Shown here: positions 1-63,729 of the stretch, one piece after another
Layout: each line of letters begins with the position of its first letter
Position numbering within the stretch: position 1 is the first letter of the stretch
Assembly: GCF_033242265.1 (NCBI RefSeq)
Contig: NZ_BTFW01000004.1
Coordinates: 1 to 63,729, forward strand
DNA from: Novosphingobium sp. IK01
GTDB lineage: Bacteria; Pseudomonadota; Alphaproteobacteria; Sphingomonadales; Sphingomonadaceae
Reading direction: 5' to 3'
Length of the DNA: 63,729 bases
Position numbers and translations under genes: made by a program
The notes under the pieces: model-generated
What the model was told of the DNA's origin: nothing
What the model saw: only the letters and a program-made list of their open reading frames with translations
Databases searched by the model: none

Positions 1-893
1 ACCCGCCGCGAGCATCTCGTTGAAATTCGACGATCGCACGGGTTCAGGATTTTTGACCGCAACGCTTTCCGTGAAGTTGTCGCCTTCTCGATCCCGATCG
101 CGCAGACCATCATCCACCCCGGCCAGATGGCAGGCGTCATCGTCGATGAACTCCGGCGCCGGCAGATCTTCCTGCCTTCTCCATTGATTCTCGAAGCGGT
201 GCTGCGACGGGCGCGTCAACAGGCCGAACAGCTCACCTATGAAGTGCTGACGAACGGCCTGCGGCCCGACACGCTACAGGGTCTGGACGATTTGCTGGCG
301 CGACGGACGGGGCAGGCCGCGACATGGCTATCCTGGCTGCGCAATGCGCCACAATCGCCGGCAGCGCGCAACATCCTGCGCCTGATCGAACGGCTCGCCT
401 ATATCCGCGCGCTGGGCCTCGATCGCGCCCGTGCCGACATGATCCCGGCTTTGACTTTTGACAGGCTGGCGGACGAAGGCAGTCGCATCACACCCCAGCA
501 CCTTGGCGAACTCAATGCCCTGCGCCGCCATGCGACGCTGGCGGCAACCGGCATCCGCCTTGAGGAAAGCCTGACCGACGCCACCCTGACGATGTTCGAC
601 AAGCTGTTGGGCAGCATGGCGCGCCGCGCCGAGAACCGGACCCGCGACAAAGCCGTCAAGACGGTGCGCGAGTTGCAAGGCCACCTCCGGACGCTCACGG
701 GGTCTTGCCGCCTCCTCATCGACGCGCGCAGCAAGGGCGTGGATTCTCTGGCGCAGATCGAGGCGCTGGACTGGCAGCGCTTCGCCGTGGCCGTCGAGCA
801 GGCCGAAGTGCTCGGGCGACCGGAAACCGTCGATCGCACCTCCGAATTGATCGAGCGGCATCGCACGGTGAAGCTCTTTGCCGGTGCCTTTCT
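1..893 (+). pseudogene. tnpA: Outer Tn3-family transposase, second segment, interrupted at 893
   Basis: Frame 1 is open from the first base and carries the DUF4158/N-terminal half of a Tn3 transposase (for example IPIAQTIIHPGQMAG and the Arg-rich stretch before LIERHRTVKLFAGAF). It is cut after the codons for AF by the left end of a second Tn3 transposon, and translation would stop a few codons into that element. Removing bases 894-7001 and one TTTCT copy restores an uninterrupted frame reading AFLNTFEFRG into the segment starting at 7007. So the gene was intact before the inner element landed. Product inferred from family resemblance. Confidence 0.9.
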
Positions 894-931
894 GGGGTTC
901 TAAGCCAGAACCGCCGAAATTTCCGTCATCC
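894..931 (+). repeat. Inner Tn3 left inverted repeat
   Basis: 38 bp starting GGGGTTCTAAGCCAGAACCG. The tnpA stop codon at 926-928 lies inside it. TTTCT precedes it. Confidence 0.93.
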
Positions 932-3900
932 CAGCTCCAGCCCCGCCACGAGCGCATCCAGGTCGATCATCTTGCCGTCGCTCTGGAAGGTGTAATGCCC
1001 GTTCAGCAGGATGTGCCGCCAGGCCGCCGGCGATATCTGGGTCAGGAGAGCGTGCGCCTTGGCGTTGCCGCTCGCCTCGTACTTCATCAGCAGCCGCGAG
1101 AGGATGGCCGAGTTGTAGAAGATGACCGCGTTGGCGATCAGCCTGGCGCACTGGTTGCTGATCTCAATTTCGATGTCGGTGCGCCCGGTCAATTCCTTCT
1201 TGCCGCCGACCTGGGCGATGGTTGAGCGTAGCTGGTGATAGGACTCGATGCGGTTCTGTGAGCGGTGAACGTTGCGCTCCAGTTGCGGATCGCGCAGGTA
1301 GCGCAGCGTGTAGATGCTGCGGATGAGCTTGTCGAACTCGAACACCGCGCGCCGCGTGGGGTTCGGCGCGGTGTAGGTGCATAGCTTGCGGATCAGCGTG
1401 CCCTGCGTCATCTCCTTCAGTCCGAGCGTGGCGACAATCTGGTCGAGGTTCGGCTTCTCGCTGACTATGAGATCGCGGTCGATTCTCCCGGCCGGCCGGA
1501 TCAGGCACTGATCGTACAGCGCCGGATCGTCGGCACTGTAGAGTTCCTTCAACTGATCGCCAAGGTCGGTGAAGCGCGGCTCGAAACGCAGGCCGAACCA
1601 GTGCAGGATAGCGAAGTTGGCCTTGTTGACGCTGTGCATGTCGCCGGTGATCGCGGTCGGCACGATGTCCGACGTGTTGCGATACCAGATGTCGAACACG
1701 TGATGGGCCTCGTAATCGTGCGCGCCGATCAGGTAGCCGTTGAGCGGCACGTGGTTGCACAGCAGCGTGTAGGCGACCACGCCCTTGCCGCGCCCAAAGT
1801 ATTTGCGCGAGTGGCGCGCTTTCACGGTCGGCCGCTCGACGCCGAATTTCTGACCATCGACGGCACCGTACAGTGCATCGAGGTCGAACGAGTAGTACGG
1901 GAAGATCGGCAGCGCGGCGATGGCGTTGCTGATGCAGTCGTTGGCCGCGTGCAGCGTTGCGTGGCGCAGGTACTGTTGGTAGGCGCTCTCCAGCACGTGG
2001 TACGGGATGTCGCTGGTGCGTGCCATGACCTGGTTGCCGTGGTTCATCGCCTGCGCGATGATGACCGCCATCAGGCTGTCGGCGTCGGCGACCTTCTTCG
2101 CATAGCGCGGCTGCAAAGGCGTCAGCGCCGACAGGAACTGGCACTGGCCGTTGACGAAGCGGAACACGTCGGCCACGTCGCAGAACGGCAGTTGCTCGTA
2201 GAACGCCTTCTCGCGCGCCTTCTGGTTCTCGCCCTTGGGCTTGCGCCATGTCAGCTTCTGCGTGTCCTTGTCGTATTCTAGGTGCGTCAGCTTGCCCTGC
2301 TTCAGCTCGCGGTTGAAGGCCAGCCACTGAGCGCGCAGCTCGGTCGCGAGCGCATCGAGCTGGGCATCGAGTGGCTGCCGCAGGAACGGGATGTCGATCT
2401 GCGCCAGCACGGCGGCCTTCTCATCCAGCGAAACCAGCTCGTCGGAAAAATGCCGGTGCTGCAAGCTGTCGTCGAGGTAGAGTTCACCCGACTGGAAGCG
2501 CTTCCTGACCTGGCGGTACAGCCAGAACTCGTAGCGGTCGGCATGCAGGTCCGTCGGCTTGCCATCGGCATCGAAGGTCAGCAGGTACGGTCGCAAGCGT
2601 TTCGGCAGCGTGGCCGCTGGACATTCGGCGAGCGGCCGTTGCGATAGGCGCTGCTGTTTGGCGAACACGTCCTTGGCCCAGGCCAGCGCCACGAGCCACG
2701 GGCTGCCCGGATCAGTGCCAGCGAGGTCGAGCGCGACATACAGCGGCCGAAGATGGCGGCGGATGCGCTCAGCCAGGCCGTCCACCGCCTGCCAGTGCAA
2801 AGCCAGCTTGCTCACCGGCTTCACGCTCATGCGCTGCGCGGTGGTTTGCAGCGTATCGCGGGGCATGATTTTGTAGGCGCGCTGGCGCACATCGCCGAAC
2901 GGCGTGGGATCGGGCACGCTGTCGTCGATGTAAAGCGACAGCAGGCGGCCGACCTGCGGTGTGTCTTGCTGACGGCGCACCTGCTCGGCGACAAAGGATT
3001 GCTTTGCGCCCGCACTGCTTTCGTCCTCCAACTGCTTCATGTGGTAGGCCATCGCATCGACCAGGTTGTCGGAAAGCTGCCGGTAGCGCACCCAGGCATA
3101 GCAAAGCAGGTAGAGGTAGGTCTGATCGGCCTTCAGGTTGCGTAGATCGTGGACGGTGTAGAAGTTCGCCAGGCTGGCGTAGTACAGCAGATTCTGCTGC
3201 GAGACGCCGAGCTTGGGCAGCAGCGCCTTGGCGATCCGGTGCAGCGGCTCCAGCGTGGCGCGCTTTTCGCGTTCGCGGGCCATCTGACGCCAGCCAAAGT
3301 CCTTGGCGTCCTGCTTGAGCGCCGCCAATTGCGACAGGGTGTCGTCACGCACTAGAAGCCGACCCAGCGCGGCCTTGGCCGATTCGTCCAACACTTCCGA
3401 CAGCAGGCCAGCCAGCCGCCGACGCTCGGCGGACAGGGCTTCGCTCACCAGCTCTTGCAGGGTGGTATAGCCGGGCCGGATGATCTTGTGCTCGTTTAGC
3501 CAGACGATCAGCTCGGCGGCGATGAACCCCGGCATCACGTCGCGCCGCACGGTCTGCGCGGCCTGCTGCGCGAGCTGCGCCAGGAACTCGGCCGCCCACG
3601 GCCGGTAGCCGAACAGATCGGCAATCCACTCGCGCTGGGTGTAGTGCTCGTGCTTGGAGATTGGCTTGTGCTCGAAGGACTCGCCGTGGAAGTAGCGGCT
3701 CAGCACGAAGGCGCAATCGTGCTCGACCTCACTCCAGTCGAAGCGGAAGAAGGCATGCTTGGCCTTGAAGTAACCGATCTGCAAGATGCAATAGACCTGG
3801 GCATGGAGACCAGGCCGGCTGCTGGCGAGCGCCAGTTCGGTTTCAGTCAACGCCAAGTATTCCAGCCGCTGGGCGTCGTCGAAGTCCGGCAGGCCGTACA

Positions 3901-3955
3901 GGGCTTCCTGCTCGGCGTCCGACAGGACGGTCAATCGTTCGCTCTTGGTCGTCAT
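926..3955 (-). CDS. tnpA: Tn3-family transposase TnpA (inner transposon)
   Basis: A 1,009-residue transposase that joins donor and target replicons by replicative transposition. The start is the ATG at 3955 (MTTKSERLTVLSDAEQEALYG), chosen because it overlaps the tnpR stop as ATGA and gives the family's usual length; the frame stays open further upstream without family similarity. The N-terminal DUF4158 region is followed by the catalytic DDE region near TAITGDMHSVNKANF and the C-terminal RSQNRIESYHQLRSTIAQVGG block typical of the family. The gene ends inside the left inverted repeat. It appears complete, so the inner transposon is probably still mobile. It differs clearly in sequence from the outer transposase. 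Confidence 0.95.
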   Translation of the reverse strand: MTTKSERLTVLSDAEQEALYGLPDFDDAQRLEYLALTETELALASSRPGLHAQVYCILQIGYFKAKHAFFRFDWSEVEHDCAFVLSRYFHGESFEHKPISKHEHYTQREWIADLFGYRPWAAEFLAQLAQQAAQTVRRDVMPGFIAAELIVWLNEHKIIRPGYTTLQELVSEALSAERRRLAGLLSEVLDESAKAALGRLLVRDDTLSQLAALKQDAKDFGWRQMAREREKRATLEPLHRIAKALLPKLGVSQQNLLYYASLANFYTVHDLRNLKADQTYLYLLCYAWVRYRQLSDNLVDAMAYHMKQLEDESSAGAKQSFVAEQVRRQQDTPQVGRLLSLYIDDSVPDPTPFGDVRQRAYKIMPRDTLQTTAQRMSVKPVSKLALHWQAVDGLAERIRRHLRPLYVALDLAGTDPGSPWLVALAWAKDVFAKQQRLSQRPLAECPAATLPKRLRPYLLTFDADGKPTDLHADRYEFWLYRQVRKRFQSGELYLDDSLQHRHFSDELVSLDEKAAVLAQIDIPFLRQPLDAQLDALATELRAQWLAFNRELKQGKLTHLEYDKDTQKLTWRKPKGENQKAREKAFYEQLPFCDVADVFRFVNGQCQFLSALTPLQPRYAKKVADADSLMAVIIAQAMNHGNQVMARTSDIPYHVLESAYQQYLRHATLHAANDCISNAIAALPIFPYYSFDLDALYGAVDGQKFGVERPTVKARHSRKYFGRGKGVVAYTLLCNHVPLNGYLIGAHDYEAHHVFDIWYRNTSDIVPTAITGDMHSVNKANFAILHWFGLRFEPRFTDLGDQLKELYSADDPALYDQCLIRPAGRIDRDLIVSEKPNLDQIVATLGLKEMTQGTLIRKLCTYTAPNPTRRAVFEFDKLIRSIYTLRYLRDPQLERNVHRSQNRIESYHQLRSTIAQVGGKKELTGRTDIEIEISNQCARLIANAVIFYNSAILSRLLMKYEASGNAKAHALLTQISPAAWRHILLNGHYTFQSDGKMIDLDALVAGLELG

Positions 3956-4545
3956 CGCGATGACGCTCCACGAGAGCCCGTCCAACCAACCCGTGCCAGG
4001 GTCTCGATCAGCGTGGTTCGCTTGACGCCGAAGTTGCGGCACACCGCCGCCTTGGACATGCCGCCATCGAGCGCAGCGACGATGGCCTCCAGCTTCTCGC
4101 CGGTGATCGCCTGCGGCCGGCCGCCGATCCGGCCGCGTTTGCGGGCGGCAGCCAGACCGGCGACGACACGTTCCTGGATCAAGGCGCGTTCGTACTGCGC
4201 GAGCGCGCCGAACACCTGGAACAGAAACTCGCCCGAGGGCGTCGTGGTATCCAGGTTCTCCGTCAGCGAGCGGAACGCCACCTGCTTTTTCTTGAGCGAG
4301 GTCACGATGGCGAGCAAGTGCGACAACGAACGGCCGAGCCGGTCGAGCTTCCACACGACCAACACGTCGCCAGGGCGAACGAATTCGAGCGCCCGCGCCA
4401 GGCCCGCGCGGTCGTCCTTCGCGCCGGAAGCATGATCCTCGAACAGATGCCGCGCATCGACGCCGACGGCGAGCAGCGCATCGCGCTGCAAGTTCGTGCT
4501 CTGGCGGTCGGAGTCCGACGACACGCGCATGTAACCTACCAACAT
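3952..4545 (-). CDS. tnpR: Serine site-specific recombinase TnpR (resolvase)
   Basis: A 197-residue serine resolvase of the invertase/resolvase family, expected to resolve cointegrates at the adjacent res site. The N-terminal catalytic motif is GYMRVSSDSD, with the nucleophilic Ser in RVSS. The conserved VWKLDRLGRS and SLTENLDT blocks follow, then a C-terminal DNA-binding tail (KAAVCRNFGVKRTTLIETLAR). The ATG at 4545 was preferred over an upstream in-frame ATG at 4608 because MLVGYMRV is where family members begin. The stop overlaps the tnpA start by four bases (ATGA), so the two are translationally coupled. Confidence 0.93.
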   Translation of the reverse strand: MLVGYMRVSSDSDRQSTNLQRDALLAVGVDARHLFEDHASGAKDDRAGLARALEFVRPGDVLVVWKLDRLGRSLSHLLAIVTSLKKKQVAFRSLTENLDTTTPSGEFLFQVFGALAQYERALIQERVVAGLAAARKRGRIGGRPQAITGEKLEAIVAALDGGMSKAAVCRNFGVKRTTLIETLARVGWTGSRGASSR

Positions 4546-4783
4546 AAGCGGAAAACCATTAAGACGAGGTTTCCGTATGGTAGCGTCTGGCGACAGAGTT
4601 TTCCGCACAATTTTGCGGCCACTCGGAGGTTGGTGCAGAGGACCGTTGAAGGCCTGTCGAAAAACAAATGTTTTCCGACAGGCCTTGGCCTAGCGCACGC
4701 CCGCCTTGCAGCGTTCTGTGAATAGCGCTTAGTAATGACGGCGTATATACTTTGTTAGTATCAAGTGGCAGGAGGCCCCGATC
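4546..4783. other. Probable res site and divergent promoter region of the inner transposon
   Basis: This spacer between the leftward tnpR and rightward antitoxin contains short inverted repeats, for example CCTGTCGGAAAACATTTG facing CCTGTCGAAAAACAAATG around 4654-4684. Tn3 res sites normally sit here. Just before the antitoxin, ATACT (4747-4751) and AGTAT (4757-4761) form an inverted repeat near a likely -10, fitting an autoregulated TA promoter. Assignment is positional. Confidence 0.5.
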
Positions 4784-5062
4784 ATGTCAAAACAAGCCGT
4801 TTTCACGATGAAGCTGGAGCCTGAGTTGCGCGCCGAGTTTATGGCCGAAGCCGAGGCGGCCCATCGCCCGGCGTCGCAAGTGCTGCGCGAGCTGATGCGC
4901 GAGTTCGTTCAGCGCCAGCGCGAGTCGCGCGAGTACGACGAGTTCCTGCGCCGCAAGGTCGAAGCCGGCCGGGCTTCGATGCGCGCTGGATTGGGGCGGT
5001 CGAACGATGAAGTTGAGGCCGAATTCGCCGCACGGCGTGCCAGTGTGGCGAGCCAGGCGTGA
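4784..5062 (+). CDS. Antitoxin, CopG/ParD-like ribbon-helix-helix
   Basis: A 92-residue protein with an N-terminal strand followed by helices (FTMKLEPELRAEFMAEAEAAHRPASQVLRELMREFVQRQ), the pattern of ribbon-helix-helix antitoxins. The C-terminal half is charged and probably wraps the toxin. A strong AGGAGG lies about 10 bases before the ATG. The last codons overlap the toxin start as ATGA-type coupling (5059-5062). Such pairs occur in several Tn3 transposons and are thought to stabilise the element and its plasmid. The exact subfamily is not certain. Confidence 0.88.
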   Translation: MSKQAVFTMKLEPELRAEFMAEAEAAHRPASQVLRELMREFVQRQRESREYDEFLRRKVEAGRASMRAGLGRSNDEVEAEFAARRASVASQA

Positions 5063-5343
5063 GGGTTGTTTGGACGCCCGAAGCGCAGCAAGACCGTGCC
5101 GATGTGTGGGACTACATCGCAGCCGACAATCCGCGCGCGGCGGCCCGGATGGATGAGATTTTCAGCGACGCGGCCGCCCGCTTGATCCAGCACCCCATGC
5201 TGGGCAAGCCGGGAAAGATTCCCGGGACCCGCGAGTTGATCCCGCACGAAAGCTATCGCCTGGTGTATCAGATCGACGGCGAAACGGTGTGGATACTGAC
5301 GCTGGTTCATACTGCCCGCCTGTTGCCGCCTGTGCGCGATTAA
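5059..5343 (+). CDS. Toxin, RelE/ParE superfamily
   Basis: A 94-residue toxin with the compact RelE/ParE fold signature. It begins VVWTPEAQQDRADVWDYIAADNPRAA and has a central GKPGKIPGTRELIPHESYRLVYQI, then ends with VWILTLVHTARLLPP, matching ParE-type layout. The start codon (GTG at 5059, MRVVW) overlaps the antitoxin stop, so both are made from one transcript. Whether it attacks gyrase (ParE-like) or ribosome-bound mRNA (RelE-like) cannot be read from the sequence. It appears full length. Confidence 0.9.
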   Translation: MRVVWTPEAQQDRADVWDYIAADNPRAAARMDEIFSDAAARLIQHPMLGKPGKIPGTRELIPHESYRLVYQIDGETVWILTLVHTARLLPPVRD

Positions 5344-5513
5344 GATATGATCATGGCAACAATGAAACGGCGCGTTGACAGACTGCTTTCGAGCCAGACC
5401 GCGGTCGGCGGCAGGCGGCCAGTTGCGCGGAGGCGATGATGCACAAGCACGGGATCGGCAGATAGGTTCTTCGAAGCTGCAAGAGTTAAAACATTCACAC
5501 ATGAAAGATTGAA

Positions 5514-6074
5514 ATGGATACACGATTATTTGCTTTCGTCGGCGCAGACATTGGCCCTTGGCGGATTGTCAGGGCCGAAACGAGAGTTGGCGAGCCCCTG
5601 CCTGAAGCCAAAAGGCTCAACGTCGTATCCGCTTCAGAGTTGCAGTCTGAAACCAATGCACCCTGGATACTTCGTGGAATAACCAGCAATGAACGATATG
5701 TCATGCGCGCAGAGAAGAATGAAATTGTAGCGAAGCAGCAAGGTCTGGCGCGCCCAGAAGCAACGTGCGGTGCGCTAATACCGATCCGGAAGAACGCAGC
5801 TTGGTGGGAGCTCACGCAAGACGAACGCCGGAGCGTTTTCGAACAGTCGAAGCACGTCCAAATCGGGCTTCAGTATTTGCCTGCAGTAGCGCGCAAGCTC
5901 CACCACTGCCGCGACCTCTCAGAGAATGAACCGTTCGATTTTCTGAATTGGTTCGAATACGCGCCAATTCATGAGGTTGAGTTCAACAGGCTGCTTTCCG
6001 AACTGCGTGCGTCAGAGGAATGGAAATACGTCGACCGAGAAGTCGATATTCGTCTTACGCAAGCACAGGTCTAA
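5514..6074 (+). CDS. cld: Chlorite dismutase family heme protein (short, lineage II type)
   Basis: A 186-residue protein of the chlorite dismutase family. Family members bind heme b and the true enzymes convert chlorite to chloride and O2. The short length fits the dimeric lineage II enzymes. Visible family blocks are APWILRGITSNERYVMRAEK, RPEATCGALIPIRKNAAWW, YLPAVARKLHHCRDL and FDFLNWFEYAP. A His at residue 114 and an Arg at 127 sit where the short Nitrobacter enzyme has its proximal His and catalytic distal Arg. The stop codon lies inside an attC-like inverse core (GTCTAAC at 6069), the normal arrangement of an integron gene cassette. AT content is higher than in the transposon genes, indicating separate origin. 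Activity on chlorite is inference. Confidence 0.85.
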   Translation: MDTRLFAFVGADIGPWRIVRAETRVGEPLPEAKRLNVVSASELQSETNAPWILRGITSNERYVMRAEKNEIVAKQQGLARPEATCGALIPIRKNAAWWELTQDERRSVFEQSKHVQIGLQYLPAVARKLHHCRDLSENEPFDFLNWFEYAPIHEVEFNRLLSELRASEEWKYVDREVDIRLTQAQV

Positions 6075-6149
6075 CCCGCCGATGAACACGGACCCCCAAC
6101 AGCGGCGCGTTGCGCCGCCGTTTCGGGCCGGTTATCGGCAACGTAGAAC
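6069..6149 (+). repeat. attC-like recombination site 1 (after the chlorite dismutase gene)
   Basis: Begins with the inverse core GTCTAAC overlapping the preceding stop codon. GCCGATGA and TTATCGGC form the L arms with an unpaired G, as in attC sites. The variable loop holds the perfect stem GCGGCGC-GTT-GCGCCGC. The final core reads GTAGAAC, one base off the GTTRRRY consensus. Confidence 0.7.
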
Positions 6150-6207
6150 TCTCGGATACAGTTGTTCTGTAATAACTTCTCAAGCCAAATTGATTTTTGG
6201 AGTGGAT

Positions 6208-6564
6208 ATGGAAATGGAATCAAGAATATTTTCGGTAACAGAATATATTCGTCCGTCTGACGGCGAACCAATTCGTTCAGTGGTTCTGGAAACCAAGGAC
6301 TCAGCAGTTGTTGTTTGGCATGCCCATCCTGGGCAAGAAATAACCGCTCATGTTCACCCGGACGGCCAAGATACTTGGACGGTTATCTCTGGAGAGGCTG
6401 AGTATTACCAAGGAGGCGGCAAAGTCGCTCATCTAAAGGCTGGAGATATTGCCATAGCAAAACCTGGCCAAGTGCATGGCGCTCTAAATACTAGTCCAGT
6501 GCCGTTTGTATTTGTCTCAGTGGTTGCATCTGGCAACGCGGGTTTTGCGTTGGCTGAAAAATAG
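6208..6564 (+). CDS. Cupin-domain protein
   Basis: A 118-residue single-domain cupin of unknown substrate. The start was set at 6208 because GGAG lies 6-9 bases upstream and the fold begins soon after. Metal-ligand-like residues are in HAHPGQEITAHVHPDGQDTW (motif 1) and PGQVHGALN (motif 2). Between them lie the conserved Gly turns (VISGEAEYYQGGG, LKAGDIAIAKPG). It follows the chlorite dismutase gene and attC site 1, and is itself followed by an attC-like site, so it is probably a second gene cassette. A bicupin or sugar-isomerase role is not indicated. Confidence 0.85.
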   Translation: MEMESRIFSVTEYIRPSDGEPIRSVVLETKDSAVVVWHAHPGQEITAHVHPDGQDTWTVISGEAEYYQGGGKVAHLKAGDIAIAKPGQVHGALNTSPVPFVFVSVVASGNAGFALAEK

Positions 6565-6591
6565 TCTTTCTCAAATGTGTGCCCCAGAGAG

Positions 6592-6661
6592 TTCTAACCC
6601 ATCCATCAACACGGACGCTGCGCGATGAAGCCGCGCCGCGCCGGCTAACTCCACGTTGAGC
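6592..6661 (+). repeat. attC-like recombination site 2 (after the cupin gene)
   Basis: Starts TTCTAAC and ends GTTGAGC, a good GTTRRRY core. The GC-rich imperfect palindrome between them (ACGGACGCTGCGC to GCGCCGGC) resembles attC sites of environmental and xanthomonad-type integrons. No integrase gene is present on the plasmid. Confidence 0.65.
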
Positions 6662-6963
6662 GTCAGCTTTCCATATGTCTGGGGGTCTGCAACGGGTCGG
6701 GTGCCGTCGCGTGCGCAGTGTCAAAGCTGACATGACTAATACATGAGATGGGCTGATGCTCGCCGTCCGGTCAGGCAGCTGCCCCCCTGCAGGACTCACA
6801 GCAGTTGTATGCCACCCGTCATCCGAGACGTCAGTCGGCCTCATCCAGACCGGAACAATCTGGACGTGACGTCCGGCTGGCATTGCCGTGATCGAAATGG
6901 CGGCTAGTGACACGACTGTTGGGTCTACCCCATCGACCGGGCGCGGGACAAGCCACGTTGATC
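6662..6963. other. No gene recognised (302 bp)
   Basis: Between attC-like site 2 and the right inverted repeat. No convincing coding frame or RNA gene was seen. It may be the degraded end of a further cassette or transposon spacer. Confidence 0.5.
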
Positions 6964-7001
6964 GGCTGACGGAATTTTCGGCGGTTCCGGCTTAGAACCC
7001 C
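6964..7001 (-). repeat. Inner Tn3 right inverted repeat
   Basis: Inverted copy of 894-931 with three mismatches, followed by the TTTCT duplication at 7002-7006. Confidence 0.93.
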
Positions 7002-7006
7002 TTTCT

Positions 7007-8777
7007 CAACACCTTCGAATTTCGCGGCGCCGGTGCGGTGCAGGGACTCCTGTCGGCGCTTACCATCATCGCGGAGCTATACCGGACCGGCAAACGGCGC
7101 TTGCCTGATCGCGTGCCGCTGCGCTTTGTGCCCTCCGCATGGCGGCCGTTCGTCCTGCGGGACGGCATCGTCGATCGCGCCGCCTATGAACTATGCGCCT
7201 TGGCCCAGCTACGGGAGCGGTTGCGAGCGGGAGACATATGGGTCTCGGGAAGCCGCCAGTTCCGCGATTTCGATAGCTACCTCATCCCGTCGGCCACCTT
7301 CGACGCGCTTCGCGAGAAGGGGCCGTTGCCGCTCGCCATCGAAACGGACTTCGATCGTCATATCGAGGAAAGGCGCGCCAGGCTCGACACGGCGATCGAA
7401 CAGGTGACGGTCCTCGCCCGACAGGGCGAGCTGCCCCAGGTCAGGCTTAACGAAAGCGGCCTTATCATCTCGCCGCTGAAGGCGGCAACGCCACCCGCCA
7501 CCGAGATTGCCCGTCGCGCTGCCTACGACCGACTGCCGCGCGTGAAGATCACCGATCTCCTGCTTGAGGTCGATGCCTGGACCGGGTTCAGCGAATGCTT
7601 CATCCATCGGCGTTCGGGCCGGGAGGCCGACGACCGCAATGCGCTGCTCACCGTCATCCTTGCCGATGGCATCAATCTCGGCCTCACGCGCATGGCGGAA
7701 ACCTGCCGGGGCGCAAGCCTGCGTCAGCTCGCCCATCTCCACGACTGGCACATCAGCGAGGCCGCCTATGGCGAAGCGCTGGGAAGGCTGATCGACGCCC
7801 ATCGTGCCATGCCGCTCGCCGCGCTGTGGGGAGACGGCACCACCTCGTCGAGCGACGGACAGCAATTTCATGCCGGTGGTCGCGGGGCCGCGATCGGCGA
7901 CATCAACGCGCGCAGCGGCAACGAACCGGGCGTTGCCTTCTACACCCATGTCTCGGATCGATATGGCCCCTTCGCGACCCGGGTAATCGCGGCGACCGCC
8001 GGCGAAGCTCCCTATGTGCTGGATGGCTTGCTATATCAGCAGACCGGCCTGACAATCGAGGAGCACTACACCGATACAGGCGGGGCATCGGACCATGTGT
8101 TCGGCCTCATGCCCTTCTTCGGCTACCGTTTCGCGCCACGCCTGCGCGACATCAAGGAACGTCGTTTGCACCTGCTTCCCGGCCAGGAAGCAGGCCCCTT
8201 GCTCGCCGGCATGACGGGCGAACCGATCGCATTGGGTCATGTCGCAGCGCATTGGGACGAACTGCTGCGGTTCGCCACATCGATCCGCACCGGCACCGGC
8301 ACCGCTTCAGCGATGCTACGCCGCCTGTCCGCCTATCCGCGACAGAATGGACTAGCCCTCGCGTTGCGCGAGCTTGGCCGTCTCGAACGCTCGATCTTCA
8401 TGCTCGACTGGTTGCGCGACATCGACCTGCGCCGGCGCACCCAGGCGGGCCTCAATAAGGGCGAAGCCCGCAACGCGCTCGCCCGCGCGCTCTTCTTCAA
8501 CCAGCTCGGCGAGCTGCGTGATCGGCGGTTCGAGAACCAGACCTATCGCGCATCCGGCCTCAACCTGCTCGTCGCCGCCATCATCTTGTGGAACACCCGC
8601 TATCTTGAAGTGGCGCTGGCGGACATCGGCACGCCCGACGAAATCGCGCGCCACGTCGCGCCGTTGGGCTGGGAGCATATCTCGCTGACCGGCGACTATA
8701 GCTGGAATGTAGAAGACCGGCCCGATCCGGATGCCTTGCGGCCGCTGCGCGCCGTCCGATCCCTGCTCGCCGCGTGA
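7007..8777 (+). pseudogene. tnpA: Outer Tn3-family transposase, C-terminal catalytic segment
   Basis: This is the DDE catalytic half of the interrupted Tn3 transposase. It includes the region LAALWGDGTTSSSDGQQF, whose first Asp fits the first catalytic residue, and YTHVSDRYGPFATRVI, which fits the second, followed by the late Glu region and the stop at 8775-8777. An internal start at 7038 could allow translation, but without the first 395 or so residues an active transposase is unlikely. The reading frame joins that ending at 893 once the TTTCT duplication is removed. The outer transposon may therefore be immobile unless helped in trans. Confidence 0.9.
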
Positions 8778-8834
8778 CGTTCGCTATCCGTTCGCCCTTA
8801 CCGTGCAGATACGTCACTTTCGTGTAGTCACCCC
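8778..8834 (-). repeat. Outer Tn3 right terminal inverted repeat (57 bp)
   Basis: Read on the minus strand from 8834 this repeats the left end at 62670-62726 with 4 mismatches. It begins directly after the tnpA stop codon. Confidence 0.9.
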
Positions 8835-9536
8835 GAATATGAGAAGGTCGCGTTTGAGGCCGCGCAGGATCGGGCCGATTACCCGCGCTATCTGCTGCGC
8901 CTGTGCGAACTGGAGCGCATCGACCGTGAACGCCGGATGGTCGAGCGTCGCATCCGCATGGCCAGGTTCCCGCATACCAAGAGTTTTGACACCTTCGACT
9001 TTGCAGCCCAGCCATCACTGAACAAGGCGCTGGTGCTGGAACTGGCGCGCGGAGAATGGATCGAGCGGCAGCGCAATGTCATTGCGCTGGGCCCCAGCGG
9101 TACCGGCAAGACCCACACCGCCCTCGCGCTGGGACTGGCCGCTTGCCAGAAGGGGCACAGCGTGGCCTTCACCACCGCTGCGGCGCTGGTCCATGACTTG
9201 ATGGAGGCGCGCGACGAACGGCGACTGCGCAGCCTGCAAAAGCATCTGGCCTCGGTGAAACTGCTGATCCTCGACGAGCTGGGCTATGTGCCCTTCACCG
9301 CAGTGGGCGGTGAATTGCTGTTCGAGGTGCTCAGCCAGCGGTATGAACGCGGCAGCACGCTGATCACCAGCAATCTGCCCTTCGATGAATGGACATCGGT
9401 GTTCGGGTCCGAGCGCTTGACTGGCGCCCTGCTCGACCGCCTGACCCACCACGTGCACATCCTCGAGATGAATGGTGACAGCTTCCGCCTCACCAGCAGC
9501 CGCAAGCGCCAGAAGGACAAGGGGGAGGCAAAATGA
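8835..9536 (+). pseudogene. istB: IS21-family helper ATPase IstB, 5' truncated
   Basis: The frame is open from the transposon end at 8835 (EYEKVAFEAAQDRADYPRYLL) to the stop at 9536, giving about 233 residues. It keeps the Walker A motif ALGPSGTGKTHTA, Walker B LLILDELGYVPF and the sensor region TLITSNLPF of IstB, the AAA+ regulator that stimulates the IstA transposase. The N-terminal first few tens of residues and the whole istA are missing, removed where the outer Tn3 transposon ends. An internal start at 8937 exists. A small istA piece at 54360-54511 is elsewhere on the plasmid and may or may not be from the same element. Confidence 0.88.
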
Positions 9537-9699
9537 TCTGACAAAAGGCGGCCATCGGCAGCGGGAAATCGGCTTCCGCTCCGCTACAGCCGCTTCCCCG
9601 CTGCCGATGCTGTCCAGCCTCAACCATGGGGCTTTTTATTCAACCCAACTGGCCCCTTTTTAAACCGGTGCCTGGCCCGTTTTTATCCCGGTGTTGACA
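9537..9699 (+). repeat. IS21-family right end with tandem terminal repeats
   Basis: Two similar units (CTGGCCCcTTTTTAaaCCGGTG near 9649-9670 and CTGGCCCGTTTTTATCCCGGTG near 9672-9693) precede a CA end at 9699. Multiple terminal direct repeats and a TG...CA boundary are typical of IS21 elements. Confidence 0.6.
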
Positions 9700-9750
9700 A
9701 CCGCCCCATGCTGGCGACTGGAACGATCTGCTGCGCGAGATCCGTTCGCT

Positions 9751-10350
9751 ATGAAATTGTTTCCTGGAGCGACGCGGTTCCAACGATGGACGATGGGGGC
9801 GACGTTCCTGATCGTGGCAACCTATGCAATCTCGCAGAACAAGCAGTCGCTCGTCGAAGTCTCGAAAACAAGATTGTCTTCGCCAAGTCCCGGGATCATC
9901 GATGGGGATACGATTGATTTTCCCAATGGACGGGTTCGCGTCGTCGGCATCGATGCGCCCGATGATGATCTGCCACAGCTAAAGGCCATCTCCAGCGAGG
10001 CGTTGCGCGGGCTGGCGCTCCGGGACGGCGGAATGGACTGCTCGGTGTCTATGTTTGACTATGCGCTGCGGCGGGAGAAGCAGTGCCGCACCGATCCGAA
10101 AAGCTACGGGCGGTTGAATCTGGCGTGTCGTTTTCCCGCCAATAAGGCGAGCGTGGGGGCAACGATGGTCGCCCAAGGCTATGCCGTCGACTACCGCATT
10201 TTCTCCGGTGGAGCCTATGTCGAGCTGATGCAGAAGGCGGCAGCGCAGCGGGCAGGATTATGGGGCGTGGACTATGAGGGAATGCGTCAGCTTGCTGTTC
10301 GCAGGGCGCAGGTGCCGCAGGGATGTAGCACAGGGACGATCAAGAAATAG
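9751..10350 (+). CDS. Thermonuclease (SNase-like) family protein, membrane anchored
   Basis: A 199-residue protein with an N-terminal hydrophobic segment (about residues 14-28, TMGATFLIVATYAIS) and a staphylococcal-nuclease-like domain: GIIDGDTIDFPNGRVRVVGIDAPD carries the Asp/Arg-type active-site layout, with later RREKQCRTDPKSYGRLNLACRF and GATMVAQGYAVDYR. Family members cleave DNA or RNA with Ca2+. The ATG at 9751 overlaps a TGA that closes a short upstream frame (reading HAGDWNDLLREIRSL just after the IS21 end). It therefore seems to be the second gene of an operon whose first gene was destroyed by the IS. Secretion or anchoring is inferred. Confidence 0.8.
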   Translation: MKLFPGATRFQRWTMGATFLIVATYAISQNKQSLVEVSKTRLSSPSPGIIDGDTIDFPNGRVRVVGIDAPDDDLPQLKAISSEALRGLALRDGGMDCSVSMFDYALRREKQCRTDPKSYGRLNLACRFPANKASVGATMVAQGYAVDYRIFSGGAYVELMQKAAAQRAGLWGVDYEGMRQLAVRRAQVPQGCSTGTIKK

Positions 10351-10358
10351 GCTGCACA

Positions 10359-10688
10359 ATGCTTGAACGCGGATCGCCAAGAGCGGCATTGATCGGCCGC
10401 TGGGGGATGGCCCTCACACTTGTTACCGGCGCGGTCCTGATCGGCCGCCTGATCCGTAATTTCCCCTATCTCCTGCCCAATCGGCTTCCTGGCCTTGTCC
10501 TATACGAGCTGGGTCCGGCGCTGATCTTGGTTGCTGCGGTCGGCAGCGCCGTGGTCTTCACCAAGGAAGACGGACCGCGCCTTGGCATCCCTGCGCGGCT
10601 CGTGCTGTTTGCACTCGTCGCGACGATCGCCGGGACCGCTACCCTTGCTGCCGAATATGCTGCCGCTCTCGACGGGCAATGGCTATGA
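10359..10688 (+). CDS. Small integral membrane protein, function unknown
   Basis: 109 residues with three predicted membrane spans (around 15-31, 44-66 and 78-100). No family was recognised. It starts nine bases after the thermonuclease stop and probably shares its transcript. The 3' end runs almost into a perfect 20-bp palindrome at 10695-10714. Confidence 0.65.
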   Translation: MLERGSPRAALIGRWGMALTLVTGAVLIGRLIRNFPYLLPNRLPGLVLYELGPALILVAAVGSAVVFTKEDGPRLGIPARLVLFALVATIAGTATLAAEYAAALDGQWL

Positions 10689-10694
10689 ACACGA

Positions 10695-10714
10695 GGTGTG
10701 CCACGTGGCACACC
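10695..10714. promoter_or_regulatory. Perfect 20-bp palindrome, copy 1 (GGTGTGCCACGTGGCACACC)
   Basis: An identical copy is at 14200-14219. The CACGTG core and outer TGT/ACA recall the chromosomal ParB site TGTTTCACGTGAAACA (12 of 16 positions agree). It could be an operator for a plasmid regulator or a centromere-like site. It lies just before the next gene, between 10688 and 10763. Confidence 0.65.
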
Positions 10715-10762
10715 CCTATCGCGAGACCTACATGGCGTCGCGATGACTTTTGCGAGGGTGTG

Positions 10763-11020
10763 ATGCCGATAGAGCCTTTCGTTCTTATTGTTGCCGATCA
10801 CGACAGGCGCGTCTTTTCGGTCGAGGGGCCGATGGTGGACGACAACCCGTGGTCAAAGCCGGTCGTCGATGCTCAAGATGGCGGCAAGCGCCACATCAAC
10901 TGCTTCGTTCCCGGTGGCCCCTCGCGCACCGACGTAGAGACCGCCGCGCGCGAATATCAGCGTGAATATGGGTATGCGCGTGTTGAGGCGGGATCGATCG
11001 TCAGCCGCAAACCCTGCTAA
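10763..11020 (+). CDS. Small protein of unknown function
   Basis: An 85-residue soluble protein (MPIEPFVLIVADHDRRVFSVEGPMVDD). The start at 10763 was chosen for the GAGGG-type ribosome site and because the upstream extension lies in the palindrome region. No motif was recognised. It is acidic in the middle, with a basic end. Its stop is 22 bases from the stop of the reverse transcriptase, which is transcribed towards it, so the two operons converge here. Confidence 0.6.
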   Translation: MPIEPFVLIVADHDRRVFSVEGPMVDDNPWSKPVVDAQDGGKRHINCFVPGGPSRTDVETAAREYQREYGYARVEAGSIVSRKPC

Positions 11021-11041
11021 GGTCACAGCAACCGGCATCAA

Positions 11042-11914
11042 TCAACCTGGTTCGTTCATGCTATCTATCTGGCGCATTTGACCCGCCAAGCCGCTCAGAC
11101 GGCCCTTCAGGCGTTGATCGCCGCTGCCGGGCTGCTGGAGGGCCAACCTCGTCTTACGGTGCTTCAGGCGCTGGCGATTGGGCACGACGACCTTCCCGTC
11201 GCGAACGACGACACCCGTGATCTCCGCTGGCCGATCCACATAGTGCTTGAGCTTGTGATAGCGCAGCCCTGTCCGGTGGATCATGCGCCGCACATGCCAA
11301 ACATCTGCTACGGGCACTTTCGCGCCGGAAATTGTCACGTCATCGACATAGACCGTCAGCGTGTAGCCCTTGGCCGTGCAGAACGCCGCGATCTCGGCCC
11401 ACATATCGTGATAGCTATAATATGCCAGGATCGGGCTGAGGGGACTGCCCGTCGGCAAATGACCCTCGAACGTGCAAAGATCACCAAGAATGCCGGCAAC
11501 GTCGGCGCGGCATCCCATGATGCTTTGGAAGAACGCGATCACCCGCACACGGGGCGTGTTGGGGAAGAACTTCTTGATGTCGAGGCAGTGAACGACGCGG
11601 TTGCCGCGATGGCGCGCGGCATTGCTGACGTAGCATCGTCCCTTCACCGGGCAGAACAGAAAAGATGGCGGCTCGATCCGCGCCAGCATCTTGGCGATAC
11701 GGCCCTGTACACGCTTGAGCGGCGCGACCGGATCTTCAACCGGACGTTTTCCGCCACTCTTCTTCTCAATCTCAAACTGCCGATACCGATCCGGCCCGGT
11801 CGCCATTGCCCGCAGCTCAGCTTCTGCAAGGCCGAGCACGTCAGCGAGGCGGCGCGGACTCGTGAGCTTATAGAGCTGCGACTGATTGAGCGGGATGACC
11901 GTCTTATTCGGCAT
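11042..11914 (-). CDS. Retron-type reverse transcriptase
   Basis: 290 residues with the full set of bacterial reverse transcriptase blocks: LDIKKFF (111-117, first Asp), LPTGSPLSP (153-161) and the catalytic YVDD (189-192). It also has two features diagnostic of retrons: NAARH (98-102), matching the NAxxH motif of region X, and ITGVVV (232-237), matching the VTG motif of region Y that reads the msr RNA. Retrons make an RNA-linked DNA (msDNA) and act in phage defence with an associated effector. The start overlaps the end of the XRE gene by 11 bases. It is short, as retron enzymes are. The noncoding RNA would be expected upstream at about 12420-12680. Confidence 0.9.
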   Translation of the reverse strand: MPNKTVIPLNQSQLYKLTSPRRLADVLGLAEAELRAMATGPDRYRQFEIEKKSGGKRPVEDPVAPLKRVQGRIAKMLARIEPPSFLFCPVKGRCYVSNAARHRGNRVVHCLDIKKFFPNTPRVRVIAFFQSIMGCRADVAGILGDLCTFEGHLPTGSPLSPILAYYSYHDMWAEIAAFCTAKGYTLTVYVDDVTISGAKVPVADVWHVRRMIHRTGLRYHKLKHYVDRPAEITGVVVRDGKVVVPNRQRLKHRKTRLALQQPGSGDQRLKGRLSGLAGQMRQIDSMNEPG

Positions 11915-12209
11915 GGGTCCGACCGGACCGAGCCTCGAGGAATTGAAGCAGGCTCACCACCTTGCCAGCGACAAAGGTCCGTGCCTGGTCGAGCGTGCTC
12001 TTCTGATCGAGGTTCTCCGAAAAGAACATGATCGACGAGACAGGCATGTCGAAGACAGTGGCATAGCGCTGGATGATGTCCAGCGTGGGCGTCTTCAGGC
12101 CGCGTTCGATTTCCGACAGATACGACGTCGAAACCTCCAACCGCTCAGCCGCCTGCTTCTGCTTGAGGTCGTGATAGACTCGGATCAAGCGAAGAGCTTC
12201 ACCCAACAT
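11904..12209 (-). CDS. XRE-family helix-turn-helix protein (retron-associated)
   Basis: 101 residues beginning MLGEALRLIRVYHDLKQKQAAERLEVSTSYLSEIERGLKTPTLDII, a clear XRE/Cro-type helix-turn-helix across residues 4-60. It ends in a short tail rich in Gln/Leu. AGGAG sits 8 bases before the ATG at 12209, which decides the start; the frame extends upstream without similarity. It overlaps the reverse transcriptase start, so co-translation is likely. Surveys of retrons describe HTH proteins as associated effectors or regulators, and that role is inferred here. The binding target could be the inverted repeat at 12660-12676. Confidence 0.87.
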   Translation of the reverse strand: MLGEALRLIRVYHDLKQKQAAERLEVSTSYLSEIERGLKTPTLDIIQRYATVFDMPVSSIMFFSENLDQKSTLDQARTFVAGKVVSLLQFLEARSGRTHAE

Positions 12210-12244
12210 TGCATCTCCTTTCAGGAGGCTATTCAGGGTGCGAA

Positions 12245-12418
12245 TTACTGGCGGAAAACCTTGATGATGGAGAGGGCGATGTGGAGCAGTTGCACCACCA
12301 CTCGCCCCAAGGCCACCACCGTCTTCAAAGTGGACGGACGGATCAGGCGCTTTGCCCAATGCTGCCGTCGCACCGTCTTCGTTCGCGCACGCTTCTCGTT
12401 CAGACCAAGCTTTCGCAT
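12245..12418 (-). CDS. 57-residue basic protein upstream of the retron operon
   Basis: A short frame (MRKLGLNEKRARTKTVRRQH...) with an excellent GAGGAGG ribosome site 6 bases before the ATG at 12418. It ends 35 bases before the XRE start. The N-terminal half is strongly basic and the C-terminal half (TLKTVVALGRVVVQLLHIALSII) hydrophobic, so it may insert into a membrane. No family was recognised. Its place between the hairpin-rich leader and the XRE/RT genes makes it a candidate third retron component, possibly a membrane-acting effector; this is inference. Confidence 0.6.
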   Translation of the reverse strand: MRKLGLNEKRARTKTVRRQHWAKRLIRPSTLKTVVALGRVVVQLLHIALSIIKVFRQ

Positions 12419-12680
12419 GGCGTCCTCCTCTGCCAACCCCCACACCATGCAGGGGCGCCGCCGAGGCTTTGGAGGGTGGGGTAGAAGCACGTTAACCCTG
12501 AACACCAAGGCGGACACCGGGCCGTCCGGTGGCCGCCCGCGGCGCCGCTCGCTCGCACGCACGGAGCCACAAAGCAGAGAAGGTTTCTTCTCCAGGAGGG
12601 GTTTCCCCCTCGGTTGATGGCGACACATCCCCTTTCAAACTGAACGAGAGTGTGATGCCCTAGCGCACTTCGCTAGTCAA
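12419..12680 (-). ncRNA. Candidate retron msr-msd RNA region
   Basis: The leader of the retron-like operon holds several perfect or near-perfect stems: CTAGCG/CGCTAG (12660-12676), GAGGGG/CCCCTC (12596-12611), GAGAAG/CTTCTC (12577-12592) and a 12-bp stem with one mismatch, GGCGGACACCGG/CCGGTGGCCGCC (12509-12537). Two short msr-like hairpins followed by a long msd-like hairpin is the usual retron order when read leftward. Exact ends, the branching G and the a1/a2 pairing were not determined. Confidence 0.5.
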
Positions 12681-12987
12681 CGAATAAAATCCGCTCACAG
12701 CGAATTTATTGCTCTGCCTAAGCGGCGGCCGACGACGTTCCGCCCTTCCCTGCCATGCGACTGGACGACTCGATGCCAATCTACCGGCGAGCAGGTCATT
12801 ATGTCTGAAGCTTGCGGGCTGCGTGCCAGTGCCGCAGATAAGCCAAGGGCCGCCCTTTTGAGGCGGCCCCGACCATTTAGTTCCCTCGCGGGAAACGGAC
12901 ACTCCCCAGGGGGAGGCCGCGCGTGCTCCCCATGTAGAAACCCATCCCTTACGATTCAACTAAAATCTGAAAGGACATCAACCGGCC
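12681..12987. other. Intergenic region, no gene seen
   Basis: Between the retron-like leader and the PemK-like gene. It contains a hairpin at 12847-12869. The leftward promoter of the retron operon should lie at about 12670-12720 (TTGACT is present on the minus strand next to the CTAGCG repeat), but no convincing -10 was found. Confidence 0.5.
12847..12869 (-). terminator. Possible terminator after the PemK-like gene
   Basis: Perfect 8-bp stem GGGCCGCC/GGCGGCCC with a 7-base loop. The following minus-strand sequence is only weakly T-rich, so this could be a simple hairpin. Confidence 0.4.
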
Positions 12988-13437
12988 TTACGCGCCGGAA
13001 CCGGTGGGCGTAGGCGGCACCCCCTGAGGCGGCGACGGGGGCGTCGAGGGCACCGGCAGCCAGGCCAACACAAGGCGCAGCATGTCGTCGAACTCCCCGA
13101 CCGGCATTCGCATGATGCCGCCTTTGTCAGGGATTAGCCGGCTCACCGCCACGGTCGTCAGCTTGTCGCAGATCGCGAACGCCGCCCGACCGTCAATCGT
13201 GGTCTGCAGCGGAAAGGCCCACTTGTTTCCTGGCTGCGCTGCCGTCGAGCAGGGCACCACCGTGACCGCGCCATGCAGCGTGTTCTTGAACGACACGATG
13301 ATGACGGGGCGCCGCTTCCAGAACTCCGGGAGCTGGGCGTCTTGCGGAAAGTCACACCAGTAGAGCTGACGGATGCTTGGCGCGGCCGTAACCCTCGGTT
13401 CCACTTTCGGGGGTGGATCTTGGATATGCGCGTTCAC
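12988..13437 (-). CDS. PemK/MazF-family toxin-like endoribonuclease
   Basis: 149 residues. The PemK/MazF core spans about residues 40-130: RRPVIIVSFKNTLHGAVTVVPCSTAAQP, then AFAICDKLTTVAVSRLIPDKG and FDDMLRLVLAWL, in the order seen in MazF-type mRNA interferases. An N-terminal 35-residue extension and a Pro-rich tail are unusual. The ATG overlaps the stop of the upstream winged-helix gene (ATGA, 13434-13437). No MazE/PemI-like antitoxin is visible, so the upstream DNA-binding protein may fill that role; alternatively this is a solitary family member. Confidence 0.82.
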   Translation of the reverse strand: MNAHIQDPPPKVEPRVTAAPSIRQLYWCDFPQDAQLPEFWKRRPVIIVSFKNTLHGAVTVVPCSTAAQPGNKWAFPLQTTIDGRAAFAICDKLTTVAVSRLIPDKGGIMRMPVGEFDDMLRLVLAWLPVPSTPPSPPQGVPPTPTGSGA

Positions 13438-13919
13438 TCGTCGTCATCCTGTACCAGACGCAGCTTAGGCGCCCCGGCCCGGTTCTGACGGCGCTTCGCC
13501 AACTCGGCCTTGTCCTTGATCTCAGCCAGCTTCTCGACCGCGAACGGCGCTACTGCCTTAATCAGCCCATCGAGATGGTAGATGTTGGTGCGGCTGCCGG
13601 TTTCGGTCCGCCGCTCCTCGCGACGGATATACCCTGCCCCCTCCAGCGCAGCGATGTGCTTCTGGATCGTGCGCGGATGAACGTCCATCGCCTTCGCCAT
13701 CGTGGTCTTGGACGGAAAGGGCTTGCCCTCCGCCGTCCACCATTTGCTCGCCAGATACACGATGATGTTGAGATCGAGCGGCGACAGCATGAGCTGGCGC
13801 TGATTTTCGATGATGACGCTCGGCAATGCAGTCCAGCCCGCATCCATCAGCGGCTTGGTCCACTTCTTCTCATTCGTTCGCAGATCGGCGCTGCTGTCCT
13901 TTTGCTTTTTCGCAGCCAT
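13434..13919 (-). CDS. Winged helix-turn-helix protein (HTH_36-like)
   Basis: 161 residues starting MAAKKQKDSSADLR, with AAGGA before the ATG at 13919. A winged helix spans about residues 47-110 (LSPLDLNIIVYLASKWW, PSKTTMAKAMDVHPRTIQKHIAALEGAGYIRREER), similar to HTH domains of plasmid replication and regulator proteins. The C-terminal part is charged (EKLAEIKDKAELAKRRQNRAG). Coupled by overlap to the PemK-like toxin gene, it may be its repressor/antitoxin or a plasmid copy regulator. The palindrome at 14200-14219 in the upstream region could be its operator. Confidence 0.75.
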   Translation of the reverse strand: MAAKKQKDSSADLRTNEKKWTKPLMDAGWTALPSVIIENQRQLMLSPLDLNIIVYLASKWWTAEGKPFPSKTTMAKAMDVHPRTIQKHIAALEGAGYIRREERRTETGSRTNIYHLDGLIKAVAPFAVEKLAEIKDKAELAKRRQNRAGAPKLRLVQDDDE

Positions 13920-14519
13920 GTGATTATCCTTTCTGGCTGCAAATATGCCCCTCGCGCGAAGGGGATTCAAGTTTGAGGGGGCGGCACTAGGGGCGCCCCA
14001 CAGGGCGCGCAGGCCGCCCCCTCCCCGGCCCTTTGGACCGCCCACCCGGGAGCCGCACGGGGCCTACAAAGCATAGGACATCCCCATATAGGAACCGCTC
14101 AGGGTACACTCCTGGCGTATCAACCGAGGATAAACCCAGCGGGAGCCCCCACGGCCTCCCCCTCTCCCCGTGTTTTCCTATTCGCGCTGCCGCAAGGCAG
14201 GTGTGCCACGTGGCACACCCCCCATGACACGCCTGGAGCGTGGCACAGCTTGTTGGGCACGCTGCCCTCCCCCGGAGGCCAGACCGGTGCCGGGGAACAC
14301 CAAGGGCGGCTGCCCTTTCGTTCCCGAACGACAATCAGGCCCCCCGTGTAATCCGCCAAACGCGGCACCCGACGCCCTGCGGAGCGTCGGCCGCGCTAGG
14401 CGGCTCGCCCGCGCCAGAGGCCAGATTCTCGCCCTCCCTCCCCATCCCGTTCCTCGCCGGAAAGGCAGAGCCGGTTGCTGTTGCGACCGGCTTTCAGCCT
14501 CAAAGGAAAGGAAGACATC
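13920..14519. other. 600-bp intergenic region with a palindromic site
   Basis: Divergent upstream region of the winged-helix gene (leftward) and ardC (rightward). Apart from the palindrome at 14200-14219 and GC-rich short inverted repeats, no gene was recognised. Promoters for both directions must lie here. Confidence 0.55.
14200..14219. promoter_or_regulatory. Perfect 20-bp palindrome, copy 2 (GGTGTGCCACGTGGCACACC)
   Basis: Identical to 10695-10714, including two extra flanking bases. It is placed between divergent promoters, as expected of a shared operator. Confidence 0.7.
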
Positions 14520-15443
14520 ATGGGACGGATCACCGACAATCGAGCCGACATCTATCAGGAAATCACCGATCAGATGATCGCGATGATCGAGGCCGGCACC
14601 CGGCCGTGGTCGAAATCGTGGAATGGCAGCACCGCACCGAATATCCCGCTCCGCTCGACCGGCGTTCCCTATCGGGGCATCAACGTCCTGACCCTTTGGG
14701 TTGCCGCCATGACCAAGGGCTATGCCTCTCCGCATTGGCTGACCTTCAAGCAAGCGCTTGCGCTTGGTGGATGCGTCCGCAAGGGCGAGAAGGGTTCGAC
14801 CGTCGTCTATGCCAACAAGATCGAGGTTGACGCCGACAAGGGTGGAGAGAGCAGCGAGGACGGCAAGCGTCAGGTGGCGTTTCTTAAGCGCTATACCGTT
14901 TTCAATGCCGAGCAGATCGATGGCATCGAGGCGAAATATCCAACCCCCGCGCCGATCATCACCGCAACCAATCCCGATGAGCGGGATGCCGAGCTGGACG
15001 CGCTTTTCGCTCGCATCTCCGTCACCCTTAAACACTTCGGATCGCAGCCCTATTATCAGCCGAGCGGCGATCATGTGGTCATGCCCGAGTTTGCCGATTT
15101 CCACACCAGCGATGACTATTATTCGACCCTAGCGCACGAACTTTGCCACGCGACGGGACATGTTGACCGACTTGCCCGTCCCTCTCTCATTTCCACGAAG
15201 CGCGAGGACTACGCCCGAGAGGAATTGGTTGCCGAGCTAGGGGCGGCGTTCGTCAGCGCGACCATCGGCATCAAGCTTCACGACCGTGAAGACCACGCCG
15301 CCTATCTGGCGAGTTGGCTACAGGCCCTGCGCAACGACAAGCGGTGCATCTTCACCGCCGCCCGCCTAGCCCAGGACGCGTCCGACTGGCTCTTGAGCCG
15401 CATGGCCGTTGAGACGGCCCCTGAACTGGACGAGCCGGCATGA
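14520..15443 (+). CDS. ardC: Antirestriction protein ArdC-like (ssDNA-binding plus zincin domain)
   Basis: 307 residues. The N-terminal ArdC domain (about 1-135; DIYQEITDQMIAMIEAGTRPWSKSW, GINVLTLW, KGEKGSTVVYANK) binds single-stranded DNA in characterised relatives. The C-terminal domain is a zinc metallopeptidase with HELCH at 206-210, His 214 and a downstream Glu region (AREELVAELGAAF). ArdC proteins protect incoming plasmid DNA from host restriction during transfer. AGGAAAGGAAG precedes the ATG at 14520. It is the only rightward gene in this segment and is followed by a strong hairpin at 15451-15482. Confidence 0.9.
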   Translation: MGRITDNRADIYQEITDQMIAMIEAGTRPWSKSWNGSTAPNIPLRSTGVPYRGINVLTLWVAAMTKGYASPHWLTFKQALALGGCVRKGEKGSTVVYANKIEVDADKGGESSEDGKRQVAFLKRYTVFNAEQIDGIEAKYPTPAPIITATNPDERDAELDALFARISVTLKHFGSQPYYQPSGDHVVMPEFADFHTSDDYYSTLAHELCHATGHVDRLARPSLISTKREDYAREELVAELGAAFVSATIGIKLHDREDHAAYLASWLQALRNDKRCIFTAARLAQDASDWLLSRMAVETAPELDEPA

Positions 15444-15450
15444 GCGCCCC

Positions 15451-15482
15451 CACGTCCCGGCCCCGACGAGGGCCGGGACGTG
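15451..15482 (+). terminator. Strong GC hairpin after ardC
   Basis: A 13-bp perfect stem (CACGTCCCGGCCC and its complement) with a 6-base loop, 8 bases after the ardC stop. There is no T run, so it may act as a Rho-assisted or mRNA-stabilising hairpin. Confidence 0.45.
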
Positions 15483-15563
15483 GCGGCGCGACTGGCCTAT
15501 GATCCCAAAATCACGACCGTCGCCATCATTGACGGCGGTGAGCGCCACCTTTTCAATCAGCCG

Positions 15564-15950
15564 CTACTTTCGGGGTTGCCGACGTGCAAGCCAGGTGCGC
15601 ATTTCGGCGATCTCGCGCCTTTGGGTTGCCACCACTGCGGCCGCGAGGCGGCGCACGGCGGGATCTCGGCCATACTTCAATTCGATTTCAGCCATCGCGA
15701 TAGCGCCTTCATGATGGGGAATCATCGCGCGCATAAAATCGGCGTCGGCATCACCCGTGAAGGCTACGTCCATATCGCCATGCATCTTGGCATTTGCGGC
15801 CCGGTAGGCCCGCGTAGCGGGCGGCTCGTTTAGCGAGCCTGACACGGCACCAGTTGACCCATGCTGGGTATGCTGTGCCTTCGCGGAAAGCGGGGTTAAG
15901 ACGGCGGTCATTGCCAGCATCAGCGCGAACGGCCTGTTGCTTCCGATCAT
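15564..15950 (-). CDS. DUF305 (CopM-like) periplasmic protein
   Basis: 128 residues with a signal peptide ([25 protein letters not shown], cleavage after AKA) and a DUF305 four-helix domain carrying [18 protein letters not shown], whose His and Met residues bind copper or silver in CopM-type proteins. The N-terminal mature part adds His (QHTQHG) and Met (KMHGDMD) residues. It is the most distal gene of the leftward metal cluster and starts 58 bases after the EexN-like gene. A metal chaperone role is inferred from family and context. Confidence 0.85.
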
Positions 15951-16008
15951 TACGATTCTTCTCCAGTGATAGTGATTTGGTTCATGGGGCGGGCGAAGGT
16001 GGCTCGCT

Positions 16009-16239
16009 TCAGCGTCCAGACTGCCGCCCCGCCGCCGCGTCGAGCTCGGCCACGGCTTGCGCCGCGGCCTCGCAGTCGCTGCCGGTCTCTTGGCCCCGCT
16101 CGCAGCGTGTGACGACCAGTCTCGCCTCTTCCGCGTGGAAGCGGAAATAGCCGGCGTCGCGTGGTTTAATCAGCCCGCATCCGGACAGAACGATTGTTGC
16201 GGCAACGGCGATGATCGCCTGCTGCTTGCTGTTCCCCAT
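16009..16239 (-). CDS. EexN-family-like lipoprotein
   Basis: 76 residues. The start at 16239 gives a lipoprotein signal ([21 protein letters not shown], lipobox LSGC) followed by [34 protein letters not shown], the H-EA-VV--C--G---G-DC pattern of EexN proteins. Some EexN relatives act in entry exclusion in conjugative plasmids, but no transfer genes surround this one. The ATG overlaps the stop of the preceding gene (TAATG). In this metal cluster the two conserved Cys might serve another role; that is speculation. Confidence 0.72.
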
Positions 16240-16460
16240 TATGTCGATCCTCTCCATATTCCGGCCCAACGCCACTTCCCTCCGTTGCGACGCCATGCGT
16301 GAAATCCGCTGCGGTGAAGCCTTCCAACCAATCTGATGAGGATGATCGCGCTGGCTGGTGAGATCAGGCTAAAGGCACGTGCAAAGCGTGTGATGCGGAC
16401 AAGCATCGAAGCTGCCATGAGCCAAAGGCCGGCAGGAAACGCGGGCAGCAGGTCAGCCAT
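16239..16460 (-). CDS. Small hydrophobic protein, unknown
   Basis: 73 residues from the ATG at 16460, which overlaps the dedA stop. Hydrophobic segments around residues 5-20 and 28-44 suggest one or two membrane spans, followed by a basic Trp-rich tail (HAWRRNGGKWRWAGIWR). No family was recognised. One-base overlap with the next gene supports it being translated. Confidence 0.55.
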   Translation of the reverse strand: MADLLPAFPAGLWLMAASMLVRITRFARAFSLISPASAIILIRLVGRLHRSGFHAWRRNGGKWRWAGIWRGST

Positions 16461-17068
16461 CAATGGCCACCCCTTGATCGCCCGAAAGTCGCGACCCGCC
16501 AAAGATACCAGATGACGGCCAGCGCGAGCACGGCGTTGCTGACCGGTTCGATGACGCTCGCCACCTGGCTATAGCGTTCGCCCAGCTCATAGCCCGCCAG
16601 CACGAGGATAACGGTCCATATGGCCGAGCCGGTGAGCGTCGAGACCAAGAATGGACCAAGGGGCATCCCGCTGACCCCTGCGGGCACCGAAATCAGGGTC
16701 CGGACTCCCGGGACCATGCGCCCGAACAGAACCGCCCAACGACCGTAGCGGTCGAACCAGCGGTCGACATGATCGACCTCACCGGGCGTCAACGTCAGCC
16801 ATCGGCCGTGGCGGGAAGCAAAGCGCTTCAATCGTTCGATGCCGATCCAGCGGCCGACATAGTACCACAGCACCGCCCCTGCAGCCGATCCGAGGGTGCC
16901 GGCGATTGCCACCACCCACAGCGAGCCGCGCCCCTGCGCAGCGGTGTAGCCGGCAAGTGGCAAAATCACTTCCGACGGAATTGGCGGAAAGACATTTTCG
17001 GCCAGCATCAGCAGGAAGACGCCAAAGCCGCCGAGTGACGCGAGGATCGATGTTATGATGTCGAACAC
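16460..17068 (-). CDS. DedA/VTT-family membrane protein
   Basis: 202 residues with five to six membrane spans. DedA signatures are ENVFPPIPSEVILPLAGY (23-40) and FGRMVPGVRTLISVPAGVSGM (114-134), the latter with the conserved G-R-x-x-P-G-x-R core. DedA proteins move or flip phospholipid carriers (undecaprenyl phosphate or phosphatidylethanolamine) and affect membrane potential and stress resistance. Located between the TM-tailed unknown protein and a small hydrophobic protein, in the metal/envelope cluster. Complete. Confidence 0.92.
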   Translation of the reverse strand: MFDIITSILASLGGFGVFLLMLAENVFPPIPSEVILPLAGYTAAQGRGSLWVVAIAGTLGSAAGAVLWYYVGRWIGIERLKRFASRHGRWLTLTPGEVDHVDRWFDRYGRWAVLFGRMVPGVRTLISVPAGVSGMPLGPFLVSTLTGSAIWTVILVLAGYELGERYSQVASVIEPVSNAVLALAVIWYLWRVATFGRSRGGH

Positions 17069-17080
17069 AAACCAGCCTCG

Positions 17081-17560
17081 TCAGAAGATCCAATAGGAGA
17101 TCGCGCAAATCACGAGCAGGAGGGCGACGACGGACCCAACGATCCGATTTTCCAGGCGCGGACATTCGACGTTCCTGATCCGCACGGCGACCTGCCAAGC
17201 GGGTCGAACCGGACACCGCCACGAACCTGCGGCAATCCGATCCAGCTCGGCATCCGACAACCCGAAGAACGATTTTGCTTCACCGCGCGATCGTCCCGCC
17301 AACCCCATCACCCGCAGCACCACGTCGCTCCATGCGACATCGATCGCGCTCGGCCGATCGACCATCGTGCCGCGCGCGTCGCCGCCCGCCCACGAAGGGG
17401 ACAGCAGGCCGATGATCTGGTGGGGATTGCGCTCCAGCAGCGTCGCCCAGCGCAGCAAGCGATGTTGGCGGTCACGCGCCGCGATGGTCCTCGCCGGTGC
17501 CCAGCGCCGGGTAAGGGATCGCACAGGCCGCATCCATCGGCTCGCCCAAGGGCTCGTCAT
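17081..17560 (-). CDS. Unknown protein with C-terminal membrane anchor
   Basis: 159 residues from the ATG at 17560, which overlaps the mgtC stop (ATGA). That overlap was used to reject the much longer frame running up to 18142, whose N-terminal part is only the shadow of mgtC. Residues about 60-130 look soluble (KSFFGLSDAELDRIAAGSWRCPVRPAWQVAVRIRNVECPR), and residues 138-158 form a membrane helix. No family recognised, although the middle resembles small DUF proteins seen beside MgtC or P-type ATPases. Confidence 0.6.
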   Translation of the reverse strand: MTSPWASRWMRPVRSLTRRWAPARTIAARDRQHRLLRWATLLERNPHQIIGLLSPSWAGGDARGTMVDRPSAIDVAWSDVVLRVMGLAGRSRGEAKSFFGLSDAELDRIAAGSWRCPVRPAWQVAVRIRNVECPRLENRIVGSVVALLLVICAISYWIF

Positions 17561-18012
17561 CGGCTCGCCGAGCTGCCGACGTCGCCATTGGTGGCGCGCT
17601 TGAGCGGACGAGAGCAGCGCAGGGTGAGGAAGGTGGTAGCGCTCAGGATGAAGGCGATGTCGTATAGGCCGTAGCCCACGGCCGCGCCGAGCGCGCCAGT
17701 CGCCCACAGACTGGCCGCCGTCGCTGTGCCTGACGCCTTGTCGCCCTTCTTCAGAATCGCGCCGCCCCCGATGAAGCCGACACCCGTAATCAGACCTTCG
17801 AGCAACCTGGCTTGCGCTGGAGACGTGCGGCCGAGGATCGCAATGCCCACCAGCACGAAGCCGCAACTGGCGATGGCAACCAACGGGAATGTACGGATGC
17901 CTGCGCTGCGGGCGTCGTTCTCGCGATCCCAGCCAACAGGAAGGGCGAGCGCGTAGGCGATGGCGAGACTGATGATATGGGTGGTTATCTCCCACCACGA
18001 GCTTTGAAACAT
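17557..18012 (-). CDS. MgtC/SapB-family membrane protein
   Basis: 151 residues. Hallmarks of MgtC are ALALPVGWDRENDARSAGIRTFPLVAIASCGF (the Arg-rich loop with G-R-T-F), LLEGLITGVGFIGGGAILK and TATAASLWATGALGAAVGYG. Four to five membrane spans. Relatives counter low Mg2+ or inhibit the ATP synthase. It has no ACT-like C-terminal domain, so it is a short form. The ATG overlap with the next gene places it in the leftward operon below the HAD phosphatase, after a 114-base gap that may hold an internal promoter. Confidence 0.92.
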   Translation of the reverse strand: MFQSSWWEITTHIISLAIAYALALPVGWDRENDARSAGIRTFPLVAIASCGFVLVGIAILGRTSPAQARLLEGLITGVGFIGGGAILKKGDKASGTATAASLWATGALGAAVGYGLYDIAFILSATTFLTLRCSRPLKRATNGDVGSSASR

Positions 18013-18126
18013 GCCGGCCTGCCTGTTCTACGCGATTGCTCCAGATCGGAGGTAAAGGGGTAAGGTCGGGCCGAGAGTCCCACAGACGTTCAGGCCCAAG
18101 GCGGGGATCGCGAACATCGGCGATCC

Positions 18127-18876
18127 CTACCGGTGCAGACATGCGATGATGGCAGTCACGACGGCGGTGGTTTCCGCAACGTCGCGCACTCTCACCGTAT
18201 CGAGGCCAATTTCAGCGGCGGGATAGTCATTCCCACCGGGGAAGATCGCATCGCCGATGAACAGCATCCCGTCGAGCGGGACGCCGCTTTCAGCACTCAA
18301 GCGCTTCAGGCCATAGCCCTTGTCCACCCCTGCCCTGGTCACGTCGATCGATGTCGTGCCACCTAGATTGATCGAGAGGTCCGGCAGCGTCGCGCGCAAC
18401 GTGGCCTGCAACGCGGTCCTCTTCTTTCGGTCAGGATCCCACGCTTCCTTTTCCTTTAGCGGCGCTGCCTGCCCCAGCCCCGAAAAGGTAATCTGGCTGC
18501 CCCGGTCCTCAATCCGTTCGCCCCAGATACGTTCGTCGGCGAGGCCGGCATCGGTCAGGGCCTGATCGAAGGCCGCGCGGATCGTCGCCTTCTCTGCATC
18601 GTCGAACAGCTCGGCATAGACTGCGCGCCAAGCGCCATTGATGAACCGATAGAGTTTTGTGCCTGTGGTCGGCATCAACCAGAGACGGTCAAGCGCGGCG
18701 CCGGCAGGAAGACGCGAGGCGACCTGCTTTTCGAACTGCGGCCAGTCCCCGCCCGAGATCACCGCCACATCCGTGACGGCGAGCAATCGGGCGAGGGTTG
18801 CGGCCATATCTTCCGATAGCGGCCGCTTGCTCTCGGCAAGCGTGCCGTCGAGGTCGAAGGCGATCATCCACTTCAT
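18127..18876 (-). CDS. HAD-superfamily phosphatase, phosphomannomutase-like (HAD-IIB)
   Basis: 249 residues. Motif I is FDLDGTLAES with the nucleophilic Asp at residue 8, motif II VISGGD, and motif IV FIGDAIFPGGNDYP, close to the GGND signature of eukaryotic-type phosphomannomutases and related HAD-IIB enzymes. The substrate is likely a sugar phosphate. Its ATG overlaps the stop of the P-type ATPase (18873-18876), so the two are coupled. HAD enzymes next to metal pumps are not an obvious pairing; a role in metal resistance is not known to me. Confidence 0.85.
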   Translation of the reverse strand: MKWMIAFDLDGTLAESKRPLSEDMAATLARLLAVTDVAVISGGDWPQFEKQVASRLPAGAALDRLWLMPTTGTKLYRFINGAWRAVYAELFDDAEKATIRAAFDQALTDAGLADERIWGERIEDRGSQITFSGLGQAAPLKEKEAWDPDRKKRTALQATLRATLPDLSINLGGTTSIDVTRAGVDKGYGLKRLSAESGVPLDGMLFIGDAIFPGGNDYPAAEIGLDTVRVRDVAETTAVVTAIIACLHR

Positions 18877-21374
18877 GCCGCCTTCCCCGCCGGATCGCGG
18901 TAGGCGAGCAGCCTGAGCGCATTGATGACAACAAGCAGCGTTGATCCTTCATGAACCGCCACCGCTGGCCCAATACCGAGGCCAAGGATGGTGGCAGGAA
19001 CGAGGAAGGCGACGACACCCAGGCTGACGAAGACGTTCTGCCGGATAATTCCACGCGTATGCCGGCTTAGGCCCACCGCGAATGGCAAGTGCGCCAGATC
19101 GTCAGCCATCAGGGCGACGTCGGCTGTCTCCAGCGCAACGTCCGACCCCGCCGCGCCCATCGCGATGCCGACCGTGGCGCTTGCCATCGCCGGGGCATCG
19201 TTCACGCCGTCACCCACCATTGCGACCTTGTCTTCGCCGGCGAGTTTCTTGATCGCCGCAACCTTGTCTTCGGGCATGAGGTCGCCCCACGCCTCGTCGA
19301 TCCCGACATCGTTGGCGATCGCTTCGGCGACTTTCTGGTGGTCGCCGGAGATCATAATCATCCGCGATACGCCCATCTCGTGCAGCCGGCGCAGCGCGGT
19401 TTTTGCCGCTTCGCGAGGCGTATCCATCAGGCCGATCGCGCCCAGGTCGCGATCCCCCTTGCGGACCACCATCGTCGTGCGCCCGTTCTCGCGCAGTTTC
19501 GCTATCGCGTCCTGCGCTCCCTGCCCCAGCGCCGGAATGCCCTCACTTCCGAACATCTCGGCCTTGCCGATCCACACCGTCTCGCCATCGACGCTTGCGG
19601 TGACGCCGCGACCGGTCAGGCTCTTGAGATCGCCGGCAGTGGGCAAGGCGCGCCCATCCAGACGTTCGCGACCGTCCTTGACGATCGCTTGGGCCAGCGG
19701 ATGATCGCTCAGCGCCTCGACAGCCACGGCCAGCGCCAGCAGCTCGCCTTCATCGGCGCCATCGACCGGCACGACATCAGTGATGCGCGGCCGACCTTCG
19801 GTCAGCGTGCCCGTCTTGTCGAAGGCGATCGCCTTCAGCGACCCTAGATTTTCGAGCGGCGCACCGCCCTTCACCAGCACGCCGCCGCGCGCTGCGCGGG
19901 CGACGCCCGATAGCACCGCGCTCGGCGTGGCGATCGCAAGCGCGCAGGGGCTTGCCGCCACCAGCACCGCCATCGCGCGGTAGAAGCTGTCGCGGAACGG
20001 CTCGTCGACGACGACCCAAGCGAACAGGAGAAGCACCGACAGGATCAGGACGGCGGGCACGAAGATCCGCTCGAACCGGTCGGTGAAGCGCTGCGTCGGC
20101 GACTTTTGCGTCTCCGCTTCGCTCACCATCTTGACGACCTTGGCAAGCGCGCTTTCATTGGAACGGCGCGTCACCTCGATCTCGATCGCACCGCCGCCGT
20201 TGATCGTACCGGCAAAGACCCGGCTTTCCGCGTCCACCGCGTCGGGCTTGGCGCGTGCCGCCGCAGCGTCCGCGACCGGCACCTTGTCGACCGGAATGCT
20301 TTCACCCGTCACCGGGGCCTGATTGATCGCGCTTGCGCCCTTGATGATGAAGCCGTCGGCAGGCAGGCGCTCATTCGGGCGCACGATGGCGATATCGCCG
20401 ACGACCATCTGTTCGACCGGGATTTCGCTGGTCTCCCCGTTGCGGCGCACGGTCGCGGTTTCCGGGGCGAGCTTCGCCAGTGCCTCGATCGCCTTCTTGG
20501 CGCGTCCCATCGCGTAATGCTCAAGCGCATGGCCAAGGCTGAACAGGAACAGCAGCAGCGCGCCTTCGGCCCATGCGCCCAGCGCAGCGGCGCCGGCGGC
20601 AGCAACCAACATCAGCGTGTCGATCTCGAACTTCTTCATCCGAAGGTTGTCGATCGCCTCGCGCAGCGTGAAGAACCCGCCGAAGAAATAGGCTGCGACA
20701 TAGCAGGCCGTGGGCAGCCACTCCGGTGCGCCGGCAACCAGCCTTTCGATCGCATAGCCGATCCCCAGCAGCGCGCCGCAGGCAAGCGCGAAGATCAGCT
20801 CGGTATTGGGGCCGAGAAATTCGGCGTGGCTATGGTCGTGACCATCGCCGGGGCCGTGCTTCTCTTCGCCCGCGTCGTGGCCCCCGGGGCCGTGGTCGTG
20901 GCCGGCATGGTCATCGGCGGCGACCCGCTTGCCAACCCTCACCTTCAGCTTGCGAAGAGCAGCGCGCACTTCCTCTTCTGTGGTCTCTCGGCGATCATAT
21001 TCGACCCGGACCGACCCGCTGGTGCTGGCGCTTGCCTGTACCACCCCGGGCAACGCGCATAGCGCATCGCTGACCGTGCGCGCCCGCCGTTCGTGACTGA
21101 TCCCTGTCACCTGCCAGATCGCATGACCGTAGCGTTCAGTGATTTCGGCACCTGCGGCCCGCACCATTTCACGCAATCGCGGCAGCGGTAGCTTGGCGGC
21201 GTCGAAATGGATGCACAGGGCCGCCGGCGTGTCGCCATCGAGGCAGATCACATGCGCCCGCTCGACGCCTTCGCGCTTTGACAGGGTTGATACGAGACGG
21301 TCCAGGCAAGCGTCGGCCGCGTCAGGAAGGTCCGGCAACAATACTGGAATATCGAGTTCGAGCTTGTCGTTCAT
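18873..21374 (-). CDS. Heavy-metal P1B-type ATPase with SPC motif and His-rich loop
   Basis: 833 residues from the ATG at 21374 (GGAGGTCGTC upstream). It exports divalent metal using ATP. Order: N-terminal tandem metal-binding-like ferredoxin folds without CxxC, a His-rich linker at about 155-184, TGES (356-359), transmembrane ion motif SPC (475-477), phosphorylated Asp in DKTGT (519), DHPLAQAI, GDGVNDAP and a late HEGST. SPC plus HEGST is the P1B-4 signature, linked to Co, Zn, Cd or Ni rather than Cu, which uses CPC. It overlaps the CDF gene upstream and the HAD gene downstream (both ATGA). Confidence 0.93.
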   Translation of the reverse strand: MNDKLELDIPVLLPDLPDAADACLDRLVSTLSKREGVERAHVICLDGDTPAALCIHFDAAKLPLPRLREMVRAAGAEITERYGHAIWQVTGISHERRARTVSDALCALPGVVQASASTSGSVRVEYDRRETTEEEVRAALRKLKVRVGKRVAADDHAGHDHGPGGHDAGEEKHGPGDGHDHSHAEFLGPNTELIFALACGALLGIGYAIERLVAGAPEWLPTACYVAAYFFGGFFTLREAIDNLRMKKFEIDTLMLVAAAGAAALGAWAEGALLLFLFSLGHALEHYAMGRAKKAIEALAKLAPETATVRRNGETSEIPVEQMVVGDIAIVRPNERLPADGFIIKGASAINQAPVTGESIPVDKVPVADAAAARAKPDAVDAESRVFAGTINGGGAIEIEVTRRSNESALAKVVKMVSEAETQKSPTQRFTDRFERIFVPAVLILSVLLLFAWVVVDEPFRDSFYRAMAVLVAASPCALAIATPSAVLSGVARAARGGVLVKGGAPLENLGSLKAIAFDKTGTLTEGRPRITDVVPVDGADEGELLALAVAVEALSDHPLAQAIVKDGRERLDGRALPTAGDLKSLTGRGVTASVDGETVWIGKAEMFGSEGIPALGQGAQDAIAKLRENGRTTMVVRKGDRDLGAIGLMDTPREAAKTALRRLHEMGVSRMIMISGDHQKVAEAIANDVGIDEAWGDLMPEDKVAAIKKLAGEDKVAMVGDGVNDAPAMASATVGIAMGAAGSDVALETADVALMADDLAHLPFAVGLSRHTRGIIRQNVFVSLGVVAFLVPATILGLGIGPAVAVHEGSTLLVVINALRLLAYRDPAGKAA

Positions 21375-21979
21375 GACGACCTCCTTTCGCTTTTCTTGGT
21401 TTCGGCGCGCGCGTCGCGCAGGATTTCGACACCGCCCTTGATGGCGATGATGGCGGTAGCGAAGCCGACCAGAAGGTCCGGCCAGTTGGTGCCCAGCCAC
21501 AGCACCAGCACGCCCGCGATCAGGATGCCGCCATTGGAAATGAAGTCATTGAAGCTGAAGGTGGTGGCGGCCCGTAGGTTAACGTCCGGATCCTTGAGCC
21601 GCTGGAGCAGCCGCAGGCAGAGGTAGTTTACGACGCCGGCGATCGCCGACATGACCATCATGGTCGGTCCGATCGGCTCGCTGCCCTGAAGGTAGCGCCG
21701 GCCAACGTCGATCAGGATACCGCCCGCGAAGATCAGCAGCATGACGCCCGAAGCGACCGCAGCGCGTGTCTTCCACGTCTGGCCCCGGGTTAGCGCCACA
21801 AGGCTCAGCGCATACACAGCCGTATCGGACAGATTGTCGACACCGTTGGCGATCAGGGCGCTCGAATCCGCGAAAAATCCTGAGACGAAGAAGCCCGCCG
21901 CGATTGCCGCGTTCAGCAGCAGGACGATCCAGAGGGTGCGACGCTCTTCGCCGCCATTGTTGTCGTTGCTCGGGATCAT
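21371..21979 (-). CDS. Cation diffusion facilitator (CDF) transporter
   Basis: 202 residues with the CDF transmembrane core: LNAAIAAGFFVSGFFADSSALIANGVDNLSDTAVYALSL, which carries the paired Asp zinc site in DNLSD, and a second site region SFNDFISNGGIL. It lacks the usual cytosolic C-terminal domain, so it is a short CDF. Proton-coupled export of Zn/Co/Cd is expected. It overlaps both neighbours by ATGA (zip upstream, ATPase downstream). A related but distinct CDF gene lies at 31345-31947. Confidence 0.9.
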   Translation of the reverse strand: MIPSNDNNGGEERRTLWIVLLLNAAIAAGFFVSGFFADSSALIANGVDNLSDTAVYALSLVALTRGQTWKTRAAVASGVMLLIFAGGILIDVGRRYLQGSEPIGPTMMVMSAIAGVVNYLCLRLLQRLKDPDVNLRAATTFSFNDFISNGGILIAGVLVLWLGTNWPDLLVGFATAIIAIKGGVEILRDARAETKKSERRSS

Positions 21980-22662
21980 CCCATGATCTCCTCGAGCGTT
22001 AGCAGGGCAAGGAACCCTACGAAGAACATCGAGCTGATGAGCGGGGTGTCAGGCTTCTCGTGCGCCTCAACCAGCAGCTCTTCCGTGACGAGGTAGAGCA
22101 GCGCCATCAGCCCAAAGCTCAGGAAGCCAGCGACCATTACCGGCGAGAGCGTGGCGACAGGAACGGCAGCGAGCGCGCCGATCGGCAGCAGCAGCGCCAA
22201 GGCCGAGACGATCACGATGATGCGCAGGCGCGAGCGATAGGTTTCCGCCAGCTCGTTGGTCAGTGTCAGACCCAGGAAGAGCACTTCGAGTGTCAGCGCG
22301 ATCGTCAGCAGAAATCCCGCCTTCTCGCCCGCGACGAACGCAAGGCCGAGCACCAGGCCATCGACCAGGATGTCGATGCCGATCGCGGCGAGCAGCGCCA
22401 TCGGCCCCTTGAAGCGGGCCTCGAAAGCCTTGAGACCCAGCATCGTTACGACGCCCGCCGCCCCGCCGATCAACGTCGCGCTGGGCGAAGCCTCATGCTT
22501 GACCTGCGGCAGGATTTCAGTCGCTGCCGCCGCGAACACGACGCCGGCAGCAAGATGCTGTAGCCCCGCCACGAGGCCAGGATTTAACTTGGTGCGGCTC
22601 GCGATGATCGCGCCGAGCACGACCGCCAACACAGGCGCAAGCGTGTAGAGCAATGCCTGCAT
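21976..22662 (-). CDS. ZIP-family metal transporter
   Basis: 228 residues with seven to eight membrane helices. ZIP-like features are HLAAGVVFAAAATEILPQ (helix IV region) and GIDILVDGLVLGLAFVAG (helix V, with Asp replacing the usual His/Glu pair), then TEELLVEAHE. Most ZIPs import Zn or Fe; some sphingomonad clusters place ZIP members among efflux genes, so the direction is uncertain. A His-rich loop is absent. It starts four bases after the lipoprotein gene stop. Confidence 0.85.
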   Translation of the reverse strand: MQALLYTLAPVLAVVLGAIIASRTKLNPGLVAGLQHLAAGVVFAAAATEILPQVKHEASPSATLIGGAAGVVTMLGLKAFEARFKGPMALLAAIGIDILVDGLVLGLAFVAGEKAGFLLTIALTLEVLFLGLTLTNELAETYRSRLRIIVIVSALALLLPIGALAAVPVATLSPVMVAGFLSFGLMALLYLVTEELLVEAHEKPDTPLISSMFFVGFLALLTLEEIMG

Positions 22663-22665
22663 ATC

Positions 22666-23061
22666 CTATGATTCCTCCGGTGTTCGATGACAGACGCGGA
22701 TCTTCCCGCGCTGCGTGAAGGCGATCGACCCGCCCGCCACGACTGCCCGCGACTGGTCGCCGCGAAATTCTTCGCCGGTCCGTTGCGCGTGCAGGATCTC
22801 GGTTCTGCCCTTGGGCAGCCAGGTGACAGCCATCTTCAGGCCGTCGTCGATGAAGTCGACATCGGCGCGCGATCCATCGTCGCAATACATGATGCGCTGC
22901 GCGATCAATCGAGGCGTCAGATGCTTTTCATGCGCCGGCTCGGCCGGTTGGCTTGGAGCGGGGGTGCACGCCCCTACGACCATACCCGCGAACAGAACGG
23001 CGCCGATGCGCGCGGCTGTCAGGCCAGGCAGGTGCCGCAAGGCGCGCACCGCCCTCACCAC
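22666..23061 (-). CDS. Lipoprotein with MliC-like (C-type lysozyme inhibitor) domain
   Basis: 131 residues. A signal and lipobox (VLFAGMVVGAC, Cys about residue 32) precede a domain reading IMYCDDGSRADVDFIDDGLKMAVTWLPKGR and ending GKIRVCHR. The Y-C-DG-...-V-F opening, paired Cys and beta-rich layout match MliC-type inhibitors. A second MliC-like reading frame is at 24361-24676. It overlaps the bestrophin stop by seven bases. Function as lysozyme inhibitor is inferred; many such plasmid copies are unstudied. Confidence 0.68.
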   Translation of the reverse strand: MVRAVRALRHLPGLTAARIGAVLFAGMVVGACTPAPSQPAEPAHEKHLTPRLIAQRIMYCDDGSRADVDFIDDGLKMAVTWLPKGRTEILHAQRTGEEFRGDQSRAVVAGGSIAFTQRGKIRVCHRTPEES

Positions 23062-23942
23062 AGCACGCCGTGATCGGGCGTCAGCGGCTCAGGGGCCGGT
23101 AGTCCCGCCGTCTGAAGAAGGTCGATCTCGATCGTGCGGCACATGGCCGTGAGCGGGACATCGTGGACGCTATTGGCGAACGGATCGGTCAGATCCTCGC
23201 CGATGCTCAGCACCGCGAGGAAGACGAGTCCGATCAGCGTCGATCCGATCGGCGTGGCAAGGCCCAGGGATTCGACCAGCGCGATCGGAAGCAGCACGCA
23301 GAACACGCGCGTGAAGAGGTTCGGGAAGAACCGAAAGCCATTGGGCAGCGGCGTGTTCTTGATCCGCTCCATGCCACCCTGCGCATTGGCGATGTCGATC
23401 AGGACGCGCTCTACAGTTGCCTGCTGGATCTCGGTGATCCGACCTTCCGCGAGCGCGTCGGCGTAATTGCCCGATATGTCCTCCAAGAGCGCGTTGGCAG
23501 GGTTCAGGCGAGCGACCGCCATATCGGCGACGTCCGTTCCGGCGATCCGGGCAATGTCTTCATAGGGCGACTGTCGGCGAAGCTGGCAGCGCATCGAGTG
23601 CGCGAAGGCGATCTGCCGCAGGATGATGTTGTGCCGCGTCTCACTGCCCTCGGGTTCCCCCTTGGTCAGGCTGCGTGTGATCCTGGCCAGGCTGCGCGAC
23701 GCATTGATGAGCGCGCCCCAAAGGGTTCGCGCTTCCCACCAGCGCGCATAAGCTGCGTTGGTCCGAAACCCCATGAAGAGCGCGATGGCAGTGCCGAACA
23801 GCGCCGTCGGCAAAGGCGGTTCCTTGATCGGGGTCATCATGTGGAATGCCGTCACCGCCACGTCCCACACGAACAGGATCGTGAGAGGCTTCCAAACCTC
23901 GATAATGATCTGCCTAAAACGTGGCCTCGCGCCGACAATCAT
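23055..23942 (-). CDS. Bestrophin-family ion channel
   Basis: 295 residues. Family marks: an N-terminal helix WKPLTILFVWDVAVTAFH, then PPLPTALFGTAIALFMGFRTNAAYARWWEARTLWGALINASRSLAR, the very conserved FR-N-AY-RWWEAR block, and SIGEDLTDPFANSVHDVPLTAMCRTIEIDL near the C terminus (the D-PFG..ND-P motif in altered form). Bacterial bestrophins are pentameric channels for anions or cations. Its presence between FliE and the lipoprotein links it to the envelope part of the metal cluster. Complete. Confidence 0.9.
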   Translation of the reverse strand: MIVGARPRFRQIIIEVWKPLTILFVWDVAVTAFHMMTPIKEPPLPTALFGTAIALFMGFRTNAAYARWWEARTLWGALINASRSLARITRSLTKGEPEGSETRHNIILRQIAFAHSMRCQLRRQSPYEDIARIAGTDVADMAVARLNPANALLEDISGNYADALAEGRITEIQQATVERVLIDIANAQGGMERIKNTPLPNGFRFFPNLFTRVFCVLLPIALVESLGLATPIGSTLIGLVFLAVLSIGEDLTDPFANSVHDVPLTAMCRTIEIDLLQTAGLPAPEPLTPDHGVLW

Positions 23943-23973
23943 ATCAATTACGCCCTAAATCTCTTAGCGATCG

Positions 23974-24315
23974 TCATCCGATCGGCATGTTCATGATGTC
24001 CCGATAAGCGGACAGCAGCTTGTTCCGGACTTGCAGGGTCGCCTCGAAAGTAATGGATGCGCGACTCTGGATGAGCGCGACGGTTGCAATGTCGGTGGTT
24101 TCGCCACGCTCATATGCTTCGGTGACGACATCCTCCTGCTCCTGGGTCTCGTTGACCTTCGCGACCACGGCATTGAGGGTATCGGCGAAGTTCGACGCCG
24201 GAGCGGTCGGCGTCACGCCGGGCGGTGCCGTCGGCTGCGCCTCGCGCAAGGCGCGGCTTCGCGCGATCACTTCGGCCCGAATGGCCATCACATTCGAGAT
24301 CGACGTGTCAGACAT
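23974..24315 (-). CDS. fliE: FliE-like flagellar hook-basal body protein (orphan)
   Basis: 113 residues. The C-terminal two thirds read SNFADTLNAVVAKVNETQEQEDVVTEAYERGETTDIATVALIQSRASITFEATLQVRNKLLSAYRDIMNMPIG, a clear FliE pattern (F...L...V..VN..Q......A...G...D...V......A...F....QVRNK...AY..IM.M..G). FliE links the MS ring to the rod in the flagellar basal body. No other flagellar gene is on the plasmid. It lies in the leftward metal operon between the bestrophin and lysozyme-inhibitor-like genes, so it may have been captured by chance or adopted for another purpose. Confidence 0.88.
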   Translation of the reverse strand: MSDTSISNVMAIRAEVIARSRALREAQPTAPPGVTPTAPASNFADTLNAVVAKVNETQEQEDVVTEAYERGETTDIATVALIQSRASITFEATLQVRNKLLSAYRDIMNMPIG

Positions 24316-24360
24316 CGTTTCTCTCCCGTTCCAGTGCGACGTGTCGGAAGACAGGACGGT

Positions 24361-24676
24361 TCATCGGGTGCCCTCCCGTTCGCAGATTCGGGTGCGGCCC
24401 TCGCCTTCCACGACGGTGAGCTGCGACCCCTTGAAGGTCGCGGTGGCTGTCTCGCCGACATATTGGAGGCCCTGCGCTGGCGCGGTCAGCGTCATGGGCA
24501 CGGCGCTGCTGGAGCGCCGCAAATCGATCTGCAGGCCGTTGTCCTTGTAGTCGACGAACAGCGGTTCCCCGTCGGAACAGCGATAGGGATGGCGCCCCAT
24601 TTCCCCGGCCGCCACGGCGCTGTCGGACGAATGGATTTGCTGCTCCGTGGTCGGGCAGTACCCGCTTCAACGGCAT
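24361..24676 (-). pseudogene. MliC-like lysozyme inhibitor, apparently frameshifted
   Basis: The domain YRCSDGEPLFVDYKDNGLQIDLRRS ... ATFKGSQLTVVEGEGRTRICER is typical MliC but has no signal peptide in its own frame, which opens only after a TGA near 24668. The natural start (ATGATGCCGTTGAAGCG) overlaps the SRPBCC stop and lies in another frame, so a small indel around 24640-24660 seems to have separated the signal from the domain. A GTG at 24615 could start an unexported 84-residue form. Confidence 0.62.
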
Positions 24677-25164
24677 CATCGCGCCTTCCTCCTGTAGCGG
24701 GAGGGGTCGCGCTGACGATTAATCCCACGGGCAGGCTGACCCACCCGCCAGCGCAGATAGGTTGCGAGGCGATCGTCAGCCTCGATCATCAGGGACCGCA
24801 GGCGACGCAACATCATCGCCGCGAACGGCAGAGACATGGCCCCGCGCAGCGTGCAGTTATGTGTTAGCCTGGTGCCACCATCGTTCCCGGCCAGCTCGTA
24901 CCGCTCTTCGAGCGTGAACAGATAAGGGATGCCGCAGGACCAAGCGAAGGCGTGCGGCTTATCGAATTGATCGACCCGGGCCGGCGTCCGAATTGGCCCG
25001 GCGATGCCCTGGATCGCGAAGGTACATTCCGTCGTGCTAAGCTGGCACGGGTCGTCGAGTAATACGAGCGGACTCCAAGCCCGACGATGATCCGGATCGG
25101 TGATCGCCGACCAGATCCACAGTGGCCCGCCGTGAAGCATTGAGCTGGTTATGGTGCGAGGCAT
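24676..25164 (-). CDS. SRPBCC-family protein
   Basis: 162 residues starting MPRTITSSMLHGGPLWIWSAITDPDHRRAWSPLVLLDDP, the START/SRPBCC opening seen in polyketide-cyclase-like and Aha1-like lipid-binding proteins. Beta strands alternate through FAWSCGIPYLFTLEERYEL and GTRLTHNCTLRGAMSLPFAAMM, ending with a long helix. Such proteins bind hydrophobic ligands; the ligand here is unknown. GGGAGATGGGGAT lies before the start. It follows czcA by 53 bases and continues the same transcription unit. Confidence 0.78.
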   Translation of the reverse strand: MPRTITSSMLHGGPLWIWSAITDPDHRRAWSPLVLLDDPCQLSTTECTFAIQGIAGPIRTPARVDQFDKPHAFAWSCGIPYLFTLEERYELAGNDGGTRLTHNCTLRGAMSLPFAAMMLRRLRSLMIEADDRLATYLRWRVGQPARGINRQRDPSRYRRKAR

Positions 25165-25217
25165 ATCCCCATCTCCCAGAGATGAGCGGGGCGATCGCGG
25201 ATCGCCCCGCTCATCCA

Positions 25218-28200
25218 TTAGGCCAAGTTGCTCACGAAGGTCTGACCGTGGTCATCCCCTTCATGCTTCTCATTGTCGTGATCGAGCTTCTTGATCATTT
25301 TCTGCCCGAACCGGGCATAAAGCGTCGGCAGCACGAACAGCGTCAGCAGCGTCGCCGAGACCAGGCCGCCGATGACGACGGTCGCCAAGGGCTTCTGTAC
25401 CTCCGCACCCGCGCCCTCGCCAAGCGCCATCGGCACGAAGCCGAGGCTTGCGACGAGCGCGGTCATGACGACGGGCCGCAGGCGCTGCATTGCGCCGACA
25501 TGGGCCGCCTCTTCGCGCGATAACCCCGACCGGATCAAATCCTGGATCGAGCTGACCATCACGAGGCCGTTGAGGACCGCGATACCCGACAAGGCGATGA
25601 AGCCCACCGCTGCCGAGATTGAAAAGTCCATGCCTCGCAAGAAGAGCAGCAGGACGCCGCCCACCAGCGCGAAGGGCACGCCGGTGAAGACGATCGCGGC
25701 ATCGCGGACCGATTCCAATGCGCCATAGAGCAGGAACAGGATCAGGATGAAGCAGGCCGGAATGACTAGCTTAAGCCGTTCGCTCGCCGATTGCAGGTTT
25801 TCAAATTGGCCGCCCCATTCGAGATAGGTGCCGGCAGGCAGCCGAACCTGGCTGGCGATCGTTGCCTGCGCATCCGCAACCACCGATCCAACGTCGCGGC
25901 CACGCACGTTGGCTTGCACCACCACACGCCGCTTCCCGTTCTCGCGGCTGATCTGGTTGGGGCCATCGATGACCTTGATGTCGGCGACGCTGGAAAGCGG
26001 CACATAGCCACCCCCCGCCAACGGCACCTGCACCTGTTCGAGAAGGCCGATGTCCGCCCGTTGCGCTTCAGAGAGCCGTATCACGACCGGAAAGCGCCGA
26101 TCGCCCTCGAAGATCTGGCCCGAGGTGCGCCCGCCGATTGTCGCGGTGACAATGTCCTGCACATCTTGGGCAGTGACCCCCAAACGTGCCATTGCGTCGC
26201 GATTGACGCGAATGTCGAGCATGGGCAGGCCCGTCGTTTGCTCGACCTTCACGTCCGCTGCGCCCTGCGTCTTGCGCAGCACCGCAGCAACCTGCTCGGC
26301 CGTCCGGTTCATTTGTGTGAAGTCATCGCCGAACACCTTCACCGCGATGTCGCCGCGAACGCCGGCGATCAGCTCGTTGAAGCGCATCTGGATGGGCTGG
26401 GTGATCTCATAGGCATTGCCCGGGAACTTCGCGAGATTACCCTCTATCCGACTTACCAGCTCCTCCTTGGGAAGGTCGGGGTTCGGCCAGTCCTTCCGCG
26501 GCTTCAGGATGACGAACATGTCGGTCGCGTTCGGCGGCATCGGGTCGGCCGCCAGCTCGGCGGTGCCCGTCTTGGAATAGACGAACGCCACCTCCGGCTG
26601 CTTCGACATCATCTGCTCGATCGGCACCTGCATCGCCTGACTCTGCTGGACCGACGTTGCCGGGATGCGGAGCGACTGGATGAGCAGATTGCCTTCATCG
26701 AGCTGCGGCAGGAACACCGAGCCGAGCGTGGTGAAGGCAAGCGCCGCCACCACAAGGCTCGCGACACCCGCCCCGATCGTCAGCGTCGGGCGCTTCATGG
26801 CCCGGTCGAGACCGGGTTCGTAGCGCTTCTTCAGCCACGTGATGATGCGGCCGTCCTTCTCCTCGACCTTCTTCGACAGCCAGATCGCAATCATCGCCGG
26901 CACGAAGGTGAGAGAGAGGATGAAGGCGAAGGCGAGCGCGATGATGACGGTCAGCGCCATCGGTCCGAACGTTTTACCCTCCACGCCGGTCAGCGTGAGC
27001 AGCGGTACGTAGACGAGGATGATGATTGCCTGCCCGTAAACCGAGGGGCGGATCATCTCGCGAGCGGCGGCTGCCACGGTCGCAAGCCGTTCCTTGACGG
27101 TCAGCAAGCGACCTTCATGATGCTGTTGTTCGGCAAGCCGCCTCAGCGCGTTTTCAACGATGATGACGGCGCCGTCGACGATCAGACCGAAGTCCAAAGC
27201 CCCAAGGCTCATCAGATTGGCCGAGACCCCAGCGCGCAGCATACCAAAGCCTGTCAGCATCATGGTGATCGGGATGACCAACGCCGCGATCAGGGCCGCA
27301 CGGAAGTTGCCGAGCAGCAGGAAGAGCACGACGATGACCAGCACCGCGCCTTCGGACAGGTTTTTCGCGACCGTCTTGATCGTCGAATTGACCAGCTCGG
27401 TGCGGTTCAGCACCGGCTGAATTACGACGTCAGGAGGCAGCGAAGCGTTGATCGTCTTCAGTTTCTCAGCGACCGCGGTCGACACGATGCGGCTGTTCTC
27501 GCCGATCCGCATGATCGCCGTGCCGACGACGACTTCGGTACCGTTCTCCGATGCCGAACCCATGCGGATCGCCTGACCCGTCTTCACAGTCGCAACTTGT
27601 TCGACCGTGATCGGCACGCCGTTACGTGTCGCGATCACGGTCCTGGCCAACTCGCTGGCATTGCGAACGAGCGCATCCGAGCGAACAGCCAGACCTTCGC
27701 CATTGCGATTGACGAAGCCACCGCCGACGCTGGTGTTATTGCGCTCCAGCGCATTTCCCAGGTCCGTCAGCGTGATGCCGAGCGAGGCCAGCTTCTGCAC
27801 GTCGGGCACGACGAGGAACTGCTTGGCGTAACCGCCAATCGAGTCGACACCGGCGAGGCCCGGTGTGGTCTTCAGAAGCGGCGTCACGATCCAGTCCTGC
27901 GCGGTGCGCAGGTAGGTCGCCTTGTCCTCTTCGGTCGTCAGTCGCTCGCCCTCTGGCGTGATGTAGCTGCCATCGGGCTGTTGGCCCGGTTCACCGGGCT
28001 TGTGCTTGTCGTCCTCGCGATGATCGAGACGAACGGTGTACATGTACACCTCGCCCAGGCCTGTCGCGATCGGACCCATTTCAGGGTTCACGCCGTCGGG
28101 CAGATTCTCTTGCACGCCCCGCAGACGCTCGCCCACCTGCTGGCGGGCGAAATAGATGTCCGTCGCGTCCGAAAAGACCGCCGTGATCTGCGCGAAGCCG

Positions 28201-28463
28201 TTGCGGCTCAACGAGCGCGTATATTCCAGGCCGGGGGTGCCGGCGAGCGCGGTTTCGATTGGAAACGACACCTGCTTCTCGACCAGCTCGGGCGAGAGGG
28301 CAGGCGCGCGGACGTTGATCTGGACCTGATTGTTGGTGATGTCCGGCACCGCGTCGATCGGTAGCCGGTAGAGGGAAAAGGCGCCGATGGCGGCGACGAT
28401 GACGGTGAGGAGCAGGACTAGCCAGCGCTTCTCGACCGCCCAGGTTACGATACGGGCGATCAT
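25218..28463 (-). CDS. czcA: CzcA-type heavy-metal RND efflux pump
   Basis: 1,081 residues, the inner-membrane proton-driven pump of a tripartite metal exporter. Starts MIARIVTWAVEKRWLVLLL. The HME signature in TM4 is LDFGLIVDGAVIIVENALRR, close to the DFG-x-x-VDG pattern of the Zn/Co/Cd group rather than the Cu/Ag group. Periplasmic porter blocks (RAPALSPELVEKQVSFPIE, MPPNATDMFVILKPRKDWP) and the C-terminal TM bundle are complete. A His/Asp-rich loop (DHREDDKHKPGEPGQ) after the first porter domain may help metal capture. It lies three bases downstream of czcB. Confidence 0.96.
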   Translation of the reverse strand: MIARIVTWAVEKRWLVLLLTVIVAAIGAFSLYRLPIDAVPDITNNQVQINVRAPALSPELVEKQVSFPIETALAGTPGLEYTRSLSRNGFAQITAVFSDATDIYFARQQVGERLRGVQENLPDGVNPEMGPIATGLGEVYMYTVRLDHREDDKHKPGEPGQQPDGSYITPEGERLTTEEDKATYLRTAQDWIVTPLLKTTPGLAGVDSIGGYAKQFLVVPDVQKLASLGITLTDLGNALERNNTSVGGGFVNRNGEGLAVRSDALVRNASELARTVIATRNGVPITVEQVATVKTGQAIRMGSASENGTEVVVGTAIMRIGENSRIVSTAVAEKLKTINASLPPDVVIQPVLNRTELVNSTIKTVAKNLSEGAVLVIVVLFLLLGNFRAALIAALVIPITMMLTGFGMLRAGVSANLMSLGALDFGLIVDGAVIIVENALRRLAEQQHHEGRLLTVKERLATVAAAAREMIRPSVYGQAIIILVYVPLLTLTGVEGKTFGPMALTVIIALAFAFILSLTFVPAMIAIWLSKKVEEKDGRIITWLKKRYEPGLDRAMKRPTLTIGAGVASLVVAALAFTTLGSVFLPQLDEGNLLIQSLRIPATSVQQSQAMQVPIEQMMSKQPEVAFVYSKTGTAELAADPMPPNATDMFVILKPRKDWPNPDLPKEELVSRIEGNLAKFPGNAYEITQPIQMRFNELIAGVRGDIAVKVFGDDFTQMNRTAEQVAAVLRKTQGAADVKVEQTTGLPMLDIRVNRDAMARLGVTAQDVQDIVTATIGGRTSGQIFEGDRRFPVVIRLSEAQRADIGLLEQVQVPLAGGGYVPLSSVADIKVIDGPNQISRENGKRRVVVQANVRGRDVGSVVADAQATIASQVRLPAGTYLEWGGQFENLQSASERLKLVIPACFILILFLLYGALESVRDAAIVFTGVPFALVGGVLLLFLRGMDFSISAAVGFIALSGIAVLNGLVMVSSIQDLIRSGLSREEAAHVGAMQRLRPVVMTALVASLGFVPMALGEGAGAEVQKPLATVVIGGLVSATLLTLFVLPTLYARFGQKMIKKLDHDNEKHEGDDHGQTFVSNLA

Positions 28464-28466
28464 GGC

Positions 28467-29648
28467 TTAATCCTCGTGGCTCGCTTCGCCCTTGCCGATC
28501 TCGGCCTTGAGCGTGAAACTTCCGGTGGTGGCGATCTGTTCGTTGCCGGTCAGGCCCGACCGGACGATCACCGTGTCGCCCGACGCATCGCCGAGCTGGA
28601 CCGGGGTCGCCTTGAAGCCGGTGGGCGTGCGCACGAACACGACCGACTTGCCCTCGAAACTCTGGACCGCCGTCGTCGGCACGCGGACCGCCCCGCTCCC
28701 GCCGCTGCCCGTGAGCTGCACGGCTGCCGTCACAGGCTCGCCGACCCGCCATTCGCCACCGCGATTGTCGAGGGTGGCGAGCGCAGGCACGAGCCGCGTC
28801 TGCGGATCAAGCGCCGGCGACACGAAGGTCACGCGGGCGGTCGCCTGACGGCCTGCCGCCTTCACCAGCACCGTATTGCCGGGACGCACCCGGCCCGCAT
28901 CCTCGGGCTTGAGATTAAGCGCGATCGACACCTGGCTCAGGTTGGCGATGCGATAGAGTTCGGCATCCGCCGCGACCGTTTGTCCCAGCGTCACGGGGCG
29001 CGCAATGATCTGGCCCGAGATCGGCGCGGCAATGCCGAGCCGGTTGAGCCCGCCGCCGCCGACACCCGCCGCCGAAACCATGCTCTGCGCCTGCGTCAGG
29101 GCGATCCGCGCCTCCGTCGCCGCTGTGCGGGCGGCGATCAGATCCTGTTCAGGGGAGACTCTCTGCGCGAACAGCCGCTGTTCGCGCGCGAGGTTCGAAT
29201 TAGCGAGCTGAAGCCGCGCCCGCGCCGCCTCGACCTCGCCCTTGATCTGCGCCGCCTCGCGGCTTTCGATGACCGCAATGGTCTGGCCGCGTCCGACCGA
29301 TTGGCCGAGGTTACGGGTGAGCGCGACCACGCGTCCCGCAATTGCGGCCGAGACGACCTGCGTTCCCTGTGGGTCGCCCTCGATGATCGCGGGCAGCTCG
29401 ATCGTCCCGGCCCCGCCGATGATCGGCCGTCCGACCTGGACGCCCGCTGTGGCGATCTGGTCGGCACCCAATGTGACGACGCCTTCACCGGCATGACCGC
29501 CTTCAGCACCGCCCTTTTCCGTGCCCGCTGCCGTCTCATTGGCAGCTGCGCCTTCGGCAGTTGCCTCGTTTCCGCCATCCTTGCCGCCGCAGGCAGCCAA
29601 GAGCAGGGCGAGCGACGCCGCGCCCGCGAGATAAAAGCTCTTCATCAC
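28467..29648 (-). CDS. czcB: CzcB-type periplasmic adaptor lipoprotein
   Basis: 393 residues of the membrane fusion protein family. Lipoprotein signal MMKSFYLAGAASLALLLAAC, then a low-complexity Gly/Ala/Glu linker, a barrel-lipoyl segment (GRVVALTRNLGQSVGRGQTIAVIES), a coiled-coil hairpin (AAQIKGEVEAARARLQLANSNLAREQRLFAQRVSPEQD) and the returning lipoyl half (ISGQIIARPVTLGQTVAADAELYRI). It bridges CzcA and CzcC. Its start overlaps the czcC stop (29645-29648). Few His residues compared with canonical CzcB. Confidence 0.94.
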   Translation of the reverse strand: MMKSFYLAGAASLALLLAACGGKDGGNEATAEGAAANETAAGTEKGGAEGGHAGEGVVTLGADQIATAGVQVGRPIIGGAGTIELPAIIEGDPQGTQVVSAAIAGRVVALTRNLGQSVGRGQTIAVIESREAAQIKGEVEAARARLQLANSNLAREQRLFAQRVSPEQDLIAARTAATEARIALTQAQSMVSAAGVGGGGLNRLGIAAPISGQIIARPVTLGQTVAADAELYRIANLSQVSIALNLKPEDAGRVRPGNTVLVKAAGRQATARVTFVSPALDPQTRLVPALATLDNRGGEWRVGEPVTAAVQLTGSGGSGAVRVPTTAVQSFEGKSVVFVRTPTGFKATPVQLGDASGDTVIVRSGLTGNEQIATTGSFTLKAEIGKGEASHED

Positions 29649-30922
29649 TGATTCCCCCCATTGGGCGCACGAGCGGTCAGTCGCTCCACTTGCGCGCGGG
29701 CATTCTGGTACTTGGCAAGCGCATCGATCGCGGCGACCCGCGTCTCGGCGAGTGTGCGTTCCGCATCGAGCAATTCGAGCTGGCCGAACTTGCCCTCGCG
29801 ATAACCGATCCGCGCGATGCGGGCCGCCTCCTGTGCAGCCGCCAGCGCCGGCCCCGACGCCGCACGAGCCGTCGTTGCGGCATTGGCCGCCTGCGCCTGC
29901 GCGTCCGTGATCGCCTGTTCGATGTCGAGCGCGGTCACGCGACGTTGTGCATCCGCCTGCGTCCGCTGCGCGGTCGCCTGCGCGATCGCCGCGCGACCAT
30001 TGTTGAACACCGGGATCGGGATCGACACGGTGAACACCGCCGCCATGTCATTGGTCGCTTCCAGTCGGCGGATCGCAGGCCCGACATTGAGGTCAGGGAC
30101 GCGATTGGCGCGCGCAAGCCGCACGCCCGCTTCCGCGATCGAGAAATCCGCGTTCGCCGCCGCCAGCGCGAGCGTGCCGGTCGCCTCGACCGGTGCCACC
30201 GGCCCATAAATGTTCGCCCCCGGCAGGCGATCGAGCAGCGTGTCATCGAGCGCACCGTCAATCGGTCGACCGATCCGGCGCGCCAGATTGGCCCGCGCCG
30301 CCTCCGCCAAGCGAAGCTGCCGCTCCACATTGGCGTCGGCATTGATGCGCGCGACATCTGCGCGCTGTTGCTCGAGCGGGGAGGCCCGCCCCGCCTGCAC
30401 GCGAACGCTCGCGGCCCGCAGCGCGTCGCTGGCGATCCGGGCCTGGTCGCGGGCTGTTGTAACCCGGCGATCGGCCGCGACCGCCTCGACATAAAGCTGC
30501 GTCACCTGAAGCCGGACATCTGCCGCGATGATCGCGGCCTGGATCTCGGCCCGGGACAATTGCGCATTGGCGACCGCGACGCGGGCGCCGCGCTTGCCGC
30601 CTAGCTCGATCGGGATCGCAAAGCCGACCGTGGATTCCGCGCTGCGGACCCCACGATACGGCCCCGAGCCGATGACATTCTCAACCTGGCCTTGGACAAC
30701 CGGGTTGGGCCGCAGTCCGGCGACCGTGCGGCCCGCACGGGCCGCATCGACCGCGGCTGTCGCCGCTTCGGCAGCAGGGGCCGAACCGCCCGCTGCACTG
30801 ACCGCTTGGTCAAGCGTGTAGACCGGCGCGTCCTGCGCAAAAGGCGCGGACGGTCCGACCTGCGCCTGCGCCATAGTGGCGCACGACGCTGCGGCCAGCA
30901 TGGCCGAGAGGATACGATGCAT
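29645..30922 (-). CDS. czcC: CzcC-type outer-membrane factor (TolC family)
   Basis: 425 residues with a signal peptide (MHRILSAMLAAASCATMAQA) and two TolC-type coiled-coil repeats (for example AAIIAADVRLQVTQLYVEAVAADRRVTTARDQARIASDALRAASVRVQAGRASPLEQQRADV and the later AARIARIGYREGKFGQLELLDAERTLAETR). Forms the outer-membrane exit duct of the CzcCBA complex. First structural gene of the czc operon, 60 bases below the small periplasmic gene. Complete. Confidence 0.94.
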   Translation of the reverse strand: MHRILSAMLAAASCATMAQAQVGPSAPFAQDAPVYTLDQAVSAAGGSAPAAEAATAAVDAARAGRTVAGLRPNPVVQGQVENVIGSGPYRGVRSAESTVGFAIPIELGGKRGARVAVANAQLSRAEIQAAIIAADVRLQVTQLYVEAVAADRRVTTARDQARIASDALRAASVRVQAGRASPLEQQRADVARINADANVERQLRLAEAARANLARRIGRPIDGALDDTLLDRLPGANIYGPVAPVEATGTLALAAANADFSIAEAGVRLARANRVPDLNVGPAIRRLEATNDMAAVFTVSIPIPVFNNGRAAIAQATAQRTQADAQRRVTALDIEQAITDAQAQAANAATTARAASGPALAAAQEAARIARIGYREGKFGQLELLDAERTLAETRVAAIDALAKYQNARAQVERLTARAPNGGNQ

Positions 30923-30982
30923 GAAAATAGGACTCCTGACGATGATCGACAGGGGCGCGCCAACGCACGCCCAAATCGGACG

Positions 30983-31348
30983 TCAGGCTTGGGGGGGCCT
31001 CAAATGGACCATGCCGGTGCGGCCGTCGAGCGACGCAGAGGCGGAGATTGTCGGCTTGGGCACTGTGAGGACGGGGGTATATTCCATCGTCGTGCGCGCA
31101 GGCGCGCCGACGTCGTGTCCGTGACAATAATTGTGATGATGCGGGACATTCTTGTCCGAATCCGATGGCACTTGATCGATGTCGCCATCGGTATGGATTG
31201 TGAACTCGACGCCCGCGATGCTTCCCCCCGCCAGATCGGCGGCATGAGCCATGCCGGAGAAGCTGGTGAGGACCAGCATCAGGCATGTCAGGAGAGGCAA
31301 AAAGGCTCGCACGAACCCGCCCTTACCACGGAGAGGTTTCCATGTCAT
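30983..31348 (-). CDS. Small exported protein upstream of czcC (CzcI-like position)
   Basis: 121 residues from the ATG at 31348, which overlaps the CDF stop. Signal peptide: GFVRAFLPLLTCLMLVLTSFSGMAHA. The mature part has a His cluster, DKNVPHHHNYCHGHDVG, a plausible metal-binding loop, then a beta-like region. It occupies the place of small CzcI-type periplasmic proteins in other czc operons, but I cannot confirm homology. A metal-sensing or chaperone role is inferred. Confidence 0.68.
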   Translation of the reverse strand: MTWKPLRGKGGFVRAFLPLLTCLMLVLTSFSGMAHAADLAGGSIAGVEFTIHTDGDIDQVPSDSDKNVPHHHNYCHGHDVGAPARTTMEYTPVLTVPKPTISASASLDGRTGMVHLRPPQA

Positions 31349-31947
31349 TGCAATAACTCGCGAGCCGGTGCCTTCGCGGCACGCCATGCCGGCCAGGCTT
31401 CCCCAATCACGCGCCATGCCGAGCGCAGGAAGATCACGGCGATCAACCCGCCGACGATGATGTCCGGCCAAGCCGAGCCGGTCAGGCCGACCAATCCGGC
31501 AGCCGCGAGAACCCCGACGTTTGACGCGACATCATTGCGCGAGCACTCGAACGTGCTCGACATGTTCACATTCTCACGACGGAAGCGCCAGAGCAGCGCG
31601 AGGCAGATTAGGTTCGCAACCAGCGCGGCGCTGCCAACCCCGAGCATCAAGCCCGATGCCGGAGGAACGCCGTTCGCAATCTTGTCAGCGATCTCGAAAA
31701 TGACCGCGACGCCGAAAGCCAGGATGATGCCACCCTTCGCCAGTGCTGCCCCCGCCTCCCAGCGCGCACCCCGATGCAATGCATAGAGACTGAGCGCATA
31801 GACCACCGCGTCGCCGAACATGTCGACCGAATCCGCCATCAAGGCAGAGGAACGCGCGACGACGCCGCCGCCAAACTCGACCACGAACATCGCGAGATTG
31901 ATGAGCATCACGATGATGAGCACGCGGCGCTGCTCGGCCTTGCGACC
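31345..31947 (-). pseudogene. CDF-family cation transporter, N terminus cut by IS6 element
   Basis: The frame reads from the IS boundary (AGRKAEQRRVLIIVMLINLAMFVVEFGGGVVARSSALMADSVDMFGDAVVYALSLYAL), so only the first 15-20 residues before TM1 are missing. The metal site DSVDMFGDA and the second site region CSRNDVASNVGVLAAA are intact. A GTG at 31923 may still allow a shortened product of 192 residues. The natural promoter of the whole leftward cluster was probably lost, leaving expression dependent on the IS or internal promoters. Confidence 0.82.
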
Positions 31948-32829
31948 GGCTCTGTTGCAAACATTGGTGACGGCCGGGCAGCGTCACCCCGTCTGGGGAT
32001 CAGGCAGCATTGGCAAAATGCTGATTGAGCACGTCCATGGCCTCGGTCATGACCGAGGGGCCAATGCCAAATGCTCTTTCGATCAGACGCACCTCTCCCC
32101 TGATCCCTGGCTGCAGGCACCATGCCCGGGCTTGCCCTTTGCGCAGGGCGCGCATGACCTCGAAGCCCTTGATCGTGGCGTAGGCTGTCGGCATCGATTT
32201 GAAACCACGCACGGGCTTGATCAACAATTTGAGCTTGCCATGGTCGGCCTCGAGCACGTTGTTCAGGTATTTTACCTGCCGGTGTTCGGTTTCCAGGGCG
32301 AGCTTCCCTTCTCGTTTCAACTCGGCGATTGCGACGCCGTAGCTGGGGGCCTTGTCGGTGTTGAGTTTCGTTGGTTTCTCCCAGCCCTTCAGCCCGCGAA
32401 GGGCCTTTCCCAGAAAGCGCTTCGCGGCTTTGGCGCTGCGGGTCGACGAGAGGAAGAAGTCGATCGTGTCGCCCCTTTTGTCGACCGCCCGGTACAGGTA
32501 GGTCCATTTGCCCCGAACCTTGACGTAGGTCTCATCCAGACGCCAGCTCGGATCAAAGCCTCGCCGCCAGAACCAGCGCAACCGCTTCTCCATCTCCGGC
32601 GCATAGCGCTGCACCCAGCGATAGATGGTCGTGTGATCGACATCGATGCCACGTTCCGCCAGCATTTCCTCGAGATCGCGGTAGCTGATGCCGTACCGGC
32701 AGTACCAGCGGACCGCCCATAGGATGACCTCGCCGGTAAAATGCCGCCCTTTGAAATCGTCCATCACAACTGACCTTACCAATCCAAGGGCCCAACCTTG
32801 GCAACCGCATCAGAGTTTGCAACAGAGCC
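31948..32829. mobile_element. IS6-family insertion sequence (IS6100-like, 882 bp)
   Basis: Bounded by perfect 14-bp ends GGCTCTGTTGCAAA and TTTGCAACAGAGCC, the IS6/IS26-IS6100 type. Flanking 8-mers differ (TTGCGACC and GCCCGAAT), so no target duplication, indicating adjacent deletion or cointegrate recombination. Confidence 0.93.
32000..32764 (-). CDS. tnp: IS6-family transposase
   Basis: 254 residues from the ATG at 32764 (MDDFKGRHFTGEVILWAVRWYCRY). Very similar by eye to IS6100 transposase: CRYGISYRDLEEMLAERGIDVDHTTIYRWVQ (helix-turn-helix), then DDE residues in WRLDETYVKVRGKWTYLYRAVD, LNTDKAPSYG and LEADHGKLK. Catalyses replicative transposition forming cointegrates. Complete and probably active. 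Confidence 0.94.
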   Translation of the reverse strand: MDDFKGRHFTGEVILWAVRWYCRYGISYRDLEEMLAERGIDVDHTTIYRWVQRYAPEMEKRLRWFWRRGFDPSWRLDETYVKVRGKWTYLYRAVDKRGDTIDFFLSSTRSAKAAKRFLGKALRGLKGWEKPTKLNTDKAPSYGVAIAELKREGKLALETEHRQVKYLNNVLEADHGKLKLLIKPVRGFKSMPTAYATIKGFEVMRALRKGQARAWCLQPGIRGEVRLIERAFGIGPSVMTEAMDVLNQHFANAA

Positions 32830-33048
32830 GCCCGAATGAATGTCCGCTCAGTCCCAGCTCTTACCCTTCATTTCGTGTGTACCGTTACGTGTGCGCCCTC
32901 TCCTCTTTGTCAACTAAACGGTTCTTTAGGTGACAGACAACCACCTGCGCGCGGCGAGCCAGATCACCGCAGTTTTCCGCCATTGTGCAGCGCACAAATT
33001 TTGCCGATTTTGCGACTGTCAACTTGATGCAAAAAAGCTCAGATTAAG
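32830..33048. other. Intergenic remnant between IS6 and the FitAB locus
   Basis: No gene recognised. It has lower GC than its surroundings near the right side (GCAAAAAAGCTCAGATTAAG). Confidence 0.5.
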
Positions 33049-33093
33049 TTGACGATAGGCCATGAAGTGATAGCATATTTGCACAATGCTATC
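33049..33093 (+). promoter_or_regulatory. Promoter and inverted-repeat operator of the FitAB locus
   Basis: TTGACG (33049) and TAGCAT/AGCATA (33071-33077) fit a -35/-10 pair with 16-17 bp spacing. The -10 overlaps a perfect 8-bp inverted repeat GATAGCAT...ATGCTATC (33069-33076, 33086-33093), suited to autorepression by the ribbon-helix-helix antitoxin. Confidence 0.65.
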
Positions 33094-33108
33094 GCAAAGG
33101 CCGCTCCA

Positions 33109-33366
33109 ATGCCAGCACTGACCATTCGCAACATTCCTGATGACGTTCACCGTGGCTTGAAGGCCCTCGCCGCGCGCCACGGGCGCAGCGCCGAGGCAGA
33201 GGTTCGCGAACTGATTGCCGCTGCCGTCAAACCCGAGGGGCGCTTGCGCATGGGCGAAGCCCTCGCCGCGATTTGGGCGCCGCTGGCGATGACCGACGAG
33301 GAACTTGCGGTGATCGAGGGCGCACGGGATCGCGCACCGGCAAATCCGGTGAGTTTTGACGAATGA
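33109..33366 (+). CDS. fitA: FitA-like antitoxin (ribbon-helix-helix)
   Basis: 85 residues starting MPALTIRNIPDDVHRGLKALAARHGRSAEAEVRELIAAAV, the ribbon-helix-helix of FitA/StbC-type plasmid stability antitoxins. The C-terminal region (PLAMTDEELAVIEGARD) would block the PIN toxin. The start at 33109 follows the operator repeats. Its end overlaps the PIN-domain gene start (33363). The partner toxin is damaged, so the antitoxin may now be an orphan. Confidence 0.86.
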   Translation: MPALTIRNIPDDVHRGLKALAARHGRSAEAEVRELIAAAVKPEGRLRMGEALAAIWAPLAMTDEELAVIEGARDRAPANPVSFDE

Positions 33367-33718
33367 TCGTTCTCGATACCAATGTTCTGTCCGAGCAGTC
33401 CAAGCCCTCCCCTTCCCCCTCTGTGATGGCTTGGCTCGATGCGCAGGTGTTCGATACTCTGTATCTCACCACCATCACGATTGCCGAAATGGGCTTTGGT
33501 CTGGCCTGTCTTCCCCAGGGCCGACGCCGCTGTGCACGGCGGCGACCTATGCGCGCCTTGCCGCTGCCGCCAGAGCGGCAGGAAAAGGCTTCCCCACCCC
33601 TGACGGCTACATTGCGGCTATCGCCGCTGCCCATGGCTGTCCGGTTGCAACGCGCGATAGCGGCCCGTTCCTCGCGGGCGGGATCGAGGTTATCAATCCT
33701 TGGGAGTTTCTGACATGA
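33363..33718 (+). pseudogene. fitB: FitB/VapC-like PIN-domain toxin with internal deletion and frameshift
   Basis: The N-terminal PIN segment MIVLDTNVLSEQ...AWLDAQVFDTLYLTTITIAEMGFGLACLPQGRR is in one frame up to about 33510, including the first catalytic Asp and the Glu of AEM. The C-terminal segment TYARLAAAARAAGKGFPTPDGYIAAIAAAHGCPVATRDSGPFLAGGIEVINPWEFLT is in another frame, to the stop at 33718. Together they are roughly 30 residues shorter than FitB/VapC proteins, so an out-of-frame internal deletion has inactivated the ribonuclease. Confidence 0.82.
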
Positions 33719-33807
33719 AGTTCGGTTATGCCCGCGTGTCCACCGGAGAGCAAAATCTGGCGTTGCAGATCGACGCTCTTCGCGCCGCTGGCGCGGAACG
33801 CATTTAG
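33715..33807 (+). pseudogene. Serine resolvase N-terminal stub (30 residues)
   Basis: MKFGYARVSTGEQNLALQIDALRAAGAERI then a stop created at the junction with an IS3 end. This is the first part of a resolvase, with the catalytic Ser in RVST, following fitB with ATG overlapping its stop. Confidence 0.75.
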
Positions 33808-33857
33808 CAGCTGGACTCTCGTTATGATCGAGGAACTCGCGCGCGGGGGACAGGTCA
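33807..33857 (+). repeat. IS3-family right-end remnant
   Basis: GCAGCTGGACTCTCGTTATGATCGAGGAACTC... ending GACAGGTCA closely resembles the right end of the IS3 copies at 47615-47666 but with several differences, so it is an older or related element scrap. Confidence 0.65.
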
Positions 33858-33887
33858 CCCCGTGTTTTTCAATGCAGGTTATCAAAA

Positions 33888-33915
33888 TTATCCGGTAACA
33901 GATTTAACCGGATAA
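33888..33915 (-). terminator. Probable Rho-independent terminator after mobA
   Basis: A 9-bp perfect stem TTATCCGGT/ACCGGATAA with a 10-base loop. On the minus strand it is followed by TTTT, 43 bases after the mobA stop. Confidence 0.6.
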
Positions 33916-33958
33916 TCGCACTATTCCATGCCGTGGGACACGACCAAACGTTTGATGG

Positions 33959-35362
33959 TCATCGCCCAGGCCCCCCACGATCCTTCGTGCGATCCCGTTC
34001 AAGCGGTTCACGATGGAGGTCGCGTGCCTGCTGAACACGGTCGTTCAATTGCTTGAGAAAGTTTTCCGACGCTAGATCATTGGTCGCCTCACGAAGCGCC
34101 CGCAACCGCTCGGACATATCGGTTTCAGGCACCGTATGCGCGCCCGGAGACAGTGAAGTTTGGGCAGGATCGCGCGCGCCGCGCTCCTTCCTCTCTGCCT
34201 CAATACGACTGCGCGCAGCCGCCGCTTTTGCGAGCGCCGCCTCAACAGGATCGAGAGGTTTACCAGCGTCCAGAACCTCACGAGAGGAATGCGCCAAACG
34301 GGCAGCCCGCTCCGAATTGCTTTCCGGTTCCGGCATCGCCTCGATGAACTTCGAGAGCATTTGCGCCGTCACCTGGTCGGCCAATGAAGGCGACGATGAC
34401 AGCTCCATGATCGAAGCGGAATAGGTCTGCAAAACGACGGCGTGGCGATCGGCCAGAACCCGCTTCACAGGATCAGCAACGCCCCTGTCTCGGAACTTTT
34501 GAGCGCGCTCTGCGCGGCTCTTGTCGATCCGGGGCACCAGCCCCTTTTCGCGCATTTTCTTCGCCGCAATCGGCTCATGCTTCGGGTCAATCCCGCGCGC
34601 GCGAGCAGGGGTCGCATTCGCCTCGATCCCCCTATCCCGAAGCTTCTGGGCGAAACGCTGACGATAACGAAACAGGTCGTCGCGGTTCGGATGGAAACGC
34701 CTACCGTCTTGGTCGCGGCGCGCAATCGTAAGGTGAACGTGCGGGTGATCGCGATCCAAATGAAGCGCGGCAACCCAAGCGCGGTTAGAAAACTCTTCGC
34801 GTGCGAAGTCGAGTGCCGAAGCCTTCAGCGCCTCGGGATCGGTCTTGGCAGGCATCGAAAGGACCATCGAAATCGACGTGGCCCCCTTGCGCCTGTCCTC
34901 GCCACCGACTTCCCACTCCTGCCAATCCTGGGCAAGAACCTGCATGTCCTTGCCATCGCGCAGAACGTCCCCGTCGCTGGTGTAGAGCGGAACCTGAACG
35001 TCGTCGCCATGACCAAGCCTGCTGATATAGGCGAAGTTTGCAAGGACATGACCGCCACCATTTTGCCGCCCGGTGATGCGCACGACAACCTCTGGCGACC
35101 GCCGCGCTGTGCGCTCCATCGCGTGAATAGCGCGCCCTGTTGCAGCCGCCGAAGTGCCTCCGCCGAAAGCGCGCTTCGCTTGCGGACTTAGGCGCCCATC
35201 CTGCGATTGCTTGGGCGAAGAATGGAAAAGCTTCGCGAGAAATTCACCGCCGCTATGAGGCCCGTGCGCATGACCTCCACCGCTGCCCGCCTTGTGCTTT
35301 TTGGCGGGTGCATAAACGCCAGCGAGAGAATCTAGCGTGCCAGAGGAAAAGCGAAAGCTCAC
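33959..35362 (-). CDS. mobA: Relaxase/mobilization protein (MOBP-like)
   Basis: 467 residues. Motif III with the metal-binding His triad is ALHLDRDHPHVHLTIARRD (H201, H206, H208, H210). An upstream Tyr in HVLANFAYISR (Y112) is a plausible candidate near motif I, although the exact catalytic Tyr is uncertain. The C-terminal third is Arg/Glu-rich and coiled. Relaxases nick oriT and pilot the strand during conjugation. The start overlaps the mobC stop (35359-35362). With no VirB/VirD4 genes on the plasmid, transfer would need a helper system. A terminator-like hairpin follows at 33888-33915. Confidence 0.9.
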   Translation of the reverse strand: MSFRFSSGTLDSLAGVYAPAKKHKAGSGGGHAHGPHSGGEFLAKLFHSSPKQSQDGRLSPQAKRAFGGGTSAAATGRAIHAMERTARRSPEVVVRITGRQNGGGHVLANFAYISRLGHGDDVQVPLYTSDGDVLRDGKDMQVLAQDWQEWEVGGEDRRKGATSISMVLSMPAKTDPEALKASALDFAREEFSNRAWVAALHLDRDHPHVHLTIARRDQDGRRFHPNRDDLFRYRQRFAQKLRDRGIEANATPARARGIDPKHEPIAAKKMREKGLVPRIDKSRAERAQKFRDRGVADPVKRVLADRHAVVLQTYSASIMELSSSPSLADQVTAQMLSKFIEAMPEPESNSERAARLAHSSREVLDAGKPLDPVEAALAKAAAARSRIEAERKERGARDPAQTSLSPGAHTVPETDMSERLRALREATNDLASENFLKQLNDRVQQARDLHREPLERDRTKDRGGPGR

Positions 35363-35952
35363 TGGCTCGCGCCCTCGCGCGCCAGCTTGTGGGCCTCGAT
35401 CCAGTAGCCGACTTCACCCCCGATGCAGCTCGACACCTCGCGCCTGGCGGCGAAAACGATGCTCTTCAAGTCGGTGCAAGTGTCGAGGAACTGCGGCGCG
35501 ATCTTGGCAATATCGAGCGAGCTTTCTGGCTGGTTCGCCGCATTCATCGCATGGACCGCCTGATTGATGTTCTGACCGATGCGCACGATTTCCTTGCGCA
35601 GCTTTCCAAGCTCAGACTGCATCAACGGGGAAAGACGAAGCTCCCCGGCTTTGTCCCAAAGCGCCCACCGCAAAGTGCGCTTGATCCATGCCGACCGGGC
35701 CAAGGCCATGCGGGAAGAAACCTTGTCGATGGCCTCGATCTCGTGACGGTGGAGACGCACAGTCACGCGCAGATAATCGTCAGGACGGCCCCTGCTCTGC
35801 ACATCCATGACCGGCACGCTGTCATTGTCCGATGACAGCACCGCACGCTGCAATGCGCTGGCAATCCACGCCGCGCGAGACTGTCCGCTGGCAGACGCGA
35901 GACGATCAATCTCGGCCCCCAGTTCGTCAGACAATCTCGACGTTACGATCAT
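35359..35952 (-). CDS. mobC: MobC-like relaxosome accessory protein
   Basis: 197 residues with an N-terminal ribbon-helix-helix (MIVTSRLSDELGAEIDRLASASGQSRAAWIASALQRAV), a second RHH-like stretch (YLRVTVRLHRHEIEAIDKVSSRMALARSAWIKRTLRWAL) and the MobC block SELGKLRKEIVRIGQNINQAVHAMN. It binds oriT and helps strand separation. The tandem RHH design is less common than the single-domain form. The oriT lies immediately upstream at about 35980-36035. Confidence 0.87.
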   Translation of the reverse strand: MIVTSRLSDELGAEIDRLASASGQSRAAWIASALQRAVLSSDNDSVPVMDVQSRGRPDDYLRVTVRLHRHEIEAIDKVSSRMALARSAWIKRTLRWALWDKAGELRLSPLMQSELGKLRKEIVRIGQNINQAVHAMNAANQPESSLDIAKIAPQFLDTCTDLKSIVFAARREVSSCIGGEVGYWIEAHKLAREGASQ

Positions 35953-35979
35953 TCACTCAAAGCCCCGTGCAGCGGACGA

Positions 35980-36035
35980 CAAGATGCCAATGTATACATT
36001 GGTGACTCTTGGCATATCCTGCTATACCTATCTGA
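35980..36035 (+). other. oriT: Origin of transfer (oriT) with nic-like sequence
   Basis: Upstream of mobC is a perfect 16-bp palindrome CCAATGTATACATTGG (35987-36002), and an overlapping inverted repeat TGCCAA...TTGGCA (35985-35990, 36009-36014). This is followed directly by ATATCCTGC, matching the MOBP/RP4-type nic consensus ATCCTG|C. The predicted cut is between 36021 and 36022. Confidence 0.75.
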
Positions 36036-36472
36036 CTACCTCCACCTACATTAAGCCCACTCCACCATCAAGAAAATCTGGCAAAACGTGGAAGGGAAGA
36101 GGGCGCGTGAGCGGGCCTCTCAATTCGATTTGACAGGTGGACCATCATGCCGTGGGCCAAAGGCGGATGCAGACGTGTTTGACGGCGGCAAGGTAGTTCC
36201 CCGGACTGCGGATTCCGGCGATATCGCCCACCCATTCCGATTTGATGCTGCCCGGGTGGGGAGCAGATCGCGAACCGATATTCACACGCGATAATTCAGT
36301 CGGTCAAGCGGATTGGGTATGCTGCCAATCGTCGCCAAAGTCGTAGGAATACGCGATCGTGGTCGTGCCGGGAGAAAGAACTTCGCGCAGGCGGATGGCC
36401 GATCCCGATGGTAGCGAGGATATCTGTCAGTGGGCGTGTAATTCTCCGCAAGAGTGGGCTTTGAAAATTCCC
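36036..36472. other. Intergenic, mostly unrecognised (437 bp)
   Basis: No intact gene. On the minus strand about 36136-36250 reads EWVGDIAGIRSPGNYLAAVKHVCIRLWPTA, which weakly resembles the C-terminal end of IS5-type transposases. The rest shows no recognisable feature. Confidence 0.4.
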
Positions 36473-36487
36473 TGATTGTTGGACCTG

Positions 36488-36690
36488 AAGGCGCTGGTCG
36501 CGGTGATCCAGGAGGCGTGGATCGCCGGCGTCAGCACCCGGCGCGTCGACGAACTGGTGCAGGCGATGGGCATGACCGGCATCTCAAAGTCATCGGTGTC
36601 GAAGCTGTGCAAGGACATCGACGAGCGCGTCCATGCCTTCCTCAAGCGCCCGCTCGCCGGCGACTGGCCCTACCTCTGGCTCGATGCCAG
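36488..36690 (+). pseudogene. IS256-family transposase internal fragment
   Basis: Reads ALVAVIQEAWIAGVSTRRVDELVQAMGMTGISKSSVSKLCKDID and on to GDWPYLWLDA, nearly identical by eye to part of the complete IS256 transposase at 56030-57241. Both ends are missing. It is fused to an IS66 fragment at 36690. Confidence 0.85.
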
Positions 36691-37032
36691 CCATGCCTTG
36701 CGCCCGAGGGGCACGCAGCGCAGTGCTCGCTCGGCGGCATTGTTCGTGATGCAGATCCGGCCATCGCCCAAGAACCGGGTGAAGGCATCCCAGCGCCGGA
36801 GCATGTAGTTGATAGCCTTGGCCAGATCGTGGCTGCGCGAGAGCTTCGCGAGTTGGGCGGTGAGCCAGGCGTGCAGATCCGTCATCAACGGTGCGCCGAG
36901 TTCCTGCCGGACGGTGAGGCGCTCTTCGGTCGCCTTGCCGTTGATGCCACGCTCGATCTCGAACAGGGCATCGAGGCGCTGCACGGCTTCCAGCGCGATC
37001 GGATAGATCATGCCAGCGCGCTTACCACGGCT
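36690..37032 (-). pseudogene. IS66-family TnpC C-terminal fragment
   Basis: Minus-strand frame KRAGMIYPIALEAVQRLDALFEIERGINGKATEERL ... ICITNNAAERALRCVPLGRKAWL is the conserved end of IS66 TnpC (TNNAAERALR block). The N-terminal part lies at 37571-38264 beyond an IS5 fragment. The middle portion is missing. Confidence 0.85.
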
Positions 37033-37554
37033 CTTCCTGCGTGCGGCATCCGAGGAGCCGGACATGGAATACGCCATGGTCGATGCCACCATCGTCAAGG
37101 TTCACCGGCACGGCCAAGGTGCAAAAGGGGGACTCAGAGCCAGGCCATTGTCGGCTCCAAAGGCGGCATGACGACCAAGATCTTGGCGCTGATAGATGCC
37201 TTGGGCAACCTCGTCCGCTTTGAGCTATTGCCGGGCCATCAGTTCGACACCATCGGCGTTGCACCGTTGATCAAGGACATCCAGTTCGATGCCCTGCTCG
37301 GCTACAAGGCGTTCGATTCAAACTGGATCGTCGAAGAACTGGACCAGCGGGGCGCTCAGGTCGTCATTTCACAGCGCCCCGCACGCGCCCAGAAGCTCAA
37401 AATCGACGCCACGATGTATGAATGGCAGCACCTTATTGAGAACTATTTCTGCAAACTCAAAGAGTTCAAGCGCATTGCAATGAGGGCCTGTAAAACCGAC
37501 CAGAGTTTCTCGGCCATGATCTACCTCGCCGCAGCCGTCATCAATTCACGCTGA
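37032..37554 (+). pseudogene. IS5-family (IS427-type) transposase C-terminal fragment, frameshifted
   Basis: MEYAMVDATIVKVHRHGQGAKGG is in one frame and QAIVGSKGGMTTKILALIDALGN ... HLIENYFCKLKEFKRIAMRACKTDQSFSAMIYLAAAVINSR in the next. One base is missing near 37128 in the run AAAAGGGGGACTC. It includes the second DDE Asp region and the final YREN-like block. The N-terminal part is absent. Confidence 0.82.
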
Positions 37555-37570
37555 ATCCCCACAGCCCTTA

Positions 37571-38264
37571 GTCGACCAGCGTCGACGTGCTGAGCACCAC
37601 GCCTTCGCGCGCGAAGCGCTCGGCCTGGCGGTTGAGGGGCTGGTGCTGGCCATACTTCTCGAACAGCAGCATGGCAAGGAAACTGGGGCGCGGCCCATCC
37701 GCGCGGCACGACATGGAACGGCGCCGGAGGCTGCGTGATCGCCTCGCAATCTCGACAGGAGAACTTCTCGCGGACCGTCTGGATCACCTTACCACTGGCG
37801 CGGGATCACTTCGAGCGTCTCGGTCACGTCCTCGCCCAGCTTCGACAGGCGCGCGCCCCCGCAGAACGGGCACGAACACGGCGCGGGGATGACAACGCGC
37901 TCACGCGGGAGATGTTCGGGGAACGGCTTGCGGCTTGGTCGCTTGCGCGCGAAGGCAGCAACGTCGGCTCTTCGGCGGCCAGGTCATCCTCGCAGGCATC
38001 GGCCTCGAGGTCTTCCAGCTGAAGCTCAAGCTGGTCGAGAAGCCGACGGCTGCGCTCGGCGCTAGCGCCATATTGCTCGCGGCGCAGCCTGGCGATCTGC
38101 AGCTTGAGGTGGGCGATCATCGCTTCGGTCGCGCTCTCACGAACCATGGCATTGGCGAGGCGCGCCTCGGCCTCGTCGGCGCGTTCGAGCGCGGCGGACA
38201 GCAGCGCCTTGAGCGCTTCGACGTCGTCCGGGAGGGTCGATGCGACCGTGTCCACGACGGGCAT
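37571..38264 (-). pseudogene. IS66-family TnpC N-terminal fragment, degraded
   Basis: Starts at 38264 with MPVVDTVASTLPDDVEALKALLSAALERADEAEARLANAMVRESATEAMIAHLKLQIARLRREQYGASAERS, the coiled-coil N terminus of TnpC. It then passes through frameshifts into the Cys-rich zinc-finger region (CSCPFCGGARLSKLGED-like) and IQTVREKFSCRDCEAITQPPAP. It is the upstream part of the same broken element as 36690-37032. Confidence 0.8.
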
Positions 38265-38328
38265 GGAATCACAGATCGAAGCGGCGTTAAAGCCAAAAAC
38301 GCGCCGGAAGGTGAAAAAAGTGGCTGGC

Positions 38329-38460
38329 CTATCCGGCGCTTTGCGGACGCCAAGAATACTGCGGGTTACGCCAGTCGATCCGCTCCGCCAGCGCTTTCTC
38401 AAGCGCCTCGATGCAGAAGTCGGCTTCCATCGTGATCGACACCTGAGCGTAATCGGGCGC
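38329..38460 (-). pseudogene. Possible IS3-type OrfB fragment
   Basis: The minus-strand frame QVSITMEADFCIEALEKALAERIDWRNPQYSWRP resembles the region before the second catalytic Asp of some IS3-family OrfB proteins, then diverges and stops. Very short; weak call. Confidence 0.35.
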
Positions 38461-38501
38461 GCTGACGCTGGATGCCGATTGGTTCATTTATATCGCAATT
38501 T

Positions 38502-38518
38502 GTTTGTTATAGACGAAC
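38502..38518. promoter_or_regulatory. AbiE operator-like palindrome, copy 1
   Basis: GTTTGTTATAGACGAAC, an imperfect 17-bp palindrome repeated at 38574-38590 (consensus GTTYGTTATRGACGRAC). Streptococcal AbiEi represses its own promoter through paired inverted repeats; these sites fit that model. Confidence 0.65.
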
Positions 38519-38573
38519 AAAATCTCGGCATTATAAACCACTCCTTGTCAGTGGTTCAGAAATACGATATTTG

Positions 38574-38590
38574 GTTCGTTATGGACGGAC
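38574..38590. promoter_or_regulatory. AbiE operator-like palindrome, copy 2, covering the start codon
   Basis: GTTCGTTATGGACGGAC includes the abiEi ATG. It is 72 bp from copy 1, so a bound dimer pair could block both promoter and initiation. Confidence 0.65.
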
Positions 38591-39441
38591 AAAAACGCCA
38601 AACTCTGAACCATCTTCTCACGGCGTTGCCGCCGGGTCTGCTCGTGGATTCGGCGTGGTTGCAGGCGCAGGGCGTCGCGCGCACGTCGGTCCATGATTAT
38701 GTTCGGCGCGGTTGGCTCGAGCGCGTCGCGCCCCGCGTCTATCGGCGCACGACCACGCAAGGTACCGCAGCATTGCTGCGATGGGACATGGCCGTGATGT
38801 CCGCGCAGCGGGCCGCGCTCGGCGATCTCTATGTCGGCGGCATGACCGCCCTTGAGCTGCACGGTCTTGGGCATTTTGCGCGGCTCGGCGGCGGGCGGAC
38901 GATCCATCTCTACGATCCGGACCATATAGCGCCCTCCTGGCTTGCGACCTTGTCGACGGATGCCCAGCTCGCCATGCACCGACGTGGGCTGTTCGAGGCA
39001 TCCGGCCTTGGCATTGACTGGCACCGCTTCGATCTCGGCACCGCGCGGCTCGGCGATATAGCTACTTCGCCACAGGCCAGCGAAGCCTGGGACCATTTCC
39101 TCCGCGTCGCCAACGCCGAACGCGCGGCGATAGAGCTGATGGATGACGTGCCTGCGAGCCTCAGCTTCGACCATGCCGACAAGATTTTCGAAAACCTCAC
39201 CACGCTTCGCCCCCGTCTGTTAACGAAGCTGCTGAAGGGTTGCACGAGAATCAGAGCCAAGCGACTGTTCCTGTTCTTCGCCGATCGTCACGCTCATGGC
39301 TGGGCGAAGCGGATCGATCGCGACGTCATCGATCTGGGCCGGGGCAAGCGCCAGCTCGTCCCCGGTGGCCGACTTGATGCGCGTTATCAGATCACGGTAC
39401 CGGAAGCCTTCGGTCCCAAAACCGAAAGTGAAAACCAATGA
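38581..39441 (+). CDS. abiEi: AbiEi-family antitoxin/transcription regulator
   Basis: 286 residues, MDGQKRQTLNHLLTALPPGLLVDSAWLQAQGVARTSVHDYVRRGWLERVAPRVYRR, a winged-helix domain typical of type IV AbiEi antitoxins, followed by the larger AbiEi-1-type domain (LYVGGMTALELHGLGHFARLGGGRTIHLYDP). It antagonises the AbiEii nucleotidyltransferase without direct binding and represses its operon. The start lies within an operator-like palindrome. It overlaps abiEii by four bases. Confidence 0.9.
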   Translation: MDGQKRQTLNHLLTALPPGLLVDSAWLQAQGVARTSVHDYVRRGWLERVAPRVYRRTTTQGTAALLRWDMAVMSAQRAALGDLYVGGMTALELHGLGHFARLGGGRTIHLYDPDHIAPSWLATLSTDAQLAMHRRGLFEASGLGIDWHRFDLGTARLGDIATSPQASEAWDHFLRVANAERAAIELMDDVPASLSFDHADKIFENLTTLRPRLLTKLLKGCTRIRAKRLFLFFADRHAHGWAKRIDRDVIDLGRGKRQLVPGGRLDARYQITVPEAFGPKTESENQ

Positions 39442-40364
39442 CGGCGCAAATCTATGCGGACCAGGTACGCCTTCTGGTCCGCGCCATCCCGGAAATCGCG
39501 CAGGAGGAGATCTTTGCGCTCAAGGGAGGAACGGCGATCAACCTGTTCGTGCGGGATCTCCCACGCCTGTCGGTCGACATCGACCTCGTGTACCTGCCGG
39601 TTGCCGATCGCGACAGCTCGTTGCAGGCCGTTCGAGATGGACTCGAACGGGTCGCCGGCCGTCTCGAACGGGGTGGCCGCATGGCGGTCGAGCGCCGCCT
39701 GCTTCCCGATGGCAAGCGCCTTGTCGTGCAAGCTAACGGCGTGACGATCAAGATCGAGGTCTCGCCGGTGTTGCGCGGGACGGTCTTTCCGCCGGCCGTC
39801 CGATCGGTTAGCCCCGCAGTCGAAGACCGTTTCGGATTTGCCGAGATGCAGCTGGTGTCCGAGGCCGATCTCTACGCTGGCAAGATCGCAGCCGCGCTCG
39901 ACCGCCAGCATCCGCGCGATTTGTTCGACATCCACTTTCTCTTCGTCAATGAAGGGATCAGCGATGACCTCTTCAAGGCGTTCCTCATCTACCTCGTCAG
40001 TCACCCGCGCCCTGCGCATGAGTTGCTGTGTCCGCACCGGCTCGACATCCGCGATCAATATGGCGCCGAGTTTCTCGGCCTGACTGTCACGGACCTGCCG
40101 CTCGAGGCGCTGCTCGACGCGCGCGAGCGGCTGATCAGTGAACTTGGGGAACGGATGCGACAGCCCGCCAACAGGCGGTTCCTTATGTCCTTCCACGAAC
40201 GCGCGCCCGACTGGGCAGCGGTAGGCCTTGATCCGGAGATCGCCGAACTGCCCGCGCTGCGGTGGAAAGCGATCAATCTCGAGCGTTTGCAGCGCGAGAA
40301 CCCCGACAAATTCGCTGTCCTGCTCCGCGAGCTAGGCGACTGCATTGGTGAAGAGCTGGCGTAA
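39438..40364 (+). CDS. abiEii: AbiEii/AbiGii-family nucleotidyltransferase toxin
   Basis: 308 residues. The nucleotidyltransferase signature is FALKGGTAINLFVRDLPRLSVDIDLVYLP, with Gly-Gly at 30-31 and the DxD metal pair (DID, 47-49); further blocks are VTIKIEVSP and DLYAGKIAAALDRQHPRDLFDIHFL. AbiEii toxins transfer nucleotides (probably to tRNA) and cause bacteriostasis that aborts phage infection and stabilises plasmids. Start overlaps the abiEi stop (ATGA). Intact active-site residues suggest it works. Confidence 0.92.
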   Translation: MTAQIYADQVRLLVRAIPEIAQEEIFALKGGTAINLFVRDLPRLSVDIDLVYLPVADRDSSLQAVRDGLERVAGRLERGGRMAVERRLLPDGKRLVVQANGVTIKIEVSPVLRGTVFPPAVRSVSPAVEDRFGFAEMQLVSEADLYAGKIAAALDRQHPRDLFDIHFLFVNEGISDDLFKAFLIYLVSHPRPAHELLCPHRLDIRDQYGAEFLGLTVTDLPLEALLDARERLISELGERMRQPANRRFLMSFHERAPDWAAVGLDPEIAELPALRWKAINLERLQRENPDKFAVLLRELGDCIGEELA

Positions 40365-40445
40365 ACCCTGCTCGACGACTTGCCCAAAGCGCAATGGATG
40401 TTGGCAGCTCGGGGATATGACGCGGAATGGTTCACCTACTGCCTG
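40365..40445 (+). pseudogene. IS5-type transposase scrap after abiEii
   Basis: Reads TLLDDLPKAQWMLAARGYDAEWF, matching the LL-DLP-A-WLLADRGYDADWFR block of IS5-family transposases, then loses similarity. Confidence 0.6.
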
Positions 40446-40682
40446 CCCAAGGTTTTGTGTGGGACGATCCCACCTTGCCGTTGTCTCCGGTGAAACGGCT
40501 CCGCTATCGTACAGGCTGGACCAAGAAGGAACCGACTGACCTTGCTGCGTGCCCCTCAACCCCTTTCAGAATTACCAGAGGCTTCAAATAGGTTAGAAGG
40601 GTTTATAGAGAACTGTTACAAGGTTAAAGGCGCTGACGGTCCCTTCGAGCCCAGTAATTCAGGCGAGTTGGTCGAAACGTGC

Positions 40683-40796
40683 GTTCCCGAAGTGTCGTGA
40701 TTGTGTTCCCGAAGTGTCGGCGCTGCTGTTCCCAAAAGATCGTCGTATCGTTCCCGAAAGGTCGAAGCCCGCCGCCGCCACGTTCCCGGAGTGTCG
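40683..40796 (+). repeat. Five direct iterons (GTTCCCGAAGTGTCG)
   Basis: Copies at 40683, 40705, 40728, 40750 and 40782: two identical, the others GTTCCCAAAAGATCG, GTTCCCGAAAGGTCG and GTTCCCGGAGTGTCG. Spacing of 22, 23 and 22 bp puts the first four on the same helix face; the last is 32 bp on. These are typical RepA binding sites. Confidence 0.85.
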
Positions 40797-40906
40797 ATGG
40801 TTTTGCACGCTGTTGGATTTTTGAATCACTTTACGCACCCTCGAGCAAGAGGACGTTCAATTCAGATTCTTTTCCGCCAGACCTGACCCCCGTTCCTGTC
40901 CACACG

Positions 40907-40921
40907 CGACACTTTGGGAAC
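40907..40921 (-). repeat. Inverted iteron
   Basis: CGACACTTTGGGAAC is the reverse complement of GTTCCCAAAGTGTCG. It could be a RepA site of opposite orientation, used in handcuffing or autoregulation. Confidence 0.7.
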
Positions 40922-41050
40922 GCCCCTCGCGACCGTTCCTATCGTGACAGGCGGGAAGGACAACCTAGCTGTCACCCCGAACGGAGATTCTCTCCTTACC
41001 GAATATCCGGGGCCCCCCCTGCTCCTGCCCTAGACCATGCGATATGACTG

Positions 41051-41485
41051 ATGTGTGAGACAAAACGGCTCCGTGAACCGGACTACGACTGGCTCACCGG
41101 CCCCGGCGAAGCAGCCTACATCGCCGCGTTGCACAAGGAGGTCGTGGAATCGAAGGAACGCGATTTCTGCACCGGAACGCCGCTACAATGGCGCCTGCTC
41201 GCCCCCCGTCGCCGGACTACGGGGCGGCGCGGCTACATATCCGAAGGTCGCGGCCCCAGCATCGATCATGTTTATGGCATCTACAGCCTGCAGTTCTGGA
41301 TATACGGGGCAAACGTCAATGCCGCCAAGGGGCCCTTGACGGACCACTAGTTCCTGCGCCTGTGCAAGGCGGTGACCGATCATCATGAAGCATTTCAGCC
41401 GCGCAACTGGTGGCGGTGCTTTACATGGTGGCGCTTCACCCAACCAATGAAGGCTCGCTGCCAGTCGGCAGGCGTCCGCTCCTGA
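41051..41485 (+). pseudogene. Unknown reading frame interrupted by an in-frame TAG at 41348
   Basis: From 41051 (a GTG read as MCETKRLREPDYDWLTGPGEAAYIAALHKEVVESKERDF) the frame runs 99 residues to TAG at 41348. It then continues 44 more codons with a W-rich, protein-like sequence (FLRLCKAVTDHHEAFQPRNWWRCFTWWRFTQPMKARC) to TGA at 41485. The second part overlaps the 3' end of repA on the other strand. It could be a nonsense-mutated gene or only a 99-residue gene. No family recognised. Confidence 0.4.
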
Positions 41486-42759
41486 TCGGCATTGACCCAG
41501 CGCTCGAACTCGACATGAAGCGCGTGAAGATCCCACCCTGGACACTCACGACGCAAGAGGTCGATCGTTTCGTCAGTCATGAACCCGCGCGTGGCCTTGT
41601 CGGAAAGGCCGGCAAGGGTGGAGCGGATGAGCTTTCGGGCGTCGATGACTTCGACGCGTTTCCCCGGGGAAACATCTGCGGAAGAGGAAGTAGGAAATTC
41701 TGAAGCCATGACCCTAGCCTTCTTTGCTGGGGTCTTCGTGCGCGCAGCTTCGGCGGGGTGCGCATTGCCATCGTATGATGTCTCCCGGTGCAGGGCTGCC
41801 TCATGAACCTGTGGTTGTTGGCTATCTCGACGAGACTGTTCATGGGAGCGCGAGGGGCTTTGCTCCTCGCATTCTTCCCTTTCTTCCTTCGGTGCCGCAG
41901 GCAACGAAACCTCTGCTTCTCCTTTCCCGTCCACTCGCTTCATGCGAATCATCGGCTCGCCGTCCTTTGCCGTCTCCATGCTCAACGCATAGCCGGGAAG
42001 GTCGTTCTTTTCGGCCAACTTGAGCATCTCGAACTTGAACCGGCGGTACTGGCCCTCGGCGCCTGATTTCTCGAACAGCACTGGCATGGAGATTGCGAAA
42101 CCACCCTCGCCCGCGCCGCCTGCATGCTTGCGCGCCACACGATAAAGCCAGCGTTCGCGCCCGCCGGTGATGTCGAAATAGGCACGGTCGATGGAAAGCA
42201 CCCCGCCCTTCATCATCACGCCTTCCCAGAACCAGTTGGATAGCTCGATCGTCATCCCGCGCGAACGCTCGGTCTTCTCATCCACCAGCTGGGTCCAGCC
42301 ATCGAGCCACGAAAACGTCGCCTCGCGCCTGTTCTCCGCCCTCAGGTTGGTCTTAATCGTAGTCGAGACGAGGCGATCCAGTGCCTGCCCCAGCAGTTCG
42401 TAGGCCCGCCCCGTCGTCGGCCGCCCGATCGCGCGCAACAGGTCATAGGGCATCAGGTGCAGCGTGCGCGGCACGTCGTTCGCACCGCGCCGTGCCATGT
42501 CGGCGAGCATGCTGGCGCAGTAGATCAGGATATCCGCGTCCCAGATCGTCGCCATGCCATAGTCCGGGTTGGCGCTGACATGGACATGCACTTTGCCGTC
42601 AGGGCTGGTGTAGTCGATTGGCTTGGTACGTTTGGTCTTGGCGAGGGAGAAGAACGGCCGCTCCATCATCTCGCGCTGATCGCGCAAGGGCAGGTCGGCA
42701 ATATAGGGGAGGAACAGGTCGAACTGCTCGCTGACGGAGGTCTTGCGTGCGCGGGTCAT
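41395..42759 (-). CDS. repA: Replication initiator protein RepA (RPA family)
   Basis: 454 residues. The N-terminal RPA domain (about 1-290) reads QREMMERPFFSLAKTKRTKPIDYTSPDGKVHVHVSANPDYGMATIWDADILIYCASMLADMARRGAND and NTTIKTNLR-type blocks, the pattern of plasmid RepA proteins common in Alphaproteobacteria. A long acidic, Glu/Ser-rich linker follows, then a helical C-terminal region (IRSTLAGLSDKATRGFMTDETIDLLRRECPGWDLHALHVEFERW). It should bind the iterons at 40683-40921. Order parA-parB-repA leftward. A parS-like palindrome lies inside the linker codons at 41658-41673. Confidence 0.92.
   Translation of the reverse strand: MTRARKTSVSEQFDLFLPYIADLPLRDQREMMERPFFSLAKTKRTKPIDYTSPDGKVHVHVSANPDYGMATIWDADILIYCASMLADMARRGANDVPRTLHLMPYDLLRAIGRPTTGRAYELLGQALDRLVSTTIKTNLRAENRREATFSWLDGWTQLVDEKTERSRGMTIELSNWFWEGVMMKGGVLSIDRAYFDITGGRERWLYRVARKHAGGAGEGGFAISMPVLFEKSGAEGQYRRFKFEMLKLAEKNDLPGYALSMETAKDGEPMIRMKRVDGKGEAEVSLPAAPKEEREECEEQSPSRSHEQSRRDSQQPQVHEAALHRETSYDGNAHPAEAARTKTPAKKARVMASEFPTSSSADVSPGKRVEVIDARKLIRSTLAGLSDKATRGFMTDETIDLLRRECPGWDLHALHVEFERWVNADQERTPADWQRAFIGWVKRHHVKHRHQLRG
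41658..41673. repeat. Perfect 16-bp palindrome GTTTCCCCGGGGAAAC, copy A (inside repA)
   Basis: One of three identical copies (also 42797 and 44209) all around repA-parB-parA. Its GTTTC...GAAAC ends match those of ParB sites (GTTTCACGTGAAAC), so it is probably the plasmid parS. Confidence 0.7.
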
Positions 42760-42796
42760 GTGGTGTGTTTACCTTCGGTGAACTCGCTTTCGGCTC

Positions 42797-42812
42797 GTTT
42801 CCCCGGGGAAAC
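42797..42812. repeat. Perfect 16-bp palindrome GTTTCCCCGGGGAAAC, copy B (repA leader)
   Basis: Identical to copies at 41658 and 44209. The position just upstream of repA suggests ParB could also regulate repA. Confidence 0.7.
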
Positions 42813-42913
42813 GTAGCGAAGCGAATCTCGGCGAAGCCAGACATTTTCAGGGGAAGAGGAAGAGTAGAGGCCAGCGCCCCTGCCCCGCGATACCGTCGAG
42901 GTGACGCACGCAG

Positions 42914-42952
42914 CTTCATGTCGCGCCCACCTTGAGGCGGGCGACATGAAAA
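42914..42952. promoter_or_regulatory. Hairpin between parB and repA
   Basis: Inverted repeat TTCATGTCGC(G)CCC / GGGCGACATGAA with one bulge and a 10-base loop. No clear T run. It might attenuate parB-repA transcription or be a regulator site. Confidence 0.45.
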
Positions 42953-43081
42953 GCCTGCGGCACATTACCCTGCTTTCGTCATTGCGACTGCAGCGACAAA
43001 GAACAATGCCACTGTGCGTGTGATGATACCAGTTCCGGGAGCGCGAAGGCAATGGCCCTCGCATCTTCCCTTCGACTTCCA

Positions 43082-44119
43082 TCACGCCTGCAACCCTTTG
43101 CCTTCGGCTTCCAGTTGCGCGAGCAGCACGCGAACGGCGTTCACGGTTTCCTCGAAGTTCGCTCCCGATCCGGCGTGGAGCCGCACCGTCACTCCTTGAC
43201 GGTTATGCGACTGGAGCGAGGCCACCGGGCGTCCTGTGCGACTGTTTGGAATGCTGTGCATCACCGGCTTTTCGCGCGCCGTATCGGGTGCGGCAAGCAG
43301 GGTGCGCAGCACGTCGGCGGCGGGCAGGGCAGGGCGATCTGCTTCTCGGCGGGCGGCCTGGTCCTTTGCAAGCCGGGTGGCTTCCTTGCGGATGGCGGGG
43401 GCCTTGTCCTTGTCGTCGAGCGCCTGCGCCAGAGCGTAGGCGGGCTTGAGTTGGACATCGGCGGGCGAGGGGAAGGCGGCGATCACGCCATCGGGAAGCG
43501 CGGCGACCTTGAGCATCTTGGAGAGCCAGCCCTTGGACACCTTCAGTCGCTCGGCCATGCGGGTGAGGTGGCTGCCGTAGTGCAGCTTCATCGCCTCGGC
43601 ATAGTTGCGTGCGCGTTCAAGGTCGGACACATCCTTTCGCGCGCGGTTCTCGATATCGGCGAGGCGGAAGGCGGCTTCGTCGTCCAGCTGTGCGACCTGA
43701 GCCACAAACTGCATGTCGGGGTAGGAGTGCGCACGCAGCCAGGAGATCGCCCAGTGGCGGCGGGTGCCGGCGATAACTTCGTAGTCGTGTGCCGCATCCC
43801 CCTCGATCCGGCGGACCACGGCGGGCACTTTCTGGCCACCCTCGGCGATGATCGAATCGAGCAGTTCGCGGCAGGACTCTTCCGTCAGGTGCGCATAGCT
43901 GCGGGCATTGCCAGACCACGGACGCACCCGCGCGGGATCGAGCAGCAGCTGCGTCACCTGCCGCACTTCGCCGCTGGCCACGCGGGCGAGGGCGCTTTCG
44001 CGGCCCAGCAGCGTGGTGCTGCGAGCGCGTTCGGCTGCGGGTTCCGCCGCCGGGGCAGGGGAGGGTGCATCGTCGTCGGAGAGCAGGGCGGCGAGATAGT
44101 CGGATTGCTTGCGTGCCAT
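43082..44119 (-). CDS. parB: ParB/RepB/Spo0J-family partition protein
   Basis: 345 residues. The ParB N-terminal CTP-binding domain contains VRPWSGNARSYAHLTEESCRELLDSIIAEGGQKVPAVVRR and YEVIAGTRRHWAISWLRAH, with GTRRH replacing the usual GERRxRA. The helix-turn-helix follows (SHLTRMAERLKVSKGWLSKMLKVAALPDGVIAAF). A C-terminal dimerisation tail ends the protein. It should bind the GTTTCCCCGGGGAAAC palindromes and partition the plasmid with ParA. It sits 118 bases below parA. Confidence 0.93.
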   Translation of the reverse strand: MARKQSDYLAALLSDDDAPSPAPAAEPAAERARSTTLLGRESALARVASGEVRQVTQLLLDPARVRPWSGNARSYAHLTEESCRELLDSIIAEGGQKVPAVVRRIEGDAAHDYEVIAGTRRHWAISWLRAHSYPDMQFVAQVAQLDDEAAFRLADIENRARKDVSDLERARNYAEAMKLHYGSHLTRMAERLKVSKGWLSKMLKVAALPDGVIAAFPSPADVQLKPAYALAQALDDKDKAPAIRKEATRLAKDQAARREADRPALPAADVLRTLLAAPDTAREKPVMHSIPNSRTGRPVASLQSHNRQGVTVRLHAGSGANFEETVNAVRVLLAQLEAEGKGLQA

Positions 44120-44208
44120 GAATTACCTCGAACGCGGGAAACTGAATCGGAACATATTGCGGACATCGCGGGTGTAGGAATGGAAAATTCCATTCACCGC
44201 CCAATGAT

Positions 44209-44224
44209 GTTTCCCCGGGGAAAC
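44209..44224. repeat. Perfect 16-bp palindrome GTTTCCCCGGGGAAAC, copy C (parA-parB gap)
   Basis: Third identical copy, between the parA stop (44238) and parB start (44119). Confidence 0.72.
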
Positions 44225-44237
44225 AAGTCCAACGCGC

Positions 44238-45452
44238 TCACCCATTGACCAGCAGCTCCTCGTCCACTTTCTGGCTGCGGCCCCATCCGGTGCGAACCAG
44301 CTGTTCGATCTGGCCCATCGCCTCGTCGAGGTTGGCTTTGCAGCGCTTGTGCGTGCGTGGCGTGCCGATGGGTTTTTCCAATTCGTAGATTGTCATCATC
44401 CGCATCGCCGCGTGGCTGATCTCGGCGCTTTCGAGGATCGGCACGGGCAGCAGGGCCGGGCCGAAAGTCTGTTCCATGATGGCGCGGACCATCTCGTGGC
44501 TGGGATCGTTGCCGTCGAACTTGGAGCACAGCAGGCGCACGAAGGAGTAGTCTACCTCGATCCCGGCCTGCGTCAGTTGATCCAGCACCTGATCCATCAT
44601 TGAGAGGAACTGTACGGTCGAGCAGAAGTCCGGCGTCGTCGCCGCCAGCGGCACCAGCAGCGCGTTGGCGGCCTGCATCACGGCCAAGCTGATCGTGCCC
44701 AGCGCCGGGGGCGGGTCGAGCAGCACTATGTCGTAATTGCGGGCAAGATCAGTCAGCCCTTGCTTCAGCTTGCGGAAACGCGCGGCGAGCACCGACTGCC
44801 CGTCCGCCCCGGCGGCGGCGAGTTCATATTCCACATCGAACAGCTCAAGGTTCGACGGGATCAGATCGACGTTGGGCCAGGGCGTTGCCTTCACTGCATA
44901 GAGCAGGTCGGCCTGCGTCGGGTCGATCGAGAGGTAGGGGTAGAGCGTCTCCTCCCGCGTGATGTTGAAGTGCGGGTTGAAGCCGAATAAGGTGGTGGTG
45001 GTTGCTTGGCTGTCGCAGTCGACCACCAGCACGCGGTAGCCCTGCACCGCGAAATAGTGCGCGAGGTGGGTGGTGACGGTGGACTTGCCGACGCCGCCCT
45101 TGAAGTTCTGCACCGCGATCATGGCGGGCACGTCCAGCGGAGCGCGGGCGGGGGAGGCGCCCAGCACCTCGCGCATGTTGAGCATGTCCTGCACCGAATA
45201 GCCCAGACGCCGCCCGTTCTCCCCGGCGGGGGGAGGGGGCAGGCGCCCGTCGTCCTCGGCCATGCGGATGCGGTTGGTGGAGCAGCCCAGCAGCTGTGCG
45301 GCCTCGGCGATACCGAAGCGCACGTTGAGGCCCTTGCGGCTCTCGGGCAGGAACGCGCGCTTGCGCAGCCGCTCGATCATCTTCTCGCCTGCCTGAGCGA
45401 GATCGCCTATCTGGGACAGGATTGCATTTGGATCGGCCACGCAAGGCTCCAT
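44238..45452 (-). CDS. parA: ParA-family partition ATPase
   Basis: 404 residues. An N-terminal MerR-like helix-turn-helix (FGIAEAAQLLGCSTNRIRMAEDDGRLPPP) marks type Ia ParA proteins that also repress their operon. The deviant Walker A KGGVGKST is at 118-125, and Walker A' and B follow at VVDCDSQATTTTLFG and NYDIVLLDPPPALG. It moves plasmid copies apart with ParB. First gene of the leftward parA-parB-repA set. The upstream region has TTGAAG...CTTCAA inverted repeats near 45452-45477 that could be its operator. Confidence 0.94.
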   Translation of the reverse strand: MEPCVADPNAILSQIGDLAQAGEKMIERLRKRAFLPESRKGLNVRFGIAEAAQLLGCSTNRIRMAEDDGRLPPPPAGENGRRLGYSVQDMLNMREVLGASPARAPLDVPAMIAVQNFKGGVGKSTVTTHLAHYFAVQGYRVLVVDCDSQATTTTLFGFNPHFNITREETLYPYLSIDPTQADLLYAVKATPWPNVDLIPSNLELFDVEYELAAAGADGQSVLAARFRKLKQGLTDLARNYDIVLLDPPPALGTISLAVMQAANALLVPLAATTPDFCSTVQFLSMMDQVLDQLTQAGIEVDYSFVRLLCSKFDGNDPSHEMVRAIMEQTFGPALLPVPILESAEISHAAMRMMTIYELEKPIGTPRTHKRCKANLDEAMGQIEQLVRTGWGRSQKVDEELLVNG

Positions 45453-45589
45453 TGAAGGTTTATTACGTTTTATGCTTCAATAGTGCTTCAGTCCAGTGCG
45501 AAATCAGTCATAAAGATTCAGCATGTCCCTCGCCGCGCAGGCCTTCGAGTACGATCCTGATTTTATCCTCAGCCGAGGAATGCTGGCGT
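45453..45589. promoter_or_regulatory. parA upstream region
   Basis: AT-rich stretch (GGTTTATTACGTTTTATGC) with repeated CTTCAA/TTGAAG hexamers, next to the IS256 boundary near 45590. Probably the par-rep promoter; precise -35/-10 not assigned. Confidence 0.45.
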
Positions 45590-46422
45590 GTAGGATCGTG
45601 TCCCCCAGCGTGGTGTAACTGGGGGCTGAGGTGGTCACCGTGAATTTCGGATAGGCTTGGGTTGCGAAGCTCAAACCATTCGGAAGGACCACGATGACCG
45701 ACCCCATGATGCACCTGCGCGCGCTGGTGGAGAAGGCTCCCGACGCGGATATTTTGCGCGACATGATCTCCTTTGCCGCCGAGCGGTTGATGGAGAAGTC
45801 CGCCACGCGCCTCGTCCAGCGCAATGGCTATCGCGAGCGTGACTGGCAGACCCGGGCGGGGACTGTCGAGCTGCGGATTCCGAAATTGCGCAAGGGCAGC
45901 TACTTTCCCGGTTTTCTGGAACCGCGCCGGATGGCCGAGAAGGCGCTGACCGCCGTCATCCAGGAGGCCTATATCCATGGCATATCAACGCGCTCGGTCG
46001 ACGATCTGGTCAAGGCGCTGGGGATGGAGGGCATCTCCAAGAGCCAGGTCAGCCGCCTGTACGAGGACATTGACGAGCGCGTCCACGCCTTCCTGGATCG
46101 TCCGATCGAGGGCGACTGGCCATACCTGTGGATCGACGCGACCTATGTGAAGGTGCGACAGAACGGCCGGATCGTCTCGGTGGCGGTAATCATTGCTGTG
46201 GGCGTCAACAGCGATGGTCGGCGCGAGGTGCTGGGCATGGACATCGGCGCCTCGGAGGCCGACCCCTTCTGGACCGCCTTCCTGCGCAAGCTGGCGCGCC
46301 GGGGCCTGCGCGGGGTTAAGCTGGTCATCTCTGACGCCCATGAGGGCATCAAGGCGGCGGTGTCCAAGCTGCTCTGCGCCAGTTGGCAGCGCTGCCGCGT
46401 CCACTTCATGCGCAATGCCCTG
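45590..46422 (+). pseudogene. tnp: IS256-family element, right part missing (transposase 45694-46422)
   Basis: The transposase frame starts at 45694 ([56 protein letters not shown]). It keeps the first catalytic Asp region [15 protein letters not shown] and the second [15 protein letters not shown], but stops at HFMRNAL where the IS3 copy begins at 46423. About 160 C-terminal residues with the catalytic Glu are lost. The left end is near 45590 (GTAGGATCGTGTCCCCCAGC...). A different IS256 from the one at 55870. Confidence 0.85.
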
Positions 46423-46486
46423 TGACCTGCCCCCCGAAAGATCCCTCATTCTGATGTAGAGTCTGCCAACTGCAAGGAGCAGACGC

Positions 46487-46750
46487 ATGAGGAAGAGCCG
46501 TTTCACCGAGGCGCAGATTATCGGGATGATCAAGGAGCAGGAGGCCGGGCTGCCGACTGTGGAGGTTTGCCGCAAACATGGGCTGAGCACGGCCACGTTC
46601 TACAAGCTGAAGGCCAAATACGGCGGATTGGAGGTATCCGACGCCCGCCGCCTGCGCCAGCTTGAGGACGAGAACGGCAAGTTGAAGCGCCTGCTGGCCG
46701 ACAGCATGCTCGACAACGCGATCCTGAAGGACTTGCTGGGAAAAGTCTGA
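46487..46750 (+). CDS. IS3-family OrfA (copy 1)
   Basis: 87 residues: [47 protein letters not shown] is the helix-turn-helix of OrfA, followed by a leucine-zipper coiled coil ([29 protein letters not shown]). OrfB lies in the -1 frame just downstream, so a programmed -1 frameshift near CTGGGAAAAGTC (46736-46747) probably makes the OrfAB transposase. Confidence 0.93.
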
Positions 46751-46776
46751 CGACACCGGGCCAGCGGCGGGACGCA

Positions 46777-47640
46777 GTGCGGCGGGTGTTGCGGGACTAT
46801 GATATCTCGCAACGCCGGGCCTGCGTGCTGATTGGTGTCGATCCCAAGACGGTTCGGCGCGAACGCCCGCCTGACCATAGCGCCATCCGTGCCGCCATGA
46901 AGGAGGTTGCGGGCAAGCGCCGCCGGTTTGGCTACCGGCGGATCGGCATCATGCTCGAACGCAAGGGGATGATCATGAACCACAAGAAGCTCTACCGGCT
47001 CTATCGGGAGGAAGGCTTGTCAGTGGGGCGGCGGCGTGGCCGCAAACGGGCGCGGGGCAGCCGCACGCCGATGCCCGTGCCGCTGGCACCGGGGGCACGC
47101 TGGTCGATGGACTTTGTGTCCGACACCTTCGGCGCATCACGCAAGTTCAGGATTTTGGCCATCAATGATGACTGCTTCCGCGAGAACCTGTGCCTGATCG
47201 CGGATACCAGCATCTCTGGTGCCCGGGTGGCGCGTGAACTCGACACGCTGGTGCGGCTCTATGGCAAACCGGCCTGCATTGTCAGCGACAATGGCACCGA
47301 ATTCACCAGTCGGGCCATCCTCGAATGGGCCGGCAAGAATGGGATCGAGTGGCATTACATCGACCCGGGCAAGCCTCAGCAGAACGGGTTCATCGAGAGC
47401 TTCAACGGCTCGCTGCGCGATGAATTCCTCAACGAGGAACTGTTCGACAGCCTGGCCGATGCCCGCCGGAAGCTGGCCATCTGGCGCTACGATTACAACC
47501 ACGTCCGGCCACACTCATCTTTGGGAAATCGAACGCCTGCACAAGCGCGTCGAGCGTTCGAGCAGGACGAAGCCATCACGCACGACGCGCTTGTGCAGGC
47601 GCAGGGGGCATCGTATTTAACTGCTGGACTCTCGTTATGA
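46777..47640 (+). CDS. IS3-family OrfB transposase (copy 1)
   Basis: 287 residues from a GTG at 46777. An N-terminal HTH_21 domain ([20 protein letters not shown] ... [33 protein letters not shown]) is followed by the rve integrase core with DDE residues in [21 protein letters not shown] and [17 protein letters not shown]. This is IS407/IS51-group style. In vivo it is expected as the C-terminal part of an OrfAB fusion. Confidence 0.93.
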
Positions 47641-47666
47641 TCGAGGGACTGACGGGGGGCAGGTCA

Positions 47667-48279
47667 CGAGGCGCACCGTGTCGATTACGTGTTCGGCCTG
47701 CCGACCAACGCCTCGCTGCGAGCCGATCCGGCCATCGTCGCTGCCGCCGATGCCTGCGCGGTCAAGCGGGCTCAGCGCCAATGCCCGGTCCTGCGCCATT
47801 ATGCCCAGACCCGCTACGGCGCCAAAAGCTGGAAGGGCCAACGCCGCGTCGTCGCGCGGATCGAGGCCAGCACGCTGGGTATGGACATCCGCTATGTCGT
47901 CACCTCGCTGACCGAAGGCTCGGCCGAGCATATCTACGACACGCTCTACTGCGCGCGCGGCCAGGCCGAGAACCTGATCAAGCGACACAAGACGCAATTG
48001 GCCAGCGACCGCACTTCGTGCCGATCGGCCAATGCCAACCAGATGCGCCTCATCCTGCACACCGCCGCCTACTGGCTCTTGTGGCGCATCAGCCAGGAAA
48101 TCCCCAAGGCCGCAGCACTTGCCACCGCAGAGTTCGCAACGCTGCGTTTGCGGCTGCTCAAGGTTGCCGCCCGGGTCATCGAGAGCGCCTCGCGAATCCG
48201 TATCGCCTTCGCCTCAGCCTGCCCCGATGCCGAGGTGTTCAAGACCATCGCCATCAACCTCCGGCTTGCACCAACATAG
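47667..48279 (+). pseudogene. IS1380-family transposase, C-terminal half
   Basis: The frame from 47668 reads EAHRVDYVFGLPTNASLRADPAIVAAADACAVKRAQRQCPVLRHYAQTRYGAKSWKGQRRVVARIEASTLGMDIRYVVTSL and then GQAENLIKRHKTQLASDRTSCRSANANQMRLILHTAAYWLLW, the conserved end of IS1380-type transposases. The N-terminal half was lost where IS3 copy 1 ends. The 48280-48440 tail probably contains the IS1380 right end. Confidence 0.85.
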
Positions 48280-48487
48280 CCAGCGCGGCCATGCCGCAGA
48301 AAACCCCAACCCTCGTCCGTTCAACCCCGAAAAGCCCATCGATCCTGACCCGGCGAAATACGCCGCCGCCGGCGCTCGCCCAGGTCACGCGGCCAACGCC
48401 ACATCAAGCCCGGAAATCCAAAGCCCGACTGGCTCATGAATAAGACGGGCTAATCTGCTTTGATGACCATGCAAAGGCGTGCTTCTC

Positions 48488-50662
48488 CTAACGCCGCAGG
48501 AGGATGCGGGTGGAAGTCGTATGCGCGGCGAGGTCGTCCGGCCAGAAATGCACCGGGCGCAAGTCTCCGGTGGCGTAGCTGCTGACCTGATCGGAGAAAT
48601 GGGGAGAGGCCGGGACGTTGCTTTCCCCGCCGATGCTGACGGCGCGGGCGGTGACGCGGGGGCCGAATTCGACGGCGGCGACGAAACTGTTGCCGCTGGT
48701 GCCGTAATAGCGTTTCGTTCCCGGATAGCGTTTCGCCCCGAACGAGGCGAGCGAGCCCCAACGCGCACTGGCGAAGGGGATTGGGGTCGATGGTTTCGCA
48801 TCCGAAAACACCTGGTCGATGGCGCCGTCGTTGCGTTGATAGCGGTTCATGTCCCCCCACGGCACGCGCCAGTCGCCGAAATCGCCTTTGAGCCGCGCGA
48901 TCGCTTCGTCGAGCGCGGCAAGGCGCTGTGCCGGGCTCGCATGGCGTTCCATCCAGTCCCAGACCGATGTGCTGTCATCCTCGGGATCGGGATGGTCGCC
49001 GCGCTTGGCCCAGAGCGCTTCGCCCCAGTTGACAGCGAGCGTCGTCGCCGTCGAACCGGCCGACCAGCGCCGGTCCCAGCCTTTGAGCAGGGCGATCGCG
49101 GCCTGTCGGTCGGCATTGCCGGGGTCGGAGGCTGCCGCGTCGAACAGCGGGGGCAAAAGGTGCTCGAACGCCGGAAGCCAGGGATCGTAGGCAGCCGAGA
49201 TAAGCGCAGGCAGCGTGAAGTCCCGCCGCTCGCCCAGCACCTTTTCCGCATGGGGGCCACGTGGGTTTTCGCCCAGTTCGTCCATATAGACGGGGTAGTC
49301 GGCTTTCCGGGGGCTGTCCGCACCAGCGGCAGTCCAGGGCGCGTTGTTGGTGTTGAAGGCCCAGCCGTTCTTCGGATTGAGCACGCTCGGCAGAGTATCG
49401 AGCGCATGAAGGCCGCGCCAGTCGGTCGCGGGATCGCTGCCGTCGACAGGCTTCGTATAATCGAACCGGGTATCGCGGATCGGCACGAATTGCGGATGGA
49501 GATAGGCGATCTCGCCCTTGTCATCGGCAAAGAGTGTGTTGTTCGAACTGTTCGCCTTGCGCTCGGCGACTTTGAGGAATTCGGAGAGGTCGCGGGTCTT
49601 GGTGCGCAGATAGCTTTGTTCGAGTGCGGCGACGGGGCGGTTCATCAGGGCAAAGGCAATCCACTTGCCCCCTTCCTCGCGCACGATCGGGCCGTGGTGG
49701 CTGGCCCATGTGGTGAAACTGCGGCTCGCCATGGTTCCGTCGGGGCGGCGATAGCGCAGCGTGATCGTGTTTTTCGCAAGCGGGCGGATCTGCCCGCCAT
49801 AGCGATAGCCTTTGGCCCCGGTCGGGGAGTCGACGACGGTTTCGGCAAACTCGTCGACGTTGTCGATCCCGCTCGACGTGTGCATCCATCCGGCATGGGC
49901 GTTGAACCCCTGATAGATGAAGAATTGCCCCCACGTGACCGCGCCATAGGCATTGAGGCCTTCGCGGCTGGTCATCTGCAATTCGGAGCGGAAGAAGAAG
50001 CTGGTATGCGGATTGATCAGCAGCAGCGCATGGCCGTCCTTCGTCCGTGAGGGCGCGATGGCGATGCCGTTCGACCCTTTCGGTTCCTGCCAGATCAGCC
50101 CGCGTTCGGCGGCGGTCATCGCCACTTGCTTGTGATCGTAAAAGGCCTGCAACTGCGACAGCGGCACTCGCTCGATATCGCCGCCGATGCTGCCTTCACT
50201 GAACGAAAGCGCCATCCACGGTTCGAAATGGGTGAGGACCAGCGGTTTCGCCTTGGGATGATCGGCGAGCCATGCGTTGAGCCCGTCGGCCCATGCCTGC
50301 ATCAGCTTGCGCAGCCAGAGCGGGCTTTGCGCATAGTCCGCCTTGAGCCGGTCGGGGTCGATGAACAGGCGCTGGCGCAAATCCTGCCAGATCGCGCTTT
50401 CCCCTTCCGCTTCGGACAGGCGGCCCAGATTGACCAGGTAATTGCGTTCGATCCGGGGAAAATCGTCTTCGGCCTGAGCATAGATCATGCCATAGACCGC
50501 ATCGGCGTCAGTCTGTCCCGACACGTGGGCAATGCCCCATTCGTCGCGGGTGATCGTCACGCGATCGACTGTCGAAGGGGCTTTTGCCGGGTGGGCCATC
50601 GCCATGGGAACCGCCAGCGGCGCGGCGAGCAGGACAGCGGCAAGACGGCGGGAAAAACGCAT
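48488..50662 (-). CDS. Penicillin acylase family protein (Ntn hydrolase), exported
   Basis: 724 residues. Signal peptide MRFSRRLAAVLLAAPLAVPMAMA with cleavage before HPAKA. An alpha chain of about 170 residues is followed by the self-cleavage site QEPKGSNGIAIAPSRT, whose Ser197 becomes the N-terminal nucleophile of the beta chain; LLINPH and the later NTLFADDKGEIAYLH and FNTNNAPW blocks are conserved in the family. Members split penicillins, acyl-homoserine lactones, aculeacin or peptides; the substrate cannot be told here. The ATG at 50662 was chosen over the upstream GTG because the signal starts there. It is the only intact catabolic gene between IS1380 and IS5. Confidence 0.9.
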   Translation of the reverse strand: MRFSRRLAAVLLAAPLAVPMAMAHPAKAPSTVDRVTITRDEWGIAHVSGQTDADAVYGMIYAQAEDDFPRIERNYLVNLGRLSEAEGESAIWQDLRQRLFIDPDRLKADYAQSPLWLRKLMQAWADGLNAWLADHPKAKPLVLTHFEPWMALSFSEGSIGGDIERVPLSQLQAFYDHKQVAMTAAERGLIWQEPKGSNGIAIAPSRTKDGHALLLINPHTSFFFRSELQMTSREGLNAYGAVTWGQFFIYQGFNAHAGWMHTSSGIDNVDEFAETVVDSPTGAKGYRYGGQIRPLAKNTITLRYRRPDGTMASRSFTTWASHHGPIVREEGGKWIAFALMNRPVAALEQSYLRTKTRDLSEFLKVAERKANSSNNTLFADDKGEIAYLHPQFVPIRDTRFDYTKPVDGSDPATDWRGLHALDTLPSVLNPKNGWAFNTNNAPWTAAGADSPRKADYPVYMDELGENPRGPHAEKVLGERRDFTLPALISAAYDPWLPAFEHLLPPLFDAAASDPGNADRQAAIALLKGWDRRWSAGSTATTLAVNWGEALWAKRGDHPDPEDDSTSVWDWMERHASPAQRLAALDEAIARLKGDFGDWRVPWGDMNRYQRNDGAIDQVFSDAKPSTPIPFASARWGSLASFGAKRYPGTKRYYGTSGNSFVAAVEFGPRVTARAVSIGGESNVPASPHFSDQVSSYATGDLRPVHFWPDDLAAHTTSTRILLRR

Positions 50663-51002
50663 GACGGGCTCCACGGATCGATCGTCGTCCTGTTAACGAC
50701 CGATCCGCGAACCTGTCACGCCCATTTACGCGGTGCGAGCCTCATGCGGCATAGCGTTTGCCCATGCCGAACGATCCCTGACCGCGGTTGAGGGGAGAGC
50801 GTGGATGGTACGCCAGACAACGCTAACGCATAATGCCCTGTTTCCGTTGGTTTCGGAGCGTCTACAAACCGAGCGTTCTGTGGACAGTCCCTACAAGATA
50901 CCGAAATCTCGCCAAGATGCGTCCACAGAATGCGTCTCTGAATATGATTTGGTCCACAAAACCCAGCTACCTTTCAGGGATACAGGTTTTGTTCTCGCTT
51001 AG
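50663..51002. other. Upstream region of the acylase, no gene recognised (340 bp)
   Basis: Holds the leftward acylase promoter and an unassigned rightward open stretch (MVRQTTLTHNALFPLVSERLQ..., to a stop at 51002) without family resemblance. It ends at the TTAG target of the IS5 element. Confidence 0.45.
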
Positions 51003-52317
51003 CAGGCTGCGGAAAAAGGCCCTTGCGCGCAGGCACTATTGCTGATTCCAGGATCGCGTAGCGTGATGTTGAAGGGACGGTGATGCGGGGCGGGGACGAA
51101 CGGAGCGAGGGGCTGTTTTCTTACGTGAGTTGCGAAGCCCGGGTACCGCCCAATCATCCGCTGCGCGCGATCCGGGCCATTGTCGATGAGGCGCTGGATG
51201 TGCTGTCGGCAGATTTCGACGGCCTGTATTCCCGCATCGGCAGGCCCTCGATCCCGCCTGAGAAGCTCCTGCGCGCCTTGCTTTTGCAAGCCTTTTATTC
51301 GGTCCGCTCGGAGCGCCAGTTGATGGAGCAGATGGATTACAACCTGCTGTTCCGCTGGTTCGTCGGCCTGGCGATGGATGCGCCGATCTGGGATGTCACG
51401 GTCTTCACCAAGAACCGCGAGAGGCTGCTGGCCGGCGACATTGCGGCCAGATTTCTGTCAGCGATCATTCGGCATCCGCGCGTGCAGGCGCTTATTTCTG
51501 ATGATCATTTCTCCGTGGACGGCACGTTGATCGAGGCCTGGGCCAGCGTGAAAAGCTTCCGCCCCAAAGAGGAAGGCGGCCCCGGGAATGACGGTGGCGA
51601 TGGGCCGAGCGGCCGCAATGCCGAACGCGATTTTCGCGGCGAGAAGCGCAGCAATGCCACCCATGCCTCGACGACCGATCCCGATGCCCGGCTGTTCAAG
51701 AAGGCGCGCGGCCAAGCGGCCAAGCTGTGCCACATGGCCCACGTCCTCATGGAAAACCGCAATGGCCTGGTGGTCGATACAGAACTCACCCATGCCACCG
51801 GCACCGCAGAGCGCGAGGCCGCGTTGACCATGCTCGAGCGCATGGAGGGGCGCCACCGGATCACGCTGGGGGCGGACAAGAACTATGACACGGCCGCCTT
51901 CGTCGCGGCCTTGCGCGAAATGGATGTCACCCCGCATGTCGCGCAGAACAACACCAACCGGCGCTCGGCTATCGATCGGCGCACGACGCGCCATCCCGGC
52001 TACGGCCTCTCGCAGAAAATCCGCAAGCGGATCGAGGAGGTGTTCGGATGGGCAAAGACCTGCGGCACCATGCGCAAGACACGCCATCGCGGACGGCAAC
52101 GCGTCGGGTGGTCCTTCACGCTGACCGCCGCCGCCTACAACCTCGTCAGACTGCCAAAGCTGCTGGCAGCGGCCTAGCCCTGCGCCTCACAGCGCCCAGA
52201 ACGGCCAAACGCGGCCCGCCTTGGGAAGGGTGCCTGCCAGAATGACTGTCGGCATGGTCTGGAAGCGGTGAAAACGGGACCAATGGCGAGCTTTGACATG
52301 CCTTTTTCCGCAGCCTG
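51003..52317. mobile_element. IS5-family element (1,315 bp) with TTAG duplication
   Basis: Inverted ends CAGGCTGCGGAAAAAGGC and GCCTTTTTCCGCAGCCTG, flanked by TTAG on both sides (50999-51002 and 52318-52321), fitting the YTAR target preference of IS5 elements. Complete and probably recent. Confidence 0.94.
51083..52177 (+). CDS. tnp: IS5-family transposase
   Basis: 364 residues starting MRGGDERSEGLFSYVSCEARVPPNHPLRAIRAIVDEALDVL. DDE residues occur in DDHFSVDGTLIEAWASVKSF (first Asp), ITLGADKNYDTAAFVAALR (second Asp) and KIRKRIEEVFGWAKTCGTMRKTRHRG (Glu, the Y-(2)-R-(3)-E-like signature). The poly-Gly insertion GGPGNDGGDGPSGRN is characteristic of this subgroup. GAAGGGA precedes the start. No frameshift, so the transposase looks active. 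Confidence 0.93.
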   Translation: MRGGDERSEGLFSYVSCEARVPPNHPLRAIRAIVDEALDVLSADFDGLYSRIGRPSIPPEKLLRALLLQAFYSVRSERQLMEQMDYNLLFRWFVGLAMDAPIWDVTVFTKNRERLLAGDIAARFLSAIIRHPRVQALISDDHFSVDGTLIEAWASVKSFRPKEEGGPGNDGGDGPSGRNAERDFRGEKRSNATHASTTDPDARLFKKARGQAAKLCHMAHVLMENRNGLVVDTELTHATGTAEREAALTMLERMEGRHRITLGADKNYDTAAFVAALREMDVTPHVAQNNTNRRSAIDRRTTRHPGYGLSQKIRKRIEEVFGWAKTCGTMRKTRHRGRQRVGWSFTLTAAAYNLVRLPKLLAAA

Positions 52318-52321
52318 TTAG

Positions 52322-52592
52322 AGTGGGCAAGGAGGGCACCGCCTACATCACCGACAGTTCGCTGAAGGGACCCGGCGGACTTATCGTAGTCGACCTTGCC
52401 TCGGGTATCTCCACGCCTTCGAGACCGGCAGCGAACTGCGGGCGGGCCTGGCGCGCTGGTTCACCTACTATAACCACCACCGGCCTCATTCCGCCCTTGC
52501 CGGTAGAACCCCGACAGAGGCATATGGGCAAATCGGCCCATCAGATCATGGGGGGCATGCCCCCCATGATCTGATGGCCAAACTCGCGGCAT
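52322..52592 (+). pseudogene. Two fused gene scraps: royal-jelly-like protein and IS3/IS481 transposase end
   Basis: 52325-52406 reads VGKEGTAYITDSSLKGPGGLIVVDLASG, a block seen in bacterial major-royal-jelly-like proteins. From 52409 the frame reads HAFETGSELRAGLARWFTYYNHHRPHSALAGRTPTEAYG, the C-terminal end of an IS3/IS481-type integrase core, stopping at about 52592. Both are remnants. Confidence 0.65.
52541..52574. repeat. 34-bp perfect palindrome
   Basis: Each half is TCAGATCATGGGGGGCA and its complement, with no spacer, centred on GCATGC. A second long palindrome with similar G-run/GCATGC/C-run design is at 55916-55951. Confidence 0.85.
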
Positions 52593-52684
52593 GACGACAT
52601 CGGCTTGAGCTTAATTTTGCCGCAAACCTGTCCAGGAAGGCGGGACCACCTCAGTCCCGTCCTGCTCAAATAAGGAATCTCCGA

Positions 52685-53002
52685 GTGAATACGACATCCG
52701 AAGCAACCACGGGCGAAGTCCGTTTGATCGCCTATCTCGTTCCGAAACCTGGGAAGGAAGAAGACCTGGCGGCCGCAATACGCGACATTTCCGCTGATGT
52801 GCTCAGGGAGCCGGGTTGCGCCGCTTACATCGCGCATCAGAGCTGCGAACGTCCTGGCACGATCGTCATGTACGAAGTGTGGGAAGACGATGCCGCCCTG
52901 GACGTTCATGTGGCCAGCGCACCTTTCCAAAGGCTCGCGGGGCGCTTCGACGAGCTATTGGGCGAACCGCTCAAGCTTGAGCGCCTGCAGTTGCTCACCT
53001 GA
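52685..53002 (+). CDS. Antibiotic biosynthesis monooxygenase (ABM/YgiN-like) family
   Basis: 105 residues from a GTG start. The ABM fold shows as VRLIAYLVPKPGKEEDLAAAIRDISADVLREPGCAAYIAHQSCERPGTIVMYEVWEDDAALDVHVASAPFQRL, with the family pattern of a strand-helix-strand, E-P-G-C and Y-E-x-W. Members oxidise quinols or polyketides without cofactors or just detoxify them. It starts 92 bases before the reductase gene and on the same strand, so they probably form an operon for an aromatic or enone substrate. Confidence 0.85.
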   Translation: MNTTSEATTGEVRLIAYLVPKPGKEEDLAAAIRDISADVLREPGCAAYIAHQSCERPGTIVMYEVWEDDAALDVHVASAPFQRLAGRFDELLGEPLKLERLQLLT

Positions 53003-53093
53003 GGCCGCGCGCGGAGCGAGGCGCCATTATCGTCCGCGCCGCGGATAAGCAGATACAAGCACGCACTGAAACCCATGCTTCACGGATCGGAAT

Positions 53094-54149
53094 ATGACCC
53101 AAAACGTCGCTCTTGTGGCAGGTGCCAGCGGCATTATTGGCAAGGCCCTGATCGAGGAGCTGCGTGATCGAACAGACTGGCATGTTCGCGCGCTTGCGAG
53201 GCGCGGCGATAAACTCGTCCAAACTGTCCTCGCCGATCTAACCGATCGGGAGGGAACACGCGCCGCACTCGACGCGGCGGCGGCGTCTGATACCACGCAC
53301 GTCTTCTACGCCGCCTATGCTAGCGGCGGCGGACTCGCCGAGGAAGATGCCACGAACGGCGCGATGTTGCGTAACCTGCTAGATGGCCTGGAGAACATCG
53401 GTGCGCGGCTCGATCGCGTCGTGCTCTACCAAGGCGCAAAAATCTACGGAGTGCATCTCGGTCCAGTGCGGTCACCGTTCTACGAGGACGACAATCCGCG
53501 CCATCTGGGCCCCAATTTCTACCAGACGCAGGAAGCCGAGTTGATCGCACGACGGGCGGCCGGAAGACATGATTGGTCGATCTTACGGCCGGACGTGGTT
53601 ATCGGCGACGCGGCGGGCAATGCCATGAACATCGCGACGGTGATCGGGGCGTATGCCGCCATTTGCCGCGCCAGCGGCGCAGCTTTCAGATTCCCGGGAA
53701 GCGAAAAGGTCTACCGGCATGTCTTTGCTCAGCTCACCGATTCTCGCGCGCTGGCGCGAGCGAGCCTTTGGGCCGCGAAATCGCCCGCTGCCGCCGGTGA
53801 GGCCTTCAACTATGTTCATGAGCCGTTCCGGTGGGAGCGCGTGTGGACCCGTCTTGCCATCGACCTCGAGCTGAGCCTGGGGCCGCCTCTGCCGATCAGT
53901 CTCGCTGAACACATGCCCCTTCAGGCCGATCTTTGGGCGAAACTCGCCAGCGAACAGCAGATCGCTGATGTTCCATACGAGAAAGCGGTAGGATGGAGGT
54001 TCGGGGATTTTGTTTTCGGCGCCGAGTTCGACGTTGTGTCCGATATGTTGAAGATCCGGCAGGCGGGGTTCACCGAAACCGTCGACAGCTACAATGCACT
54101 GCTAGACGCCATCCGCCGGCAGCAGGCCGCCGGCATCATCCCGCGCTGA
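53094..54149 (+). CDS. SDR-family reductase, PRISE (progesterone 5-beta-reductase)-like
   Basis: 351 residues. An atypical Rossmann motif GASGIIGKALIEEL binds NAD(P)H. The segment LGPNFYQTQEAEL corresponds to the N-F-Y-Y-x-x-E-D active-site region of PRISE enzymes, which reduce activated C=C bonds (enones) by 1,4-addition. RPDVVIGDAAGNAMN and the late FDVVSDMLKIRQAGF also match that group. It follows the monooxygenase gene, suggesting a short catabolic operon. The substrate is unknown. Confidence 0.86.
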   Translation: MTQNVALVAGASGIIGKALIEELRDRTDWHVRALARRGDKLVQTVLADLTDREGTRAALDAAAASDTTHVFYAAYASGGGLAEEDATNGAMLRNLLDGLENIGARLDRVVLYQGAKIYGVHLGPVRSPFYEDDNPRHLGPNFYQTQEAELIARRAAGRHDWSILRPDVVIGDAAGNAMNIATVIGAYAAICRASGAAFRFPGSEKVYRHVFAQLTDSRALARASLWAAKSPAAAGEAFNYVHEPFRWERVWTRLAIDLELSLGPPLPISLAEHMPLQADLWAKLASEQQIADVPYEKAVGWRFGDFVFGAEFDVVSDMLKIRQAGFTETVDSYNALLDAIRRQQAAGIIPR

Positions 54150-54158
54150 GAACGAGAA

Positions 54159-54330
54159 ATGAAGATGAAGCGCATACTGTTTTGCTTCTCTGCGGCGATC
54201 GCAACGACGTCCGCAAATGCCTCAAGCGAGAATGCGTGGGCCAAGTTTCAGCTCGAAGTGGCGCAGCGCTGCGCGGTCGCAAGCAAGCTTGATCACGCAC
54301 ACATCTCCGAAATTGTTAATTTCGACGAAA
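54159..54330 (+). pseudogene. Truncated exported protein
   Basis: MKMKRILFCFSAAIATTSANA is a signal peptide, followed by SSENAWAKFQLEVAQRCAVASKLDHAHISEIVNFDE. This looks like the start of a small periplasmic protein common in Proteobacteria. It then runs into an inverted istA fragment at about 54335. Continues the acylase-side operon from the reductase (9-base gap). Confidence 0.65.
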
Positions 54331-54359
54331 GCTTGGGAAAGGTGGTAGCTTTGGTAACC

Positions 54360-54511
54360 GGCCGCACCAGCTTGCCGTCGATGATCCCGTCCGCCTCGCC
54401 GAAATCTACCTGTGCGTGCCCCGGCTTGTGGCTCAGGGGTATGAACACCTCGCGGCTGCGCAGCTTGGCCCCCGCCACATAATCGCGGACAATGGTGATG
54501 CCACCGGTGAT
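54360..54511 (-). pseudogene. istA: IS21-family IstA fragment
   Basis: Minus-strand frame ITGGITIVRDYVAGAKLRSREVFIPLSHKPGHAQVDFGEADGIIDGKLV is the region leading into the first catalytic Asp of IstA (GHAQVDFGEA). Only about 50 residues remain. Confidence 0.82.
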
Positions 54512-54731
54512 GCAGAGCCGACAGACCACCGATGTCGTGCTGCAGGCACTGCACATGGCGGTATGGCGGCGCAAGCCGAAGCAGCGGGTGTTGGTCCATT
54601 CGGACCAGGGCTCGCAGTTCACCAGCATGGACTGGGCTGCCTTCATCCGGGCTCACAATCTTGAACACTCGATGAGCCGACGTGGTAACTGCCACGACTG
54701 TGAGAAGATGCATGCAGTCTGGAAGGTCTGA
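54512..54731 (+). pseudogene. IS3-family OrfB internal fragment
   Basis: Reads SRQTTDVVLQALHMAVWRRKPKQRVLVHSDQGSQFTSMDWAAFIRAHNLEHSMSRRGNCHD, containing the second DDE Asp (HSDQGSQFTS), then diverges. It may belong to the same old IS3 as the piece at 57401-57597. Confidence 0.82.
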
Positions 54732-54899
54732 CCCGTGCTTACGACTGACCACGTGTCATGGCGTTGATCTGTCGGCCCTCCAGACTGCACCCGGGGCGTC
54801 GCGAAACGTGACTTGATAGGAGCCTGAGGGAGTGCCGTCCCGTCACAGTCCTGTCCGCTCGCGAAGGGCCTTCGGGTTCCACCCGCCTGGAGGACCAAT

Positions 54900-55869
54900 A
54901 TGCATGATATCACACCAGACGCCGTCGTCATCGGCATCGACACCCATAAAGACGTTCACGTCGCGGTTGCAATCAATGGACTGGGCGCGCGTCTCGCCAC
55001 AGCATCGTTCCCGGTAACCAGCAAGGGTTATCGCCAGGTGGCAACTTGGGCAACCGAGCACGGAACCGTGCACGCGTTCGGTATCGAAGGAACTGGCTCA
55101 TACGGTGCCGGCCTCGCACGTGCGTTAGTTGCGAAGGGCTTGCGCGTCATTGAGGTTGGCCGGATCAACAGGCAGCTCCGGCGTCGACATGGCAAGACCG
55201 ATACCGTGGATGCCGAGTCCGCTGCAAGGGCCGTGCTTGCAGGTGATGCTGACGGTGAGCCCAAGCTCGGTGATGGCACCGTCGAAATGATCCGTCACCT
55301 CAAGATCGCACGCGACACCGCGCTCAAAGCGCGAACCCAAGCCATGGTCACGCTCAAGACAATGCTGGTGAACGCGCCACAGGCGTTGCGCGAGCGGTTC
55401 ATATGCATCACCGGCAAGATGACGCTTATCCGCGCGATCGCAGCGCTGCGCCCGGGGGCACTGGTATCCACCACTGCATCGGCGAAGATGGCGCTACGCG
55501 CATTGGCAAACCGATGGCTAATGCTGGATGCCGAGATCAAGGAGCACGAAGCCGTCCTCGAGCAGTTGGTGCGTGCCCACGCACCGGCATTGATGGATGC
55601 GCCTGGCGTGTCGACCGGTACTATCGCCGACATGCTCATTGTCTTGGGCGACAATCCTCAGCGAATCCGATCCGAGGCCGCGTTCGCCAAGCTATGCGGC
55701 GTGTGCCCTGTGCCGGCATCAAGTGGCAAGACCAACCGTCACCGGCTCAACCGCGGTGGCAACCGACGGGCGAATGCGGCTCTGTACCGCGTCGCCTTGG
55801 TTCGCATGCGCCACCATCCGCCGACCCGCGAATATATCCAGCGCCGAACCGCCGAAGGCAAGTCACCTC
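54900..55869 (+). pseudogene. tnp: IS110-family transposase, N-terminal segment, interrupted by IS256
   Basis: MHDITPDAVVIGIDTHKDVHVAVAINGLGARLATASFPVTSKGYRQVATWA begins the DEDD (RuvC-like) domain; GKTDTVDAESAARAVL carries further acidic residues. The Tnp_20 block is PALMDAPGVSTGTIADMLIVLGDNPQRIRSEAAFAKLCGVCPVPASSGKTNRHRLNRGGNRRAN, with the Ser nucleophile region near its end. The frame is cut after GKSP by the IS256 at 55870 and resumes at 57303. The restored protein would be about 355 residues. Confidence 0.9.
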
Positions 55870-55915
55870 GTTAGCGTCCGCGCTCGTGGTGTAATTTCCG
55901 GTGTAGATTGAGGCG

Positions 55916-55951
55916 ATCGCATGGGGTGGGGCATGCCCCACCCCATGCGAT
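55916..55951. repeat. 36-bp perfect palindrome in the IS256 leader
   Basis: Each half is ATCGCATGGGGTGGGGCA and its complement, no spacer. It lies 46 bp inside the IS256 left end, upstream of its transposase. It could form a cruciform or a strong RNA hairpin that blocks read-through into the transposase. Confidence 0.85.
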
Positions 55952-56029
55952 TTCGATCTCGGTGGCCACCGGGCTCATCGGTAAGGTGGAGTTACCACAC
56001 TTCACACGCCCACCGAGGAGTTGATCCCG

Positions 56030-57241
56030 ATGACCGACGACAGACTACCGCTTGCCGAACTGATGGCGAAGACCGGGGATGGAGATTTTCTGCGCAAAAT
56101 CGCAGAGAGTGTTTTGCAGATCATCATGGAAGCCGACGTTGACGGCTTGGTCGGTGCTGGCCGCCATGAACGATCCAGCGACCGGACGACCTGGCGCAAT
56201 GGCTACCGCGACCGCAGCCTCGATACCCGGCTCGGCACGCTCAACCTCAAGATCCCCAAGCTGCGGACCGGCGCTTACTTTCCGGGCTTTCTGGAACCGA
56301 GGAAGACCGTTGAGAAAGCGCTGGTCGCGGTGATCCAGGAGGCGTGGATTGCTGGCGTCAGCACCCGGCGCGTGGATGAACTGGTCCAGGCCATGGGTAT
56401 GAGCGGCATCTCCAAGTCCTCGGTGTCCAAGCTGTGCAAGGACATCGAGGAGCGCGTCCATGCCTTCCTCAAGCGCCCGCTCACCGGCGATTGGCCCTAC
56501 CTCTGGCTCGACGCTACCTACCTCAAGGTGCGCGAGGGCGGGCGGATCGTCAGCGTCGCCGCGATAATCGCCGTAGCCGTCAACACCGAGGGCAAGCGCG
56601 AGATTGTCGGCCTCCACATCGGCCCTTCCGAGGCTGAGGTGTTCTGGTCCGATTTCCTCAAGGACCTCGCACGGCGGGGGCTGACTGGCGTGAAGCTGGT
56701 GATCTCCGACGCCCACGAGGGCCTCAAGGCAGCGATCACCCGAGTGCTCAGCGCCACCTGGCAGCGTTGCCGCGTCCACTTCATGCGCAATGCCCTGGCC
56801 TACGTGCCCAAGGGCCAGAACACTGTTGTTGCCGCCGCTATCCGCCAGGTCTTCCTCCAGCCCGACCACGCTGCCGCGACACAGGTCTGGCGCCAGGTCG
56901 CCGACCAGTTGCGCGCCCGCTGGCCGAAGCTCGGCGCCTGCATGGACGACGCCGAGCATGACGTGCTCGCCTACATGACCTTCCCCGAGCAGCACCGGGT
57001 GAAGTTGCACAGCACCAACCCGCTCGAGCGCCTGAACAAGGAAGTGAAGCGCCGTGCCGATGTCGTCGGCATCTTCCCGAACGAGGACAGCATCATCCGC
57101 CTCGTCGGCGCCGTTCTGCTCGAGCAGAACGACGAATACCAACTCCAACACCGCTACATGCAGATTGAGGGCATGGCAGCCCTCGCCACACCAATCATCG
57201 AGGAGGTTCAGCCGCTACAGATTACGCCCAAGGCCGCCTGA
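56030..57241 (+). CDS. tnp: IS256-family transposase (complete)
   Basis: 403 residues from the ATG at 56030 (MTDDRLPLAELMAKTGDGDFLRKIAESVLQIIMEADVDGLVGAGRHERSSDRTTWRNGYRDR). DDE residues: [33 protein letters not shown] and, late, HSTNPLERLNKEVKRRADVVGIFPNEDSIIRLVGAVLLEQND. Mutator-type cut-and-paste/copy-out transposase. Complete with target duplication, so probably mobile. A fragment of a near-identical gene is at 36488-36690. Confidence 0.95.
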   Translation: MTDDRLPLAELMAKTGDGDFLRKIAESVLQIIMEADVDGLVGAGRHERSSDRTTWRNGYRDRSLDTRLGTLNLKIPKLRTGAYFPGFLEPRKTVEKALVAVIQEAWIAGVSTRRVDELVQAMGMSGISKSSVSKLCKDIEERVHAFLKRPLTGDWPYLWLDATYLKVREGGRIVSVAAIIAVAVNTEGKREIVGLHIGPSEAEVFWSDFLKDLARRGLTGVKLVISDAHEGLKAAITRVLSATWQRCRVHFMRNALAYVPKGQNTVVAAAIRQVFLQPDHAAATQVWRQVADQLRARWPKLGACMDDAEHDVLAYMTFPEQHRVKLHSTNPLERLNKEVKRRADVVGIFPNEDSIIRLVGAVLLEQNDEYQLQHRYMQIEGMAALATPIIEEVQPLQITPKAA

Positions 57242-57302
57242 AAATGCAGCCCGATGGCCACACCCGAATTTACACCACATTGACGGACGCGACCGTCACC
57301 TC

Positions 57303-57400
57303 GCGAAATCCGGCGGTGCCTCAAGCGCTACATCGCTCGCGAAATCTACCAACACCTCTGCACTGAAAAGCCGCTCCCAGCAGCCGCGAAAGGCTCTTGA
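57303..57400 (+). pseudogene. tnp: IS110-family transposase, C-terminal segment
   Basis: Reads REIRRCLKRYIAREIYQHLCTEKPLPAAAKGS and stop. It joins in frame to 55869 once the IS256 and one GTCACCTC copy are removed. Confidence 0.88.
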
Positions 57401-57597
57401 CCAACATAGGAGCATCAATGCCTTGGCCGAGACCATCAATGGCCTCTACAAAACCGAGGTGATCTGGCGTCAGAGGTCATGGCCAAGCGCATCGGCAGTC
57501 GAAATGGCAACCCTGCGCTGGGTGGATTGGTTCAACAACCAGCGCCTTTTCGGCCCCATCGGCTACATCCCGCCCGCCGAGGCCGAGGCAAACTACT
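57401..57597 (+). pseudogene. Older IS3-family OrfB C-terminal remnant (continues at 58842)
   Basis: Frame NALAETINGLYKTEVIWRQRSWPSASAVEMATLRWVDWFNNQRLFGPIGYIPPAEAEANY is the typical end of an IS3 OrfB. It is interrupted by IS3 copy 2 and continues after it as YAARETLDMVA and stop (58842-58880). Confidence 0.85.
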
Positions 57598-57623
57598 TGA
57601 CCTGCCCCCCGTCAGTCCCTCGA

Positions 57624-58487
57624 TCATAACGAGAGTCCAGCAGTTAAATACGATGCCCCCTGCGCCTGCACAAGCGCGTCGTGCGTGATGGCTTCGTCCT
57701 GCTCGAACGCTCGACGCGCTTGTGCAGGCGTTCGATTTCCCAAAGATGAGTGTGGCCGGACGTGGTTGTAATCGTAGCGCCAGATGGCCAGCTTCCGGCG
57801 GGCATCGGCCAGGCTGTCGAACAGTTCCTCGTTGAGGAATTCATCGCGCAGCGAGCCGTTGAAGCTCTCGATGAACCCGTTCTGCTGAGGCTTGCCCGGG
57901 TCGATGTAATGCCACTCGATCCCATTCTTGCCGGCCCATTCGAGGATGGCCCGACTGGTGAATTCGGTGCCATTGTCGCTGACAATGCAGGCCGGTTTGC
58001 CATAGAGCCGCACCAGCGTGTCGAGTTCACGCGCCACCCGGGCACCAGAGATGCTGGTATCCGCGATCAGGCACAGGTTCTCGCGGAAGCAGTCATCATT
58101 GATGGCCAAAATCCTGAACTTGCGTGATGCGCCGAAGGTGTCGGACACAAAGTCCATCGACCAGCGTGCCCCCGGTGCCAGCGGCACGGGCATCGGCGTG
58201 CGGCTGCCCCGCGCCCGTTTGCGGCCACGCCGCCGCCCCACTGACAAGCCTTCCTCCCGATAGAGCCGGTAGAGCTTCTTGTGGTTCATGATCATCCCCT
58301 TGCGTTCGAGCATGATGCCGATCCGCCGGTAGCCAAACCGGCGGCGCTTGCCCGCAACCTCCTTCATGGCGGCACGGATGGCGCTATGGTCAGGCGGGCG
58401 TTCGCGCCGAACCGTCTTGGGATCGACACCAATCAGCACGCAGGCCCGGCGTTGCGAGATATCATAGTCCCGCAACACCCGCCGCAC
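57624..58487 (-). CDS. IS3-family OrfB transposase (copy 2)
   Basis: 287 residues identical to copy 1 OrfB. The rve core with [21 protein letters not shown] and [14 protein letters not shown] is intact. Expected to be made as an OrfAB fusion by -1 frameshifting. Confidence 0.94.
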
Positions 58488-58513
58488 TGCGTCCCGCCGC
58501 TGGCCCGGTGTCG

Positions 58514-58777
58514 TCAGACTTTTCCCAGCAAGTCCTTCAGGATCGCGTTGTCGAGCATGCTGTCGGCCAGCAGGCGCTTCAACTTGCCGTTCTCGTCCTC
58601 AAGCTGGCGCAGGCGGCGGGCGTCGGATACCTCCAATCCGCCGTATTTGGCCTTCAGCTTGTAGAACGTGGCCGTGCTCAGCCCATGTTTGCGGCAAACC
58701 TCCACAGTCGGCAGCCCGGCCTCCTGCTCCTTGATCATCCCGATAATCTGCGCCTCGGTGAAACGGCTCTTCCTCAT
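58514..58777 (-). CDS. IS3-family OrfA (copy 2)
   Basis: 87 residues identical to copy 1 OrfA: helix-turn-helix plus leucine zipper. It lies directly upstream of OrfB in the +1-related frame. Confidence 0.94.
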
Positions 58778-58841
58778 GCGTCTGCTCCTTGCAGTTGGCA
58801 GACTCTACATCAGAATGAGGGATCTTTCGGGGGGCAGGTCA

Positions 58842-58918
58842 TACTATGCAGCCAGAGAGACCCTCGATATGGTTGCATGACTCAATTGAAAATGCCTCCG
58901 GGAAACCCGGGGCGCTTC
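58842..58918 (+). pseudogene. End of the older IS3 remnant
   Basis: Carries the last OrfB codons (YAARETLDMVA, stop at 58878-58880) and the sequence TGCCTCCGGGAAACCCGGGG..., which looks like the IS3 right terminal repeat, ending near 58918. Confidence 0.7.
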
Positions 58919-58956
58919 AATTGCTCTAAGTAGCCGAGTAGGGGGCACGTAGAGTT

Positions 58957-59559
58957 ATGGTCGATACTGAAACCCGGATTCGTGAGCTTGAGCATCGGTT
59001 CAGGAACATTTTCACTGTCGTTCGTTCCCTTGTCAGCCAGAGCTTGCAGGCGGCCGATTCGATCGAAGACGCCCGATCTTCCATTGACGAGCGATTGGCG
59101 GCGCTGGGCAACGCGACCGAGCAGCTTCTATCCCACAACTGGCAGGCGCCCCTCCTGCCCGCGCTGGCGGAAAATGCGCTGGGCCACTTCACCCTCTACG
59201 CGGAGCGGCTTCGCCTCGACGGCCCCACGGTCATGATCGGTCCCAGGGCGGCGATGACGTTGACCCTCGCCTTTCACGAGCTGGCGACGAACGCGATCAA
59301 ATATGGGGCCCTGTCCAATGAGGCGGGCACGATCGAGCTGACATGGAAGGTGCTGGATTCGGGCACCGAAGCCGAGCTTTGGATGCAATGGGCCGAACGG
59401 GGTGGCCCGCCAGTCGTCAGGCCCGAGCGGCGGGGCTTTGGGTCGCGGCTGATATGCACGGCCGTGAGCCGCAGCTTGCGCGGCCGTGCCGAGATGGAGT
59501 TTCCCGCCTCGGGCGTCGTGTGGACCTTGCTCGCTCCTCTGGCTGCGGTCGAGCTATGA
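58957..59559 (+). CDS. HWE-family histidine kinase core (no sensor domain)
   Basis: 200 residues. The H box is RELEHRFRNIFTVVRSLVSQSL with the phospho-acceptor His at residue 13, the N box HELATNAIKYGALS, and the C-terminal WAERGGPPVVRPERRGFGSRLI matches the W-x-E-x-GGP and GFG-x-x-L blocks unique to HWE kinases. These control stress responses in Alphaproteobacteria. No input domain is present. Because the IS3 remnant ends only about 40 bases upstream, the N terminus has probably been lost, although a stop (TAG, 58939) and the ATG allow an independent product. Confidence 0.85.
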   Translation: MVDTETRIRELEHRFRNIFTVVRSLVSQSLQAADSIEDARSSIDERLAALGNATEQLLSHNWQAPLLPALAENALGHFTLYAERLRLDGPTVMIGPRAAMTLTLAFHELATNAIKYGALSNEAGTIELTWKVLDSGTEAELWMQWAERGGPPVVRPERRGFGSRLICTAVSRSLRGRAEMEFPASGVVWTLLAPLAAVEL

Positions 59560-59708
59560 TCGAATGCGGATATGGGATACCCCGACGCTAAGCCTTGGGT
59601 TCATCGCGCATGCCTGTCTCTCCGGCCCACGCTCCTTGCTCGATCGGGTCCCTCTCGCTACTTTGATCGTCTCTTTTGTCAGGATCCTGAAATCCGGAGC
59701 ACGTCTGT

Positions 59709-60155
59709 ATGTCCAAACCGCTTTCCCCCGAAACAATGGCTTTGGTAAAAGCTACGGCGCCTGCGCTCCAGCAGCACGGCGTGGAGATTACCACGCGCAT
59801 GTATCAGCGCCTGTTCGTCGATCCGGAGATCAAGGCGCTGTTTGACATGGCCGCGCACGAATCCGGCGCGCAGCCCAAGCGGCTCGCGGCGGCGATCCTC
59901 GCCTTTGCGCAGAATGTGGACAAGCTCGACGTGCTGAAACCCGCGATCGAGCGCATCGCCGCGCGCCATGTCGAGACCCATATCAAGCCCGAACATTATC
60001 CTGCGGTCGCCAACGCGCTGCTGCCGGCGATCCGCGACATATTGGGCGAGGCGGCAACCGATGAGATTCTGAACGCCTGGGGCGAAGCCTACTGGTTCCT
60101 GGCCGATATCCTTATCAACCGTGAGGCGCAGCTCTACCGGACTGAGGCGGCATGA
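59709..60155 (+). CDS. Single-domain globin (flavohemoglobin-like)
   Basis: 148 residues matching the globin part of Hmp: ITTRMYQRLFVDPEIKALFD carries the B10 Tyr (about residue 32), QPKRLAAAILAFAQNVDKLDVLKPAIERIAARHVETHIKPEHYPAV carries the proximal His (87), and GEAYWFLADILINREAQLY forms helix H. It lacks the FAD/NAD reductase of flavohemoglobins. Single-domain globins detoxify NO or supply O2 with a separate reductase. No operon partner is evident; it lies 150 bases after the kinase core. Confidence 0.9.
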   Translation: MSKPLSPETMALVKATAPALQQHGVEITTRMYQRLFVDPEIKALFDMAAHESGAQPKRLAAAILAFAQNVDKLDVLKPAIERIAARHVETHIKPEHYPAVANALLPAIRDILGEAATDEILNAWGEAYWFLADILINREAQLYRTEAA

Positions 60156-60283
60156 TCGCCGCATCGGGCCGCTCCTCCCGCTAGGACACTGACTCCTCAG
60201 CGCCCGCCAGCCCCATCACGGCGGTAAGGCACCGGCCTTCATTGGCCGAATGGACAGGCACAAGAGAGACGAACTCATCGCCA

Positions 60284-60607
60284 TTACTCCTGAACACCGT
60301 TAGCGAGCTTGACGAGCTTCATCTGCACCTTCTCAAGATCGGCAATGGCCTGATGATCTTCGATCGACCAACCCTCACCTTTTGGCCGTTTCGGCCCCTT
60401 TTGTAATCGACCGATGATTGAGGCGGCCTCGTAGACCTCCTGCACACCGCCATGGCCGCCCAGATCAAGCCGGTGCGCGATTGTCGTGAGCCGATCCACG
60501 AAGTTCGTGCGGGCCGCCGGCCCGCTCTGGTGCGCAAGAGCGGCAGGCCCTGCCTTCAGAGCCGTGGCGAGAACATCCAATGCATCATTATATGGGGTAT
60601 CTGGCAT
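60284..60607 (-). CDS. Unknown small protein
   Basis: 107 residues (MPDTPYNDALDVLATALKAGPAALAHQSGPAARTNFVDRLTTIAHRLDLGGHGGVQEVYEAASIIGRL). Predicted mostly helical. No motif recognised. It stands alone between the globin gene and the LuxR fragment; no strong ribosome site was checked beyond GGACAG. Confidence that it is expressed is moderate. Confidence 0.55.
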   Translation of the reverse strand: MPDTPYNDALDVLATALKAGPAALAHQSGPAARTNFVDRLTTIAHRLDLGGHGGVQEVYEAASIIGRLQKGPKRPKGEGWSIEDHQAIADLEKVQMKLVKLANGVQE

Positions 60608-60715
60608 GATAGCTGTCCTTCTTTGCTTTGCCGATCCCCTCGTGAGTGACTCATGGTCTCCGGCTATTGCTGTTGAAGACCATTACTGGATTGCGGCCGC
60701 ACGGTTGCATTTGTT

Positions 60716-60955
60716 TTAGGCAAAGCCACGTTCCCGAGCCCAAGCAATGGCTGCGGCGCGCCGATTGACACCGATCTTTCCGTAGATGCCGGCAACGTGG
60801 TTTCGCACCGTGTTTCCCGAAAGCGACAAATGCTTCGCGATCACCTTGTCGTCCAGGCCCTCGCAGATAAGCCCCAGCACCTCACGCTCACGAGGCGTCA
60901 GGTCGGCGGTCTCAGTGGGGTCGTTTGCGGGAGGGGGCGAAATCCTACGCTCTCA
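60716..60955 (-). pseudogene. LuxR-type response regulator, C-terminal HTH only
   Basis: The minus-strand frame reads ADLTPREREVLGLICEGLDDKVIAKHLSLSGNTVRNHVAGIYGKIGVNRRAAAIAWARERGFA and stop, a full LuxR/FixJ helix-turn-helix (TPREREVL..., NTVRNHV). The frame is closed by a TGA about 12 codons upstream of the domain, so the receiver half is missing. It may have paired with the HWE kinase nearby. Confidence 0.8.
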
Positions 60956-61263
60956 TGACTGCCATCCGAGACGCTGACCGAGTTTACTCCTTCGCTGGTC
61001 GCAAGACCAGCGGTCGCATTGACCTTGGCGGGTGTGCCGCGGACGCCTGATCGACGACGATTGATCATGCTCTCATCCGCGGGTTGGTTACCGCACTACC
61101 CGTATCCGTCGCTGGGCCTATCCTCCGTCTAAGTTCGGGCGTCGGACGAACCTGCCCCACCGTACATCGTGGATTGCCCATCACAGTCGGGTGCCCGCGG
61201 CACGCCGGCCAAGGCTATGCAGTTGGTGCGCTGGCGCCTCCTCTCGTTAATGTCGTGCGCGGA
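60956..61263. other. Intergenic region without recognised gene (308 bp)
   Basis: Between the LuxR remnant and the IS110-type transposase. It probably includes the noncoding end of the IS110 element. No RNA gene or clear repeat found. Confidence 0.5.
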
Positions 61264-62379
61264 TCAGCCGGCTATCGCCGGCGACACCCGACGGGCGATG
61301 TCCCAGGCATAGCCGACCAGTTCACGCGCGATCGCGGTGGTCACCTTGGGCTGAGGCTTGCCCGTGGCCGCCAGGCGACGGTAGCGCTGGCACAGGCGAA
61401 CCTGCGCTTTCCACCCGATCGCCTGGATGTCCTCGGACAAGTCGATGACCCGCTCACGGTAGCGTCGTTCCTCGCGAGCGGGCAGTCGATACGACCAGCC
61501 CGCCTCAATCAGCATGGTTCGTGCCTGCGCGTTGCCCGCGCGGGTGATCCGGCCCCGTTTGGTCCGAGCGCCGCTGGAGTGCTCGGACGGCACCAAGCCG
61601 ACATACGCCATCAGTTGCTTGGGATTGTCGAAGCGGGTGAGATCGCCTACTTCAGCGACCAGCGTCGCAGCGCTGACCAGCCTGATACCGCGCAGGACCT
61701 GTAGATTGCGGACCAGCGGCGCAAAACACCATGCGTCCACCGCTTCAGTCAGCGCCGCTTCTAAGCGCCCAACCCGTGCCTGCGCCTCCAGCACCCGCTT
61801 CTGCATTTCCTCGAATGCCAGCTGTTGGTGGGGAAAATCGAACCGCTGCTCGGACAACCACCGCCAGTACATTTTCGTCCAGGCCGCCTTGCCGCCGAAA
61901 CGACGATCATGACGCAACAGGAAGCTGCGCACTGTCTGCTTGGCTCCGATGGCATCATCTTGCGCGCTGCGTCGCGCGCGGATGAGATCGCGTACCGCCT
62001 CGTGCGCTTCGTCCGGTATCCAGATTGCGGTGAGTTCGCCAGCGCGTAGCAGCCGCGCCAGGGTCATCGCGTCACGCCGGTCCGTCTTTACATGGTCACC
62101 CGGGCGCCGCGGCATCATCGAGGGGGCGATGACGATGCAATTCTGTCCCAGCTTCGTCAGCAGCCGATGCAAGCCATACCCGCAGGGACCAGCTTCGTAG
62201 CAGACGTTCAACGTCACGCCCGGTCCAGTCAGCCGCTTGACCAGCTTCCTGATCGCATCGTCCTCGTTGGCGACCGTGCCGACGAAACGCACCTCGCCTC
62301 CGCGTTCCCCATCGGCAACCGCGACCGCAATGGTTTCCTTATGAACGTCCAGACCAACGTATTTCACCGTCTCCGTCAT
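61264..62379 (-). CDS. tnp: IS110-family transposase
   Basis: 371 residues. The N-terminal DEDD domain is MTETVKYVGLDVHKETIAVAVADGERGGEVRFVGTV, NVCYEAGPCGYGLHRLL and HVKTDRRDAMTLARLLRAGELTAI. The C-terminal Tnp_20 domain is LQVLRGIRLVSAATLVAEVGDLTRFDNPKQLMAYVGLVPSEHSSGARTKRGRITRAGNAQART, with the catalytic Ser in S-S-G region. These enzymes are now known to use a bridge RNA from the element's noncoding end. Complete; the flanks (60956-61263 and 62380-62417) would contain that RNA. Confidence 0.93.
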   Translation of the reverse strand: MTETVKYVGLDVHKETIAVAVADGERGGEVRFVGTVANEDDAIRKLVKRLTGPGVTLNVCYEAGPCGYGLHRLLTKLGQNCIVIAPSMMPRRPGDHVKTDRRDAMTLARLLRAGELTAIWIPDEAHEAVRDLIRARRSAQDDAIGAKQTVRSFLLRHDRRFGGKAAWTKMYWRWLSEQRFDFPHQQLAFEEMQKRVLEAQARVGRLEAALTEAVDAWCFAPLVRNLQVLRGIRLVSAATLVAEVGDLTRFDNPKQLMAYVGLVPSEHSSGARTKRGRITRAGNAQARTMLIEAGWSYRLPAREERRYRERVIDLSEDIQAIGWKAQVRLCQRYRRLAATGKPQPKVTTAIARELVGYAWDIARRVSPAIAG

Positions 62380-62417
62380 GACTCGTCTCCGCTGCTGACA
62401 AATCCATCATCAGCATC

Positions 62418-62669
62418 TCAGATTCGAGCCTCCGAGGCTCTGGCAGTCATGGGGTCTAAGCCGAGGACGCGCTTTCCGTAATCTCTGAGTTCACCCTTGG
62501 GACCGACATAGCGGTAGAGAGTGACGCGCTCGATCCCGAGTTCCTTGCATAGATCGGAGACGGACGTGTCGCGCTGGGCCATGGCGGCCTGGGCGAGGCG
62601 CACCTGAGCTTTGGAAAGGGCAAACTTGCGGCCGCCCTTACGGCCCCGCGCGCGGGCGGCGGCCAGGCC
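62418..62669 (-). pseudogene. Serine resolvase C-terminal fragment
   Basis: From the outer transposon boundary the minus frame reads ARARGRKGGRKFALSKAQVRLAQAAMAQRDTSVSDLCKELGIERVTLYRYVGPKGELRDYGKRVLGL, the helix-turn-helix end of a TnpR-type recombinase. It then ends in an altered tail (DPMTARASEARI) next to the IS110 element. The catalytic domain was lost at 62670. It is not the same gene as the resolvase stub at 33715, as far as can be told. Confidence 0.85.
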
Positions 62670-62726
62670 GGGGTGACTACACGAAAGTGACGTATCTGCA
62701 CGCTAAGGGTGAACGGATCGGGAACG
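62670..62726 (+). repeat. Outer Tn3 left terminal inverted repeat (57 bp)
   Basis: Begins GGGGTGACTACACGAAAGTG and is matched by the inverted copy at 8778-8834. The last codons of tnpR (stop at 62703) lie inside it. Confidence 0.9.
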
Positions 62727-63296
62727 CTTGGGCTTTGCGTCCTTCTCCGTGGCTTCGAGGGCTTTGTAGAGGGCGGTTTTGCCGATCTTGAGGCGCGCGG
62801 CGGCTTCGCGAACGGTGAGGCCGGAAGCGATATGATCGCGTGCCTTGCGGAGCTTGTCGGGTGTGACCACTGGCCGACGCCCGCCGGGACGGCCTCGCTC
62901 GCGAGCAGCCTTGAGGCCGGCATGGGTGCGTTCCCGGATCAGATCGCGCTCGAATTGGGCAAGCGAGCCGAAGATGTTGAACACCAGCATCCCGCCGGAA
63001 GTGGTGGTGTCGATGTTTTCGGTGAGCGAGCGGAACCCGATGCCGCGCGCCGCCAGCTCGCCGACTTTCTCGATCAGATGGCTCATGGAGCGGCCAAGAC
63101 GATCGAGTTTCCAGACCACCAGCGTGTCACCGCTGCGCAGATAGGCGAGCGCTTCGGTCAAACCAGGCCGATCGGCCTTCGCCCCTGATGCGTGATCGTT
63201 GAATATACGGTCGCACCCGGCATTGTTCAGCGCGTCGAGCTGAAGCGAGAGCTTTTGGTCTGCGGTCGAGACTCGCGCATAGCCGATCAGCGCCAC
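62703..63296 (-). CDS. tnpR: Serine resolvase TnpR (outer transposon)
   Basis: 197 residues from a GTG at 63296 (read as M; ALIGYARVSTADQKLSLQLDALNNAGCDRIFNDHASGAKADRPGL). It has the catalytic Ser in RVSTADQ, VWKLDRLGRSMSHLIEKV, SLTENIDTTTSGG and a C-terminal helix-turn-helix (GLTVREAAARLKIGKTALYKALEATE). A longer frame from ATG 63377 exists but would run through the res-like repeats, so the shorter start is preferred. Divergent from tnpA, as in Tn3 itself. Its last codons enter the left inverted repeat. Confidence 0.92.
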   Translation of the reverse strand: MALIGYARVSTADQKLSLQLDALNNAGCDRIFNDHASGAKADRPGLTEALAYLRSGDTLVVWKLDRLGRSMSHLIEKVGELAARGIGFRSLTENIDTTTSGGMLVFNIFGSLAQFERDLIRERTHAGLKAARERGRPGGRRPVVTPDKLRKARDHIASGLTVREAAARLKIGKTALYKALEATEKDAKPKRSRSVHP

Positions 63297-63435
63297 AGAC
63301 TGTCCGATCCTGTCCGTTTTCCCGTCATTATGCAATCTTGTCCGAATCGCCGTTGCAGGTCCAGAGTTAACGGACATATTCCTGTTGGCCGCCAGAGGAC
63401 CGTCTGACGGACAAGGGTGAGGAAGGAGATCATGC
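63297..63435. other. res site of the outer transposon and divergent promoters
   Basis: 139 bp between tnpR and tnpA with repeated TGTCCG motifs in both orientations (CTGTCCGATCCTGTCCG near 63300-63320, CTTGTCCGAAT near 63345, AACGGACATA near 63370, GACGGACAAG near 63405), as expected of resolvase subsites. A GGAAGGAG ribosome site serves tnpA. Confidence 0.7.
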
Positions 63436-63729
63436 TTGGCGAGACGGCGACTGGTGAGCCCGGAAATCTGGGCGGGGCATTATAGCGCGCCGCTCGATGA
63501 GCGTGAGATTGCGCGGCACTATACGCTGACCAGCGACGACATGGACGTTGTCGGCCGCCGTCGCGGCGATGCCACCCGGCTCGGCTATGCGATGCTCATG
63601 CTATATATGAGATGGCCTGGCCGTGCGCTGGAAGCGGGCGAAGTCCCGCCCGCTCCTGTACTCGCCTATGTGGCGCAGCAACTCGGCGTCGCGCCCGAAG
63701 CCTTTGCGGACTACGCCCATCGGGACCAG
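63436..63729 (+). pseudogene. tnpA: Outer Tn3-family transposase, N-terminal 98 codons (continues at base 1)
   Basis: This is the start of a cointegrate-forming Tn3-family transposase. A GGAG-type ribosome site lies just before a TTG start at 63436, and the frame runs to the last base with no stop. It then continues at base 1, where the first codons (TRREHLVEIRRSHGF) fit the next part of the DUF4158-type N-terminal domain. The junction is an exact codon boundary, which is the main evidence that the molecule is circular. Rebuilt over the junction and without the inner transposon, the protein is about 985 residues, a normal length for Tn3 transposases. The gene is classed as broken because of the insertion at 894. 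Confidence 0.9.

Follow-up and report, generated by a model that had tools for sequence, protein, structure and literature searches.

A type VI retron on a plasmid-like contig of Novosphingobium sp. IK01 and a possible antisense role for its msDNA

Which kind of retron is encoded on the 63,729-nt stretch of Novosphingobium sp. IK01 DNA analysed here (the window), and what might its msDNA be for? A preliminary description of the sequence had depicted a probable new retron, i.e., a hairpin leader followed by a small ORF, an XRE protein gene and a reverse transcriptase (RT) gene. The data reported below assign the element to a known retron type; what looks new is the architecture of its leader, through which msDNA might act as an antisense on the translation of a small peptide.

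Retron type and plasmid context

The three motifs on which the retron assignment had been founded (NAARH, YVDD and ITGVVV) are all present in the 290-aa RT ORF, representing the retron RT motifs NAxxH, YxDD and [VI]TG, and residues N98, A99, H102, Y189, D191, D192, T233 and G234 are invariant in an eight-sequence alignment (the window and seven relatives). PADLOC assigned the RT to RT_VI (1.1e-88, the next model reaching 2e-41) and the XRE protein to HTH_VI (3.7e-35). Moreover, a profile of the eight RT sequences matched 12 PDB sequences at E<=1e-5, 10 of them named retron and two 'RNA-directed DNA polymerase'; retron identity was thus borne out. The preliminary description had also proposed placing the RT in a phylogeny: in a tree of 77 RTs (leaving out, among others, near-copies, L009, L027 and L087-L092), the 45 RTs accompanied by an XRE gene are separated from the others by a single branch (support 100/99). 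The type-defining work for type VI retrons is reportedly that of Mestre et al. 2020. According to the available part of a later text (PMC8541194, citing Mestre et al. 2020), a type VI retron consists of an RT, a DNA-binding protein and a small auxiliary protein, and the window has this architecture: an RT of this group, an XRE-type HTH partner and a small auxiliary ORF 5' of the HTH gene. On the basis of PADLOC, the tree and this partial description, the element is a member of a known retron type; the view that it was new and not a described retron does not stand, a new type being ruled out by the PADLOC placement.

The elements of the operon follow one another on the minus strand in the order palindrome and promoter, structured leader, small ORF, XRE gene and RT (Table 1). 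The overlap between the XRE gene and the start of the RT, already noticed before, amounts to 11 nt, and the starts of the three ORFs are annotated identically in a record sharing 99.7% identity. A downstream effector in the window was considered and rejected: in the near-identical annotated record, the genes following the RT lie on the other strand. In other loci, the ORFs downstream of the RT differ (by eye), and a TIR-domain gene is annotated 3' of the RT in three (L029:3474-4433, L034:3381-4346 and L092:2681-3646, L092 being a near-copy of L034). In L027, the RT reading frame is split into two pieces.

Table 1. Features of the retron and its surroundings (window positions)
Feature	Position	Strand	Basis or remark
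Whole element: leader RNA, 57-aa ORF, XRE regulator, retron RT	11042-12705	-	
Retron RT ORF (RT_VI), 290 aa	11042-11914	-	PADLOC, motifs, PDB matches, tree
XRE-type HTH protein (HTH_VI), 101 aa	11904-12209	-	PADLOC HTH_VI; PF01381
Small ORF, 57 aa, proposed effector	12245-12418	-	position, composition, helix prediction
SD-masking hairpin	12424-12480	-	locus-specific complementarity, 32-35 loci; 5' bulge about 12456-12465
Tall GC hairpin, msd-like	12509-12538	-	z 2.7 (window); loop region 12518-12528
msr-like module	12576-12611	-	covariation, 16 loci; 2-nt spacer between H2 and H1
Hairpin H2	12576-12593	-	
Hairpin H1	12596-12611	-	
AGCGAA half-site	12669-12674		similar half-sites in relatives by eye
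Promoter and palindrome	12675-12705	-	TTGACT -35 box at 12675-12680
Palindrome ATTCGCTGTGAGCGGAT, probable XRE operator	12689-12705	-	8 nt before the -35 box
PemK/MazF-type gene	12988-13437	-	retron neighbour
HTH_36/DnaD-like gene, then PemK/MazF-type gene	12988-13952	-	directly upstream of the retron
ArdC-type gene	14475-15443		retron neighbour
Second long Tn3-like ORF	926-4354	-	by eye
Tn3-type transposase and IstB genes	7038-9536	+	near the retron
RND efflux pump (ACR_tran)	25218-30922	-	adaptor-like and outer-membrane-like ORFs by eye
MobA/VirD2-type relaxase	33959-35362		
RepA	41395-42759		

The 63.7-kb contig is contig 4 of a four-contig, 3.77-Mb assembly and, judged from its contents (RepA, a ParA-type ATPase and a MobA/VirD2-type relaxase), looks like a plasmid. 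The region 10800-13500 is 99.7% identical to a stretch of Sphingobium xenophagum plasmid p4, typed as mobilizable, and five more contigs carry the RT at 98-100% identity (four from Sphingomonas or Novosphingobium, one from a proteobacterial MAG); given these near-identical copies, the module has probably spread recently. The relaxase, RepA and the typing of the near-identical copy agree with the earlier claim of a mobilizable plasmid, and the ArdC-type and toxin-like (PemK/MazF-type) genes said to lie beside the retron are indeed present. The PemK/MazF-HTH_36 stretch is 75% identical on another Sphingobium plasmid, in a match from which the retron is absent. Transposition-related ORFs and an RND pump, perhaps for metal efflux, lie elsewhere in the window (Table 1).

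Promoter palindrome and leader RNA

The probable operator, which lies just beyond the range 11042-12680 previously described, differs at one position from ATTCGCTNNNAGCGAAT. Palindromes like TTCGCTNNNAGCGAA, located 260-393 nt ahead of the small ORF, were counted in 27 of 36 loci when up to two mismatches were allowed and in 32 of 36 when up to three were; these are raw counts, with a motif derived from the same loci. A TTG-type -35 box lies within 16 nt of the palindrome in 27/36 loci. Over the whole window, the 17-nt pattern with up to two mismatches occurs twice against 0.31 expected, and two of 100 shuffles contained as many. The simplest reading is that the XRE protein, whose structure model has a mean pLDDT of 70, would be an autorepressor acting at the palindrome. 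An AGCGAA half-site just after the -35 box, similar to half-sites seen by eye in several relatives, is perhaps a second XRE contact.

Before the counts, loci that nearly duplicate the window or a further locus (L001-L008, L010, L036, L057, L070, L088 and L092) were dropped, as were L009 and L015 (leader poorly resolved) and L075 (start unclear). The preliminary description had guessed the position of the RNA and had seen two short hairpins followed by a taller stem; the fold of the window and covariation in relatives agree on both points. The window leader has a folding z of -2.5 (2/200 shuffles as good). With anchors set by eye, 31 of 36 loci allowed two adjacent hairpins separated by 2-3 nt to be placed; these lie 152-238 nt ahead of the small ORF. 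Of the 31 loci, 16 entered the covariation alignment. MAFFT misaligned the leader on mixed clades. RNAalifold found both hairpins unaided in the 16 aligned loci; 11 of the 14 base pairs changed on both sides, with a covariation score of 0.760 compared to 0.320 +- 0.034 for shuffled and at most 0.274 for slid alignments.

For the window, which belongs to its own training set, model R1 gave a hit at 12556-12643 (E 6.7e-12). Run on 30 sources, the 16-locus RNA model found 8 of the 21 XRE-bearing loci outside the model and not close to the window, namely L064 (3.9e-6), L035 (5e-5), L058 (7e-5), L032 (1.5e-4, a cyanobacterium locus), L060 (6e-4), L053 (0.006), L069 (0.03) and L070 (0.11), and missed 13; one XRE-less source matched at 0.31. 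A further run, covering 25 sources, found 11/14 type VI loci at E<=0.011 and missed L052, L075 and L089; L064 was in both runs. Rfam gave zero matches for the window at gathering thresholds and for 11900-13000 at E<=1; PADLOC has msr-msd covariance models of its own (PMC9252829, in the part available).

Downstream of H1-H2, a tall hairpin has z>2 in 22 of 28 loci, with a mean z of 3.4 over the 28. The leader is thus laid out like an msr-msd, with two covarying hairpins and a tall one, which would be the reverse-transcribed msd. The a1/a2 pairing for which the preliminary description had proposed a test was not confirmed: at the expected place, complementarity was not above permutation (28 loci), with short candidates in some loci. 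Two unplanned observations concern the 5' flank, which gave z -4.3 against -55..-10 and z 2.6 against -60..-25. According to the part of PMC6868368 available, the priming G of retrons usually lies within AGC; by eye, this triplet is absent from the window flank before H1 (12612-12634) and present in some relatives.

The small ORF, its masked start and the loop-bulge repeat

A small ORF lies 5' of the XRE gene in the 43 loci listed, six of which are the window and its near-copies; its start was picked by Shine-Dalgarno (SD) and ATG, and the ORF is doubtful in L009 and L015. L064 has an in-frame stop within its small ORF (preceding the XRE gene at 1157), with XRE and RT still open. Among 33 representatives, the ORFs are 41-66 aa long with a mean net charge of +7.9. 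Over the C-terminal 26 residues, the hydrophobic moment is above the shuffle mean in 33/33 (mean z 2.1). The window peptide has a basic N-terminus and an amphipathic C-terminal helix; AlphaFold predicts two helices (C-terminal block pLDDT 83-94, model mean 78.7, pTM 0.37). Members of the group resemble one another little (identity to the window's sequence 10-48%, 19 aligned), with dN/dS of 0.37-0.57 in 10/12 pairs, indicating moderate constraint, and of 0.91 and 1.25 in the other two, both very close pairs. NCBIfam and PADLOC gave zero matches among 19 small ORFs, Pfam gave none for the window's (the sole member scanned), and PHROGs matched 2/19, each to a function-less family. The product looks like a membrane-active peptide and may be toxic.

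The small ORF is preceded by 24 nt that pair with a stretch 40-95 nt upstream. The energy of each locus's own duplex averages -17.83, compared to -13.85 +- 0.46 with arms swapped between 35 loci (0/20000 permutations), and the helix has z -7.9 over 32 loci. When the same geometry was moved to the XRE start or to points 300 and 150 nt beyond it, z was -1.0, -1.6 and -1.5, none of them significant. Furthermore, SD pairing is 0.76 for the small ORF versus 0.57 for XRE, higher in 26/35 loci (P 0.0005), and the mean SD pairing probability in the window is 0.81-0.82. These sequence data support a hairpin that would mask the SD of the small ORF. A CAATYC loop is frequent, by eye, in the inner masking hairpin (e.g., L033, L034, L054 and L056).

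Locus by locus, the loop of the tall hairpin is repeated, in the same sense, in the bulge of the masking hairpin. In the test of this repeat, the best hairpin in -165..-85 was taken with its loop plus 4 nt per side, and the score was the longest substring shared with the leader from -93 to -20. Since the idea arose from reading the first loci, further loci were added: 33 were tested first and 10 held out later. The 33 loci scored 6.24 on their own leader compared to 4.53 +- 0.17 (0/50000 permutations). For six held-out loci, 6/720 permutations were as high; for all 10, four of which had leaders read before testing, the values were 6.30 and 4.67 +- 0.34 (0/100000). A stricter held-out set of seven, with L064, L089 and L095 removed as relatives of used loci, gave P 0.0006. 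Over all 43 loci the score was 6.26 versus 4.54 +- 0.15 (z 11.4), with at least 6 nt shared in 31/43 versus 13% of swapped pairs, and fewer than 6 nt in 12/43; at least four rule-picked hairpins that look wrong (L031, L067, L068 and L090) were retained. Other window and flank settings gave z 10.6-13.2, and 27 loci hand-chosen as distant z 8.6-9.6.

The controls gave no such signal for the reverse complement (z -0.4), the small-ORF coding sequence (z -0.1), region 100-173 (z -0.1), the upstream region (z 0.1), the H1-H2 region (z -0.1) and the loops of H1 (z 0.2) and H2 (z 0.5). As for the stem arms, the 5' arm gave z 2.0 (P 0.03) and the 3' arm z 0.2. The repeat signal peaks at -65..-42 (z 11.6). 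A repeat of at least 6 nt is present in 27 of 39 loci examined, and in these the copy in the leader tends to be unpaired (0.69 vs. 0.37, with the higher value in 24/27); its position is more upstream in L012 and L087. The shared motif changes from locus to locus: GGGAAGGCCC in L027, GTGCGGC in L063, GGTGGA in L066, GCGAGAAT in L058, AGGCAAC in L032 and TTGAGCGA in L096; of L062, L063 and L066, which belong to one RT clade, each carries a motif of its own in both places. In the window, the exact stretch common to loop CCGGACGGCCCGG and bulge CTCGGCGGCG is 4 nt long, no better than with the leaders of other loci; accepting one G.T wobble extends it to a run of 6. In L061, a relative of the window, loop and bulge have GGACGGC in common. 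The window's own repeat being weak, the mechanism proposed below is a claim about the family, and the copy in the window may be drifting.

A separate RT group with an XRE-like gene (L076/L100, L077/L101, L079, L097, L098 and L099) carries a longer, acidic ORF of about 68-85 aa. The start of this ORF is possibly masked too, and the group might represent a second one of similar design. The loop-bulge repeat in this second group (six loci) was not significant with preset windows (206/720 permutations) and only suggestive with adjusted windows (14 and 7 of 720).

Possible control of peptide translation by msDNA

In principle, we can depict the type VI retron as a double-locked toxin, a scenario to which we give barely less than an even chance. 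The leader RNA would fold as msr-msd and be copied by the RT into msDNA, and the effector would be the third gene product, the cationic amphipathic peptide. One lock would be XRE bound to the promoter palindrome; the other would be the SD-masking hairpin, which the comparison of loci supports, together with the msDNA loop as a putative antisense to its bulge, since reverse transcription of the tall hairpin would give msDNA with the complement of the loop, and hence antisense to the bulge beside the masked SD. With msDNA present, peptide translation would go down, via hairpin locking or RNase H direction; should a phage destroy, modify or sequester the msDNA, peptide synthesis would follow and the infected cell would stop growing. 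The opposite sign, with msDNA opening the hairpin, is a less likely possibility, and the hairpin by itself may be strong enough to silence the SD. The narrower proposal, that type VI msDNA is a natural antisense and that base pairing of its loop with the bulge lets a phage attack on the msDNA switch translation of the toxin, we hold more tentatively, with chances somewhat short of even. An engineered antisense placed in an msd silenced an mRNA (Mao 1995, as related in the available parts of PMC6868368 and PMC4569332); given this precedent and the expected complementarity of msDNA loop and bulge, we think that msDNA natively controls peptide translation, most likely keeping it off until a phage acts on the msDNA.

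The same repeat might be read in other ways. A same-sense repeat in a hairpin loop and a bulge is also a common placement of protein sites, and one operon protein (RT, XRE or the basic peptide) might bind the motif in both, repressing or timing its own translation with no need of msDNA-mRNA pairing. Exact identity is kept between the copies, and mismatches show no bias to wobble-tolerant changes (14 loci vs. 13), so that base pairing is not favoured over identity; the mostly unpaired leader copy and the very basic N-terminus of the peptide point the same way. The sequence data do not separate DNA pairing from a protein reading both copies. However, the motif varies widely (GUGCGGC, GGUGGA, GCGAGAAU, AGGCAAC, CGAAGAC), and a binding protein would need to evolve a new specificity with every such change; protein binding is the less likely account. 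Still less probable is template switching, in which the RT would jump between the same-sense repeats and yield longer or repeated cDNA, as reported for DRT2 (available part of PMC12039810): the 55-71 nt that separate the repeats in the 27 loci sharing at least 6 nt would suit it, but this spacing keeps no fixed reading frame, the repeats sit in a loop and mostly a bulge instead of at template ends, and the stopping point of retron RTs is normally fixed (PMC6868368, in the part available).

The XRE protein might instead be the true output, as a regulator of host or plasmid genes, with the small ORF only a leader peptide or an immunity factor. XRE is the one partner used to recognise the group, the small ORFs are poorly conserved, and two of the 12 pairs have the high dN/dS values given above. 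Nevertheless, a similarly designed small ORF stands at the same place in the 43 listed loci, it is under moderate constraint in most pairs, and a palindrome at the operon's own promoter points to autoregulation; this scenario too appears improbable. If the preferred reading, antisense msDNA on the masked peptide gene, is true, it would represent a natural use of reverse-transcribed antisense DNA and would answer what msDNA is for in the type VI group. A repeat co-varying between an msd loop and the leader of a toxin-like gene offers a concrete and cheap handle for testing, and the small cationic peptides form a group for which no model was found in PADLOC or NCBIfam (19 scanned) or in Pfam (the window's only). 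In the literature searched, with the RNA predictions of Mestre 2020 outside it, we found no description of the SD-masking hairpin or the loop-bulge repeat; nor, most subscription papers being beyond reach, did that literature yield anything on the type VI mechanism.

The locus resembles type VI retrons in its RT group, in the XRE partner overlapping the RT and in the small auxiliary ORF before XRE. Type I toxin-antitoxin systems combine a small membrane-type peptide, a masked SD and antisense control. The present locus would share with them the peptide design, the masked SD and, as proposed here, the antisense control; unlike in those systems, the antisense would be reverse-transcribed DNA from the same transcript. 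The RT belongs to the same family as the solved RTs of retrons Ec86, Ec67, Ec78, Ec83 and Kva2, in which msDNA controls an effector (PMC12948488, in the part available); in those retrons, the effector is a large protein held through contact with msDNA and RT, whereas control at the level of translation is proposed here. Finally, the msDNA of Mao 1995, as far as the available parts of PMC6868368 and PMC4569332 describe it, likewise carried an antisense in the msd acting on the translation start region of an mRNA; that construct was artificial and based on retron Ec107, whereas the match found here is natural, lies within one operon and targets the retron's own small gene.
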